Positions 1 to 47,368 of a DNA stretch of 47,368 bases are shown here, piece by piece. The position numbers and the translations under genes are program-made. The notes below the pieces were generated by a model. The model saw only the letters and a list, made by a program, of their open reading frames with translations. It was not told the DNA's origin and did no database searches. The first letter of the stretch is position 1. The number at the start of each line of letters is the position of its first letter. Location of the stretch: the IMG/VR virus record IMGVR_UViG_3300013131_000071, positions 1 through 47,368 of that record, one strand, 5' to 3'. The stretch is from a virus.

Positions 1-1164
1 ATCATAAAAACTTTTTGTTGGAATTCCTTGTTTTGAAAAATACTTGGACATGGTATTCATATCAAATATTTCTATAATTTCTGGTGTAGCCCCTTGATAA
101 TTAGAATCTGGCGTGGCCCCAAATGCCCTCCATATGTCAAGCTCCCTTCTTAATGTGAGCTTCAATCCCTCTTCGTTGATCGCGGGTGGATTTTTGCTGA
201 CATCAAGAATTCTTTTTGCAAAAGAATCATTGGATTCAAGATATAGTCTTTGCAAACCAACTCTAAGTCCAAATTCATCAAAACTATTTAAAAGCTGAGT
301 TGGGATTGATTTTTGAACAGCATTGTCAATTAACAATGCATTGAATTTTTTCAAAGTAAACAATTGACCTGTTGTAAAATTATAAAAGAAAACATAATCT
401 GTTGTTCTGTGCTCCAACAATTCTTTCATTGTTGAAACTCTTGCAAGCTCTACGTTGTCTCCTGTAATTTTTACAAAAGCTGGGGCAACTGGTGCATAAA
501 GATAAATCCACGCTTTTTCGTTTTTGTCAGCGGAATCAATAAAAGAATCTATTTCAATCCTGGATATAAGTGCGTCGATTTGATCTAAATCATCTCCCAG
601 AAGGGCGTTGACAAATTTTCCTGCTGTTGTTTGCGGAAGCGCTAATTCTGGCGTTGATCTTTCCAGTGAATCAGCATATATCTTAGTCCAAGAAGGGAAC
701 CTGTCTAGTACGCTTCTTGTGTGATCCGAAATAATTGGATCTATAATATTTTGTATTTGGATTTGTACTAATAGTAAAAAATTAATATCACTTAAAGGAG
801 ATGAGGAAAAAAAACTGACAATAAACTTAACATATCTTTTAACTCCTTTCAAGAATAAAAGAGAAGTGTCTTGATTTATTGCGGCAATTTGTTGCCATTC
901 TGACGTTTTTGAATTGGGATTGTCAGAACATAAAATTTGTATTTCTATTTTTGGAGTTTCTGAACCAGGTAAATTGTTTATTGCATGCTTGTAGCCTATT
1001 ATGTCTGCGCGGCTTGAAGTATCTACAAATCTATAAAAAGGACTGATTTGATAATTTGGATCAAGTTTCCAATATGGAGAAGAGTTATTAAAATCAAATA
1101 TATAATAATTATCTTGAGCTTGTTGGTCGGATTCAAAAATTTGAAAAGTTCCGGGAATCCGTAT
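1..1164 (-). CDS. Baseplate wedge-like protein, downstream part in the second frame (partial, runs off left edge)
   Basis: This frame stays open for 388 codons from a TAG at 1165-1167 to the window edge and has no usable start near its beginning. It therefore looks like the continuation of the ORF that starts at 1405, after a +1 frame change. The encoded sequence is ordinary protein, with segments such as LDRFPSWTKIYADSLE and LRRELDIWRAFGATPDS, and no repeats or membrane segments. Its place directly after the baseplate J-like, gp25-like and metallophosphoesterase genes suggests a baseplate wedge or peripheral baseplate component, in the position of gp7-type proteins. I do not recognise a specific family, so the role is inferred from context. 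The protein continues beyond the window. Confidence 0.7.
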   Translation of the reverse strand, partial: MRIPGTFQIFESDQQAQDNYYIFDFNNSSPYWKLDPNYQISPFYRFVDTSSRADIIGYKHAINNLPGSETPKIEIQILCSDNPNSKTSEWQQIAAINQDTSLLFLKGVKRYVKFIVSFFSSSPLSDINFLLLVQIQIQNIIDPIISDHTRSVLDRFPSWTKIYADSLERSTPELALPQTTAGKFVNALLGDDLDQIDALISRIEIDSFIDSADKNEKAWIYLYAPVAPAFVKITGDNVELARVSTMKELLEHRTTDYVFFYNFTTGQLFTLKKFNALLIDNAVQKSIPTQLLNSFDEFGLRVGLQRLYLESNDSFAKRILDVSKNPPAINEEGLKLTLRRELDIWRAFGATPDSNYQGATPEIIEIFDMNTMSKYFSKQGIPTKSFYD

Positions 1165-1405
1165 CTAATTTGATTTCTCCATAGTCTGTTACTTTTTCAG
1201 ATTGATTTATCGATGGCGTTGCATTTTGTAAAATTTGGGTTCCAACAAAAGTTCTGTCACCAATTTCATTTAAACCATTTGCTGATCTAACAGTTGAGTA
1301 ATTTGTGTAAAATCTATTTGAATAGATATCAATGACGTTAGAGGTCCAGGTATTGGCACTTATATTAAAGTCATTTTTATTTAGAGCTAAAAAATAAGTT
1401 TTCAT
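1133..1405 (-). CDS. Baseplate wedge-like protein, N-terminal 90 aa before a frame break
   Basis: The ORF starts with ATG at 1405 behind an AGGTAA ribosome-binding site, 15 bases after the metallophosphoesterase stop. It encodes 90 residues (MKTYFLALNKNDFNIS...) and stops at a TGA just after a run of five T. The sequence resembles the beginning of a beta-rich tail protein rather than a complete small protein. The frame one base ahead is open from 1164 to the window edge and lacks a start. The most economical reading is one gene whose frame is broken between about 1164 and 1133. Removing one base from the CCC near 1152 or the TTTTT near 1137 joins the two parts. Function is inferred from its position in the baseplate block. 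Confidence 0.7.
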   Translation of the reverse strand: MKTYFLALNKNDFNISANTWTSNVIDIYSNRFYTNYSTVRSANGLNEIGDRTFVGTQILQNATPSINQSEKVTDYGEIKLDTDSRNFSNF

Positions 1406-1420
1406 TTACCTATCCTAAAT

Positions 1421-2692
1421 TTAGTTATCAAGCCAAATTGAATATTCTGAAGTAATTCCATTAATTGGATGAACGAACATTAGGTGTTGCGATGGTCTGC
1501 ACATAGAGTTAAAAAACTCCTGCGCATAAGTATTTGTGCTTTCCGGAGAACCAGATATTCTTAAGGTTGATGTGCCAATTGTCATCTTTGACTGCTGATG
1601 ATAATGACCCATAAAGACATCTTCAAATTCTTCGGGGATGGCCCCATCTTTCCAGCCCATCACCTTTCTATAGTAAGAGGTGACCGTATTTGGTGACGGC
1701 ATTTGATCGCCGTGAATAAGAAGACTTTTATATGAACCAATTTGATCAACGGCATACCAGTGTCTTTCGCCTCGACCATCTGGTATATTAAAAGTTACTC
1801 TTGGTTCATTTTTGAATATAAGACTAACTATTTTATAAAGCAGTCTGTCCATATTTGATTCTGGATCATACATTTTTCTGTTTCGTCCACCAACAGAACC
1901 ATGATTTCCTATTACTCCAGTAACATTTATTTTATCAAAATTTTTTAATGCGGTTGTTATAAATTTTGATAAAATTTCTGGTCCATTTATTCCCACTTGC
2001 CTATAAATGCCAGAGTCTAGTAGGTGACTTTGTCCTGGAAAAATTTCTTCACCCTCAACAATATCGCCTAAAAGCCACAAATGAAGAGTATCAACAGGAT
2101 GGTCTGCTCTTTGAATGTCAACTACTTTAAGCATTTTTTCGGTATAAATATCAATTCTTTCAGCTAAAACATCGGAATTATAGTCAGGAGTTAATTTGCC
2201 TAGTTGCCAATCAGAGAACACCGCAACAGCTACCTCTGGGTCACCGCTTCCACGCTTGATTACCTGTTTTGTTTTGGGAACAGTTATATTGGCGTTAGAA
2301 AAAGCATCGTATGCAGCAGCATAAATTGAGTTTATGATTTCAGCTTTTGAATGCCTATACTTGTCTATTGATCTTGCTAATCTTTTATTTTCAGACCTAA
2401 GAAAATCTATTGTATTAGAAGCGATTTTTTGCTCTGGGCGTTGCAATGAATTAATATCGTTATTTAAAACCGTTTGCTCTTCCTCTATTTCATCAAAAGT
2501 ATCATAAAAAGATTCTTGCCCTGTTGCAAAATACATAGAGGCTTCATCTTCTTCAATCTCTTTTGTAAAAGAATTATCTGCCATAATTAAGCCCGGAACA
2601 TTCTCGTCTCCGTCAAGCACGCCTCTCGCGTGCTTCATGTTTTTTGCTTTAATTATGTGCGTTTTGGTGACAAGGAAAAGCTTGTCTGACAT
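1421..2692 (-). CDS. Calcineurin-like metallophosphoesterase in the baseplate operon
   Basis: A 423-aa protein with the ordered motifs of the calcineurin-like phosphoesterase fold. These are FSDWQLGK near residues 157-165, GDIVEGE near 206-212, GNHGS near 261-265, IHGDQ near 325-329 and GHYHQ near 361-365. These residues normally bind two metal ions and hydrolyse phosphomono- or diesters, often in nucleic acids. The first motif has Gln where the canonical DxH histidine sits, so one metal ligand may be altered. The first ~130 residues are acidic, then Lys/Arg-rich and probably coiled, a phage-specific extension. It lies between the baseplate J-like gene (20 bases upstream) and the wedge-like gene. 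The substrate cannot be told, and whether it is a virion part or an enzyme merely co-transcribed with the baseplate is unknown. Confidence 0.88.
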   Translation of the reverse strand: MSDKLFLVTKTHIIKAKNMKHARGVLDGDENVPGLIMADNSFTKEIEEDEASMYFATGQESFYDTFDEIEEEQTVLNNDINSLQRPEQKIASNTIDFLRSENKRLARSIDKYRHSKAEIINSIYAAAYDAFSNANITVPKTKQVIKRGSGDPEVAVAVFSDWQLGKLTPDYNSDVLAERIDIYTEKMLKVVDIQRADHPVDTLHLWLLGDIVEGEEIFPGQSHLLDSGIYRQVGINGPEILSKFITTALKNFDKINVTGVIGNHGSVGGRNRKMYDPESNMDRLLYKIVSLIFKNEPRVTFNIPDGRGERHWYAVDQIGSYKSLLIHGDQMPSPNTVTSYYRKVMGWKDGAIPEEFEDVFMGHYHQQSKMTIGTSTLRISGSPESTNTYAQEFFNSMCRPSQHLMFVHPINGITSEYSIWLDN

Positions 2693-2711
2693 ATATACCG
2701 CTCTTTCAGTT

Positions 2712-3881
2712 CTAATATCCTGTAGAAGACATTATAACAGAAAAAACATCAACAGTTCCAGCTATCATGTACTGTCTTTCAGATGCAAGAGTAAACGCAC
2801 CTTTTGGAATTTCTTGCCCTCTTGCCGTCAAACTAAGAAGATTCACTGATGTGATAAAATCAGAAGATCCCCTTATCTGTGATTCAACATCAGAAAATGT
2901 CAATGTTCCGCCGATGGTAAATGAATTTAAATATCTTTTAACAAAAATTTTTGCTTGATTTTCAAGAGAAATTATTGCGGCCGCAGACAAGCCCTGAGGG
3001 AGAACAATACTTGCGGAAACATTGATTGGTATTCTTTCTGCTATCCTTATATTCAGCTTGATGCCGACTGGTTTTCTTGGTGAAATATTATCTAGCACGT
3101 TTTGAACAAAAGACGGGCTAATCGTCTGACTTTCTGGAACAACTATAATATCACAAGATCCCATACCATAAGATGATTCTCTTATTCTCACGTCCCTAAC
3201 ACCAGGGAGTGCAAGTGTGTTTAATCGCATAGACTCAGCTGTTCCATATGATTTTTCTTTTATAGAAAAAGCGATTCTTCTTCTGAATGAATCATCACTT
3301 TCCATGCCCGGCATTGCGTGAATTTCCTTGGTATTCGTACAAAAAATTATTGAACCATCCAATGAAGAAAAATTATGTTTTGTTAAAGTATTTTTTGCGG
3401 CTGTATAATTTTGTTGGTTAAAAGAAGGAGAAATTCTTCCATATGCCCTGGTGGTGCCCGCAATAATTGTAACCGAATCTTCTAGCTTGTATTGAAATTG
3501 CTTAGATGCAAATTCTGTTACGTCATTGTAAATTAAAGTATTTTTTGGAACAACTATATCTGAGCCAGATGGTGCCGTGATGTAAAACTCAATATTATAA
3601 CTTAATCTATCCTGTTCTATCTCTGGAGACACCGCCTTTCTTCTGACGCCATAGAGTTCCCCAATAAGATCCAAGGATCTTCCCGAAGCTGTGGCCATGG
3701 AAGTTTGATCAACACTAAATTTTAAAGCCTCATACAAATCCCCTACTTCAACGGCGATTGATTCGGCGAAGGCTCTTGCTATTGAGCCAGGATACGTGGC
3801 GGTAATGCCAGCATTTTTTTCCAATGAGTTCATTATTCTACTCAAGATTTCAGTTTTTGTTTTGCTATACACGATTGGCAT
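2712..3881 (-). CDS. Baseplate J-like / gp6-like wedge protein
   Basis: A 389-aa protein starting at ATG 3881 with a clear AGGAG site. The N-terminus (TEILSRIMNSLEKNAGIT, then AFAESIAVEVGDLYEAL and SGRSLDLIGELYGV) matches the helical start of baseplate J/gp6-family proteins. The centre holds DDSFRRRIAFSIKEKSYGTAESMR followed closely by a LPGVRDVRIRE-like strand, the usual J hallmark of a loop-helix after DxxfR. The C-terminal third is beta-rich with VSASIVLPQG and IRGSSDFITSVNL. In contractile tails this family forms the wedge ring that clamps the baseplate and triggers sheath contraction. It directly follows the gp25-like gene, the order seen in P2, T4-like and many other myoviruses. Confidence 0.9.
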   Translation of the reverse strand: MPIVYSKTKTEILSRIMNSLEKNAGITATYPGSIARAFAESIAVEVGDLYEALKFSVDQTSMATASGRSLDLIGELYGVRRKAVSPEIEQDRLSYNIEFYITAPSGSDIVVPKNTLIYNDVTEFASKQFQYKLEDSVTIIAGTTRAYGRISPSFNQQNYTAAKNTLTKHNFSSLDGSIIFCTNTKEIHAMPGMESDDSFRRRIAFSIKEKSYGTAESMRLNTLALPGVRDVRIRESSYGMGSCDIIVVPESQTISPSFVQNVLDNISPRKPVGIKLNIRIAERIPINVSASIVLPQGLSAAAIISLENQAKIFVKRYLNSFTIGGTLTFSDVESQIRGSSDFITSVNLLSLTARGQEIPKGAFTLASERQYMIAGTVDVFSVIMSSTGY

Positions 3882-3895
3882 TGTTTACTCCTATT

Positions 3896-4279
3896 TTAAA
3901 TTTCTTGAGTTATGGAAAGGGTGATTGGCTCTATTGAATTGTCTTCAATATGTACATCAAACCTAATCGCCGTTGGCGAGGTTGGAACGGCGTCTATGGA
4001 AATCGATCTTCCTTTGAAAATTCCCCCCTGAGTTTCATTTTCCAAGGCTTGTCTTATTATTCTTTTACCTATTTCGCCAGTTGTCACGCTCTGCGGCATA
4101 CCTCTAAGCATTGATAGGTCGCAACCAAGCCTTGGGTAAACCGTAAAATCATTTGGTTCTGTCATTAAACGAATAAAAATTTGTTGCGTGTCTCTTTGCG
4201 CTTTGTTTTGAATCAACGCTATATCTTTGTTGCTAGACAACTTGATATCTCCGTCGTATCCTAAGTGAAAATCAGGCAT
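3896..4279 (-). CDS. gp25-like baseplate wedge protein (GPW/gp25 family)
   Basis: A 127-aa protein of the size of T4 gp25 and P2 gpW. It begins FHLGYDGDIKLSSNKDIALIQ, then has a helix with QRDTQQIFIRLMTEPNDF and the segment YPRLGCDLSMLRGMP. It ends with strands such as GRSISIDAVP and IRFDVHIED. In contractile tails this protein attaches the first sheath ring to the baseplate wedge. The start ATG overlaps the last base of the upstream stop (TAATG type), suggesting translational coupling. It is followed 14 bases later by the baseplate J-like gene, a pairing that strongly supports the call. The family name contains 'lysozyme' for historical reasons; no enzymatic residues are expected. Confidence 0.9.
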   Translation of the reverse strand: MPDFHLGYDGDIKLSSNKDIALIQNKAQRDTQQIFIRLMTEPNDFTVYPRLGCDLSMLRGMPQSVTTGEIGKRIIRQALENETQGGIFKGRSISIDAVPTSPTAIRFDVHIEDNSIEPITLSITQEI

Positions 4280-4968
4280 TATTTGTCCAAATCATTTTTT
4301 ATCCATGGAAAATTATTTAAACTATCTGGGTTATTTAAATCATTGTTTTCAATTTTATCTAAAGCCTGTTCAAAACTATATCCATTTAACATTAAATCAA
4401 CCAATGAAACAACTTCCGAATCACTGTGCGTTTTAGCATAGGCGTTTATTAAATTTTTTTGCTCTAGCGTAAGCCCGTTTGAATCGGATGTATTTAAAGA
4501 ATCATTTTTCAACGACAAGCCTAAGCCATATTCACCCATAATAGTAATGGCGCTTTGTTCTTGAGTTTGGGTAAATTGTTCCAAATTGTTTAAAAAATGA
4601 TTCGATTTGTAATATGCCGGATTATTTGAAAAATCGTTTGTTTTTAATAAAGCTGGCTCATTATACACATCCGATGCTGGATTAAAGGACTTTCCATTCC
4701 ACCTTAATCCGTCATCGTCTCGGCAGAAAAATTTAATTGAGTCCGCAATAATAGAAACACTTCTGGTGTTTGGATTTAAAATCAAACCTATACCTGGGGC
4801 GGCAAAAATCTCTATTTCTCCAGAGTCTGCGATCCTTATGAAACCCTTATTGTCTGGATGGGTTATTCCAACTTCCCTATTGGAAAATTCTTTTCTTCTT
4901 TTGAGTTCAAAACTCTCATCAAAAACATTTGTTTTTTGCGATACCTCTTCGTTGTTATATTGTGGCAT
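4279..4968 (-). CDS. Putative baseplate spike / central needle protein
   Basis: A 229-aa protein I cannot assign to a named family with certainty. Residues ~35-100 are short beta strands of the type GFIRIADSGEIEIFAAPG and TRSVSIIADSIKFF, ending in RWNGKSFNPASDVYNEPAL. This strand repetition is typical of trimeric beta-prism or beta-helix spikes. The C-terminal half is helical and rich in Asn, Asp and Ser, with no membrane segment. It sits between the OB-fold protein upstream and the gp25-like gene downstream, where spike genes (gp5/gpV-like) usually lie. The spike role is therefore inferred from strand pattern and position. No strong ribosome-binding site is visible before ATG 4968, only four bases after the upstream stop. 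Confidence 0.65.
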   Translation of the reverse strand: MPQYNNEEVSQKTNVFDESFELKRRKEFSNREVGITHPDNKGFIRIADSGEIEIFAAPGIGLILNPNTRSVSIIADSIKFFCRDDDGLRWNGKSFNPASDVYNEPALLKTNDFSNNPAYYKSNHFLNNLEQFTQTQEQSAITIMGEYGLGLSLKNDSLNTSDSNGLTLEQKNLINAYAKTHSDSEVVSLVDLMLNGYSFEQALDKIENNDLNNPDSLNNFPWIKNDLDK

Positions 4969-4972
4969 GGGG

Positions 4973-5335
4973 TTAGCTCATGTACTTGGGAACGCCAGTA
5001 TCTACGGACGTATTTCTTACATTTTTATGTGAGTGAATTTCATTAAAATACATAATAATATATGGACCTTCTTCATGCTGATCTCTAAAACCCACAAGAC
5101 ATCTTGTTCCTGGAGAGGGTGCCACCGATTGTATTCCGTATGTAAACGGACACGGAACATTGGGAAGTATATTTCCTACAACACTTGAGTATTTCTCGTC
5201 AACCATAACTGTTGCGGTATTGTTGTGAGAATTATAACCCATAACAGTTCCAGGTCTATTTTTAATTTCTTTAAATTTTGAGTCTTCAATTTGATCGGTA
5301 ATTTTTTTATCAAATTTTGGATAATTAATCGGCAT
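4973..5335 (-). CDS. OB-fold baseplate protein (gp5-N-like)
   Basis: A 120-aa protein with a good GAGGAG site before ATG 5335. The middle reads RPGTVMGYNSHNNTATVMVD, then GNILPNVPCPF and GTRCLVGFRDQHEEGPYII. This is the five-strand pattern of the OB-fold found in phage spike and baseplate proteins (T4 gp5 N-terminus, P2 gpV). Such domains sit between the hub and the membrane-piercing needle and can hold the needle trimer. It follows the cell-wall hydrolase gene by 14 bases and precedes the spike-like gene by four, consistent with a three-gene hub/spike/lysozyme unit. Here the OB domain, needle and lysozyme are separate genes rather than fused as in T4 gp5. The OB assignment is from pattern only. 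Confidence 0.7.
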   Translation of the reverse strand: MPINYPKFDKKITDQIEDSKFKEIKNRPGTVMGYNSHNNTATVMVDEKYSSVVGNILPNVPCPFTYGIQSVAPSPGTRCLVGFRDQHEEGPYIIMYFNEIHSHKNVRNTSVDTGVPKYMS

Positions 5336-5349
5336 GACGCTCCTCTTTC

Positions 5350-6756
5350 TTATACATTTTCATCGTAAACTTCTCCGTTCATCCAGTCCTCAATATACGG
5401 AAATGGTTTGTCTCCTTTAAATTTATCTCTAATCCATTTTTTTAAATAATCTATTTTGTTACCATTGCCGGTATATACCTCTGATATTACAGAAAAAGAT
5501 ACTTTATTAATAAAGCCATAGGTTCCTTTATAGTCACCCCACGGCCCAAAAATATAGCCATCAAACTGTTGATTATTTTTTATTTTTTGATAAGCGCGTT
5601 TATCGTCAGCGCAGACAGCCAGCGCGTAAGCTTGGTTGTATGGAATAAATATTCTTTGATCCACCGTTGATCTGGTGGCTTTTGTTTGTACTGCGCTTGC
5701 AAGCTGAGATGTTGACAGATTCTCTTGGAGAGAATACGCCAATTTAAAACCCAATACATTCTCATCATTTGGATATTTTAAAAAAAATGTTTTTGAGCCA
5801 TGTGCCGCTGGAAGCAAATTGATTTGAAATAAACCGAAAGAAAAATCTTTGGTTTTTCTATTCTCATTCAACTGTCCTGGCTTAAACCTGGATTCTCTTT
5901 CTGCAATTCCAACAAATATTGCAGCGACTTCTGGACTATACAAATTGGTTGTAATCAACATTTTGTATATTTCATCTGGGGAAAGAGCTACATTTGGTTT
6001 ATTAAAATAATTTATTTTTAGTTTGTCAAAGTTTGTATCCGCAATTCTGTCCACGCTACCATAAAAAGCGTTGTCACTCGAAAGTGGTCGCAATTCTGAT
6101 TGGGTCAAAAAAGATCCAGCTCTTCTTGCGCTGAAACTTATGTGGATGTGATTCCTGTGGCTTGAATCGCAAGCAAAATTAACGTATGGAGAAAGTCCTT
6201 TATATTTTTCTCTTACGGCGGAATTTGCGTCTTCTAAACCTTTTTCTAATACGCCCAATTCAGTAGCTAGTTGATCGTGCACTACGATCAAATCCGGATG
6301 CAGTTCTCTTGGTAGTTTTTGAAGCGCAGACAAAAACAAATCCAAACCTTTTCTATAAGAATCTAAGTTTGTAACTAAATCTATTGACGTACTAGCGTCA
6401 GTTCCTACCGAGTGTATATCGTATCCTCTTCCAAACGAATGATCTGAAATAGAATTATTTTCTGCAGTTAGACCAGAAAAATTTGGCCCGACTATGCCTC
6501 TATCAGTTCCTTGGCCGCCCTTGCCGATATATATTGAATTTGTCAACTGTAGCAAAAGCTCAAGAAGAGCTGCGGATACGTGACATTTTTTTTTGCCAGT
6601 GCCAAGATATTCTTTTGCTAGCGGTATTGGGGCTCCATTGCCGCCACTAAAATAAGTTCCTTCTTGATAAAGCCCAAAACTTAGGCCAGTTAGATCTTGA
6701 CCGCGATTTTTGGCCTTTGTCAAAATCAATTTCAAACATGTATATGTTTCCGCCAA
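5350..6756 (-). CDS. Tail-associated cell-wall hydrolase: M15-like peptidase plus lysozyme-like domain (catalytic part)
   Basis: A 468-aa frame with two apparent catalytic domains. Residues ~100-113 read SDHSFGRGYDIHSV and residues ~199-206 read NHIHISFS. Together these are the His/Asp and HxH metal ligands of M15 (D-Ala-D-Ala carboxypeptidase/L-Ala-D-Glu endopeptidase) enzymes. Residues ~282-312 contain IAERESRFKPGQ and SFGLFQINL, the Glu and GLxQ motifs of lytic transglycosylase/goose-type lysozyme folds. Such enzymes open the host cell wall during tail penetration. The nominal start is a TTG at 6756 whose first ~15 codons read poorly. The frame overlaps the 3' end of the 251-aa ORF by 110 bases, so this is probably the C-terminal part of a ~680-aa protein after a +1 frame change. 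Confidence 0.85.
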   Translation of the reverse strand: MAETYTCLKLILTKAKNRGQDLTGLSFGLYQEGTYFSGGNGAPIPLAKEYLGTGKKKCHVSAALLELLLQLTNSIYIGKGGQGTDRGIVGPNFSGLTAENNSISDHSFGRGYDIHSVGTDASTSIDLVTNLDSYRKGLDLFLSALQKLPRELHPDLIVVHDQLATELGVLEKGLEDANSAVREKYKGLSPYVNFACDSSHRNHIHISFSARRAGSFLTQSELRPLSSDNAFYGSVDRIADTNFDKLKINYFNKPNVALSPDEIYKMLITTNLYSPEVAAIFVGIAERESRFKPGQLNENRKTKDFSFGLFQINLLPAAHGSKTFFLKYPNDENVLGFKLAYSLQENLSTSQLASAVQTKATRSTVDQRIFIPYNQAYALAVCADDKRAYQKIKNNQQFDGYIFGPWGDYKGTYGFINKVSFSVISEVYTGNGNKIDYLKKWIRDKFKGDKPFPYIEDWMNGEVYDENV

Positions 6757-7402
6757 AATTAGTTTTTTTATTTAATTCTGCTATTTTAGTCGCATAAATT
6801 TGCTTTTCTGACTCAGTCAAGTTTTCTAATAATGCAATTTGTCTTGAGCCACCATTGAAAGATTCCGCATTTGGTTCTGCGGCGTAACCGCTGATGCTAT
6901 GTGCATATGTTGTACCGTCGCTGTTGCCCACCATGCCACCAGAGCCAGTATTTAACGTTGTCGAATTTATAACTGTATCATTCAAGGCTTTGATCGTCGC
7001 CTCAAATCCACTAGGAGCTAAGCCCGTTGTTATAATCGATTGTTTCATTATTTCTGCACGAGCTGCTGCACCAGTTAAATATTTTGAGTTGGTTGGATCG
7101 TCTGGATCGGGTATCTTAACATCATCGTCAATTTCCGCACGAGATGCTATAATTGAATGCAAGGCGGATTGTGTTGACTGAGCATAGGCTGCGGTTACAA
7201 AAGCCGGATTCCTAAATAAACCATCCCCTTGCAATAATTTTGCGGGGTCCGCACTCCTAAGTGTTCTATCTTGCATCGGTTGTTTGGACATCGTAGTATT
7301 TTTAATTACTACTTCTCCGTTGGGATAAAAATGAGAACCAACTTTATCTACGATACTTTTAGTGCTTGATAAATCAGATGCATCAAATTCAAAATCTGAC
7401 AT
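6647..7402 (-). CDS. N-terminal part of the tail hydrolase (frame-broken) or separate hub protein
   Basis: A 251-aa ORF with a strong GGAGG site and ATG at 7402, two bases after the stop of the giant hub gene. The bulk (residues 1-230) is Ala/Ser/Thr-rich and not obviously enzymatic; I do not recognise a family. Its last ~20 codons (KGQKSRSRSNWPKFWALSRR) look like out-of-frame translation. The next frame continues with the plausible NRGQDLTGLSFGLYQEGTY leading into the hydrolase domains. Deleting one A from the AAAAA near 6705-6710 would fuse this ORF to the hydrolase. As a fusion, this part would be the anchoring domain that fixes the hydrolase to the baseplate hub. Confidence 0.7.
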   Translation of the reverse strand: MSDFEFDASDLSSTKSIVDKVGSHFYPNGEVVIKNTTMSKQPMQDRTLRSADPAKLLQGDGLFRNPAFVTAAYAQSTQSALHSIIASRAEIDDDVKIPDPDDPTNSKYLTGAAARAEIMKQSIITTGLAPSGFEATIKALNDTVINSTTLNTGSGGMVGNSDGTTYAHSISGYAAEPNAESFNGGSRQIALLENLTESEKQIYATKIAELNKKTNFGGNIYMFEIDFDKGQKSRSRSNWPKFWALSRRNLF

Positions 7403-7403
7403 T

Positions 7404-10400
7404 TTAATTCCCTCCTATCTCTCTGGGAATTGCCATAAGCTCTTGTGCTGTATACAATGCTGGTCCCTTGATTGCCGTAAGTCCTTTTGTGTAAACTGAA
7501 GCCAGTCCAGATGTAACTAGTTCCCAATTAAGTGTTATTGGGTTTCCGTCATCATAGTACTCGTCCCAAGCGGCCATTGGCCATTCTGATGCTTTTTCAT
7601 ATATTCTATTCAAAATAACAAGGGCGAATAGGGCGTCGAATGTTTTTTTCTCGATATTCGTTAGGTTATTGAGGGGATCGCCTGCTCCCAAAGAAGCAAA
7701 ATGCATAAACCCGTTTGTTGGTATCGAGTTATACAAAGGCGGTGAAAGAGTAAAAACTGCTTGTTCTTCCAGAATAGCGTTGTATAAAATCTCATATCTT
7801 GTATATATGACAGATTGTGGGTTAATTAGTTCTTTTACTTTATCTTTTACATAAGCTATAGAATTAGATGTTGATTCTGGTATGCTCAAAAATATCGACC
7901 TTATTTTTAAGTAAGTTGAATCATATATTGCTTTATCCGTTTTATAAAACACACTAGCCATATATCTGTCATCATACTTTTGAGCGTTGTTTTGTGTGTA
8001 TGCTGTTTGATAATTTTCTGGATTATTGTAAACGGCGCCTGCTTCAAAATCGTCGGCTGTTAGAATCATTTGCGGATTGTTTGGACTTATTCGTAATACA
8101 AAAAGTTTTCCTTCTAGAGCTTCTCTCACGTAATGAAGAGCCTTAGAAGCAGGTGAATTGGGATTGATAATTGCAGTACTTGATGTAATATTGTTTTTGT
8201 TAAGTTCCGGTGCTTGCACGCCTTCAAATCTTACAGTGTAAGACTTTCCGCCACCTATAATATCTTTAACCACAATCGTGTCACCGTCTTTAAAGTGTTC
8301 AGCTTTAACTATAACTTTAAAAAATTCTCTAAGGCCAGTTTTTTCTGGACCAAGACCAGAATATTTCAAAATTTCTGACTGCACTATGGCGTTTTCCAAG
8401 CTGATGTATTTTACGAGATCGGATATTTCTTTTTCTTTATAACCCATACTCTTAAATATATCATCAGATCTAACATAGGCGTGTCCTGCTTCTGTTTTAA
8501 CATTTGTTTTTACTCCCAAAATTCCTGGAAGAAGTCTCTTTGAATGGAATTTGCCCACAACCATTCCTTGAAAATTAGACAATCCTCCGTCCATTGGTTT
8601 TCCATTTTTGGAAAGATATTGTATGTAGCAACCGTGTTGATCCAAAACATTCTCTCTCACCCACTTCCATGCGCCCCAAGCTGCGTCAGTTGCCAACGCA
8701 AGGCCTCCACCAACAAACGCTCCGGCAACAGGGTTAACCAAGCTTACGGCAACAGTTGCAGTGGCTGTTACTGCTGGCATCACCAAGCCAGCAAAAATTG
8801 CCGCTCCCATACCGCCGCTTTCTATTCTACCGGTATTTGCTTTTATTAATTCTTTTATTTTTTCTGAAGTATCCGGCAGTGCGTCGGCGAGTTGATTGGC
8901 TTGAATATCCTTCAACAAAGCTGTATGGCCATGCGTGTACTGCAACCCCCCGACCATTTGATCCTTGAGCATGTCGGCCAAATTGTCAATTGATACCGAT
9001 CCATTTACGGTCAATCTACTGTTATTTGATTTGTTGGCCAAAAGAAGACGCGCATCATTTCGAAGATTTTGCATGCTGAAATGGGCGGCGCACCAAGACG
9101 ACATAAACCATCTCGATGGGTCATTCACGGAGACAAATGCATTAGGTGTTATCGTGGTGACAAAACCAGTTTCTGGGGTGAAATGATGAACAACTTGTTC
9201 AACTTCAAAAATTCCATATATTCTTTCATACACATCAGCCAAATAGACAATATCATGAGGCCTTATATCTGCATTCCCTATTATGATTATTTCTCCACCA
9301 TAAAGATCTTTTAACGATTCTTTCAAATACGAAAGAGCGACTCGTCTTGCTGTTAATTCATCGGGCTCGCCTTGGGCGTGTTTAGAAATACCCCTAAATG
9401 TTTCAAATGGATGGAAGATTGGATGCAATACTCCCCAAACCCCTTCGCCTTTTGGATTGTCCCAATACAAACCAGTTTCTACGGTTTTTTCAATTTGTTT
9501 TTCTGGTGGTGCCGATTTGTCCAACGAAACTGTAACGGGATATTTGCCATCAGAAACTGCTGTTATTTGTGTTGCAACTCGTCCGTTTTCTTTAATGTTG
9601 TTTGCGATAATATGCGTAAACGAACTTAGGTAATGCATTCTTTGAAACGGCTCTCTTATTTCAACGACCGGTTCACCATATTCTCTTGTGAAAGGGTTGT
9701 CGACCGCTCTCAACAAAGTGCCCGGTCTTCCCAAAGAATAGTAAATAGAATCGTTGTACGCTTTATTTAAGATGTTTGCTTGTCTACTGAAATTTTCAAT
9801 ATTTTGCAAACCGTAACCAACTTGGGCCATTGAAACTCTAAACATATTCAAAAGATTTCCAAGCACTGTATCAAATGCATTAAAAATAGGCCCTATAGTT
9901 TTGTCGTAAAATTTAATTGCATCTTCCCCAATTCCAGTAACCCAGTTGCTTGCGTTGCTGCCTTCTTTTGCGTTTTTTTGTAGCAACTTAATAAACGTTT
10001 TGTTATCTTTTGCGTATTCTGCTTCGTAGTCTATGAATGCGTGAAAAATCGGATCTACTGCCCTAAAACTCCATTGATCATTGTCGTTACCAAAAACATT
10101 AAAAGCTGCCAATCCAGCCGCTATTGTTGTTGTTCCTGGATTAAGAGCTAGAGCTGCATTTGCAAAAGAAGCAAGTCCGGTTGCACTATACCTTTTCTTA
10201 TCCGGTCTTAGAACCAACCATGCTCTTGCGTACGGATCTGACCACATCTTTTGCCTGAATATTCCAACCAACAATAAAAATAATTGTTTTGGGCTTTCAA
10301 TTTTGGCAATAAGTTCTTTGACCTCTTTTTCTGTGCTGTTTGATTTTGATTCTTTGCCAAATTTTTCTGCAATTCTTTCATAAATGTTTTGGTTGCCAGA

Positions 10401-13400
10401 TCCGCTTTCGGAAAGATCTTGACCCGTACTATCATCTGTTGAAACATCTTTCTTGGAATACTCATACGTTTCAAAATGACTCGTTACAATTTGAATAATG
10501 CTTTTTGCCTTATTGTAAATAAGGGCGTTGTATGCGTCCAGAATTCCCTTATCCTTGTTGATGATTGGTTTGTTCTCTGCGTCTTTGCCATCAAACCCAG
10601 CATCTATATATTCGTCTACCGCTATGTCTATAGCCGACTGTTTTGCCGCGGTTTGGGCACTGTTTGCACCTATCCAATCTGCCCCTAACAAGGTTGTAAA
10701 TTCCGAACTTCTAGTATCTGCACCGAATTCTTCTAGCGTAATTTTAGACTTGCCCGTCAAAAGTTCGAAAATTGGATCATTGGATATACTGTCGTCGTCA
10801 GGATCAAGATTGTAAACTTGTTGAAATATATTTTTTACAGAATCATAAGTGTGATAAGCGAACCTGAATTGGTCCCATATTTGTTGGGCCTCGTTCACCC
10901 TTCTTCCATTTCCTGCAATAACTTTTACTGTACTATCAAATTTTTCATCGTAAAACCCTCTAGCAACAACAGATACGGGATCTAATTGATCGTACACCGC
11001 TGAAAAATTTTCGTTCTTTTTTCCTTCTCTATCTTTTTTTAGTTCTTCAAATAATTTGTCTCTTGAAACGGCGTCCAAATTTTCATTATCTTTAATAAGG
11101 TTGTAGTATTCAAGATAATTTCCACCTTGGCTCCATTCTTTTTGCCAATCTCTTTGCGTTTTTAGGGCGATTATGTCATCAAGAAACTGATATTCGTGTT
11201 CAACCACAACTCCATTGGGGCTTCTTCTCAGAGAGGGGTGCCCGGCATTTGGATCAATTCCTACCTGTCTAGCCGGCAGTCTGCCGTCATTCATCATCAA
11301 AACATCTTGAATAGGCCCGCCATCTGACGCCTTAAATGCTCCAAAACCAACAAGGAAATTACCCTCGGAAAATTTCCAACCATCTTCGACATACCTAAAT
11401 CTATTCGCCGGATTATAAGAACTAGTAACCACTCCTAATGGAGTCGCATCATTAACGAAGGTGAATCTGCATTCTGCAAGATCCTGCTCAACCATCCCCA
11501 TAGCCTCAAATTGACCGGCGGTAGTCGCCATGCCTGATTTGGAAGAATTAACGATGCCGATATTTTCAAGAGGGGAAACAATTTGACCTTTTTCGTTGAT
11601 TAACAAACCCAGGAAATAAGCAGCATCTGGAGAAATAATTGCATCAATAGCCCCGGATCCATCTCCGTCTGATTCTGTTGCTCCCCACAAGAAATACGCT
11701 GGTGCACAAACTACCGCAGAATTTGTTTTTTCATTGTAAACAAGAACTCTTCTTTTCTTATATTGTTCTGGGGAACCAACTAGATCCTCTTCAGAAAAAT
11801 TGTACATTTTCAGAAACTTTTTTAACACTTCTCTTTGAACTTCTGGAGTGGGTCTTACTTTGTTTATTTTTTCAGCGATATCTACCAGGCCAGGCATTGT
11901 GTTGTTCGAATCTGTAAATATTGGATTGTATGGCCATCTCATGGCAATATAGAATTGTTCTTCCTCTGCGGTTTTTGGCATTCCCCAATCGCTAAAATTT
12001 AAAGGCAGGGTATTGAATTCTTGTTGTAATTTATATATAGGATCAAGATCTTGATAATAGTCTTGAAATTTTTCAGTAAATTGATCCGGATTTTCGTTCA
12101 TAATTGGTAAAGGCATTTGTATTATGAATGATGCGTTTATTTGACCCAAGTTTCCTTCTGGGTCAAAAATTCCAGACGGATCAAAAGCTGCCGTACCTTC
12201 TAACAGATTTGTGCCGCCAACATCAAGGATTGGCAATAATGGAATTTTTGCGGCAAAATTAAAATTGAAATCTAAACTAATTTCTCCATTTTTTTCAGAA
12301 ACCAAAGCGGTTGATTCTGAATCTGTTTCTTTTGAAATTAAACCTTTTTCGATAAGCGAAATAGAAAGAATGTTATTAATTGTTTTTTTTAGATCTTCTT
12401 CGTTATCGCCTTTAACTATTTTATCAAAATCAAGCGAAGGAAGTAGGCCACTTGTTCTGTTGGTAAAGAAGGGGTATCTAAATCTTATGGGAAGTTGATC
12501 AAGTTGCTTGTGCGCTTCTTTTTGCATTGGCATGGTGATTTCAGTTCCGTTAGAACCAAACGGCAGGTGAAATCCTACTTGAACTTTGCCTTTGTTAACT
12601 GGAAGTTTGGAAACAATTTTGTTGTTGTATTTATAGATACTCCTGTTTTCGTCAAGAAAATTTATAACCTTTCCTCTAAACATTGTTCCAGATTTGAAAA
12701 TTCCTTGAAATGACAACATGTCTTTGGACATCGATGCTATCGATTCGGACAAAGTACTTTCACTTGCCCTGTTAAGACCCGCCAGATCTGCCCCCATTGA
12801 CTGCTCTTTGTTAACAGTGTCAAGTATTGATTGCAGCGAATCATCTGCATCAATGTAACCCGGTATTGAAACTCCGTCTAATTTAGCTTGTTCTTCATTT
12901 GGAAAACCGGTAGATACAGGGAAAATTCCAGAGGTATATAACCAGTGTGGTTTACCATAAAAAACTGTAGACCTATCTTCAAATGGTCTTACTGCAACAA
13001 TATAGTTTGGAAGAAGTCTTGCGCACATTTGGAACATGTCCCAAACCGATCTCATATAAGTTTGAGCCCTAAAAGAAACTTCGTCATAAATATCATCATC
13101 AAGATCTGACACGAGCCCCATAGTTTTCAAAACATTGGAAAATCCACGACCTTTAAAATTTCCAAGAAGTTGCGCTCCCAAAAAAACTCCAGCGCCTGGC
13201 CCCAAAATAAAAGAAGATCCTACGGCAGTTGCGGCAGCAAGTCCGGTGCCTAGAATATGGGTAGTTCTTAATCCTTCGTTTGTATTGGTCAATTTGTTAA
13301 CTTCAGTTGTTTTTTCAAGCACTTGATTAGCATCGACATTGCTTGCGCTTTGCGACTGCTCAAGCAATCCAGCCCAAGATCTGTTAGATAACCTGTCTAC

Positions 13401-16400
13401 GTAACCAAATTTTTCTTTGTCTATTTCACTTATGTCTATACTCGCCATGGTTGCCCAACCGTCGTCTAAATCGCCTCCCAAAAATTGCGCGACTCCAACT
13501 CCATTCCCTGGATAAATATTTCTTTTAAATATTTCCAAATCTCTTTGTGTAGAAAAATTACCCCATAGGGTTTGCATTGCGCCAATCAAGGGTGTTCGTA
13601 CTGAGCCACCAAAACTTTCCATTCCGGAGTAAGAAGGAAAGTTTCCAGCACCATAACCGCCAGCAAGATTAAAAGCGCCAGGCACCAGAGTACCAGCTCC
13701 TCCCGTCAAAAGATTAGCAGTTGAATTTACAGCCAAGCCCGCAGTACCTGATATTGGATTTCTGCCTACGGCATTAAAAGCGTTGATAACGCTTTGCTTG
13801 TACATTGAACTTTTGGCTGCTTCCTGCTCAGTGAGCGGTTGATAAAGTATAGAGCCAAAATGTCTAATCCCAAATTTATTTTCCGAAAATACTGCGCCCC
13901 TTGTTGCGTGGGCGAATGCCTCTCGCATTCTTGATGCCCCCATAGAAAGAAGTCTAATCATCAGATCCCTGGGCTCCGACAACCAAAGACCAGTGTTTAT
14001 GCCTCCATCTATCTTGCCGCTATCACCCTTTTTCTTGGTGCTATTGATGATTGGACTTAACTCAACTGCATCCGATTGTGCAACAACTGTTATAATCTCT
14101 CCGTGATCCACCTCTGCTATTACTCCATTAAAAATCGTCTGCAAAGCATTGGGGTTTGATCCGTATCCAGCCCTAAGATGAACTCTTACTCCTGGTTTTA
14201 ATCTCATTTGGGCTATCTCTGTAACATATTTTGAATTCATGTGTGATTTCAAATTCATAGATCTTTTTAAGAGGGTTTCAATCATCTTGGCGGAACCCGA
14301 CGTAAGATTGGCTGCGTATTTGTCAATATCTAAATTTGTTATTCCACCGTAAAAAGCACCATCCGTGTTAATCAGACTGCTCAAACCAACTTCTGGTTTA
14401 GAAAGTTTTGAATACATATTAGAGATTCTTAGCATAAGCGTATCGCCGAGAAGATCCTCTGATTGAACAATGGAAAAATCAACGATTGATTGTAGTCCAT
14501 AGAAATTATCAAACAACTTAACACCAGCAAAATAGTTTGAATCATCTATCAGCCAAAGCATGTAGGTCGGATAGGCTCTAATCATTCTTCCGGACAAATC
14601 CCTATACTGATTGTCCATCATCATTTTTTGCCAATGCTTAGCGACCCCTTTGTATGTTCCGCCTGATGCAACGGATTGCATTTTTTCTTTTTGGGAAGAC
14701 CCGTAAGCCGACTGATAGCTGTCAACACTTTTTGCCCCAGGAACTCCTGTGTGTGAATTTTGTTTTTCTCTTTCCGGTGTTTGGGTGTCAGAAATTTGCG
14801 TTACCTTAGACGTAGGAGAAACCCCTCCGTCTGAATTCATTCTAAGAAAATCTTGCGCCACATAGAATCTTCCATCATCCCTATTGGAATAGCCCATAAT
14901 ATATCCGCCATCAGGCGTTTGATATATTGCCGGTATTTTGTTTGTATCGTTTGGATCTGCGGCTGGTACGAGATGAATTATCCCAAAATGGTCGACATCA
15001 TCCGGATCAAATGACGGAAGTTCTTTATTCTTAGAATTTTCTGCTGTTTCTGCTATTAATTTGTTAAATTTTTCCACTTGTTCTTTTGAACCAGAAACCA
15101 AATCTCCTATGCGCACATTGCCATATCTTGTCTCAAATTTAACATCATCAAAATTATACTCAATATTATTATCGTCTTTAAAAAGATCAATCATATCTTT
15201 CCAAATAGTTGGATATTTGTTGGCTATAAAACCACTTGACTGCAATGATGTTTCAAATTCTGGTTCTGTTTGTTGATCAAATATCGCTATTCTAAATATT
15301 TTCATCGCTTCATCAGCGGCTAAATTATTTTGGGTAATCAAGTAATCTTTTATTTCTTGTATGTTTCCATTGTTTTCAATTAATTTCTTTTTTACGAAAT
15401 AGACAAAAGATTTACCTCTATCATTTAAATAATTTTTTTCATTTTCCCATTCACCAACTGGCAGTGTATAATTTTCCGGATCAATTATATTGTTCACCAC
15501 ATCGTTATCAAACATTTCGAATTGTCTAAAATAAAAATCTGGATCCAAAGATCCAACAACCATATTGCTGGAAGGATCGGTGATTGACAACGGCATATCG
15601 GGGTACGCATTGAATGCTCCCCAATTTTGTTTCAATCTCAAAAAAGGATTTCTTTTTGATCCAAATTCTTTGATTAAAGATATTTGTTGTTCCGAACTAA
15701 TGTTTTCTCGTTTTTGTTGGAAAATGTCAAAATCAACAAGCATCAAATTAACGTTGTAAACGTGTGGAAATTCTGGAATCGTGTCCACCGAATAGTTAAG
15801 GGGCAGCACATACTTGACCCCTGCAAGAGCGCATATTATATTTTTAATGCCCATGAAACCGATAACACCGGCCGCATGTTCAAGGCGCGCCAGACCGCTA
15901 AGGTAATCAAACATTTTCTTTATTTTTCTTAGTTCATTTTCTCCAAAGATAGTCATAGAAATGCTGATCATGGTATCTTTTGATCCTATGTACTGAAATG
16001 TTGGCTCATCCTGCATTTGAAGCTGGAACTTCGCCATATTGTTCCCCATTGAAAGAGAAACTGAATTAACTATCACCGAATTTTCATCTAGGTCTATTTT
16101 CATCATTGGAACTTCCCATTCCTTGATGTTAAATGCCGATATTTTTCTTCCATCTATGCCTGAATATTTTTCGGCGTCCCTGACCAAACCAATTCCAAGC
16201 AGTCGGATCATTTCTTCGTCTTTAAAAAATCTTTCATACAAACTCGCCATAAATGCATCAACAAATTTTGATTGTTCGGCAGCATATGTGGCGGACCATT
16301 CCTTTGAGCTTGTTGGATTAGATTTGTCAAAATCTATTTTTTTCTTTTTTAGAATAGCTTCTGTGTTTTGTTTGATTTGAAAATCTAACAATCCGTTGAA

Positions 16401-16490
16401 TGGATTGTGCGGCGGTGTAAAGACTTGATTTTGTTTCTCTAAGCTTGTTTGTTTCTTCTTCGGTGGCTTGTGCCGGAACTTGCAAATCAT
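7404..16490 (-). CDS. Giant baseplate hub protein with C-terminal thermonuclease-like domain
   Basis: A 3028-aa frame, the largest gene here. Residues ~122-275 carry a tube/hub-like beta domain ending VDFDIFQQKRE. Residues ~758-810 contain RLKPGVRVHLRAGYG and FNGVIAEVDHGEIITVV, typical of hub (gpD/gp27-like) domains. Residues ~2390-2460 contain IGNADIRPHDIVYL and ETGFVTTITPNAFV, the usual C-terminal hub element. Small-residue hydrophobic stretches lie near 913-950, 1077-1100, 2100-2130 and 2558-2607. Residues ~2725-2860 resemble a staphylococcal-nuclease fold (DGDTIVV, YTVRFEGVQAPEL, DDRYMASVFY). The nominal ATG 16490 has no ribosome-binding site and lies inside the 3' end of the 716-aa gene. 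Translation probably arrives by a +1 frame change from that gene. Standing far above normal hub size, it may be a multi-domain scaffold for the whole baseplate centre. Confidence 0.85.
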   Translation of the reverse strand: MICKFRHKPPKKKQTSLEKQNQVFTPPHNPFNGLLDFQIKQNTEAILKKKKIDFDKSNPTSSKEWSATYAAEQSKFVDAFMASLYERFFKDEEMIRLLGIGLVRDAEKYSGIDGRKISAFNIKEWEVPMMKIDLDENSVIVNSVSLSMGNNMAKFQLQMQDEPTFQYIGSKDTMISISMTIFGENELRKIKKMFDYLSGLARLEHAAGVIGFMGIKNIICALAGVKYVLPLNYSVDTIPEFPHVYNVNLMLVDFDIFQQKRENISSEQQISLIKEFGSKRNPFLRLKQNWGAFNAYPDMPLSITDPSSNMVVGSLDPDFYFRQFEMFDNDVVNNIIDPENYTLPVGEWENEKNYLNDRGKSFVYFVKKKLIENNGNIQEIKDYLITQNNLAADEAMKIFRIAIFDQQTEPEFETSLQSSGFIANKYPTIWKDMIDLFKDDNNIEYNFDDVKFETRYGNVRIGDLVSGSKEQVEKFNKLIAETAENSKNKELPSFDPDDVDHFGIIHLVPAADPNDTNKIPAIYQTPDGGYIMGYSNRDDGRFYVAQDFLRMNSDGGVSPTSKVTQISDTQTPEREKQNSHTGVPGAKSVDSYQSAYGSSQKEKMQSVASGGTYKGVAKHWQKMMMDNQYRDLSGRMIRAYPTYMLWLIDDSNYFAGVKLFDNFYGLQSIVDFSIVQSEDLLGDTLMLRISNMYSKLSKPEVGLSSLINTDGAFYGGITNLDIDKYAANLTSGSAKMIETLLKRSMNLKSHMNSKYVTEIAQMRLKPGVRVHLRAGYGSNPNALQTIFNGVIAEVDHGEIITVVAQSDAVELSPIINSTKKKGDSGKIDGGINTGLWLSEPRDLMIRLLSMGASRMREAFAHATRGAVFSENKFGIRHFGSILYQPLTEQEAAKSSMYKQSVINAFNAVGRNPISGTAGLAVNSTANLLTGGAGTLVPGAFNLAGGYGAGNFPSYSGMESFGGSVRTPLIGAMQTLWGNFSTQRDLEIFKRNIYPGNGVGVAQFLGGDLDDGWATMASIDISEIDKEKFGYVDRLSNRSWAGLLEQSQSASNVDANQVLEKTTEVNKLTNTNEGLRTTHILGTGLAAATAVGSSFILGPGAGVFLGAQLLGNFKGRGFSNVLKTMGLVSDLDDDIYDEVSFRAQTYMRSVWDMFQMCARLLPNYIVAVRPFEDRSTVFYGKPHWLYTSGIFPVSTGFPNEEQAKLDGVSIPGYIDADDSLQSILDTVNKEQSMGADLAGLNRASESTLSESIASMSKDMLSFQGIFKSGTMFRGKVINFLDENRSIYKYNNKIVSKLPVNKGKVQVGFHLPFGSNGTEITMPMQKEAHKQLDQLPIRFRYPFFTNRTSGLLPSLDFDKIVKGDNEEDLKKTINNILSISLIEKGLISKETDSESTALVSEKNGEISLDFNFNFAAKIPLLPILDVGGTNLLEGTAAFDPSGIFDPEGNLGQINASFIIQMPLPIMNENPDQFTEKFQDYYQDLDPIYKLQQEFNTLPLNFSDWGMPKTAEEEQFYIAMRWPYNPIFTDSNNTMPGLVDIAEKINKVRPTPEVQREVLKKFLKMYNFSEEDLVGSPEQYKKRRVLVYNEKTNSAVVCAPAYFLWGATESDGDGSGAIDAIISPDAAYFLGLLINEKGQIVSPLENIGIVNSSKSGMATTAGQFEAMGMVEQDLAECRFTFVNDATPLGVVTSSYNPANRFRYVEDGWKFSEGNFLVGFGAFKASDGGPIQDVLMMNDGRLPARQVGIDPNAGHPSLRRSPNGVVVEHEYQFLDDIIALKTQRDWQKEWSQGGNYLEYYNLIKDNENLDAVSRDKLFEELKKDREGKKNENFSAVYDQLDPVSVVARGFYDEKFDSTVKVIAGNGRRVNEAQQIWDQFRFAYHTYDSVKNIFQQVYNLDPDDDSISNDPIFELLTGKSKITLEEFGADTRSSEFTTLLGADWIGANSAQTAAKQSAIDIAVDEYIDAGFDGKDAENKPIINKDKGILDAYNALIYNKAKSIIQIVTSHFETYEYSKKDVSTDDSTGQDLSESGSGNQNIYERIAEKFGKESKSNSTEKEVKELIAKIESPKQLFLLLVGIFRQKMWSDPYARAWLVLRPDKKRYSATGLASFANAALALNPGTTTIAAGLAAFNVFGNDNDQWSFRAVDPIFHAFIDYEAEYAKDNKTFIKLLQKNAKEGSNASNWVTGIGEDAIKFYDKTIGPIFNAFDTVLGNLLNMFRVSMAQVGYGLQNIENFSRQANILNKAYNDSIYYSLGRPGTLLRAVDNPFTREYGEPVVEIREPFQRMHYLSSFTHIIANNIKENGRVATQITAVSDGKYPVTVSLDKSAPPEKQIEKTVETGLYWDNPKGEGVWGVLHPIFHPFETFRGISKHAQGEPDELTARRVALSYLKESLKDLYGGEIIIIGNADIRPHDIVYLADVYERIYGIFEVEQVVHHFTPETGFVTTITPNAFVSVNDPSRWFMSSWCAAHFSMQNLRNDARLLLANKSNNSRLTVNGSVSIDNLADMLKDQMVGGLQYTHGHTALLKDIQANQLADALPDTSEKIKELIKANTGRIESGGMGAAIFAGLVMPAVTATATVAVSLVNPVAGAFVGGGLALATDAAWGAWKWVRENVLDQHGCYIQYLSKNGKPMDGGLSNFQGMVVGKFHSKRLLPGILGVKTNVKTEAGHAYVRSDDIFKSMGYKEKEISDLVKYISLENAIVQSEILKYSGLGPEKTGLREFFKVIVKAEHFKDGDTIVVKDIIGGGKSYTVRFEGVQAPELNKNNITSSTAIINPNSPASKALHYVREALEGKLFVLRISPNNPQMILTADDFEAGAVYNNPENYQTAYTQNNAQKYDDRYMASVFYKTDKAIYDSTYLKIRSIFLSIPESTSNSIAYVKDKVKELINPQSVIYTRYEILYNAILEEQAVFTLSPPLYNSIPTNGFMHFASLGAGDPLNNLTNIEKKTFDALFALVILNRIYEKASEWPMAAWDEYYDDGNPITLNWELVTSGLASVYTKGLTAIKGPALYTAQELMAIPREIGGN

Positions 16491-18477
16491 TTGGGGATTT
16501 GCGGTTTTTTAAATAATCTATAACCGCGGGATTTGTAATGCCATTGGCGTTGATGTGTTGCACAACAAGTGCATCATAAGTCATTTCGTAACTATTTTTT
16601 GCATTCGCCCCGGCAAGAGCTACTTCTACCATTTTTGCAGCGGCTTTTTTCATAAACACTGAAGCACTGTAATCTAAAGAACTTGTATATACGGTGTATA
16701 AATCCCTGTACAAAATTTCATCTGTGATATTTATACCTAATTTCAAAAGCAAATTTTCCCAAAATGCTCTTCCATAATCAAGAACTGCTTTTTCCTCCTC
16801 GCTTCTAAATGAGGAGACATCTGGTGTGTATATTTTTGATTGTATTTCTGCAGGAATGTATAAAGTTATATTTTTTCCGTTAACCCAATCATTAATAATA
16901 TTTGTCGTTAACAGTCCGTCCTTATATGCAGGAACTATTTGAGAATTCTGTAAAAAATCTCTTTGTTGATCTTTCAGTATTGCAGGTAAACGGTCTTCGG
17001 CTGTATTGATTGGGGCTATATCTTCTCCAACTGTCTTTAAAAGAAACTCTGCGTTTACGGAATTGGCCAAAGATCCGGCGGCTCTTCCCATGTAATGCCT
17101 GAACTTACCCCAATGAATTGCCTGATTAAAATCTTTCAACATGGGGAGGTACGGCTTATGATTAAATTGAGATAATTCTAGATTAACTTCTAATGTAAAC
17201 GGAAAGTTTTGCACCGTTGATATAGTCATGCTGGTTAATGCAACGCCAGTAATATCAAATACAGAATTGAGATAATGATTTTTAATCGGAAGAATAGGTG
17301 CGTACTTGAAGGCTGCAATTAATCCCCTTAATGAAGAAAGAAATTTATCAACCCTACTTTCATCTGCTGAATCTTTAAAATTAATGTAGTAGTTTGAATT
17401 CAGGTTTATTTTTGTTGCATCTTTGATATCTGATATTCCCCAAATTTCTTCATAATTTGGAAAATATAATTTTAAGTTAATAGTGGTTTCCTTAAATCCA
17501 GAATTATATTTTGGTGAAGCTTTTTGTCTGATTGCACCGCCAGTTAAGCTTCCGGTTTTGAAACCTGTATTAACCGATATTGTAATTGGTGGAACATAAA
17601 AGTTCGCGGCTCCAATTCTTAAATGAAATATATCTGGATTTACCGGTGGAGTATTTACAAATGTTCCAGTATCTTTGATAGCCTTTTCTATTTTTTGGGC
17701 GGTCGTAAAATTCTCTATTGCCCAAATCGGCTTAAAAGTAGATTCGCCTTTCGCATCTGTGCCAAAAGCTTTGAACATACTTTCCATAATTTCTTTGTGA
17801 TTATTGAGTGGATCATCTTCAAAATATCCATAATCGCCAGTAGCAGCCAACGCAGTAATAAAAAGTCTGTACAAATTTGGAAAATATTTATATACAGTTG
17901 CAAGAGCTAACGGATCATTATAAAAATAATTCTTTGTTTGTATAAGTTTTTCAAGCCAGAACGTATCTCTGATCGGATCGTTGAAATCCGCAGCTGATTT
18001 TCTTAATGTATCTGCGCTTTGAAAACGCAATCTTGCGAACTCCCTGATCCCTCCAGCCATTTCCGCTAAATCGATTAAACCAGACTGATATATTTTTTCA
18101 AATATTAAATTTCTATTTTTTTCATCTTTTATATGATTTAACTCAGATTTTCTAAAACTAGTTAATTCTTTAAACAATTTATTATCTGGTGTGTTTGAAA
18201 AATTATCTTTTGATAAACCTATGGAAGAAAGATCTTTATTAAGCTCATCTTTTCTTCCCCCATCCCAACCGTCTAAGCCGGTAAATGGAAGACTGACACC
18301 TCTTGTTACAACAGCAGTTCCCAAGTCGGAAACAAATTCAGCCCAGTTTTTAAATTTGGTCCAACCAGATCTATCCCCAGACATTTCGCCAAATAGGGTT
18401 TCTAGCGGAGCAAGATCCGATTCGGCGTACAGATTGGAGGAGGCTTGGTCGGAATTGAGATCTATTTCATCAGCCAT
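16327..18477 (-). CDS. Baseplate hub-like protein, probable N-terminal portion of the giant hub
   Basis: A 716-aa ORF starting at ATG 18477 with an AGGTAA site. Residues ~284-346 read FHLRIGAANFYVPPITISV and then GFKETTINLKLYFPNYEEIW. Residues ~413-455 contain DITGVALTSMTISTV and FTLEVNLELSQFNH. These are strand-rich elements like those in tail-tube and hub proteins. The last ~15 residues (SNQTKHRSYSKKEKNRF) look like out-of-frame sequence. The +1 frame over the same bases gives PPHNPFNGLLDFQIKQN, which continues into the 3028-aa ORF. I infer that the two ORFs encode one polypeptide of roughly 3700 residues, or two strongly coupled hub subunits. The gene starts four bases after the 159-aa gene's stop. 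Confidence 0.75.
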   Translation of the reverse strand: MADEIDLNSDQASSNLYAESDLAPLETLFGEMSGDRSGWTKFKNWAEFVSDLGTAVVTRGVSLPFTGLDGWDGGRKDELNKDLSSIGLSKDNFSNTPDNKLFKELTSFRKSELNHIKDEKNRNLIFEKIYQSGLIDLAEMAGGIREFARLRFQSADTLRKSAADFNDPIRDTFWLEKLIQTKNYFYNDPLALATVYKYFPNLYRLFITALAATGDYGYFEDDPLNNHKEIMESMFKAFGTDAKGESTFKPIWAIENFTTAQKIEKAIKDTGTFVNTPPVNPDIFHLRIGAANFYVPPITISVNTGFKTGSLTGGAIRQKASPKYNSGFKETTINLKLYFPNYEEIWGISDIKDATKINLNSNYYINFKDSADESRVDKFLSSLRGLIAAFKYAPILPIKNHYLNSVFDITGVALTSMTISTVQNFPFTLEVNLELSQFNHKPYLPMLKDFNQAIHWGKFRHYMGRAAGSLANSVNAEFLLKTVGEDIAPINTAEDRLPAILKDQQRDFLQNSQIVPAYKDGLLTTNIINDWVNGKNITLYIPAEIQSKIYTPDVSSFRSEEEKAVLDYGRAFWENLLLKLGINITDEILYRDLYTVYTSSLDYSASVFMKKAAAKMVEVALAGANAKNSYEMTYDALVVQHINANGITNPAVIDYLKNRKSPNDLQVPAQATEEETNKLRETKSSLYTAAQSIQRIVRFSNQTKHRSYSKKEKNRF

Positions 18478-18480
18478 AAT

Positions 18481-18960
18481 TTACCTGAACATATTGTTTG
18501 TTTTAATAAATTCTTGCATTTTGTTGGCGATATTATCGCCATTAAATGTTGAACTATAATTAGTCATTATAGCATTGTTTTTAATATTGGACGAATTATT
18601 GGACAATTGATTTGTAATTGGCTTTTTTACTTCTCCGGATTGTAAAAAATCTTTTTTATATCTAGCCTTTTGAAAATCGGGATTATCGTAGCCATCTCCG
18701 TCCATTTGTATATAACCAGCGGACTGGCTTACAAGGCCTTCGTACGAGCCTCTAATTGGGTCTGGAGGGGATTCTGAGAGCATTCTTCTCGACGAGGCTA
18801 TTACATTGCTCCTAGAATCTGCCCCAATAGAAGTATTGATTTTTTGATTGGCTATTCTGCCAGACAAAACGTTTGACGTTCTTGTTCTTGAAGAAGTGTC
18901 TGTTCGTTTGGCCGCAGCGTCCGCTAAATTTTTGTTTTGTTCGTCTGCACCTAAAATCAT
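18481..18960 (-). CDS. Small hydrophilic protein of unknown function between tape-measure-like and hub genes
   Basis: A 159-aa ORF rich in Ser, Asn, Arg and Lys, with low hydrophobicity, no membrane segment and no recognisable enzymatic motif. It begins MILGADEQNKNLADAAAKRT and contains repeated SR/NS tracts, so much of it is probably disordered. It fits tightly between the 1718-aa gene (11 bases) and the hub gene (four bases), so it is very likely expressed with them. Small genes here sometimes encode linkers between tape measure and hub, but nothing in this protein proves that. I do not recognise it. Confidence 0.6.
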   Translation of the reverse strand: MILGADEQNKNLADAAAKRTDTSSRTRTSNVLSGRIANQKINTSIGADSRSNVIASSRRMLSESPPDPIRGSYEGLVSQSAGYIQMDGDGYDNPDFQKARYKKDFLQSGEVKKPITNQLSNNSSNIKNNAIMTNYSSTFNGDNIANKMQEFIKTNNMFR

Positions 18961-18971
18961 ACTTTAAATAC

Positions 18972-21900
18972 CTAAAATCTAGAGGCTATATCTGAATAGG
19001 GATCTTGGCCCATAATTGGCAGTCCGTTGTACATAGTACTGTTGATAGGCCCGTCGACAACATCTCCGAAAATGCCCCTTAAATTGTTTAAATCCTGTAT
19101 AGATCCAGTTGTATTGATTTGATATTGCATTGCGCGACCATACGTTTGCCCGGCGTTTTGTTCCATTTGACTAATTATTTGTTGCCTTGTTGGATACCCT
19201 GTTTCGTATGGATTACCGCCAGGAAGAAGTGGAGGTCCCTGTATGTCTGCTGCAGTATGATCTTTTTTCTTTTTAGACTGATACAAAAAGCTGGCCCCTA
19301 TCAAAGCCGCCGCTGCTACTGTTCCTCTGCGAACATTTTTTGATTTAAAAACATCAAAGCTCATTCGCTTATAATTACTTCTTTGTATTTCAAATATTTC
19401 GTCTTCTCCTGCAGTAACTGATCTTGCTATGTCATCAGCTAGCCTACCTATATCATCTAGGTCAGATTCATCTGGCGCGGCTATTGATCTAACTAAACCT
19501 GCAGTTTCTGCGTCAAGTGTTTCTAGTTGTTTTCTACCCTGAACATAACGAAACGCTTCTTGTGCTATTGGCGAAATATCTTTTCCATCAGTCTGTCCTG
19601 CTCTTATTCTCATAAAGTCGAACAAATGTTTTGATCTTACTTCTTCAGGAGAAACATTGTCTAAAAATTTTTTTGCATAATTTTCATCTACTAAATCAAT
19701 TGCAGCTTCTGTGTCATCTGTATGTTCTCTAAACGCCCTTTGAAGAACCCCAAAAGAAGCTGGATCTCCCATAGCTCTTCTAGCGTCTCTTCTCGTTTTG
19801 GCCAACTCAAACAAAGACATCATTTCGTGTTCAACGCCTTCTGGGCCTTCATCTCCCAATAACCTTGAACCAGCGGCGCCAAAATTAACCCTAAGTTCTG
19901 ATTCAATAGCGTCAACAATGTCTAGTGTCGTGGAAGAAGTGCTTTCATAATTGTCTTGTATTGCTCTTAATCCCGCACCAAGCTTTCGACTTGTATCTAA
20001 TTTTTTTATTTTATATATCGATTCCTTTGATGGATCTTCAGCAAGTTTTTTAAGTTCTTCCATACTTGAAGAAAGACCTGAAATTTTTATCATTTCTCTG
20101 GCTGCCTTAATATACTCTGCTTTTGCGGTTGGCAATTTCTTTCTTGCTATCATTCTTATTCGTGCAGAGGTTGCAACGTCTATGGCCGCTCTTGCGACTT
20201 GTGCTTCAGAATGTTGTATTGATGTTGCTGCATATGTGTTGTATAGTCTTGAGCCCTTTTTTAGAGTGAACATCTCTAGCGAGTCTTCTGGTTTTAGCCT
20301 TTCAAGTACTGATAATTCTTCCCTGATTCTTTCTTGGGCTTCTGGGTCATCAACAAAATTTGCTAATGCAAACCTATATGAAGTTACTGCGGCATCTATT
20401 ATTTGTGCTCTTACACCCTTTAATCTACCTGACAAAACCATAGGATCAAAACCAACCAATTCTTCTTGCGCATATCCTGCAGCTAGCTGACTTGCTCTCA
20501 TTGCAAACAAAAATTCTGATTGCTGAGAAATTCCAGCTTTTGCTGCGTCTGACTGTAGATATCTTTTAATCGTGTCATAGGTGGTTTCTATGCCAGTTCT
20601 TTTTGTAACCTGTTTTGCAATAGCTTTGTAAGCTTCTGCAAGCTTTCCTGCTTGTTCATCTGTTAAACCTTTGATTGCCTCATCGTAAGAAAGCAGTTCT
20701 TTATCTCCTATAGATTGATTTATTATGTCAACGATATTTGATCTTGGTTCTACTGGTACAGTAGTTCTCTTTGTTAATTCCGCAAATGCATCTGCCGACA
20801 TACTGTCGGCAAGAGTTTTCAATGCTTCTGGGTCTTGTAATATATCCGAAACAGATTCAACTCCAGCAGCTATATTAGCTAAGCTACCAATTGTTTCGCC
20901 ATAGTCGCCAACAGATTTAGCCGCATACTCTGCAATAATTTTTGCTTTAGCTTCGTGAACAATACCTTGTCTTGCTGCTTTTTCAATCCCCTTAAAATCT
21001 TCGGCGTTCAAAAACGCGATTTTACCTTCCAAATCACGACTAAACAATTCGTCTAGCGTTATTGATGGGTCACCTCTTCCAACTAAACTATCGTTTATTT
21101 CTTTTAACATTTTTGAAGCAATGTCTTCATCAACTCCTGGCACTGTTGTAATTTGAGCCATTCTTGCACTCAAGTATGGTCCTGCTTGTTCTGGACTTAA
21201 ATTTTTTGCAATCTGTTGTGTAACGGGCATTCCTTCATCGTTCAACACAACGCCGATTCTTGATCTTGTAGATGCTGAACGCATCTCTGCTGCCCTTTCA
21301 AAAGCATCTACTTCAGCCGCATCTTGAAAGCTTTCAATTGGCGCTCCTCTTTCCATTTCTTTTGCTTTTCTTACAATTGTCTCCAATGTAAATAGACCAG
21401 ATTCATCAACATCTAAAAGTTTTTTCTCCCCAATGTGGGATCCCTTGTAGGAAAACTTGCCATCTGTTTTGGCTAAAACATTTTTTAATTTTTCAAAAAT
21501 TTTTCTTGCCGTTGATTCATCAACACCTGTTTCTTTCATTATTTCTGTTAAAAACTCATCACTTTCCATACTAGATTGAAGTCTAGTTATTGTTTCTGGA
21601 TCTTTATTTAAAAGTCCTTGTAAAGTTGCAACAGAATCAAATCTCGGCACTGCGAATAAGGCTTCTTCTCTTGATTTAGGATCTCTTACAATTCTTGATG
21701 CAAGACGCGTCTTTCCACTTTCATCTTGGAAAGTGCGTAACTGAAAAATAGTATCGTCGTCAAGGTCAAATCCACTCAATACCGACTTGTATCTGCTAGT
21801 ATTTTCGTTGGAAACAAGCATTTGATCTCCATCAAGTGCAAATTGAACAAATGTTGCTTTTTCTGTTGTTTTTTTGCTTGTTCGTATTGGAATAAGTGTA

Positions 21901-24128
21901 TCGCCACCATCTGCGAAAATTTTTGATAAGTCCTGGCTTGTTGCCGGAGTTCTGATACTATATCTGGTTGCACTCGGAACAACTAGTCTTGGAACATCGT
22001 TTTTAAGTGTAAATGCTTGTTTTGCAAAGTGTGATTTAACAAGGTTAATCATTGGTATGCTTTCTTCCAGCGGCAAACCTAATGCAATAATTCTATCTAT
22101 TTCCGCCAATTCTCTTCTTCTTTTAAGAACAAGTCCTTTTGCTGATGGGGTTAAGTCTTCGAAATCTAATCCAGCTAAATCTGTTTTTTCAGCTTCTATA
22201 AGAGCACGAACTTCTTCTGGTATTTTTCCAGTTTTTAAAAATGCCTTAATTCCTTCTTGAGATTTTGCAATTTGTGCTTGTTGAGCTTGAAGAAAATTTT
22301 TACTCGTAAATAAAGTTGGTTCAGCCATCAATTCCATTGGTTCTACATAAACTTGTTCAGAACTGCTCATAGCTGCGTTCATTCCTAAATATGGAGTTGT
22401 ACCAGCTTCTTCTTTAACCGTACTTATATCTCCAATAATCGATGTCCTTTTGAATTGCTCTAAAATATCAGGCAAAGTTTCGCTTTCAAGTAGATCGAAC
22501 TCAATTTGTTCAAGATCTGTCAACCCGCGAAGTGATCGGCTTTCTAATTCTTTTCTTCTTTTACGCATTCTTTCAACTTCTTTTATTGCTTGTTTATAAG
22601 TAATAGCGTTGCCATCAGGCGTTTGATATGTATTAGGTCCATAATTTTCGAATCTTAAAACTCCAGCTTTAGCTTTTATTGTCCCACCCAATGTTCTTCC
22701 ATCCGGTAATGTTATTTCTTCTCCAATTCCAAATCTTATTGTGTTATCAGTTGTTGTGCCAGAACTAATTATTTGTCGTAATTTTTGTATTTGCCCTTCT
22801 AGAGCTCTCAACTCATCCAATTGGTTTTCATCTATCATTCCTGGACCCAAAGATTTTAATTCTTCTTGCAGGTTTCTAAATTTTTTATATTTTTGATCTA
22901 AAAGATTTTGCGCAAACGATTCAGTCATTAAAACAGCGCCATCTCGTGCTGGTTTTATGTTATCTTCTAAAGAGTTAATAACTTGTTCATATTGCAAAGA
23001 TTGCCTTATTTTATCCGCATCAGTTCCAGCAGCAGATTTTACAGTGTCTATTGTTTTTTCTAATTGTTTAAAAATAATTGATGACTGCCCTTTGAGATCT
23101 CCGGGAGAAGTTACTGAAGGTGGAAGATTTTTAATTTGCTCTGACAATAAACTTAAAACGTTATATTGGTCTAAATTTTGTGCTGGATCTGTTCCAATCA
23201 AACCGGAAACTTTACCGATGTACTGCATAGCAGTTTCGGGGTTTATAGTTCCGTCTCCAATTGTTTTTGCAACTCTCAATTCTGCTGGAGTTAACTCGTC
23301 TCCTCTAGCCATCTTAAGAATTATATCTACTATATTTGTTAATTCCAAAGATTTACCAATATCGCCAATAGACGACACACCCATTCTTCTCAATACACTG
23401 CCTAATTGCTCAGTGGTGAACTCAATGTCTCTTGGTGCAAGTTCTGATTGAGCTCTTTTTGGAATTTTTCCAACTAGTTTGCTAATTTTTTTTAGGGCTT
23501 CGGAACCATCGGAACCTGTGCTAGTGCTATTTGCTAATTTATCAAAAAAATTATTAACAGCATTATCTGTTAAAATTGTTGAACCTGTTTTACTGAAAAG
23601 AATAGATTGTTCCAATAAAGACAACGGAATGTCTTCATCAGCCATACGAAGACTTAATTGTATAATATTTTCTTGAGTAATGTTCGTGAAACCTGGCATA
23701 TTTTGTGATATAGGAGAATCTAGATCAAAAAGTGCACCCACTATACTCTCATTACCTTTTGTAGAAAATGTTGCCTGTACACCGCTAACTTTTTTGCCGA
23801 TTAATCTATCTAATTTTAATCTTCTTAATTCTTCTTCCGAAGCACTGCTTAAAAAATCATTGACTGCTTTAACTCTTGATTGCAAAGCCGCCGCACTCAA
23901 GCCTCTTTCCGCAGCGCCTGTTGATGTAACAAATCTTACTGATGACGTTGGCATTCCTACATTAGCGCGTTCTGCTTCTAAAATATTTTTTTCAACATCA
24001 CCCGAGTCAAATAACACTCCAGTTACAGTGTTCAGTATAGAACCATCATCTTGAAATTGTAAATGTTGCCTTATAGGATCTCTTGAAAATATTTTTCTTC
24101 CAAGTTTGATGTACTCATTTTTTTCCAT
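18972..24128 (-). CDS. Large helical tail protein with one membrane-like segment (second tape-measure-like protein)
   Basis: A 1718-aa protein, overwhelmingly alpha-helical and charged in its body (many ELKKLAED-type heptad-like stretches). One hydrophobic segment lies near residues 1597-1612 (VRRGTVAAAALIGASFLYQ), followed by a basic KKKKD patch. A Pro/Gly-rich tail follows containing PPLLPGGNPYETGYP. Long helical proteins with a late hydrophobic segment are typical of tape-measure or ejected tail proteins. It starts one base after the 2209-aa gene's stop, and both precede the hub. It could be a second tape-measure subunit, an ejected internal tail protein, or the tape measure proper. No enzymatic motif is visible. 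Confidence 0.7.
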   Translation of the reverse strand: MEKNEYIKLGRKIFSRDPIRQHLQFQDDGSILNTVTGVLFDSGDVEKNILEAERANVGMPTSSVRFVTSTGAAERGLSAAALQSRVKAVNDFLSSASEEELRRLKLDRLIGKKVSGVQATFSTKGNESIVGALFDLDSPISQNMPGFTNITQENIIQLSLRMADEDIPLSLLEQSILFSKTGSTILTDNAVNNFFDKLANSTSTGSDGSEALKKISKLVGKIPKRAQSELAPRDIEFTTEQLGSVLRRMGVSSIGDIGKSLELTNIVDIILKMARGDELTPAELRVAKTIGDGTINPETAMQYIGKVSGLIGTDPAQNLDQYNVLSLLSEQIKNLPPSVTSPGDLKGQSSIIFKQLEKTIDTVKSAAGTDADKIRQSLQYEQVINSLEDNIKPARDGAVLMTESFAQNLLDQKYKKFRNLQEELKSLGPGMIDENQLDELRALEGQIQKLRQIISSGTTTDNTIRFGIGEEITLPDGRTLGGTIKAKAGVLRFENYGPNTYQTPDGNAITYKQAIKEVERMRKRRKELESRSLRGLTDLEQIEFDLLESETLPDILEQFKRTSIIGDISTVKEEAGTTPYLGMNAAMSSSEQVYVEPMELMAEPTLFTSKNFLQAQQAQIAKSQEGIKAFLKTGKIPEEVRALIEAEKTDLAGLDFEDLTPSAKGLVLKRRRELAEIDRIIALGLPLEESIPMINLVKSHFAKQAFTLKNDVPRLVVPSATRYSIRTPATSQDLSKIFADGGDTLIPIRTSKKTTEKATFVQFALDGDQMLVSNENTSRYKSVLSGFDLDDDTIFQLRTFQDESGKTRLASRIVRDPKSREEALFAVPRFDSVATLQGLLNKDPETITRLQSSMESDEFLTEIMKETGVDESTARKIFEKLKNVLAKTDGKFSYKGSHIGEKKLLDVDESGLFTLETIVRKAKEMERGAPIESFQDAAEVDAFERAAEMRSASTRSRIGVVLNDEGMPVTQQIAKNLSPEQAGPYLSARMAQITTVPGVDEDIASKMLKEINDSLVGRGDPSITLDELFSRDLEGKIAFLNAEDFKGIEKAARQGIVHEAKAKIIAEYAAKSVGDYGETIGSLANIAAGVESVSDILQDPEALKTLADSMSADAFAELTKRTTVPVEPRSNIVDIINQSIGDKELLSYDEAIKGLTDEQAGKLAEAYKAIAKQVTKRTGIETTYDTIKRYLQSDAAKAGISQQSEFLFAMRASQLAAGYAQEELVGFDPMVLSGRLKGVRAQIIDAAVTSYRFALANFVDDPEAQERIREELSVLERLKPEDSLEMFTLKKGSRLYNTYAATSIQHSEAQVARAAIDVATSARIRMIARKKLPTAKAEYIKAAREMIKISGLSSSMEELKKLAEDPSKESIYKIKKLDTSRKLGAGLRAIQDNYESTSSTTLDIVDAIESELRVNFGAAGSRLLGDEGPEGVEHEMMSLFELAKTRRDARRAMGDPASFGVLQRAFREHTDDTEAAIDLVDENYAKKFLDNVSPEEVRSKHLFDFMRIRAGQTDGKDISPIAQEAFRYVQGRKQLETLDAETAGLVRSIAAPDESDLDDIGRLADDIARSVTAGEDEIFEIQRSNYKRMSFDVFKSKNVRRGTVAAAALIGASFLYQSKKKKDHTAADIQGPPLLPGGNPYETGYPTRQQIISQMEQNAGQTYGRAMQYQINTTGSIQDLNNLRGIFGDVVDGPINSTMYNGLPIMGQDPYSDIASRF

Positions 24129-24129
24129 A

Positions 24130-27100
24130 TTAGAAAATTCCTGCAGAAATATTTATTGAAGATTGACCACTATTATTTTGAACAGGCATAACTGAACCGG
24201 ATATTCCATTTCTTGCCATCAAAATTCTTAGCTTTGCAGCTATGGACGCTTGATTTTCCTGCGCAGAAAAAGATGGATAACTAGGATTTGTCAAATTTGC
24301 TTCACGTATTTGTTGCGGATAATAGCCCATTTGAGACATGTTTATTCCCATAGATTGACCCATTTTAATTTTGATGTGTTCCATATTGGTATTCGGATGC
24401 CAACCTTCCCAGCTCAAATCAGGAAGTTCATGTCTGCTAAAAAATTCTGTTAAATCCGGTTTTTCTTCTACGGGCATTCCCCAAGCGGCTTGATAAAATC
24501 TTCTCTCCAACCTCGGGGCGGTTGACAATATTTTTTCTCTTTCTTCAGGATTTTGTTCCTGTATCATAGATCTAAAATGTTCTCTTTTTCTTTTTGGCAC
24601 TGCCAAAGACAACGTGTCTACGGAACTACCATACAAATCTGCACCATACATAGTCCTTCTGGCGGCCTGGTTAAATTGGTTGGCGGAAACGGAATCTCCA
24701 ACTTGAGAAGCTTGTGTTGCTAAAGATCTATTTTTAACGTACGAAAGAATATCGACATACTCTTCCAAAGCCATTTGTTTTTTACGTTCTTTTGGAATAA
24801 ATCTTTCTCCCGTAAAAACTTCTTTTGCGTTGTTGTACGCTGAATAAGCGGTTCCCGTTGTAAGGCCAACCAATGCCCCAATCGCCCTTGTTGTTGCCCT
24901 TCTGCCAAATAAAGCACCAACCCCTGCTGTGATCAATCCTGCCGTTAAAGGATTTCTTTGAGTGCTTTTATTATAAATTGGTTTTATAAAACTTTCAATT
25001 GGACTGTTCCATTCCGGAAACGAATTTCCATAGACATTTCTTCTCTCCCAATCTTCCCTAGCTGTTCTATTCGGAAAGAATTTTGTATTAATGAAAGTAT
25101 CTCTATGGGCCAAGTATTCTCCCATTTGGCCAACCATTTTTGCAGACCTACTGATGCCGAGCTCCTCAGCGCTCGCATGTTTATATTTATAAGGGCTAAA
25201 TTCATTTCTTTTTGTTGTCTGTGCAACTTGAGCTCGTATATTTTCTACCTCCACCCTTTCTGATGGCTCAAGATTGCCCATATTAATAGTTCTGTCAAGA
25301 GACCTGAATTGCCTTGAGTATGGCGCTACGTCTGCGAGAATATCAAGTTGAGTAACCGGACTTTCGTAATCTCTTCTTAACGGGTTAAGCCTTTCGTACG
25401 CAACTCCAGGCAATCTCAATTCTCCTTCTTGAATTTTGGAAAAAGGATCGCCAGTTTGAAAATTTATAAAATAATCAGATCCCGGCAAGAACGGATATTT
25501 CATTCCCATAGTGTTTCTTATAGGATTCAAATATGTTATATCTGTTCTTTCTTTCGGAATAAATCTTCTTGCTATTTCAGAAAGTTCTAATGTAGATTCA
25601 CTTACCGGAACGTCTCCAAGACCGCCGAGATTAAGGTCCCAAAATGACCTAGTCGACCCATATGCTTTGGCCGCTGATTGCAAAACCGGAACATTTGGTT
25701 GGAAATCGGCGTTTCCAAATCCAAATGTTTCCCTCAAAGAACCTAAACCAAAACCGTAAATACCGGCCATTTCTTGCATTCTGAAGCTAAACTCTCGGGA
25801 TTGAAATGCCGGACTTTGAGTGGTTATAGGGGCTCCCGATGGAACTATTGATGGCGGTATGTAGCCGGGAACTGGCGGAGGACCATATTGAAATGATTGT
25901 GTATAGTTTTGATTTGCGGTAGCAATTGCGTTATATGATATATTTCTAGCTGTATTTAATTGTCCTGCTGCTCCTGCAACTGAACTATTGTAATCACCTA
26001 TCTGCAATCCTGTTATTGGACCAGATGGTCTGCCTCCGCCAAAAGCTGCCACACCATCTTTATCAATTTGTGCTCCATAAATTGGGCTTACTCTTCCTGA
26101 CGACAACAGCCCTGATGGATCGAACGCACCACCATAACCAGCAGGGACATACTGAGAAAGGGCTTGAGACACTTCTTGCTGGTGCATCTGAACTTGAGGT
26201 TTAAGCAACCTGCCAACAGTCATGTTTAGCGCTGGAGTTAGTGGTCCAAACGGTCCAGTAAAATATTCTCCAGTTACCGGATACGGTCTATCGAAATAAT
26301 TTTCCCTCTCGAACCTATACGGATCGAATGGCCTCAGCGGAGAAAAATCATACCCATAAGCCAAGCGCTCAATGGGACTTCCAAATGCGTCTGAAGTATA
26401 GGTGCTTCCAGATTTCATTCTTCTGTAATAAGAAGGTCTGTAATATTGGACTTTACCACCACCAAAGGGTGTTACACCCAAAGGCCAGTATCTTCCTTGC
26501 CTTACGGGAACTTCGCCTTCTAGAAGTTGCTCTCTTTTTTCTTCATACCCCATACCACCAGGAACTAGGCCCGATGCGAGCGACTGGAACTCTACTGCCC
26601 CTCTTGCTGCCTTGCTTAAGAAAAATGGAGAATAAACTCTTTCTCCTCTATCATCTCTTTCCTGAGTGAAACCACCAATAGTTCTGTCTGCACCAAGTGC
26701 TAACGCACCTCCTACATAAAGTGGCGCAACTCTTTTGCCAACTATTCCACCAACAAAGAAACTTAAGGGGCTGCTGTATTTATCTGCATCAACAGATAAA
26801 CCTACGGTTCCAAAATATCTATTAATTCTGTCAGAAAGATGTATTGCAGGTATTGACGCTGCGCTAAATGCGTCAGGTGAGTTGTAGCTAGTAAATCCAA
26901 CTGTATTAGCAAGGACTCTACGAAAAGTTGTTTCTCCCCTTGCTGCTCTGTTTAATTGGCTTCCAAAAGTTGGAACAAAAGTTGTTCTTGCATTACCAAG
27001 AGGGTTAACTGCACTATCTCCAAGTTCATAGGGAGCTGCGCTAAAGTTCTTCTTGAAAAATGGTCTAACAAGCGCTGTCAATCTTCCGGATCCGGTTGCG

Positions 27101-30100
27101 CCAACATTAGATATAGTTTGTGTTGAAAAGGGTTTTGAAAGTCCAGATAACGCTCTGGCAAACTCTGGATTTCTTTCTCTTGCTCTAATTACCGAAGAAA
27201 GTGCTGCTTGTTGATTTTTTCCAAATTGATTTGCTGGATCATAAGTTTGATAAGAAAAAATATCAAATATATTTTCAAGAGCCGCTGCTCTTGCTTCAGC
27301 TAGTTGATCAGAAGAAATTCTACCTGTTTTTTTTAGTGTTTGTAAAACTTCTTCAATCTTTAAGGCTATTTGAGTCGGGTCTCCATCGTATTCTTTATAT
27401 GCAGTTATTTCAATAAGTACTTTGTTTATTGCGTTTCTTAAATAGTCTTGCCTGGTACTAATTGTTGGAGATCTATGTTTAATTAAATCAGTTGATAAAG
27501 AATCAATTTCTTCTGAAAGATTTTTAACAAATTGCATTGCTCTAGTAAGACCTATGGGATCTCTGCCACTAGCTCTTATTTCTGAAGCTGTAATTCCATA
27601 TATATTTTCAAGACTGGTTACAGCTTCTAGCAGTTCATCGTCAGCAATTTCGCTTAAAGGAGTATCTATCCCCTTAATACTTAATTTTCTTAGATTAAGA
27701 GCAGTATCTTTGGTGTATTCAGCGATAATTGGTAGTGGAGTTGCTCTTCTTGAAGTTTGTTCCTCTCTAAATGCGTCAAAAGCTCTTGTAACTTCATCTG
27801 CATCAAAGACCGTTTCCCCAAGTTCATTAACAACTGCAGGAGATCCATCGACTTCTACAAGTGATAGCGTTTTACCTCTTCCTGTGTTAATAGTTTTTTT
27901 GTCTAATAACCTAGCAAAAACAACTGGGTTTCGTATATCTTTTTTTCTCTCTAAGAATCTGCCAGCTCTTCTAAATAGCGAACTAGGCTGCTCTTCATCA
28001 ACATCAAACAAGGATTTAATTTTTTCTAAGCGACTTCTTGATCCTCCAGTTAAAGTAGAATCTCTTTCTTGCTCTCTTCCAGATGCTAGGCGTGCTGCTC
28101 TTGAATATAAATCTGTTTCAATTGATGAAAATCTTTTGTACAAACCAGAAAATTCTTGAACATCAGCCCCAGAAATACGTTCTGTAATCCCAAATATTTT
28201 TCCAACATTGCCAAATAGTCCAGATTTTTGGTTTACCCATGCGTATACATCTGGTCTATTTGCTCGATCAGCTAAGAAATCCTGTCTTGCAGTACCTCTT
28301 AAAAATTGTATTTCCGTATCTGGATTTACGCCTTTTGGTCCACCAAAACCCAAAAGTTGGAGTGGATTAAATTTTACTATCGGTATTCCATAACCTTCTG
28401 TTAATGAATTGAGAAAACTTTTAGCACCGGATCTCATCCTGGTTGTATCTACGATTCTTCCACTTGCAGTTTCGTAGACTCCAGTTAACGAGGAATATCC
28501 AATAGTTTTAGAAACTGGGTCCTGTAATGCTACTTGACCATACAATCTTCTTGCTTCTGCCCTGCTTTTGTCATCAAAAGATTCAAATATTCGCCTATCA
28601 AACGCTTGGTCAATAGATATTTCTCTCAATCCAAAAATATTAAATCCACCCATATTTGATGCTGGTGTCATTAATTTGTTATCAACCAAAAAACCTCTTA
28701 GTTGAGATGCGTCTGATGCGTCAAGCCCTCTTTTTGCTAACTCTGTTGCAATATATCTATCTGATGTATACGCTCCATCGGATTCAATTAATTTAATTCC
28801 TAATTTTTGAGCCGCTTTTCTTGATAGAAAACTCATCTTTTGAGGAGTTACTGCTCCAGTAAAATCTTCATACAAGGCTTTTTGGGGTCTACTAATTAAG
28901 TTTGCGTGAGGAACAATTATATTTTTGTCTACATCTGCAAAAGCAAAATTTGCTTGTGATCTTAATGCATTTCTATATGTTTCAGAAGTAAAAAGAGCGT
29001 CAGCTTGTTTAAAAGAAGTTTTTAAAATTTTTGAATTAAGATTTTTAGCTTTTTTGCCTAAATCTTTTTTTGCTCTTTCTGATAAAGCTTCAAAAAATTC
29101 ATCATCTGTACCTACATTTATTTTTTTTATACCATATGTTATTCTTTCAGAAATATTTCTTGTTCTATCAAATTGAGTTAAAAGTTGATTGATTTGAATT
29201 CCACCAACAAAATCATCCGCAACATCTTTGTCTATTCCTTTTCTAACCAAAGATTGCGTCACCGCTCTTAGGTACGCCTCATTTTCAAATTCACGTGTAA
29301 ATTGTCCAACTTTTGTTATTTGTCCATCTGCATCAACAAGTGATCTTGCGTTGAGTGAAGAGTATACAAGATTAGAAAATCTACTTGTGTGTTGTTTTTT
29401 AAGATTTTGTATTGTTCTTGTGAGAGTGTCTGCAGCGTGTGTTATATCTCCGCCAGATCTTCTAAGAGCTTCATCATAAGAAAGTGCGCCAGATATAACA
29501 TCATATGCTCTTTTTGAATTTTTCAATTGCTGTCTAAATTCTCTTGATCCAGTTGTAAAACCTTTAAGTGTCGGTATTGTATCAATAAAACCTTGTGTTT
29601 TTTCTCCTACCCCAAACTTTCCATAACCTGGAATAGTCAACTCGTCACCAGATTTGTTTTCGTATCCAAATAAATAACCTCTTGCAATTTTAGCGGCGCG
29701 TGCTAATTTTCCTTCACCAGACCTTTCTGACGCCGTTCTTGCGGCTGCTGCGCCTCTTCTTGCTTGATTGAGAGAAAAGACGACACCACGTTCTTCTCTT
29801 TGGGTTTTTCCAAATGCAGTATTGAAGGCATACGATGCTGAATTACTTATTCTACTAGCTTCTTGGATTATTTTTGAACTGTCTTGACCAAAAGACATTA
29901 ATATTGTTTTTATATCAGCTATTTTGTTTGCAGTTTTAAGTTGGTCTCTGCTTAAAGGTAGTGGAAAATCTTGATATGGCGCATCTGCAAGCTGCTTAAG
30001 TCTTTTTACGCCCGCTCCAGCTACTGTTTCTGGAATAATTAAATTGGTTATGTTAAGAGTAGACTGCTTAACGAAATCTGTTATAACATCCGCTGGATTA

Positions 30101-30759
30101 TACCATTTTACTTTTTGATCATTGTTTGAGTCTCCAAATATATTTTCGGTCAAACCTTTTTGCACCAGGTACATTGAGGGCAGCGTAAGCGGTAAATTTC
30201 TCGCGCTTCTTATGAGCCTTGTTTGCAGTTCGTCTCTATATCCCCACTCGGCAACAGGTTGACGGCCTGCTCTGATTGCCCTGAATTCTTTTCTGCTCAT
30301 CCACATTGTTCCGTCAGAAACAAAATCTGGACCAACTTGTCTAGTTAATGTAGGTTTCCTTATCTTTCCGTCTGCTAATTCAAAAATTAACTTAGCGTAG
30401 GGATCGGGAACAGAGTCATCCACATATCTAACAAGGCCTTCGTACTCATCAAGTGTTTTTCTGATTTGGGTAATATTTTGGACAAGCGTCCTGCCTAATT
30501 TGGAGCCTCCGTCAGCGCGTTGCTGTATTGTTTTAGCTAATTTAATTCCACCCTTGCTGAGTAGCTTGGTGCTTGCGGTGGTGGCAGCCAAAGTGGCGAC
30601 CATTGTGCTGATATACTTGACTATCGGTTTATCGTCAAGGGCGCGTGCGATCAAACCGCTGTTGGGATTTGGAGTTTTTTGTTCGTCAGAAGTTGCGGGA
30701 ATATCACGAGAACTAATCCCATAACCCAAATTGACTAACGGCGTCTTGTCTCTAAACAA
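24130..30759 (-). CDS. Tape-measure protein candidate (2209 aa)
   Basis: A 2209-aa protein placed right after the two chaperone-like genes, the classical position of the tape measure. Hydrophobic segments lie near residues 48-65 (ISTMVATLAATTASTKLL) and ~1943-1975 (TAGVGALFGRRATTRAIGAL). Long charged helical stretches fill the first ~1200 residues. Residues ~1380-1530 are different, rich in Tyr, Pro and Gly, with RQGRYWPLGVTPFGGG, VQYYRPSYYRRMKSG and ENYFDRPYPVTGEYF. I have a general memory of similar segments in giant phage structural proteins but cannot confirm it here. By the rough 1.5 angstrom per residue relation, the full length would match a tail of about 330 nm. The alternative is a large ejected internal protein. 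Confidence 0.75.
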   Translation of the reverse strand: MFRDKTPLVNLGYGISSRDIPATSDEQKTPNPNSGLIARALDDKPIVKYISTMVATLAATTASTKLLSKGGIKLAKTIQQRADGGSKLGRTLVQNITQIRKTLDEYEGLVRYVDDSVPDPYAKLIFELADGKIRKPTLTRQVGPDFVSDGTMWMSRKEFRAIRAGRQPVAEWGYRDELQTRLIRSARNLPLTLPSMYLVQKGLTENIFGDSNNDQKVKWYNPADVITDFVKQSTLNITNLIIPETVAGAGVKRLKQLADAPYQDFPLPLSRDQLKTANKIADIKTILMSFGQDSSKIIQEASRISNSASYAFNTAFGKTQREERGVVFSLNQARRGAAAARTASERSGEGKLARAAKIARGYLFGYENKSGDELTIPGYGKFGVGEKTQGFIDTIPTLKGFTTGSREFRQQLKNSKRAYDVISGALSYDEALRRSGGDITHAADTLTRTIQNLKKQHTSRFSNLVYSSLNARSLVDADGQITKVGQFTREFENEAYLRAVTQSLVRKGIDKDVADDFVGGIQINQLLTQFDRTRNISERITYGIKKINVGTDDEFFEALSERAKKDLGKKAKNLNSKILKTSFKQADALFTSETYRNALRSQANFAFADVDKNIIVPHANLISRPQKALYEDFTGAVTPQKMSFLSRKAAQKLGIKLIESDGAYTSDRYIATELAKRGLDASDASQLRGFLVDNKLMTPASNMGGFNIFGLREISIDQAFDRRIFESFDDKSRAEARRLYGQVALQDPVSKTIGYSSLTGVYETASGRIVDTTRMRSGAKSFLNSLTEGYGIPIVKFNPLQLLGFGGPKGVNPDTEIQFLRGTARQDFLADRANRPDVYAWVNQKSGLFGNVGKIFGITERISGADVQEFSGLYKRFSSIETDLYSRAARLASGREQERDSTLTGGSRSRLEKIKSLFDVDEEQPSSLFRRAGRFLERKKDIRNPVVFARLLDKKTINTGRGKTLSLVEVDGSPAVVNELGETVFDADEVTRAFDAFREEQTSRRATPLPIIAEYTKDTALNLRKLSIKGIDTPLSEIADDELLEAVTSLENIYGITASEIRASGRDPIGLTRAMQFVKNLSEEIDSLSTDLIKHRSPTISTRQDYLRNAINKVLIEITAYKEYDGDPTQIALKIEEVLQTLKKTGRISSDQLAEARAAALENIFDIFSYQTYDPANQFGKNQQAALSSVIRARERNPEFARALSGLSKPFSTQTISNVGATGSGRLTALVRPFFKKNFSAAPYELGDSAVNPLGNARTTFVPTFGSQLNRAARGETTFRRVLANTVGFTSYNSPDAFSAASIPAIHLSDRINRYFGTVGLSVDADKYSSPLSFFVGGIVGKRVAPLYVGGALALGADRTIGGFTQERDDRGERVYSPFFLSKAARGAVEFQSLASGLVPGGMGYEEKREQLLEGEVPVRQGRYWPLGVTPFGGGKVQYYRPSYYRRMKSGSTYTSDAFGSPIERLAYGYDFSPLRPFDPYRFERENYFDRPYPVTGEYFTGPFGPLTPALNMTVGRLLKPQVQMHQQEVSQALSQYVPAGYGGAFDPSGLLSSGRVSPIYGAQIDKDGVAAFGGGRPSGPITGLQIGDYNSSVAGAAGQLNTARNISYNAIATANQNYTQSFQYGPPPVPGYIPPSIVPSGAPITTQSPAFQSREFSFRMQEMAGIYGFGLGSLRETFGFGNADFQPNVPVLQSAAKAYGSTRSFWDLNLGGLGDVPVSESTLELSEIARRFIPKERTDITYLNPIRNTMGMKYPFLPGSDYFINFQTGDPFSKIQEGELRLPGVAYERLNPLRRDYESPVTQLDILADVAPYSRQFRSLDRTINMGNLEPSERVEVENIRAQVAQTTKRNEFSPYKYKHASAEELGISRSAKMVGQMGEYLAHRDTFINTKFFPNRTAREDWERRNVYGNSFPEWNSPIESFIKPIYNKSTQRNPLTAGLITAGVGALFGRRATTRAIGALVGLTTGTAYSAYNNAKEVFTGERFIPKERKKQMALEEYVDILSYVKNRSLATQASQVGDSVSANQFNQAARRTMYGADLYGSSVDTLSLAVPKRKREHFRSMIQEQNPEEREKILSTAPRLERRFYQAAWGMPVEEKPDLTEFFSRHELPDLSWEGWHPNTNMEHIKIKMGQSMGINMSQMGYYPQQIREANLTNPSYPSFSAQENQASIAAKLRILMARNGISGSVMPVQNNSGQSSINISAGIF

Positions 30760-30773
30760 AACTTCCTACCCTT

Positions 30774-31403
30774 CTATTGTCTCATCCCCCAAAGCTTTTG
30801 GGCGATGGGGTCTTCGTATTGAGCTTCGCCTTCTTTTCTGGACTGATTATATTTTTCAGCTTTGTTTTTTATTTTTTTCTCTTCTTCCACTGGATCTATC
30901 AACTGAAGAACTACGTTGGTTGGTGCAATTCCTAAAATGTTTTGTTTTATCTCTATAATTTTTTCAGACAGAGCGACTTTTTCTGCCAATTTAGTGTACG
31001 TCAAATTATCCAAATATTCGGGAGAATACGTAGTCATAGTACTCAAAACAAAAGCTTTCATCAAACTTCTAACTTCGGCCGCCTGCGCCCTTTTGTCTTC
31101 AAGCGTTTTCTTGGCTTTGGACGGGTTATAAAATCCAGACTCTTGCAAAATTTCTTCAGCCAAAGAAGAAATCAAACCCGCTGGATAATGATCTAAAACT
31201 ATACTTTCTGGGTATATTACAGCTGATTTAATAATCAAATCTTCTATTTCTGCCGAACTTTCACCAGAAGATTCATATTCTGCTATTGTATCAAATTCGG
31301 CAAAAGTTAATTCACGAAATACTACAACATCTTTTTTTAGATGTGTCTGAAAAATTGATCCATATTTAACTTTTAATTGATATAGTATTTCTGGGTCAAC
31401 CAT
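30774..31403 (-). CDS. Tail assembly chaperone-like protein 2
   Basis: A 209-aa protein starting at ATG 31403, five bases after the previous gene. Residues ~8-80 read KYGSIFQTHLKKDVVVFREL, TFAEFDTIAEYESSG, an acidic stretch, then SAVIYPESIVLD, GLISSLAEEIL and ESGFY. This order is shared with the protein upstream (YGDVYVTSI, RTLNRLEY, CILYPQYD, GLPSLISQEVL, SGFL), so the two are diverged paralogues. The C-terminal half is charged and helical. Two small genes between tube and tape measure are the usual site of tail assembly chaperones, and the pattern also recalls T4 gp26-type assembly factors. Function is inferred from position and size. Confidence 0.7.
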   Translation of the reverse strand: MVDPEILYQLKVKYGSIFQTHLKKDVVVFRELTFAEFDTIAEYESSGESSAEIEDLIIKSAVIYPESIVLDHYPAGLISSLAEEILQESGFYNPSKAKKTLEDKRAQAAEVRSLMKAFVLSTMTTYSPEYLDNLTYTKLAEKVALSEKIIEIKQNILGIAPTNVVLQLIDPVEEEKKIKNKAEKYNQSRKEGEAQYEDPIAQKLWGMRQ

Positions 31404-31407
31404 GTCA

Positions 31408-31923
31408 TTATAGCTGTCTTACCTCTAGTGCCAAAAAGCCTGAGGCTTCTAAAACCTCTTGTGAAATTAACGACGGAAGTCCGGCCATCTCGTTTACCAG
31501 GGATTGTTTGTCGTATTGCGGATAAAGAATGCACGTCTCGGAAATGGCTTCTTCGTTCCAAAGATTTGCCTCTGATTGAGTCAATTGACCGGCCTGAACA
31601 AGCTGTTCCATTTTTTTGAAAAGATTTTTGTATTCCAAACGATTTAACGTTCTCCATGCGATATGTTTATCGTAACTAATCGAAGTAACGTAAACATCAC
31701 CGTATTCTTTTTTCCAAGCTTTAATTTGTCCAGCCGTTGGACCGTTCGGCCAAATCGACTCTTCATCTGCCAGTTCCTCTACAGTAACATTTTTTTCATC
31801 TTGCGGCTCATCCACAACTTCGTTCAAAGAATCAGTTTCTTCTGCAACAAGAAATTCCTCTGCTCCCAATTCCTCTGCCAATTCCGGATTTTCTTTAACT
31901 ACAACTTTCCTAACATTGCTCAT
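31408..31923 (-). CDS. Tail assembly chaperone-like protein 1
   Basis: A 171-aa protein starting at ATG 31923 with a CAGGAG site. The first ~60 residues are very acidic (many Glu/Asp) and probably disordered. The remaining ~110 residues form the domain shared with the next gene: KKEYGDVYVTSISYDKHIAW, RTLNRLEYKNL, CILYPQYD and SQEVLEASGF. It occupies the first chaperone slot between tail tube and tape measure. In many tailed phages the two chaperone reading frames are joined by a ribosomal frameshift. Here a GGCTTTTTGG run lies 20 bases before the stop, but neither alternative frame runs into the second gene, so I treat them as separate genes. Confidence 0.7.
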   Translation of the reverse strand: MSNVRKVVVKENPELAEELGAEEFLVAEETDSLNEVVDEPQDEKNVTVEELADEESIWPNGPTAGQIKAWKKEYGDVYVTSISYDKHIAWRTLNRLEYKNLFKKMEQLVQAGQLTQSEANLWNEEAISETCILYPQYDKQSLVNEMAGLPSLISQEVLEASGFLALEVRQL

Positions 31924-31972
31924 GATTTCTCCTGGTTATTTTGTTTTTGTTTAAATAAGTATATCACAGTCA

Positions 31973-32956
31973 TCAACTTGGGTCATACAGTTTTGCTTGA
32001 TCTTTTCTTGTCAAAAGTTGCTGTTCGGTTGGTGGAGGTTGAACTTTTCTTTTGTCGGTTGGAGAACTTGATCGTTCTTCGTTGGAGGCGACTTGACCCC
32101 TGGGGGGATTTTTCATTGCCCCGTCAGAAATATACATATCTCTGGCAATAAAAGAATAAATTTCTATTAACGGTTCTCCACCGGGATTGTATTGAGCGCT
32201 CATAGTATTCAAGTGTACGCTTTGCAAAACGATATCCATTGGATTATTCATGCTTGATTGAACTAATCTATCGTTGAAATCTAAAGACATCAATCTGTCC
32301 AACATCTCGTAGGATTGATCGCTGTTTGTCCCTTCGTTTCTAGCAATGGTTGTCAAAGAACCTTCTTGAGAACCGTATTTGATGACAAAATTAAAAGGTG
32401 GATGGGCGCTAAAAATATTCCTAGAATCTTGATTGTTGTCAGAAGAAATTCTATCCAATTGACTTTGGGCCCAATATTTTTGTATGTTTTTTTCATCTTC
32501 TTTATTTTCGTTATCGCTTCTTAGGTATGATTGAATTTGAGATTTTGGAGAATCCGAATAAAATGAGGCTCTGGCATCTGCGGCCTTTGAAAGCATGTCC
32601 CTCATCCTTCCCGGATATCTTGTATGTATTCCAAGTGCTCCTTGAACTATTCTGGTTCCCGTCATCATCACATCGTAGTTGTACGACCAATATCCATACA
32701 ACGGGGTTTTTTGTTGAGTAATATTAAACGTGAAAAAAGATATATCCAATTCATCGGCTGGATCAAATAAACCGTCGATATAAACTTTAATGTCTTCACC
32801 AGAAAAAAAGTAATCGTAATAATTATTAAATTTTTTGGTATCGTCAGTTTTGCCGGCCCATTGAAGATCAATATCTGGGTTGAGTGGATCGAAAGACTCC
32901 GGCATTATCAAAGAATATTCGCCGTCTTGTTTTGCAAATTTAAATTCTGGCGGCAA
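31973..32956 (-). CDS. Third tail-tube-like protein (5' end probably at 33023, frame broken)
   Basis: A 327-aa frame whose nominal start is a TTG with no ribosome-binding site. Upstream codons in the same frame read ELGGKPYRPFSSYL and continue smoothly into PPEFKFAKQDGEYS, so the protein begins earlier. The only ATG available is at 33023, two bases after the upstream stop, in a frame one base behind. The body contains DISFFTFNITQQKTPLYGYW, then GTRIVQGALGIHTRYPGRM, HPPFNFVIKYG and IYSFIARDM. This is the same order of elements as in the two tube genes before it. The C-terminal ~45 residues are Pro/Ser/Lys-rich and probably flexible. It may form a tube-initiator, adaptor or tip ring rather than the main tube. 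Confidence 0.75.
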   Translation of the reverse strand: MPPEFKFAKQDGEYSLIMPESFDPLNPDIDLQWAGKTDDTKKFNNYYDYFFSGEDIKVYIDGLFDPADELDISFFTFNITQQKTPLYGYWSYNYDVMMTGTRIVQGALGIHTRYPGRMRDMLSKAADARASFYSDSPKSQIQSYLRSDNENKEDEKNIQKYWAQSQLDRISSDNNQDSRNIFSAHPPFNFVIKYGSQEGSLTTIARNEGTNSDQSYEMLDRLMSLDFNDRLVQSSMNNPMDIVLQSVHLNTMSAQYNPGGEPLIEIYSFIARDMYISDGAMKNPPRGQVASNEERSSSPTDKRKVQPPPTEQQLLTRKDQAKLYDPS

Positions 32957-33025
32957 ATATGAGCTAAACGGCCTGTAGGGCTTGCCGCCTAATTCTTCCG
33001 TTCGGATCTGATACGTTTGGCATGA

Positions 33026-33769
33026 TTACGGTTGTTTTATTCTATCTATAAAATTTGTGTATTCCGACATTTTTGTTTCGCCAAAAAAATTGTTCTGCCT
33101 TTCTTTGTGGGCGGCGCTTTCTTCTGCGCCAAGAAGCATCGGGTCGTAATCCATTGATATCATCGGCTGAATTCCCCTGGCCATAAATGTATAGGTTTGT
33201 TCAGTAATTAAATCGTCTACAGACATTGTTTGGCCTTCGTCGGTTATAGTAACTCCGTATATTTTCATTTTAGCGCCAAGTCCGTATTCGTTGAAAAACG
33301 TTAACACTATATCAAACGGTGGCAACATGTCTGCAAGGGGGGCAAAAAATAATCCTGTTTCAGACATTATATGTCTATATTCTTTTAATCTGTAAAAAGC
33401 GTATTCATTAAAGACGGTGAATATCAACGAACCAGCTATCGTCCTTCCGCCCTTAATAAATCCTCTGGGGTTTACGTGACCAATCGTTCGTACTGGTGAA
33501 TTTTCCCTATGCATAGAATACGATATTGTTTGTATTTCTGCTAACTCAAGTATATCCATAGAGTCAATCGTGCCAGTTAGCCTGTCTATAGCTGGTATGA
33601 CCATTGTTGCGGAAATGTCAGTGCCTGCAAATGACATGTTGGAAAATGGGTCTGGTAAACCTTTTTCCGCTCTTATTTTAGAAATTTCACTTTGATCATA
33701 CAAACTTGATCTTCTGTGATACGGACCAAAGTCGTATTTAATTGGCTTAGGGTCTATGAACCTACTCAT
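33026..33769 (-). CDS. Tail-tube-like protein, second paralogue
   Basis: A 247-aa protein clearly related to the tube protein encoded just before it. Shared elements are KGGRTIAGSLIFTVF (residues ~102-118; RGKRGIAGSLIFTVF in the other), PPFDIVLTFFNEYGLGAKM (~150-170) and an ending MARGIQPM near 215. The N-terminus has a longer Pro/Asp-rich arm (MSRFIDPKPIKYDFGPYHRR) and an extra MVIPAIDRLTGT segment. A paralogue separated from the main tube gene by a terminator is likely made in lower amounts. A role as a minor tube, tube-tip or baseplate-proximal ring is plausible. Start ATG 33769 lies in an AT-rich leader with AGGATA. Confidence 0.82.
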   Translation of the reverse strand: MSRFIDPKPIKYDFGPYHRRSSLYDQSEISKIRAEKGLPDPFSNMSFAGTDISATMVIPAIDRLTGTIDSMDILELAEIQTISYSMHRENSPVRTIGHVNPRGFIKGGRTIAGSLIFTVFNEYAFYRLKEYRHIMSETGLFFAPLADMLPPFDIVLTFFNEYGLGAKMKIYGVTITDEGQTMSVDDLITEQTYTFMARGIQPMISMDYDPMLLGAEESAAHKERQNNFFGETKMSEYTNFIDRIKQP

Positions 33770-33791
33770 TATATCCTACTTTTGATAAAAA

Positions 33792-33828
33792 TAAATATGG
33801 AGGACAAGGGGTTCCTCGTCCTCCATAT
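33792..33828 (-). terminator. Rho-independent terminator between the two tube genes
   Basis: An 11-base perfect inverted repeat (ATATGGAGGAC at 33795-33805 with GTCCTCCATAT at 33818-33828) encloses 12 bases. On the minus strand it is followed by TTATTTTTATC, a T-rich tract. It lies just after the major tube stop and before the next tube paralogue. It probably limits read-through so that sheath and tube are made in excess over the downstream tail and baseplate proteins. Confidence 0.85.
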
Positions 33829-33855
33829 CAACTTACTGTTAGCAGGTTTAATTTA

Positions 33856-34554
33856 TTATGGCCTAATTATCTTGGGATTAAGATTGGCTTGAGAAACAGT
33901 ATCTTTGTTGATCATGTCTCTAAGGTCACCAGTATTAAACTTGCCGTTTGCGAGTTGATCTGTTGTAATTCTGTACATAGGACCAATTTCTCTTGCAACG
34001 TAGGTCATAGTTTCCTCGATGACAATATCGTCCATTGAGGCACCAGACCCTTCATTGAGAAGCTCTACGCCATAAATCGAACGTACAGCACCCTGACCGT
34101 ACTCATTAGCAAAAGTAATTGTAATGTCAAAAGGTGGAATTTGGTCTGCATAAAATGGCACTTGTGATACCACGTCAGAATCTTGTGTGGAGAACTCTGC
34201 GATACCGCGCTTGTGGCCTACATCGCCAGGAAGAGTATTATGCCTTCTGGTGTAGAACAATTGTGCATTATCTTTTTGATGATTTGCATCAAGCATCTGG
34301 TATAAAGCCGGACGATCAAAAACCGTAAAAATTAATGAACCAGCAATACCACGCTTGCCCCTTGAAAAGGATCTTGGATTTGGGGATCCCATTGTGTAAA
34401 TTGGAGCCTTCTCTCTCGTAACCGAGAAAGTTATCCCCGAAAGAGCACCGATTTCAACGCCACCAAAAGTGGCAACAATATCGGCGCCAGAAAATGTAGT
34501 ATAAGTATTAAGATACTTATTTACTGCACTGTCGTAATAATCTGAACCAGCCAT
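33856..34554 (-). CDS. Major tail tube protein
   Basis: A 232-aa protein following the sheath gene, as expected for the inner tube of a contractile tail. Residues ~20-75 read SGADIVATFGGVEIGALSGI, FSVTREKAPIYTMG and RGKRGIAGSLIFTVF. Residues ~139-200 contain PPFDITITFANEYGQGAV and VIEETMTYVAREIGPM. These beta-rich elements recur in the next two genes, giving three tube-fold proteins in a row. The gene has an excellent GGAGGG site before ATG 34554 and ends at a strong terminator. Both features fit a highly expressed structural protein. The alternative that another paralogue is the main tube is less likely given this expression context. Confidence 0.85.
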   Translation of the reverse strand: MAGSDYYDSAVNKYLNTYTTFSGADIVATFGGVEIGALSGITFSVTREKAPIYTMGSPNPRSFSRGKRGIAGSLIFTVFDRPALYQMLDANHQKDNAQLFYTRRHNTLPGDVGHKRGIAEFSTQDSDVVSQVPFYADQIPPFDITITFANEYGQGAVRSIYGVELLNEGSGASMDDIVIEETMTYVAREIGPMYRITTDQLANGKFNTGDLRDMINKDTVSQANLNPKIIRP

Positions 34555-34676
34555 ATTATACCCTCCTAATTCGGTATATTATATATATGTTTTTGTTATA
34601 TTGATACTGCAACTTGAACTTCAATATTCTTGAGTTCAAATGCTGGTGTGAGCACGAGGTCAACAAACGCCTTGTT
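34555..34676 (-). promoter_or_regulatory. Sheath-tube intergenic region with AT-rich promoter-like stretch and hairpin
   Basis: This 122-base gap has no ORF. On the minus strand it contains a CATATATATAATATACC stretch about 20 bases before the ribosome-binding site of the tube gene. It also holds an imperfect hairpin, TTGAACT at 34614-34620 pairing with AGTTCAA at 34633-34639. The hairpin lacks a following T run, so it is more likely an mRNA processing or stability element than a terminator. The TATAAT-like stretch may give the tube gene its own promoter. Confidence 0.4.
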
Positions 34677-35855
34677 TTATGCCGGAAAGTAACTTACGGT
34701 GAAGTCACTGTCGAGCAAGGCACCGACTTGTTGCATGCCACGTAATGCAGAAGTGATAGCGGTTTCCATTGAATTACGCGTTTGTAATGTGGAAGCTTCG
34801 CCAACAAACTTCGTGCAAACCTGTCTTATGAGAAGGGTTGCTTCTGTAATAATTCTCATTGTTGATATTCTTGTGTAGTCCGATGTAGAAGAAGCCATTG
34901 TAAGGCCCTCAACAAAAACTGGAATTTTATTGAAATTTAACGCAATAAAGTTCACGCCTTTGCTTGATAACGTTTCTTGTTGGAGTCTCGCCGGATTATA
35001 TCTTAAGGACGCTACATTGTACGCTGTTTTGTTGACAGGCGAAGTAAACGAGGCCATTCTGCTAATTGCAGCAGCAAATGTTGTTGCACCATTCGCATAT
35101 CCCCAATCTGCGTCGTAGTTAACCGGTTTGAGCTCAGAAGCTATGACTACAACATGTTTCCCAATTTCTTTGAGAGTTTCAGAATCACGACTGATAAGTG
35201 CGCTAGGACCAGCTTCCGAATTATAAAGATGCGTTGAAACTTCTGCTGGTGTCATAAATTCTGAAGTGCCAGAATACGGCTTGATCCCCAAGACGGCAAA
35301 ACATGCGTGCGTGTTTTCTGATATGTCCTTGACCTTGGCTGCAATTTTTGCGACCCAACTTGCAGCGCCAGTTCCGTTATTGGCATAAAAGCCATACTCT
35401 TCATCGTCGCCCGGCGTTGCGGGATTTTGCCATTCGCTCGAATGTGTACCGCGACCCCACGGAACAATAATGTCTGGTTGAGCTGCTTCTGCTGATTCAA
35501 AAGCGGCATCAAGCACGTTGCCGCCACCGCTTGACGAATAAGTAGTGCTAGTGATTGCGCCAGTTGTATGATTGAAAACTGAATCTGCTGGAAGTGGAAC
35601 AATAAAAATTCTTTCTGCTCCACCAGCAAGTAGCTCAAAATACCCTCTGTGAATTTGTGAGTCTTGTCCAAAAACTGAAATTACATCTTGTTCAGATGTA
35701 GCAGCAACTACGTCAAGATCTTTGACCTTACTTGATTGAGTCGCCGATGATCCTCTTTTTGCGATGAGAACGACTCTTGGGCCAACGGGAATATCTTGAC
35801 GTGAAATACTATAAAATCTATCTTTAATAACTGTTTTAACACCTGGTAGAGCCAT
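34677..35855 (-). CDS. Major tail sheath protein
   Basis: A 392-aa protein that begins MALPGVKTVIKDRFYSISRQ and contains GPRVVLIAKRG and GYFELLAGGAERIFIVPL near residues 70-90. The middle has ALISRDSETLKEIGKHVVVI. The C-terminus has FIALNFNKIPVFVEGLTMA, TRISTMRIITEATLLIRQ and a closing VSYFPA. This layout (N-terminal P-loop-like strand set, protruding middle, C-terminal helix plus strands for mesh formation) is that of phage tail sheath proteins. The protein is short for the family, whose members are often 400-700 aa, so it probably has few surface insertions. It is the first gene after a putative late promoter and precedes the tube gene, the standard sheath-tube order. Confidence 0.88.
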   Translation of the reverse strand: MALPGVKTVIKDRFYSISRQDIPVGPRVVLIAKRGSSATQSSKVKDLDVVAATSEQDVISVFGQDSQIHRGYFELLAGGAERIFIVPLPADSVFNHTTGAITSTTYSSSGGGNVLDAAFESAEAAQPDIIVPWGRGTHSSEWQNPATPGDDEEYGFYANNGTGAASWVAKIAAKVKDISENTHACFAVLGIKPYSGTSEFMTPAEVSTHLYNSEAGPSALISRDSETLKEIGKHVVVIASELKPVNYDADWGYANGATTFAAAISRMASFTSPVNKTAYNVASLRYNPARLQQETLSSKGVNFIALNFNKIPVFVEGLTMASSTSDYTRISTMRIITEATLLIRQVCTKFVGEASTLQTRNSMETAITSALRGMQQVGALLDSDFTVSYFPA

Positions 35856-35900
35856 TATCTTTTAGACCTCCGCTTGCAGCATGCTTGTTTTACTTCGTGT

Positions 35901-35910
35901 TTATAGTAAT
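35901..35910 (-). promoter_or_regulatory. Putative late promoter before the sheath gene
   Basis: The minus strand reads ATTACTATAA followed by ACACG, 46 bases upstream of the sheath ATG. The same core TACTATAA occurs in front of three other transcription units in this window. No convincing -35 box at 17 bases is visible. It could therefore be a phage-specific late promoter recognised by a modified or phage-encoded sigma-like factor. Confidence 0.5.
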
Positions 35911-35941
35911 GAGGATTGTTCCAAAACAAACCACTAATCAT

Positions 35942-36682
35942 TTAAGAATATGAAGGAGTTGATTGATTTAAATCAATTATATTTACCTCTGTTCCCGCAT
36001 ATGAGGGGGTTGAGCCTTCGTAAAACTGATCCCAAAGTTCTTTTTCCACAGCCATATAACGCCTTACGTCAATCGCTATTTTTTCTATTTTACCAATTTC
36101 CATTCCTATCAGCTTTTCGGTCGTAAGCATGTAGGTAACGGTTCTTTTGTTTATATTAGTAGCATCTCTATTTTCTTCAGAATCCGATAATCGTCTTGCA
36201 TATACCAATTCAGAAGCCCCCAATCTTTTAAGAACGGGCGTATATTCAAACATGAAATCTTCAAATATTTCAATTAACTTTTCGGCTACTTCTGGGCCAG
36301 AATACCTATCGGATAATCCTTTTAATTGTCCAGAAGTTGATTTTGTAATAACAGTGAACGATATAATGTTTTGAAATCTTTGACCAAAGATAGCTATATC
36401 CTTAGACGGAGATATTCTGCTTTTGGGTTTTGGCTCAGTTGAATGAGTTCTTCTTAACTCTAGGCCATAAACTATAACTGGATATTCTGCATAGTCTCCA
36501 TTTTGGACGGGTTTAATTTTAATATTAGGATAGGCGTTTTCCCATAATGATTTAACTGCTGCTATAAATTCAATATAAGTCAAATTACCTTGCGCTTGAA
36601 GCGGCGGCATAGATTGAGATAGTCTATCAAAATTAATTTCATTAACATTTGCTGTTGGAAAAATTGGATAATTTTGTGGCAT
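35942..36682 (-). CDS. Tail terminator / tail completion protein
   Basis: A 246-aa protein whose ATG overlaps the last base of the upstream stop. The N-terminal 40 residues are extended. A domain follows with NLTYIEFIAAVKSLWENAY, YPVIVYGLELRRTHS, an NIISFTVITKST strand and PEVAEKLIEIFEDFMFEYT. This matches the usual alpha/beta layout of tail terminators, where the strand with FTV is followed by the long helix. The gene lies between neck genes and the sheath, where the terminator, which caps the tail and joins it to the head, is normally found. The assignment rests on order and secondary-structure pattern, not a catalytic motif. Confidence 0.72.
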   Translation of the reverse strand: MPQNYPIFPTANVNEINFDRLSQSMPPLQAQGNLTYIEFIAAVKSLWENAYPNIKIKPVQNGDYAEYPVIVYGLELRRTHSTEPKPKSRISPSKDIAIFGQRFQNIISFTVITKSTSGQLKGLSDRYSGPEVAEKLIEIFEDFMFEYTPVLKRLGASELVYARRLSDSEENRDATNINKRTVTYMLTTEKLIGMEIGKIEKIAIDVRRYMAVEKELWDQFYEGSTPSYAGTEVNIIDLNQSTPSYS

Positions 36683-38274
36683 TATGCGCCCCTCCCGGAA
36701 GCAACGTTAAACGATATTTCTTTTAAAGTCCTCGATGAAAGTAAAGTAACTTCAAAATACAATTTTCCTTTTTCTATTTTATCAGCATAAGAATCTAAAC
36801 TATAATTTTTAATAATATCATTATTTTTTAAAAATTTTAAAAGAGCTTCAACTTTATTTGCTATTTTAGAATGTCCAAATTTACCTATTGCATTTTTGCT
36901 AATTGATTGTATTTCCGATATAACCATAGCTGCTAATCTTACGTTCGAAGAATCTTTAAAATTTTGACTTATTGATTGAGTAAAATCTCCACTTAAATAA
37001 AGATCATACGGACCAGCAAATCTTCTTGATCTACTGCCTCTAGTGGAGCAATTGATGCCTTTTTCATTTAGAGATTTTATTTGAGTCGTAGTTAAATCAA
37101 CCCCGTATCCAGAAAGTGCGGCGGATATTTTCTGATTACTTATTCCAAAATTCACCTGGGAAGATGCGAGCATCCCCGCCATTGCCGCTGCCAAAGATGA
37201 ACTATAGCTTGTTTGGAGTTGTTTGTGCGCAAAGACTGCCTCCCCATAAACAAGAATTAGATGTTTTCCACAATCTTTGGTTATATAACCATCTAGATTA
37301 ATTGAGCTTTCAATTTCAAAATTTTTTGTCAACAGCTGTGTTATGTCAGACGTGTTCATTCCTTTGTTCTTGGAACCAAGAATTCCAATAGTTATTTCGC
37401 CAGTATTTTGTTGAATCTTTTGACAACAATTCGCCAATTGTTTTGCAAAATTGACTGTTCCGGTATTAATCATGCTTGCTTCCAAGGGAACAACAAAATC
37501 AATAAAATCATATTGCTCAATTAAATTGTAGCAAAGTGCCAAATTATTATAATATAATTGATAAAATGTAAAAGTGTCGTTAACAGAGTCTCTATATATT
37601 GGCGTGTTTCTTTCGAATACATTGTCTACGTATTCGTTCATATATCCTGCGGACATTAGGTAAATATCTCTTGCCCCGCAACTATACGCATCAAACATCC
37701 CGCGCAAAAGAGGGGAATTCAAATCCGCTCTGAGAATATTTACACCTTCTTGTATAGAATTAATTTTTTGTATACCATATGGTTCAATTGCATCTGTATG
37801 GCCAATAAGTAGAATATTATTGGTGTCAAATTGATTCATTAGTTTATAATTAGATTTAGAGTTAACTAACAATTTTTTTTCAAAAAATGAATAATTAGAA
37901 TTTGAAGAACTAACCTCTTGTTTTACCGTGATGTTCGTCTGCTTTATGTCAACTACGCCATTTACAACGGTGCTTATCTCCACGTTATATTCCCCATCAA
38001 ATAAGTTTGAAGGTATTTTCATTTTTAAATGATAATATCCTACAGAAATTCTTTCTACTGTTGTAGCATTGAGATTAAAACCTTGAATATAACTTGGGCT
38101 AGCCGATATGGCTAAATTAACTTTATAAACATATGGGCCAAGTATGGTTGCACCAATGGAATTTAGCCCTCTTTTCAGAAATATTGTTATATCTGATTCC
38201 GGATCAACGTAATTAAATCCAGATTTATATACAAATGGTATTTCTATAATCTGTTCTGGAGAAACTATCAACAT
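36682..38274 (-). CDS. Second sheath-family protein with N-terminal Ig-like domain
   Basis: A 530-aa protein. Residues ~1-120 are an Ig-like beta domain (EQIIEIPFVYKSGFNYVDP... GYYHLKMKIPSNLFDGEYNV), of the type that decorates virion surfaces. Residues ~140-530 look like a tail sheath: MNQFDTNNILLIGHTDAIEP, LLRGMFDAYSCGARDIYLM and DFIDFVVPLEASM. The C-terminal block includes RLAAMVISEIQSISKNAIGK, LKFLKNNDIIKNYSLDSYAD and KLYFEVTLLSSRTLKEISF. The last block is the conserved mesh-forming C-terminus of sheaths. It sits between stopper and terminator genes, away from the main sheath, so it may be a minor sheath ring or collar at the neck. The alternative is that this is the true sheath and the 392-aa protein is accessory. 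Confidence 0.78.
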   Translation of the reverse strand: MLIVSPEQIIEIPFVYKSGFNYVDPESDITIFLKRGLNSIGATILGPYVYKVNLAISASPSYIQGFNLNATTVERISVGYYHLKMKIPSNLFDGEYNVEISTVVNGVVDIKQTNITVKQEVSSSNSNYSFFEKKLLVNSKSNYKLMNQFDTNNILLIGHTDAIEPYGIQKINSIQEGVNILRADLNSPLLRGMFDAYSCGARDIYLMSAGYMNEYVDNVFERNTPIYRDSVNDTFTFYQLYYNNLALCYNLIEQYDFIDFVVPLEASMINTGTVNFAKQLANCCQKIQQNTGEITIGILGSKNKGMNTSDITQLLTKNFEIESSINLDGYITKDCGKHLILVYGEAVFAHKQLQTSYSSSLAAAMAGMLASSQVNFGISNQKISAALSGYGVDLTTTQIKSLNEKGINCSTRGSRSRRFAGPYDLYLSGDFTQSISQNFKDSSNVRLAAMVISEIQSISKNAIGKFGHSKIANKVEALLKFLKNNDIIKNYSLDSYADKIEKGKLYFEVTLLSSRTLKEISFNVASGRGA

Positions 38275-38655
38275 TTAACTTGCCGTTTCTTCTTTGCTAG
38301 CTCCGCACATCCAATATTCGACTTTGCCATACCTACCTCTTACTGGATAGCTTTCTTCTATCACATAAAGAACATAATTTTCCAATAAAGAAAACGACCC
38401 TTCATATATTCTGTCTCCTGATTTTGGATTTATTTGCGCTTCAAAATAATAAATTCTATCCGAGTTAATTATCAGGCCTTCAATTTGTTCTTCTTTGGTT
38501 GAAGCCAAATATCTAGAAGCTGACGTTGCGTGTCTGGTGGTTATTTTTTCAAGTTTGTCAGAGTACAGGCCGTCATCAGATAACCTTCTTTGAAAAAGAA
38601 TATCATGTCCCCATTCTCGTAATATTGTTTTAAATATTTTTTTGGTATTAATCAT
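38275..38655 (-). CDS. Head-tail stopper-like neck protein
   Basis: A 126-aa protein starting at MINTKKIFKTILREWGHDIL. The ATG at 38655 overlaps the stop of the adaptor gene by eight bases (ATGATTAA), and this start is preferred over one 21 codons upstream because the upstream codons only shadow the adaptor gene. It contains strands such as EGLIINSDRIYYFEAQ, SGDRIYEGSFSLLENYVL and GRYGKVEYWMCGA. Size, strand-rich pattern and position between adaptor and terminator fit a head-completion stopper that closes the portal channel. I see no unique motif, so this is a context-based call. The C-terminus ends KEETAS right next to the following gene's start. Confidence 0.65.
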   Translation of the reverse strand: MINTKKIFKTILREWGHDILFQRRLSDDGLYSDKLEKITTRHATSASRYLASTKEEQIEGLIINSDRIYYFEAQINPKSGDRIYEGSFSLLENYVLYVIEESYPVRGRYGKVEYWMCGASKEETAS

Positions 38656-39544
38656 ACTGACGCAGTCTTCGGTCTGGCATTGGATCTTTGGGTTCTGCCG
38701 CTTTTTTGCCAGGGCCATATAATTCTTTGTCTGACAAATAGATTAATTGTCCGGTTTGAGGATCGAGAGATTTACCCGAAGTAGCAATTCTTTTGTTGGG
38801 AAATCCCTTGGGTTGTACCCCTCTCATTGAGACTTTTTTCGCAAGCACCTCTCTTCTAAGCGAGGCTGCTATTTGGCACCATGTCGTTGCGTTCGATCTT
38901 GTGGCAATTTCTTTTGGCGCTGATGTGTTTGTTATTTCTAAATCAGCCAATTTTAACGAAAGCTCGTCACCTCCACCAAATCCGTAAGTTCTACTTAACT
39001 CACATGCGGTAGCAGCTTTAATGTATTCAAGAATAATAAAAGGAAGAGTCGACCCATCTTCATCACCTTTTAAAGAATAAATTTCTTTTATTTCTAAAGA
39101 ATATCTATAAATCATTTCGCCTATTTCTATCAACGAAGCGTCTGGAAATATGCTAACCAACTCTTCTGAATCTAGATAAAGCGGAGATAAATCTGGAGCA
39201 AACATGATTGTTTCATCGGCTCTCAGAGTTATGGAGGGTTTATAGTTTGTTGTTGCAGTATTTGCGTACAGTGTTAATTTAGAAATAATAGCTTTATTAA
39301 GATTTGTCGTACCAGTAAAAGTAACCTTATATGTATCAGCTTTTGTTGGAATAAAATCATAATAATATTCAGAACCAGACAACAGGGTTGCTAAACTGGT
39401 CACAACGATAATTTCACTTGAGTCTTTAATAACAACTTGAACGGATGTAATATTTGCTTCTATTTGTACGCCACCAGCGCCTTGATCAAAAAATTTAACT
39501 TTTAATCTAACATTATCATTTACCAAAACGTTATTTATAGACAT
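38648..39544 (-). CDS. Head-tail adaptor (connector) with N-terminal Ig-like domain
   Basis: A 298-aa protein with two parts. Residues ~1-100 form an Ig-like beta domain (VLVNDNVRLKVKFFDQGAGG, YYYDFIPTKADTYKVTFTG). Residues ~110-230 are helical, with YLDSEELVSIFPDASLIEIG, MIYRYSLEIKEIYSL and LEYIKAATACELSRTYGF. The helical part resembles head-tail adaptor proteins of the HK97 gp6/SPP1 gp15 type, which sit under the portal. The C-terminus is basic and Pro-rich, ending PMPDRRLRQYD. An AAATTTGGAGATAAG leader contains a good ribosome-binding site, and a putative promoter lies 31 bases upstream. Two neighbouring neck proteins with Ig-like N-termini suggest decoration of the neck surface. Confidence 0.72.
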   Translation of the reverse strand: MSINNVLVNDNVRLKVKFFDQGAGGVQIEANITSVQVVIKDSSEIIVVTSLATLLSGSEYYYDFIPTKADTYKVTFTGTTNLNKAIISKLTLYANTATTNYKPSITLRADETIMFAPDLSPLYLDSEELVSIFPDASLIEIGEMIYRYSLEIKEIYSLKGDEDGSTLPFIILEYIKAATACELSRTYGFGGGDELSLKLADLEITNTSAPKEIATRSNATTWCQIAASLRREVLAKKVSMRGVQPKGFPNKRIATSGKSLDPQTGQLIYLSDKELYGPGKKAAEPKDPMPDRRLRQYD

Positions 39545-39574
39545 CTTATCTCCAAATTGAAAGTATTTTATCCT

Positions 39575-39583
39575 TTATAGTAG
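39575..39583 (-). promoter_or_regulatory. Putative late promoter before the adaptor gene
   Basis: The minus strand reads CTACTATAAAGG, sharing TACTATAA with the element before the sheath gene. It lies 31 bases upstream of the adaptor ATG, in the 44-base gap after the 94-aa gene. It would drive the neck genes as a separate unit. Confidence 0.5.
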
Positions 39584-39588
39584 CCAAT

Positions 39589-39873
39589 TTACACTACTAT
39601 TGTAATCTCAGCATCTCCCGAAATTGATATAATTGAAGCGCTCGCTAAAGCTTCTACTTGATCATCCGACGCTTCAACTGATATTTCATTGCCGGTTATG
39701 TCTATGCTTGAAACAGCGATTGTTGTAAAGTTAGAAAAATCTTCATTTGTTGCATAAAAAACAACTATATTGTTTAAGATGATTGGATTAGCTAGACTGG
39801 GGGCATTAATTATTAAAGTGCCATTATAGGTCACATTAGAACTATTGTAGTTTATAGCTTCGTTATAGATCAT
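39589..39873 (-). CDS. Small beta-rich protein of unknown function
   Basis: A 94-aa ORF starting at ATG 39873 behind AAAGG. The sequence begins MIYNEAINYNSSNVTYNGTL and continues as alternating hydrophobic/polar strands (LIINAPSLANPIILNNIVVF, SSIDITGNEISVEAS) ending in AEITIVV. This is typical of a small beta-sandwich structural or decoration protein. No cysteine pairs, membrane segment or catalytic motif is visible. It has its own putative promoter upstream and sits between the oxygenases and the neck genes. It could be a minor fibre or neck ornament; I do not recognise the family. Confidence 0.65.
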   Translation of the reverse strand: MIYNEAINYNSSNVTYNGTLIINAPSLANPIILNNIVVFYATNEDFSNFTTIAVSSIDITGNEISVEASDDQVEALASASIISISGDAEITIVV

Positions 39874-39906
39874 TAAAAACCTTTATTTTTAAAAAAAATT
39901 GTATAA

Positions 39907-39915
39907 TTATAGTAA
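39907..39915 (-). promoter_or_regulatory. Putative late promoter before the 94-aa protein gene
   Basis: The minus strand reads AATTACTATAATTATAC in a 70-base AT-rich gap. It has the core TTACTATAA shared with the sites near 35905 and 45986, 34 bases before the ATG. The gap also carries a run of eight or more T before the ribosome-binding site. Confidence 0.5.
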
Positions 39916-39943
39916 TTAAATTATATTAATAATCTATAAATAT

Positions 39944-40537
39944 TTATCTTTGTGTTGTGATATTAAAGGATATAACTATTTTTTCGTCACCCTGCAAGGC
40001 AGGGCACCCATGCAGAAAATCGCTTTTAAAAATTATTAACTTCCCAGCAACGCATTGGTGTGTACAAGTTTGAAAATTAAATTCATTAAATCTATCTTCC
40101 GTTATTGGGAAAGACATATCGTTTATGTTGTTATAAAACATAATTACGTCTTTTTTATTGGTCACGCTCACATAAAATGCTCCACTTATCAAACTATTTG
40201 GATGGTTATGGGGGAAAAGGTAATCTCCTTTTTTGCTCAAATTAGCCCACATATTTTGGATGCTAATTGGTACATCGTAGCCAAGTATTTCTAAATATTG
40301 ACTACTTTGGAACAAAATGGTTTGCTTTAGCTCATCAAAAATTGTATTATTGGCTAAATCATTTTCAATCACACCGTGAGTGGTGTCAACATACTTTGAC
40401 TTTGTTCTAATACTTTTATTTTTGATTAATCTTAAAATTTCCTTCTTGTAAATCGGCAATTGTTCCATATGCAATCCATTGCATATATACAAGGTTTTAG
40501 GAAACCACGTCTCAATTATTGGTTCGGTTGAATTCAT
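39944..40537 (-). CDS. 2OG-Fe(II) oxygenase-like protein B
   Basis: A 197-aa protein starting with MNSTEPIIETWFPKTLYICN. The ATG overlaps the upstream stop (TAATG), so the longer upstream extension to 40594 is rejected as a shadow. Residues ~106-120 read FPHNHPNSLISGAFYVSV, where HxH would supply iron ligands. Near 170-190 lies FKSDFLHGCPAL followed by VISFNITTQ, with the distal His and the C-terminal strand. This matches putative 2OG-Fe(II) oxygenases common in aquatic phages (TIGR02466-like pattern, from memory). Such enzymes hydroxylate proteins, nucleotides or small molecules. The substrate here is unknown; adjacency to fibre genes suggests virion or host-surface modification. Confidence 0.8.
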   Translation of the reverse strand: MNSTEPIIETWFPKTLYICNGLHMEQLPIYKKEILRLIKNKSIRTKSKYVDTTHGVIENDLANNTIFDELKQTILFQSSQYLEILGYDVPISIQNMWANLSKKGDYLFPHNHPNSLISGAFYVSVTNKKDVIMFYNNINDMSFPITEDRFNEFNFQTCTHQCVAGKLIIFKSDFLHGCPALQGDEKIVISFNITTQR

Positions 40538-41076
40538 TATATATAAGAATTTTGTCTTGGAAAAAATAATACATTTAGCACATATCTTCCACAAAGGTCT
40601 GTGGTTGTCATTCCTGAATGTTTCAAGCTTGAATCAAAAACAATCAAACGGTTAGCGACTGACTCGATCTCTTCCCCGTTCTCAAATACGGTTTTACCGT
40701 TGTTCGTGTTCAAGTAAAGAACGGCAGATCTACAAGGAGTTGGGCTGTCCGTATGAAACCCTTGTAGTTTGTTTTCTTTCATCGGGGGCATAAAATTCAT
40801 TGACATTCTAACCAAACTAAAACAATTCAACTTTTCCAAAACAGGAATCATCAAATTTTCAAAATGTTCAGACATTGGAATTTGATTGAAGTAAAGCATG
40901 TGGGTGAATTGATAGCCGTAATAAGACTCGGCTATATCAGCCATTTTTTCACCTTTTTGAGTTGATTCAGTCTTGTAGTACCAAGGGAAAAATGTTGATT
41001 TAGCAGTTGAAACAATCGAATTAAAATACCCTTCATCTAGGGCGTTGTCAATAATTTCAATATTGTTTTCAATCAT
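40537..41076 (-). CDS. 2OG-Fe(II) oxygenase-like protein A
   Basis: A 179-aa protein. Residues ~104-110 read GFHTDSP (HxD), followed by SAVLYLNTNNGKTVFENGEE, RLIVFDSSLKHSGM (distal His near residue 155) and GRYVLNVLFF (2OG-binding Arg near 163). This is the full HxD...H...R set of iron- and 2-oxoglutarate-dependent dioxygenases, similar in size to phage prolyl-hydroxylase-like enzymes. It overlaps the next oxygenase gene by one base, so the two are translationally coupled. A TATACT element lies just upstream of its AAAAGG start region. The two enzymes share the fold but differ in their iron-ligand motif (HxD versus HxH). Its substrate is unknown. Confidence 0.85.
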   Translation of the reverse strand: MIENNIEIIDNALDEGYFNSIVSTAKSTFFPWYYKTESTQKGEKMADIAESYYGYQFTHMLYFNQIPMSEHFENLMIPVLEKLNCFSLVRMSMNFMPPMKENKLQGFHTDSPTPCRSAVLYLNTNNGKTVFENGEEIESVANRLIVFDSSLKHSGMTTTDLCGRYVLNVLFFPRQNSYI

Positions 41077-41106
41077 CCTTTTAGTATAGCAAAAGAAATA
41101 GAAGTT

Positions 41107-41469
41107 TTACTCCTGATGCAGGTAAATCCATGACAATTGTTGTTCGTCCCAAAAATAACATCCTTCAGGTCTTGGAGAAGGAGGATCCCACAAACATGAT
41201 TCTTCATTGAAAGCCCAAGATGGGTAAGGTTTTGGGGGAATAAATGCGTCTAGTTCTTGGTTGTAAGTATATCCGATACCAGCCATATTTTTCCTAAAAG
41301 GCTCGCCACCCAATATGTGTATGCCACCTCTTGTATTGTACGAAGTTCTTTTGCATCCCGCATTGAAAAAGCTGCCGTAATGCTCTTCCCAATCAATATC
41401 GCCTTCATCTTTGCCAACGATAACTTGCGTCACCACGTTGTCTGAATTTATAATTGCGTAGTGTGCCAT
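41107..41469 (-). CDS. 'MAHY' small fibre-associated protein, copy B
   Basis: A 120-aa protein starting MAHYAIINSDNVVTQVIVG, with KRTSYNTRGGIHILG, KNMAGIGYTYNQELDAFIPP and a C-terminus rich in Trp and Pro (GCYFWDEQQLSWIYLHQE). Copy A at 46114 shares MAHYA(V/I)IN, KRTSYN and the AGMG/AGIG-TWN/TYN block. A third copy's C-terminus (YRWNETDLDWVEV) is at the right window edge. Its ATG overlaps the stop of the adjacent glycine-rich gene, so its dose is tied to the adhesin. Such small proteins beside adhesins may be tail-fibre chaperones or capping subunits. This is inferred; I know the style from aquatic phages but not a proven function. Confidence 0.75.
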   Translation of the reverse strand: MAHYAIINSDNVVTQVIVGKDEGDIDWEEHYGSFFNAGCKRTSYNTRGGIHILGGEPFRKNMAGIGYTYNQELDAFIPPKPYPSWAFNEESCLWDPPSPRPEGCYFWDEQQLSWIYLHQE

Positions 41470-42419
41470 TACTTAAAACTCACTGTTCCAGCGCCTGCCG
41501 TAATTGTGGTTACTTTGTTGGCTCCAACTGTTGAGGTTGATGTAGTCAAACCTGCAGATGGGACAATTGTTCTTGATGCAGGGTAACGGATGAGAACAAT
41601 TCCTGAACCTCCAGTTCCCCAATATGCACCGCCGCCGCCGCCGCCTGAATTTGCTGGAGCACCAGTTCCAGGACCAACACCGCCAGTATCATTTCTACCT
41701 CTGCTACCACTTCCTGCGCCACCGTTTCCGTGCCCGTCAGCGGTATTATTTCCGCCGCCGCCGCCACCACCAGCGTAAGTCACCGCACTGCCCGTGATGT
41801 TTGTTGTCAAACCATTTCCGCCGTCACCACCACGATGCCATACACCGTTTCCTCCTTGCGCACCAGCACCGCCTCCACCACCGTCACCTTCGCGATTGTT
41901 CGCTGATTGAGGAATACCACCGTTGTTTCCTTGAATAGGATCTGTCACGCGAACTTGCCCAGGATTGCTTGTTCCAAAACCTTCACCACCAGAACCTGAA
42001 CCACCGGGAAAGTTAATTGCTGTATTGAGATTTGGATTTCCGTAAATACCTGAACCTGCTCCGCCTTTAGAAATAATTGATGCAAATCTTGAATCGCTTC
42101 CGTTAGTTCCAGGGTATCCTGGTGTAGGACCGCCTGCTCCGACAGTTACGATATAAGTTGCGCCTGTGGCTAAAGACAATACTGTTTCGGCCGCGCCACC
42201 GCCACCGGTATTTTCTCCAACAACGGAAGAACGGTAACCGCCTCCACCCGCACCGCCTGCTCTGTCAGAGCCAGCACCGCCACCAGCAACAATAACATAT
42301 TCGCATTTAAAACCAACAGAGCCGTAGAGCCTGCTAGAAATTTGCCCAGAACCAGACCTTCCAGTACCAAAACCGGTTGCAACTTGTTTACTTGCGCGGA
42401 ATTTTTTGTTCTTTGACAT
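41469..42419 (-). CDS. Glycine-rich tail-fibre adhesin C
   Basis: A 316-aa protein starting with MSKNKKFRASKQVATGFGTG behind an AAGGA site. It contains EYVIVAGGGAGSDRAGGAGG, then several poly-Gly runs separated by short variable loops. It ends GGSGIVLIRYPASRTIVPSA and TTITAGAGTVSFK. The frame of conserved start (VVAGGGGG) and end (SGIVLIRY) around hypervariable glycine stretches is that of receptor-binding glycine-rich proteins, for example the T4-like gp38 adhesins built from a polyglycine II core. The loops between glycine helices would contact the host receptor. It is a paralogue of the glycine-rich proteins near 45000 and 46800, but its C-terminus differs most. Confidence 0.82.
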   Translation of the reverse strand: MSKNKKFRASKQVATGFGTGRSGSGQISSRLYGSVGFKCEYVIVAGGGAGSDRAGGAGGGGYRSSVVGENTGGGGAAETVLSLATGATYIVTVGAGGPTPGYPGTNGSDSRFASIISKGGAGSGIYGNPNLNTAINFPGGSGSGGEGFGTSNPGQVRVTDPIQGNNGGIPQSANNREGDGGGGGAGAQGGNGVWHRGGDGGNGLTTNITGSAVTYAGGGGGGGNNTADGHGNGGAGSGSRGRNDTGGVGPGTGAPANSGGGGGGAYWGTGGSGIVLIRYPASRTIVPSAGLTTSTSTVGANKVTTITAGAGTVSFK

Positions 42420-42442
42420 AATAATTCCTTTTTAAAGTAAAA

Positions 42443-42787
42443 TTAGGCTATTCTGTTAATGTAGCCAGACAATGTAATTACGTTTGCGGTTGCAGCAAAC
42501 GCTCTCAATGTTTTGCTGTTTGTCAACAACAAACCTGGAACAACCAAGGTTAAACCTGCTTTAGTTGGAATTGAAATAATAATGTTTTGATCTGGAACGG
42601 TTGCGCCACCATACTCAACAGTCAAAACAACGTCTGCTGTATGTCCGTTATAAGCATAGAGCCAAATTTCGTCCAAAGCTGTTGCATGTGCGGTATGAAT
42701 GAGTGTTCCAGCAGTAGCTGTTTGAACCACCTTAATAGGTAGCCCATCCGTACCGGCTGAAAAATTAACTTTACTGAATGTTGCCAT
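42443..42787 (-). CDS. 'MATF' small virion protein, copy B
   Basis: A 114-aa protein starting MATFSKVNFSAGTDGLPIKV, then THTA-like strands, DEIWLYAYNGHTADVVLTVE, TKAGLTLVVPGLLLTNSKTL and VITLSGYINRIA. The same order (MATF, VKV, DEVWLYANN, AGLVLVIPG, VILLTGYVNQIS) is present in copy A at 45593. It is entirely beta-rich and probably a small beta-sandwich that caps or joins a fibre. A conserved 28-base translation-start region is shared with copy A. It immediately precedes glycine-rich adhesin C, as copy A precedes adhesin B, suggesting a two-gene adhesin module. The function is unknown. Confidence 0.75.
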   Translation of the reverse strand: MATFSKVNFSAGTDGLPIKVVQTATAGTLIHTAHATALDEIWLYAYNGHTADVVLTVEYGGATVPDQNIIISIPTKAGLTLVVPGLLLTNSKTLRAFAATANVITLSGYINRIA

Positions 42788-42802
42788 TAATTATCTCCTA
42801 TT
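42775..42802 (-). repeat. 28-base duplicated translation-start region, copy B
   Basis: This region spans the ribosome-binding site and first codons of MATF copy B and matches 45943-45970 with one mismatch (28 bases compared). The sites lie about 3.2 kb apart in direct orientation, so recombination between them would delete the fibre, glycosyltransferase-like and adhesin B genes. Confidence 0.85.
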
Positions 42803-42819
42803 GTTAAGTTTAATAATAT

Positions 42820-43773
42820 TTAACCAAAAACTTGACCCAAAAGAACCACTTGGTCGTTTTCCCAGTTTGTAATTTTTGTTGAGTCAATTGCAGCCGAAGC
42901 ATTTATGTCGGCGTTAACAATTGTTCCGTCGGCAATCATCGCGGATGTAACCGTGCCGGTATCCGTAGTCTGCACTACCGATGCACCAACAGCGATAGTT
43001 GCTGTAGAACCCTCGCCTGGAGTGTGTGTTACCGAAATACCAGTTCCTGCCGACAGATCAACCATATAGTTTCCAGTCGTGTCTGTTCCCAAGTCAATAG
43101 CATCATTAACCCAAGCAGATCCGTTGTACTTAAGGAATTGATCTGCAGCAGGGGTGGCAATTGTGACGTCTGTCAATCCATCTAGTGACAATACAGCGGC
43201 TGATTGAGCATACGATTCAGTTGCAATATTGGCGTAATCGGTTCCGTTGGTTGTCAATTCCCACTTGTCGCTGGTTTCATTCCAACGAAGGCCAACATTT
43301 GCGACATCACCGCGCTTGATTTCAATGCCAGCATTCTCTGACGGCGCGCCAGTGGCGTTGTTGTTGAGGACAATGATGTTGTCATCAAGGGTAATTGTTT
43401 CAGTATTAATCGAAGTCGTGGTTCCAGAAACCGTAAGATTTCCCGAGACCGTCAAATTGTTTGTGGTTACAGTGCCCGTAAATGTTGGTGAAGCAAGAGC
43501 CGACTTAAGATCCAAGGCAGTTTGCGTCGCGGTGGAAACCGGCTTGTTTGCGTCAGAGGTGTCGTCGACATTGCCAAGCCCAACCATGGTCTTGGTGACG
43601 CCGGATATTGACGAAACTGTTACTGTGCCATTTGCAGCAACGTTTGCAACAACTGTCCCAGAAGAATTTTTAAACTCAACAAGAGAAGCAGTTGCTCCAG
43701 AAGCAGCTTTAAAAACAGCTGATTCATCAAATACTGTAATTTCTGGTGATGTTTCTACTCTTAAACGTGCCAT
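42820..43773 (-). CDS. Tail fibre protein
   Basis: A 317-aa fibre protein with the usual repeat-rich middle: VGLGNVDDTSDANKPVSTA, ASPTFTGTVTTNNLTVSGNL, then NENA-type strands (ETITLDDNIIVLNNNATG) and WNETSDKWELTTNGTDYAN. It ends in an SAMIADGTIVNADINASAAI block. These motifs are common to long tail fibres of aquatic phages. The segment LDDNIIVLNNN...WNETSDKW is a well-known fibre repeat unit. It probably extends from the baseplate and carries an adhesin at its tip. Its promoter-like leader at 43808 has a variant of the TACTATAA element. No C-terminal autoprotease or chaperone domain is visible. Confidence 0.85.
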   Translation of the reverse strand: MARLRVETSPEITVFDESAVFKAASGATASLVEFKNSSGTVVANVAANGTVTVSSISGVTKTMVGLGNVDDTSDANKPVSTATQTALDLKSALASPTFTGTVTTNNLTVSGNLTVSGTTTSINTETITLDDNIIVLNNNATGAPSENAGIEIKRGDVANVGLRWNETSDKWELTTNGTDYANIATESYAQSAAVLSLDGLTDVTIATPAADQFLKYNGSAWVNDAIDLGTDTTGNYMVDLSAGTGISVTHTPGEGSTATIAVGASVVQTTDTGTVTSAMIADGTIVNADINASAAIDSTKITNWENDQVVLLGQVFG

Positions 43774-43806
43774 GTTTCTCCTAATTATATATAGATAGCC
43801 AACAAC

Positions 43807-43815
43807 AATAGTAAT
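43807..43815 (-). promoter_or_regulatory. Variant late-promoter-like element before the fibre gene
   Basis: The minus strand reads ATTACTATTGTTG, matching the TTACTAT core of the other elements but with TTG instead of AAT after it. It lies 35 bases upstream of the fibre ATG. A TATATATAATT stretch and the ribosome-binding site follow. Confidence 0.35.
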
Positions 43816-43851
43816 GTAACTGCTGGTTAAAATAAACTAAATTATTTAACA

Positions 43852-44658
43852 TTAAATTGTTATTCTTTTTAAAAATTCTAACATTTTTCCAGTGTATTTG
43901 ATGCGACCAAAATGAATTAAATCAATAGTTGGGTCTACCCAAACTTTGCCATTTATTTTTTGCCAATACCTACAAAATCCATAATCTTCAGACAAGAATC
44001 TTCCATCTTCATCAACATATGAATTAAATAAAGCGTATGCATTATCCGCTTCTAGATTGTTTAATGCTCCAGTGTCATCTTTGTATTTTAATTTTTTATA
44101 TTTTTTAAACATTTTATCAAACACTTGGCGCTTGATCACCATAAAACCAGTGCCAGATTCAAGACATTCCAATGCCCCATTGGAAACATTGATTTCAGTT
44201 TCTCCGGGCTTAGTTAAATGAGCAACATATCTTGATCCATACTCCATTAAATCTTTTGAATCCAAATCTTTTAAAGCTCCTTCTTTAACTTTTTCCCAAT
44301 TTATTTCTTTTATTGGGTAAGAAGCAGTAACAACATCTTTGTCGTGCCAAAGCAATTTTAATACGGCTTCTTTTTTGAATTGAAGATCAACATCAATAAA
44401 AAATAAATGAGTATAGTCTGGATTACTCATAAATTTAGCAACGAGATTGTTTCTCGCGCGATTGATTAAAGAATCAGATATTGTACATACAGAATACTTT
44501 AAACCTATCTCTTTAAAAAAGAGACAAGTCTGCAGAAAACTGATCATAAAAGGTTCTGTTACATGAGAATCATAACAGGGTATTGCGAAAAAAATATTCC
44601 ATTTTTCGATTTGTTCTTTAGTTATTGTTATTTGTTTTTTTTCTTGTTCTACGGGCAT
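43852..44658 (-). CDS. Glycosyltransferase-like protein (GT-A fold)
   Basis: A 268-aa protein with a nucleotide-sugar transferase pattern. Residues ~20-35 read WNIFFAIPCYDSHVTEPF, followed by DSLINRARNNLVAKFM and, at ~86-94, FFIDVDLQF, a DxD motif that would bind the metal-sugar nucleotide. The C-terminal part has GTGFMVIKRQVFDKMF and FLSEDYGFCRYWQKING, typical acceptor/catalytic segments. Such genes in aquatic phages may glycosylate virion proteins or host-surface targets. It stands between glycine-rich adhesin B and the fibre gene, suggesting a link to receptor recognition. The acceptor is unknown. The AT-rich leader (TATATTATATATATGATATAAT) may include its own promoter. Confidence 0.8.
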   Translation of the reverse strand: MPVEQEKKQITITKEQIEKWNIFFAIPCYDSHVTEPFMISFLQTCLFFKEIGLKYSVCTISDSLINRARNNLVAKFMSNPDYTHLFFIDVDLQFKKEAVLKLLWHDKDVVTASYPIKEINWEKVKEGALKDLDSKDLMEYGSRYVAHLTKPGETEINVSNGALECLESGTGFMVIKRQVFDKMFKKYKKLKYKDDTGALNNLEADNAYALFNSYVDEDGRFLSEDYGFCRYWQKINGKVWVDPTIDLIHFGRIKYTGKMLEFLKRITI

Positions 44659-44692
44659 AATAGAATATATTATATCATATATATAATATATA

Positions 44693-45583
44693 TTATGCCC
44701 AACTCACATTACCTGAACCAGCGGTAATAGTCGCTCGTTTGTATCCGCCAGATGACGCTGATTCTGTGCCTGTAAGCCCTGCGCCGATTGTTATAGTAAA
44801 TGTGTCTGCGTATCGCAAAATTACTACACCGCTACCACCCGTACCGGCAGTGCCAAACCTTCCACCGCCCCCACCACCCGTGTTTGCCGTACCGCTTGTT
44901 CCGTTGCCTGCACCACCGCCACCAGAACCGCCACTAGCAGACGAACCGTTTTCACACATTCCGCCACCGCCACCTGCGTAAGTAACTGAACTGCCTGTAA
45001 TTGAAGTTGCTCGACCTGCCCCACCAGCCCCAGGTCCAGCCCCACCCGAAGTGGAATTGGCACCTGCCGCCGAAGCACCGCCGCCGCCAGCACCGTTTCT
45101 TACGCTACTCGGCGCCGAAAATGCCGTACCGCCTGCAAATCCCTGACCTGACGGCGAAGCCGCACCGCCGCTAAAAGTTCCAGAATCGTGTCCACCACCG
45201 CCACCGCCCGAACCGCCGCTGTTGCCAGCACCTTCTTTAGCGCCGCCGCCACCGCCGCCCGTTGAAGTAATCGTGTCAAATACTGAGCTGTTACCGTTTG
45301 ACCCATTGGCAGAATTCCAACCACCATTTTGCGCCCCACCGCCACCAACGGTCACGGTGTAATTTGTTGCACCCACCAAACTAAGGGCGGTTTCCAATGA
45401 CCCTGAACCTCCAGTACTCGTAACAGTGCAACGCATACCACCCGCACCGCCACCGCCGCCTGAACCACCACCACCACCAGCAACGACAAGATAATCAACT
45501 GTGATTAACACAAGTTCGTCACCTGTCGGCATCCAAGCCGAAGTGTATGTCGAAGCTTTTAAGCGTGTTCCAAAACGTGACAT
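44693..45583 (-). CDS. Glycine-rich tail-fibre adhesin B
   Basis: A 296-aa protein starting MSRFGTRLKASTYTSAWMP, then DYLVVAGGGGGSGGGGGAGG and repeated glycine-rich segments with variable short loops (GGAGGMRC, GGGGGHDSG, GGGGGMCENGS). It ends SGVVILRYADTFTITIGAGL and KRATITAGSGNVSWA. The start (VVAGGGGG) and end (SGVVILRYAD) are shared with the gene near 46800. These bracket a hypervariable poly-Gly core as in phage gp38-type adhesins. The coding DNA is GC-rich against the AT-rich background. It follows MATF copy A by nine bases and is probably co-translated. Confidence 0.85.
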   Translation of the reverse strand: MSRFGTRLKASTYTSAWMPTGDELVLITVDYLVVAGGGGGSGGGGGAGGMRCTVTSTGGSGSLETALSLVGATNYTVTVGGGGAQNGGWNSANGSNGNSSVFDTITSTGGGGGGAKEGAGNSGGSGGGGGGHDSGTFSGGAASPSGQGFAGGTAFSAPSSVRNGAGGGGASAAGANSTSGGAGPGAGGAGRATSITGSSVTYAGGGGGMCENGSSASGGSGGGGAGNGTSGTANTGGGGGGRFGTAGTGGSGVVILRYADTFTITIGAGLTGTESASSGGYKRATITAGSGNVSWA

Positions 45584-45592
45584 CGCTTTAAC

Positions 45593-45955
45593 CTACGAAA
45601 TCTGGTTGACGTATCCAGTCAACAGAATTACATCGGCTGTTGCGGCAAACGCTTTGATTACTTTTGTGTTTTGTAAAATCAAACCTGGTATGACCAGCAC
45701 CAGACCCGCCTCGGCGCTAATCGTAAGTTCAATGTTCCCGTCAGCGGCGGTAGCCGTGCCCCACTCAATGGTCAATTTCACACTTGAAGAAGAAGTGTTG
45801 TTCGCATAAAGCCAAACCTCGTCGCACAATCCCGCCGTGGTGACGGTGGTGTAGGCAGTGTGAACCGTGACCGCACCAGCGGTATTCGTACCCGTGACCT
45901 TGACGGCTAGCCCGTCTGTTGAGCCAGAAAATTTTCTTTTTGTGAATGTTGCCAT
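45593..45955 (-). CDS. 'MATF' small virion protein, copy A
   Basis: A 120-aa protein, starting MATFTKRKFSGSTDGLAVKV, then VTVHTAYTTVTTAGLCDEVW, LYANNTSSSSVKLTIEWG, AEAGLVLVIPGLILQNTKVI and VILLTGYVNQIS. It is a paralogue of copy B at 42443 with roughly half of the positions identical by eye. Beta-rich with no known enzymatic motif. It is preceded by a putative late promoter 27 bases upstream of the start, so it opens a new transcription unit that includes adhesin B. The repeated pairing of this gene with a glycine-rich adhesin implies a joint role, for example an adhesin-attachment or trimer-cap subunit. The role is an inference. Confidence 0.75.
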   Translation of the reverse strand: MATFTKRKFSGSTDGLAVKVTGTNTAGAVTVHTAYTTVTTAGLCDEVWLYANNTSSSSVKLTIEWGTATAADGNIELTISAEAGLVLVIPGLILQNTKVIKAFAATADVILLTGYVNQIS

Positions 45956-45970
45956 TAGTTATCTCCTATT
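45943..45970 (-). repeat. 28-base duplicated translation-start region, copy A
   Basis: This covers the AGGAG ribosome-binding site and first codons of MATF copy A. It matches 42775-42802 with a single mismatch. It marks the same boundary in both modules, as if a module had been copied from a point just upstream of the start codon. Confidence 0.85.
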
Positions 45971-45981
45971 TTTTACTTTTA

Positions 45982-45990
45982 TTATAGTAA
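45982..45990 (-). promoter_or_regulatory. Putative late promoter before MATF copy A
   Basis: The minus strand reads TTACTATAATAAAAG, 27 bases upstream of the MATF copy A start. It shares TACTATAA with the elements upstream of the sheath, adaptor and 94-aa genes. Confidence 0.5.
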
Positions 45991-46113
45991 CGATCACTTA
46001 TATGATATCGAGTCATATTGTATCATAATAATAGTTATTTTTAAAATAAATAAGTTAATTATTTGCGGAGTTTTGGTAGCGGTATCAGCCACCTAGTTAG
46101 ATAGCGACCCACA
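45991..46113. other. AT-rich intergenic region with inverted repeats
   Basis: The part of the 158-base gap beyond the promoter-like element. It holds a seven-base inverted repeat (TATGATA at 46001-46007 with TATCATA at 46021-46027) and, on the minus strand, a short hairpin GGTGGC/GCTACC near 46075-46095 with a seven-base loop. The hairpin is followed by AAAACTCC rather than a T run, so it is not a convincing terminator. No ORF is seen. It separates the MAHY copy A gene from the MATF copy A unit. Confidence 0.4.
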
Positions 46114-46389
46114 TCACGGTTCGGGTTCTGGTGCTACAGGCGCAACAAACTCTGTGCCGTTCCAAGTGTCACCCATGCCAGCATATTTGCCACGAGAAAC
46201 ACCGTCAATCAGATTGTTATTATATGAAGTGCGTTTTACATACAAGGTTGGGTTATTTATTTGTGCTGTGTAAAACGCTTCCCACGCTTCGGTTGAACCG
46301 CCTACACCATTTTGCACGACATTTTCATCTACGCCTGTGCGAACTTCAATGACTGTGTTTTGTTCGTTGATAACTGCGTAATGTGCCAT
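46114..46389 (-). CDS. 'MAHY' small fibre-associated protein, copy A
   Basis: A 91-aa protein if started at the ATG (MAHYAVINEQNTVIEVRTG), whose first base overlaps the upstream stop (TAATG). A GTG three codons upstream is possible but less likely. It contains VKRTSYNNNLIDGVSR, KYAGMGDTWNGTEFVAPV and ends EPEP. Shared blocks with copy B at 41107 are MAHYA(V/I)IN, KRTSYN and AGMG/AGIG plus TWN/TYN. It lacks the Trp-rich C-terminal tail of copy B, being about 30 residues shorter, so the two copies differ mainly at the end. Its position directly behind a glycine-rich adhesin gene mirrors copy B. Confidence 0.75.
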   Translation of the reverse strand: MAHYAVINEQNTVIEVRTGVDENVVQNGVGGSTEAWEAFYTAQINNPTLYVKRTSYNNNLIDGVSRGKYAGMGDTWNGTEFVAPVAPEPEP

Positions 46390-47300
46390 TATGCCCACCT
46401 AACTGAGCCTGTGCCTGCGGTTATTGTTGCTCGTTTGTATCCGCCTGACGCTGCGCTTTCTGTTCCTGTTAAACCTGTGCCAAAAGTTATTGTCAGCGTG
46501 TCTGCGTATCGCAGGATTACTACACCTGATGAACCGTTGCCACCGTTGCCTGGATTATTACCACCGCCACCACCGCCACCGCCACCACGATTAACAGTTC
46601 CATTTGTGCCGTTGGCTGTTGCTGAACCGTTACCGCCATTTGATGAACCACCCGTGCCAGCCGTGCCAGCCGTGTTCACACCGCCACCACCGCCACCCGA
46701 ATAAGTAACGCTTGAACCTGTTATTGAACTTGCAACGCCTGCGCCGCCAGCACCGCCACTAGAACTCGCCCCGTTGCCACCGACCGCACCAGCACCGCCG
46801 CCGCCGCCATAACCTTGACTAGCGGCGGTCGAACCACCTGAACCACCTGCATAACCTTGATTTGTTGTGCCTAAACCAATATTTGCACCACCAGTAGTTA
46901 CGGCTTGACCACCACCACAACCGCCGTTTTGTGCGGCAAATTGTTGAAAACCTGCACCAGCACCACCACCATTTGACACAATGGTATTAAATTGCGAAAA
47001 ACCACCACTAGCAGCAGCAGCAGTAGCAGTAGCGCCGTTATAAGTTCCACCAGCACCACCAGCACCAACCGTTACTGGATAATCATTATTTGTAAATAAA
47101 CTTTGTGCGCTTTCAACAGAACCACCACCACCAGTAGCAGTAACAGAACTTCTTAAACCGCCGCCGCCGCCACCGCCACCGTCACCGCCGCCGCCACCAG
47201 CAGCAGCCAAAACAAGAAAATCGACGGTAATAGCAGTTTGACCATACGAAATTGTCGGTGTGTTGCTTGCCGAAACATAACCCATCAACCTCGCCGCCAT
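46389..47300 (-). CDS. Glycine-rich tail-fibre adhesin A
   Basis: A 303-aa protein starting at ATG 47300 (MAARLMGYVSASNTPTISY) behind AGAGG. This start is preferred over a TTG six codons upstream because of that ribosome-binding site and the TAAGTATG junction with the preceding gene. It contains FLVLAAAGGGGGDGGGGGG and many Gly runs with short variable loops. It ends GSSGVVILRYADTLTITFG and GYKRATITAGTGSVRWA, nearly the same as adhesin B. This is again the gp38-like pattern of conserved ends around a hypervariable glycine core. With adhesins B and C it forms a set of three related tip proteins. Confidence 0.85.
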   Translation of the reverse strand: MAARLMGYVSASNTPTISYGQTAITVDFLVLAAAGGGGGDGGGGGGGGLRSSVTATGGGGSVESAQSLFTNNDYPVTVGAGGAGGTYNGATATAAAASGGFSQFNTIVSNGGGAGAGFQQFAAQNGGCGGGQAVTTGGANIGLGTTNQGYAGGSGGSTAASQGYGGGGGAGAVGGNGASSSGGAGGAGVASSITGSSVTYSGGGGGGVNTAGTAGTGGSSNGGNGSATANGTNGTVNRGGGGGGGGGNNPGNGGNGSSGVVILRYADTLTITFGTGLTGTESAASGGYKRATITAGTGSVRWA

Positions 47301-47302
47301 AC

Positions 47303-47368
47303 TTAAACCTCTACCCAATCTAAATCAGTTTCATTCCAACGATACAAACCGCCGTCTGACGGATACGG
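47303..47368 (-). CDS. C-terminal end of another MAHY-type protein (partial, right edge)
   Basis: The last 21 codons of a gene entering the window from the right: PYPSDGGLYRWNETDLDWVEV then TAA. The YRWNET...WV ending resembles the Trp-rich tail of MAHY copy B (CYFWDEQQLSWIYL). The stop is two bases before the adhesin A start (TAAGTATG). This suggests a third MAHY-type gene immediately upstream of adhesin A, so the adhesin modules probably continue to the right. Confidence 0.6.
   Translation of the reverse strand, partial: PYPSDGGLYRWNETDLDWVEV

Follow-up and report, generated by a model that had tools for sequence, protein, structure and literature searches.

One end of the window (the whole 47,368-nucleotide stretch analysed, from IMG/VR virus record IMGVR_UViG_3300013131_000071) carries two MATF genes, three glycine-rich adhesin genes (GLY) and three MAHY ends; all the genes originally named were found, on the minus strand, and this raises the question of whether the copies form a tail tip with several adhesins or a reservoir of switchable ones. 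The reading favoured here, with moderate confidence, is that of a variable tail-tip site with tandem receptor-binding cassettes acting as plug-in tips, in which the tail would dock MATF, a tag would hold the adhesin and MAHY would help.

Gene order and resident core of the locus

ORF translation gave the minus-strand order MAHYc-GLYc-MAHYb-MATFb-GLYb-GT-FIB-MATFa-GLYa-MAHYa at the window end, where GT is a glycosyltransferase-like gene and FIB a tail fibre, so that MATF-GLY-MAHY is complete only in the last copy, MATFa-GLYa-MAHYa. The module had been expected to repeat in the same order; a single complete unit is present here, whereas MATF, GLY and MAHY keep that order in dozens of contigs, and the pattern is therefore above chance. 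The order MATF-GLY(-MAHYs-GLY)-MAHY was widespread among environmental phage contigs. The copies proved homologous, as proposed, with identities in alignments of 55% between MATFa and MATFb, 44–56% between pairs of GLYa, GLYb and GLYc, and 45% between MAHYa (120 aa) and MAHYb (91 aa). In PHROGs, MATF, GLY and MAHY matched phrog_30535, phrog_2295 and phrog_7759, respectively, all three of them families listed with unknown function.

At the contig edge, MAHYc (47303..47368) is cut to the C-terminal 21 residues of a long-form MAHY (PYPSDGGLYRWNETDLDWVEV), which align with the C-terminus of MAHYa. It is followed by GLYc (46389..47300; likely start the ATG at 47300), which has a GYVSA-type N-terminal tag and whose stop is overlapped by the ATG (TAATG) of MAHYb (46114..46389), the candidate GLYc chaperone. 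MAHYb, taken as a partial gene, is a natural short form common in relatives. A decayed MAHYb was rejected: its short form recurs in about 25 relatives, and the closest of them, in the related contig L017 (72% identical), has the same end; the closest relative of MAHYa was in L074.

An AT-rich gap of 158 nt (45956..46113), without an open fibre or connector gene, precedes MATFb (45593..45955), after which come GLYb (44693..45583; tag MSRFGTRLKASTYTSAWMPTGDE), GT (43852..44658; phrog_1574, unknown function) and FIB (42820..43773). The N-terminal 56 residues and the middle of FIB matched longer resident fibres of relatives, and GT was 76–80% identical in 7 of 20 relatives, some of them without any GLY. 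These two genes had been taken for an insertion, a view reversed by their conservation; judged by comparison with relatives, GT and FIB are the older, resident core of the locus and not the insert.

The series ends with MATFa (42443..42787), GLYa (41469..42419; divergent N-terminal tag; phrog_2295, E 4e-29) and MAHYa (41107..41469), a long form and candidate GLYa chaperone whose ATG overlaps the GLYa stop (TAATG). Two 2OG-Fe(II) oxygenase-like genes on the same strand at 39944..41076 (40537–41076 and 39944–40594; Pfam PF13759, E 3e-16, with PF13640 below cut-off) separate the cassettes from the conserved flank. The boundary lies at 39828, with 96% identity to L003 over 13 kb leftward of it and different content rightward.

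Fibre tail, candidate adaptor, adhesin tags and candidate helper

Fibres upstream of MATF share a conserved C-terminal tail of about the form DQxxLxxQ[IV]F[SG]-stop, and the tail of FIB (42820..42861; ENDQVVLLGQVFG-stop), a putative docking peptide, lies 32 nt before MATFa. In a sample of 78 MATF genes, gathered by MATFb-like patterns and including near-duplicates so that counts based on it are not independent, 73 of the upstream ORFs fitted a loose tail motif, compared with 8% of other ORFs, and 81% fitted a strict motif, compared with 2.9%, rates that are somewhat inflated because the motif-matching frame was preferred where several upstream ORFs were open. No docking-tail fibre was found directly upstream of MATFb in the 158-nt gap; the matching position in related arrays usually holds a gene ending in the docking tail. 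This short peptide would dock onto MATF, and in the related arrays it may be supplied by a small connector protein in place of FIB.

MATF is probably an adaptor, a small beta-sandwich protein that would carry the adhesin by the adhesin's N-terminal tag. Both copies matched phrog_30535 over its full length (MATFb, E 1e-39; MATFa, E 7e-33), and the AF2 model of MATFb (pLDDT 94) was a small beta-sandwich. Foldseek returned no significant structural match for MATF, only weak beta-sandwich matches (best E 5e-3), and sequence searches of the PDB with MATF, MAHY and GLY gave nothing meaningful. Carbohydrate-binding modules were among the weak fold matches, which would suit an alternative assignment that we consider unlikely, namely that MATF is part of a fibre knob or the adhesin itself and that MAHY stays on the tip, either as a structural cap or as a further subunit that binds receptors; a receptor-facing MATF is, however, at odds with its mean column identity in alignments of 67%, far above the 42% of GLY. 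At least 575 relatives of MATF were present in one scan of environmental phage contigs, while tblastn across phages gave only weak matches in cultured ones (PA-SR01, Pam2 and EBPR podovirus 3); in PA-SR01 and Pam2 the product encoded after the MATF-like gene is a protein of 1013 aa and is not rich in glycine.

The next gene directly encoded a protein with at least 20% glycine for 56 of the same 78 non-independent MATF genes. The adhesin 3' of MATF combines a conserved N-terminal tag with an exchangeable head, which would bind the host receptor and is Gly-rich here and Kelch-like, LamG-like or other elsewhere. The GLYb tag also occurs on the Kelch-like adhesins of L010 and L017; the GLY of L078 and the Kelch-like adhesin of L083 are 92% identical over the first 26 residues and 24% past them, and the GLY of L085 and the LamG-like adhesin of L066 are 88% identical over the tag and 26% past it. 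The GYVSA-type tag of GLYc was also found in L072 and L070. The tag class of a GLY did not correlate strictly with the gene before it, GYVS-type tags following MATF and MAHY alike.

GLYb (E 2e-15) and GLYc (E 3e-12) matched Pfam Gly_rich_2 (PF21722) above cut-off over the whole profile length; GLYa fell just below it (E 4e-5, 24.1 bits against a cut-off of 24.3), as did Pam3 gp24, matched over the same span as GLY (E 5e-5). This family in common with Pam3 gp24 is the only link of GLY to a polyglycine II / TNF-like fold, and it carries the link in place of hhalign, in which GLY against Pam3 gp24 was not significant. No GLY matched the GP38 profiles (PF05268/PF21721) in Pfam, and hhalign of GLY against S16 gp38 aligned 12–13 columns with a probability below 1%, the same as a shuffled sequence. 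The C-termini of GLYb and GLYc were alike.

MAHYa (E 3e-33) and MAHYb (E 6e-16) matched phrog_7759 over its full length. For a client–chaperone pair, MAHY is expected after a glycine-rich gene, with the start of one frequently overlapping the stop of the other; the gene before MAHY encoded a protein with at least 20% glycine in 55 of 58 cases, and a 1-nt stop/start overlap was the commonest GLY/MAHY junction (24/58). GLY-MAHY pairs were also present in the cultured phages HTVC025P, CRP-143 and Melnitz. MAHY is probably the chaperone of the preceding GLY: its translation would come next after that of the Gly-rich adhesin, in many cases coupled with it, and the protein would help to fold or cap the glycine-rich head. 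The same counts argue against a MAHY that is not a chaperone, whereas a MAHY staying on the tip would have a parallel in the tail fibre chaperones of Ur-lambda and Mu, which remain in the virion (PMC9608196). A cap or second subunit would also be consistent with the region of the helical trimerisation domain of Pam3 gp25, which in MAHY holds beta hairpins or nothing; the AF2 model of MAHYa (pLDDT 95) was without a C-terminal helical domain. Pam3 gp25 was the top match of MAHY to the PDB in Foldseek, yet with E 2.3 and a probability of 0.21, hhalign against it gave a probability of 1.6%, and 43 MAHY proteins had no significant Pfam match to tail fibre assembly chaperones (Tfa / Pam3 gp25 / PF16778). 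MAHY likely works like a tail fibre chaperone; membership in known chaperone families is not claimed.

Variation among relatives and origin of the copies

Locus content differed among related phages, in line with the gain and loss of modules that such a comparison had been proposed to reveal. L003 ends at the locus in a Kelch-type adhesin, most other relatives have 2OG-oxygenase arrays and two lineages have reshuffled arrays. There is good support for a tail-tip adhesin module that phages have gained, lost and rearranged relative to one another, and a multi-receptor tip with several adhesins on the same virion is plausible. The other half of the original prediction, a switchable reservoir in which the adhesin expressed within the phage population would be altered by copies recombining, by inversion or by a diversity-generating system, is unsupported and highly improbable. 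The genome does hold several homologous adhesins, with short runs common to their glycine-rich stretches, but DNA identity between copies was 64–73%, the longest exact run shared was 17 nt of glycine codons, and every gene lies on one strand. Inverted repeats at the locus were weak, and the window ORFs scanned, from a contig that is a genome fragment, had no Pfam match to the invertase/recombinase or reverse transcriptase of an invertible or DGR-diversified adhesin system.

The copies are adjacent, homologous and in the same orientation, and the similar C-terminus of GLYb and GLYc would likewise fit recent duplication in place, in which a single ancestral cassette was copied in tandem and the modules then diverged inside this phage. 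We nevertheless consider this improbable: the copies share no more than the DNA identity given above, MATFb is 88% identical to its counterpart in L007, against 55% to MATFa, and the nearest relatives of MAHYb and MAHYa are in different contigs. A tree with MATFa and MATFb as sisters was rejected (AU p 0.014), so the two have separate origins, through independent acquisition or an ancient divergence; MATFb clustered with L010 and L017 (100/92), two contigs with Kelch-like adhesins. The tree largely refutes duplication for MATF, and a duplication of GLYb/GLYc could still hold. It appears that diversification has come from phages exchanging and rearranging cassettes over time and not from an intragenomic switch.

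With different kits at the same spot in close relatives, the locus resembles a natural plug-in system by which a phage could change the bacteria it grips, and docking, if true, would explain how receptor-binding heads of unrelated fold are swapped without rebuilding the fibre. We put forward only tentatively, as possible but doubtful, the broader idea of a plug-and-socket standard, in which unrelated aquatic phages would share the fibre-end peptide, the MATF adaptor and the adhesin tag, heads of different folds would be exchanged in trans and arrays would mount several adhesins at once. The cassette reading proposes functions for gene families that PHROGs leaves without one and that are found again in hundreds of contigs from environmental phages; the sequence of fibre tail, adaptor, tag, head and helper also offers a rule, open to testing, for spotting host-binding genes of uncultured phages.

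Comparison with known systems

In the T-even / S16 gp37–gp38 system, host specificity is set by a glycine-rich adhesin that is a protein of its own and docks on the end of the fibre, and such an adhesin is likewise proposed here. Gp38, however, matches PF05268/PF21721 and not Gly_rich_2, has no significant profile match to GLY, and belongs to a system without an adaptor protein or tandem arrays. Phage Mu carries alternative pairs of fibre and assembly genes (S-U / S'-U') within one genome and inverts the segment by Gin, whereas the copies here share a strand and the window ORFs scanned showed no inversion system.

A literature search found no description of the MATF-GLY-MAHY cassette. The pelagimyophage host recognition cluster, found in large aquatic myoviruses, is a hypervariable island of tail-fibre genes that also holds glycosyltransferases; it is described at the island level, without cassette grammar, and belongs to another, T4-like lineage (PMC7029224). 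The fibre and cognate chaperone of Alteromonas phage A5/V22 form a module common to unrelated phages; it has two genes, and adaptor, tag and tandem cassettes are not described in the available part of that account (PMC10579305). Pam3 gp24–gp25 is a solved fibre–chaperone complex (PDB 7YPX; PMC9608196). It differs in having one fibre gene, with the head in cis and in one copy, without MATF or a docking tail, and in the C-terminal helical domain of gp25, which MAHY lacks; it resembles the present locus, with its candidate chaperones, in that a glycine-rich distal adhesin domain of PF21722 is followed by a small downstream folding-helper gene.

Organization of the adhesin locus

The window is a linear virus record of 47,368 bases from a contractile-tailed phage with recognizable sheath and baseplate genes. 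Its adhesin locus lies at the right end, with every gene on the minus strand, in the order (5' to 3') MAHYc, GLYc, MAHYb, MATFb, GLYb, GT, FIB, MATFa, GLYa and MAHYa, where MATF is a candidate adaptor (phrog_30535), GLY a glycine-rich adhesin (phrog_2295), MAHY a candidate chaperone (phrog_7759), GT a glycosyltransferase-like gene and FIB a tail fibre gene. MAHYc is represented by its 3' end part only (47303–47368, minus strand), being cut by the contig edge. MAHYa is followed by two 2OG-oxygenase-like genes and then by the conserved HYP94, g298, g147 and sheath genes. Three giant ORFs elsewhere in the window, of 3028 aa (7404–16490), 1718 aa (18972–24128) and 2209 aa (24130–30759), had no Pfam matches.

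The predicted similarity between module copies was confirmed by alignment, with identities of 55% for MATF, 44–56% for GLY and 45% for MAHY. The original prediction of a reservoir of switchable adhesins was not supported: the copies shared 64–73% DNA identity with no exact run longer than 17 nt, inverted repeats at the locus were weak and none of the window ORFs scanned matched a recombinase or reverse transcriptase. Judged from these sequence features, the locus does not appear to be a switch. In a tree based on few alignment columns, in which the MATFa branch is long, the hypothesis that MATFa and MATFb arose recently from one gene was rejected (AU p 0.014).

Cassettes, fibre tails and adhesin tags in other phages

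When viral contigs were scanned with MATF, at least 575 places matched and 80 loci were retained; the sample was fetched by MATFb-like patterns and includes near-duplicates, and its neighbour counts are descriptive. In most loci of sufficient length, profile annotation gave MATF, then one or two GLY, with MAHY last, and several loci carried repeated units (three MATF–MAHY units in L074, two in L017). Proteins with a glycine content of 20% or more directly followed MATF in 56 of 78 genes and directly preceded MAHY in 55 of 58, with a 1-base stop/start overlap ahead of MAHY in 24 of the 58 and at both GLY–MAHY junctions of the window. MAHY occurred naturally in long (~115–120 aa) and short (~75–95 aa) forms. 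Neighbouring GLY and MAHY genes, annotated as hypothetical, were also present in Pelagibacter phage HTVC025P (gp43–44, overlapping), Roseobacter phage CRP-143 (gp39–40) and Methylophilales phage Melnitz.

MATF relatives were also found in assembled Anaerolineae/Chloroflexi genomes (L208, L210–L212 and L214; the L212 contig is 1.46 Mb), suggesting prophages or tailocin-like elements. In Pseudanabaena phages PA-SR01 (L094:5992–9386) and Pam2 (L095:5920–9275), the stop codon of a MATF relative overlaps the start of the gene directly downstream, whose 1013-aa product is not rich in glycine.

Immediately upstream of MATF, commonly at a distance of 9–15 nt, lies an ORF that ends in a conserved C-terminal peptide, roughly DQxxLxxQ[IV]F[SG]. 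A loose form of this putative docking tail was present in 73 of 78 such ORFs vs 8% of other ORFs, and a strict form in 81% vs 2.9%, rates inflated somewhat by preferring the motif-matching frame where several upstream ORFs were open. The window FIB terminates in ENDQVVLLGQVFG, and MATFa starts 32 nt further on; MATFb, like some MATF genes of L074 and L017, had no docking-tail ORF just upstream. In L199, MATF's place directly upstream of GLY is taken by a 225-aa protein (reverse-complement coordinates 10618–11295), by eye cupredoxin-like with a second β-rich half, which is possibly an alternative adaptor.

The N-terminal tag of the protein after MATF was common to different heads, which were named from simple sequence motifs. 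Glycine-rich L078 and Kelch-like L083 agreed at 92% over the 26 N-terminal residues and at 24% over the remainder, and glycine-rich L085 and LamG-like L066 at 88 and 26%; the L038 head was a Pfam phage collar domain. At 65%, the GLYb tag matched the tags of two Kelch-like adhesins, L010 and L017; MATFb in turn clustered with the MATFs of the same two loci (support 100/92), indicating that the head changed while the candidate adaptor was kept. Two further arrangements were seen: a 565-aa ORF of L199 (reverse-complement coordinates 4432–6129) with two tandem glycine-rich domains, suggesting fused double adhesins, and, in L198, a gene judged sulfotransferase-like by eye (reverse-complement coordinates 6583–7248; start ...AGMPRSGSTLLASLLNQNP) flanked by GLY and a short MAHY.

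Locus variation among relatives

Related phages, compared for gain or loss of modules as had been proposed, did vary at this locus. L003 and the window were 96% identical across 13 kb, up to position 39828, where L003 diverges; just upstream of this point L003 ends in the final repeat of an adhesin of Kelch-like type (63% to L017, E 2e-16). Among 85 loci (the window, L003–L006 and 80 found through g298, some being the same contigs), 2OG-oxygenase genes lay within ~9 kb in 64, mostly as arrays, and GLY there was confined to the window and two related loci, L153 and L154. When 20 relatives were searched over their whole records, GLY, MATF and MAHY turned up in only three (G008, G009 and G015), although most of these records are fragments and absence from any single one is weak evidence. 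The arrays of G015 and G008 adjoin GT, are longer than that of the window, differ in gene order and include small connector proteins whose C-terminal end is the docking tail. Relatives carry several, often 4–7, 2OG-Fe(II) oxygenase paralogues between the tail fibre and HYP94/g298 (L004:1171–8362; similar loci L098–L176); the window has two.

GT was present at 76–80% identity in seven of the 20 relatives, including ones without GLY, and its neighbour there was a FIB with the same N-terminus as the window FIB. This reverses the earlier view of the fibre and GT as inserts, and argues that these two genes are the resident core of the locus, with the cassettes as its variable part. The window FIB is short, retaining the N-terminal 56 residues and the middle of the longer resident fibres, with the docking tail replacing their usual C-terminus.

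A putative receptor-binding tip

Confident AF2 models were obtained for MATF (a β-sandwich, pLDDT 94) and MAHY (pLDDT 95). Fold matches of MATF were weak (best E 5e-3) and included TNF/C1q-like and carbohydrate-binding β-sandwiches. The top PDB match of MAHY, also weak (E 2.3, probability 0.21), was 7YPX chain a, whose 162 residues equal the length of the Pam3 fibre chaperone gp25; profile comparison of MAHY with gp25 gave no significant similarity, and the top BFVD matches were uncharacterised phage proteins (E 5e-9). The window GLYs and gp24, the structurally solved Pam3 fibre, both matched span 10–225 of the Gly_rich_2 profile.

Most likely, each cassette supplies one receptor-binding tip: the fibre tail would dock MATF, which would grip the adhesin through its tag, leaving the head to bind the receptor, and MAHY would aid folding or capping of the glycine-rich head. 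Several tips may be displayed simultaneously. The literature searched did not describe an adaptor combined with a peptide at the fibre end and with a tag common to different heads. Pieces of the cassette resemble Pam3 gp24–gp25 (PMC9608196), T-even gp38, exchanged fibre–chaperone modules (PMC10579305) and hypervariable host-recognition islands (PMC7029224).
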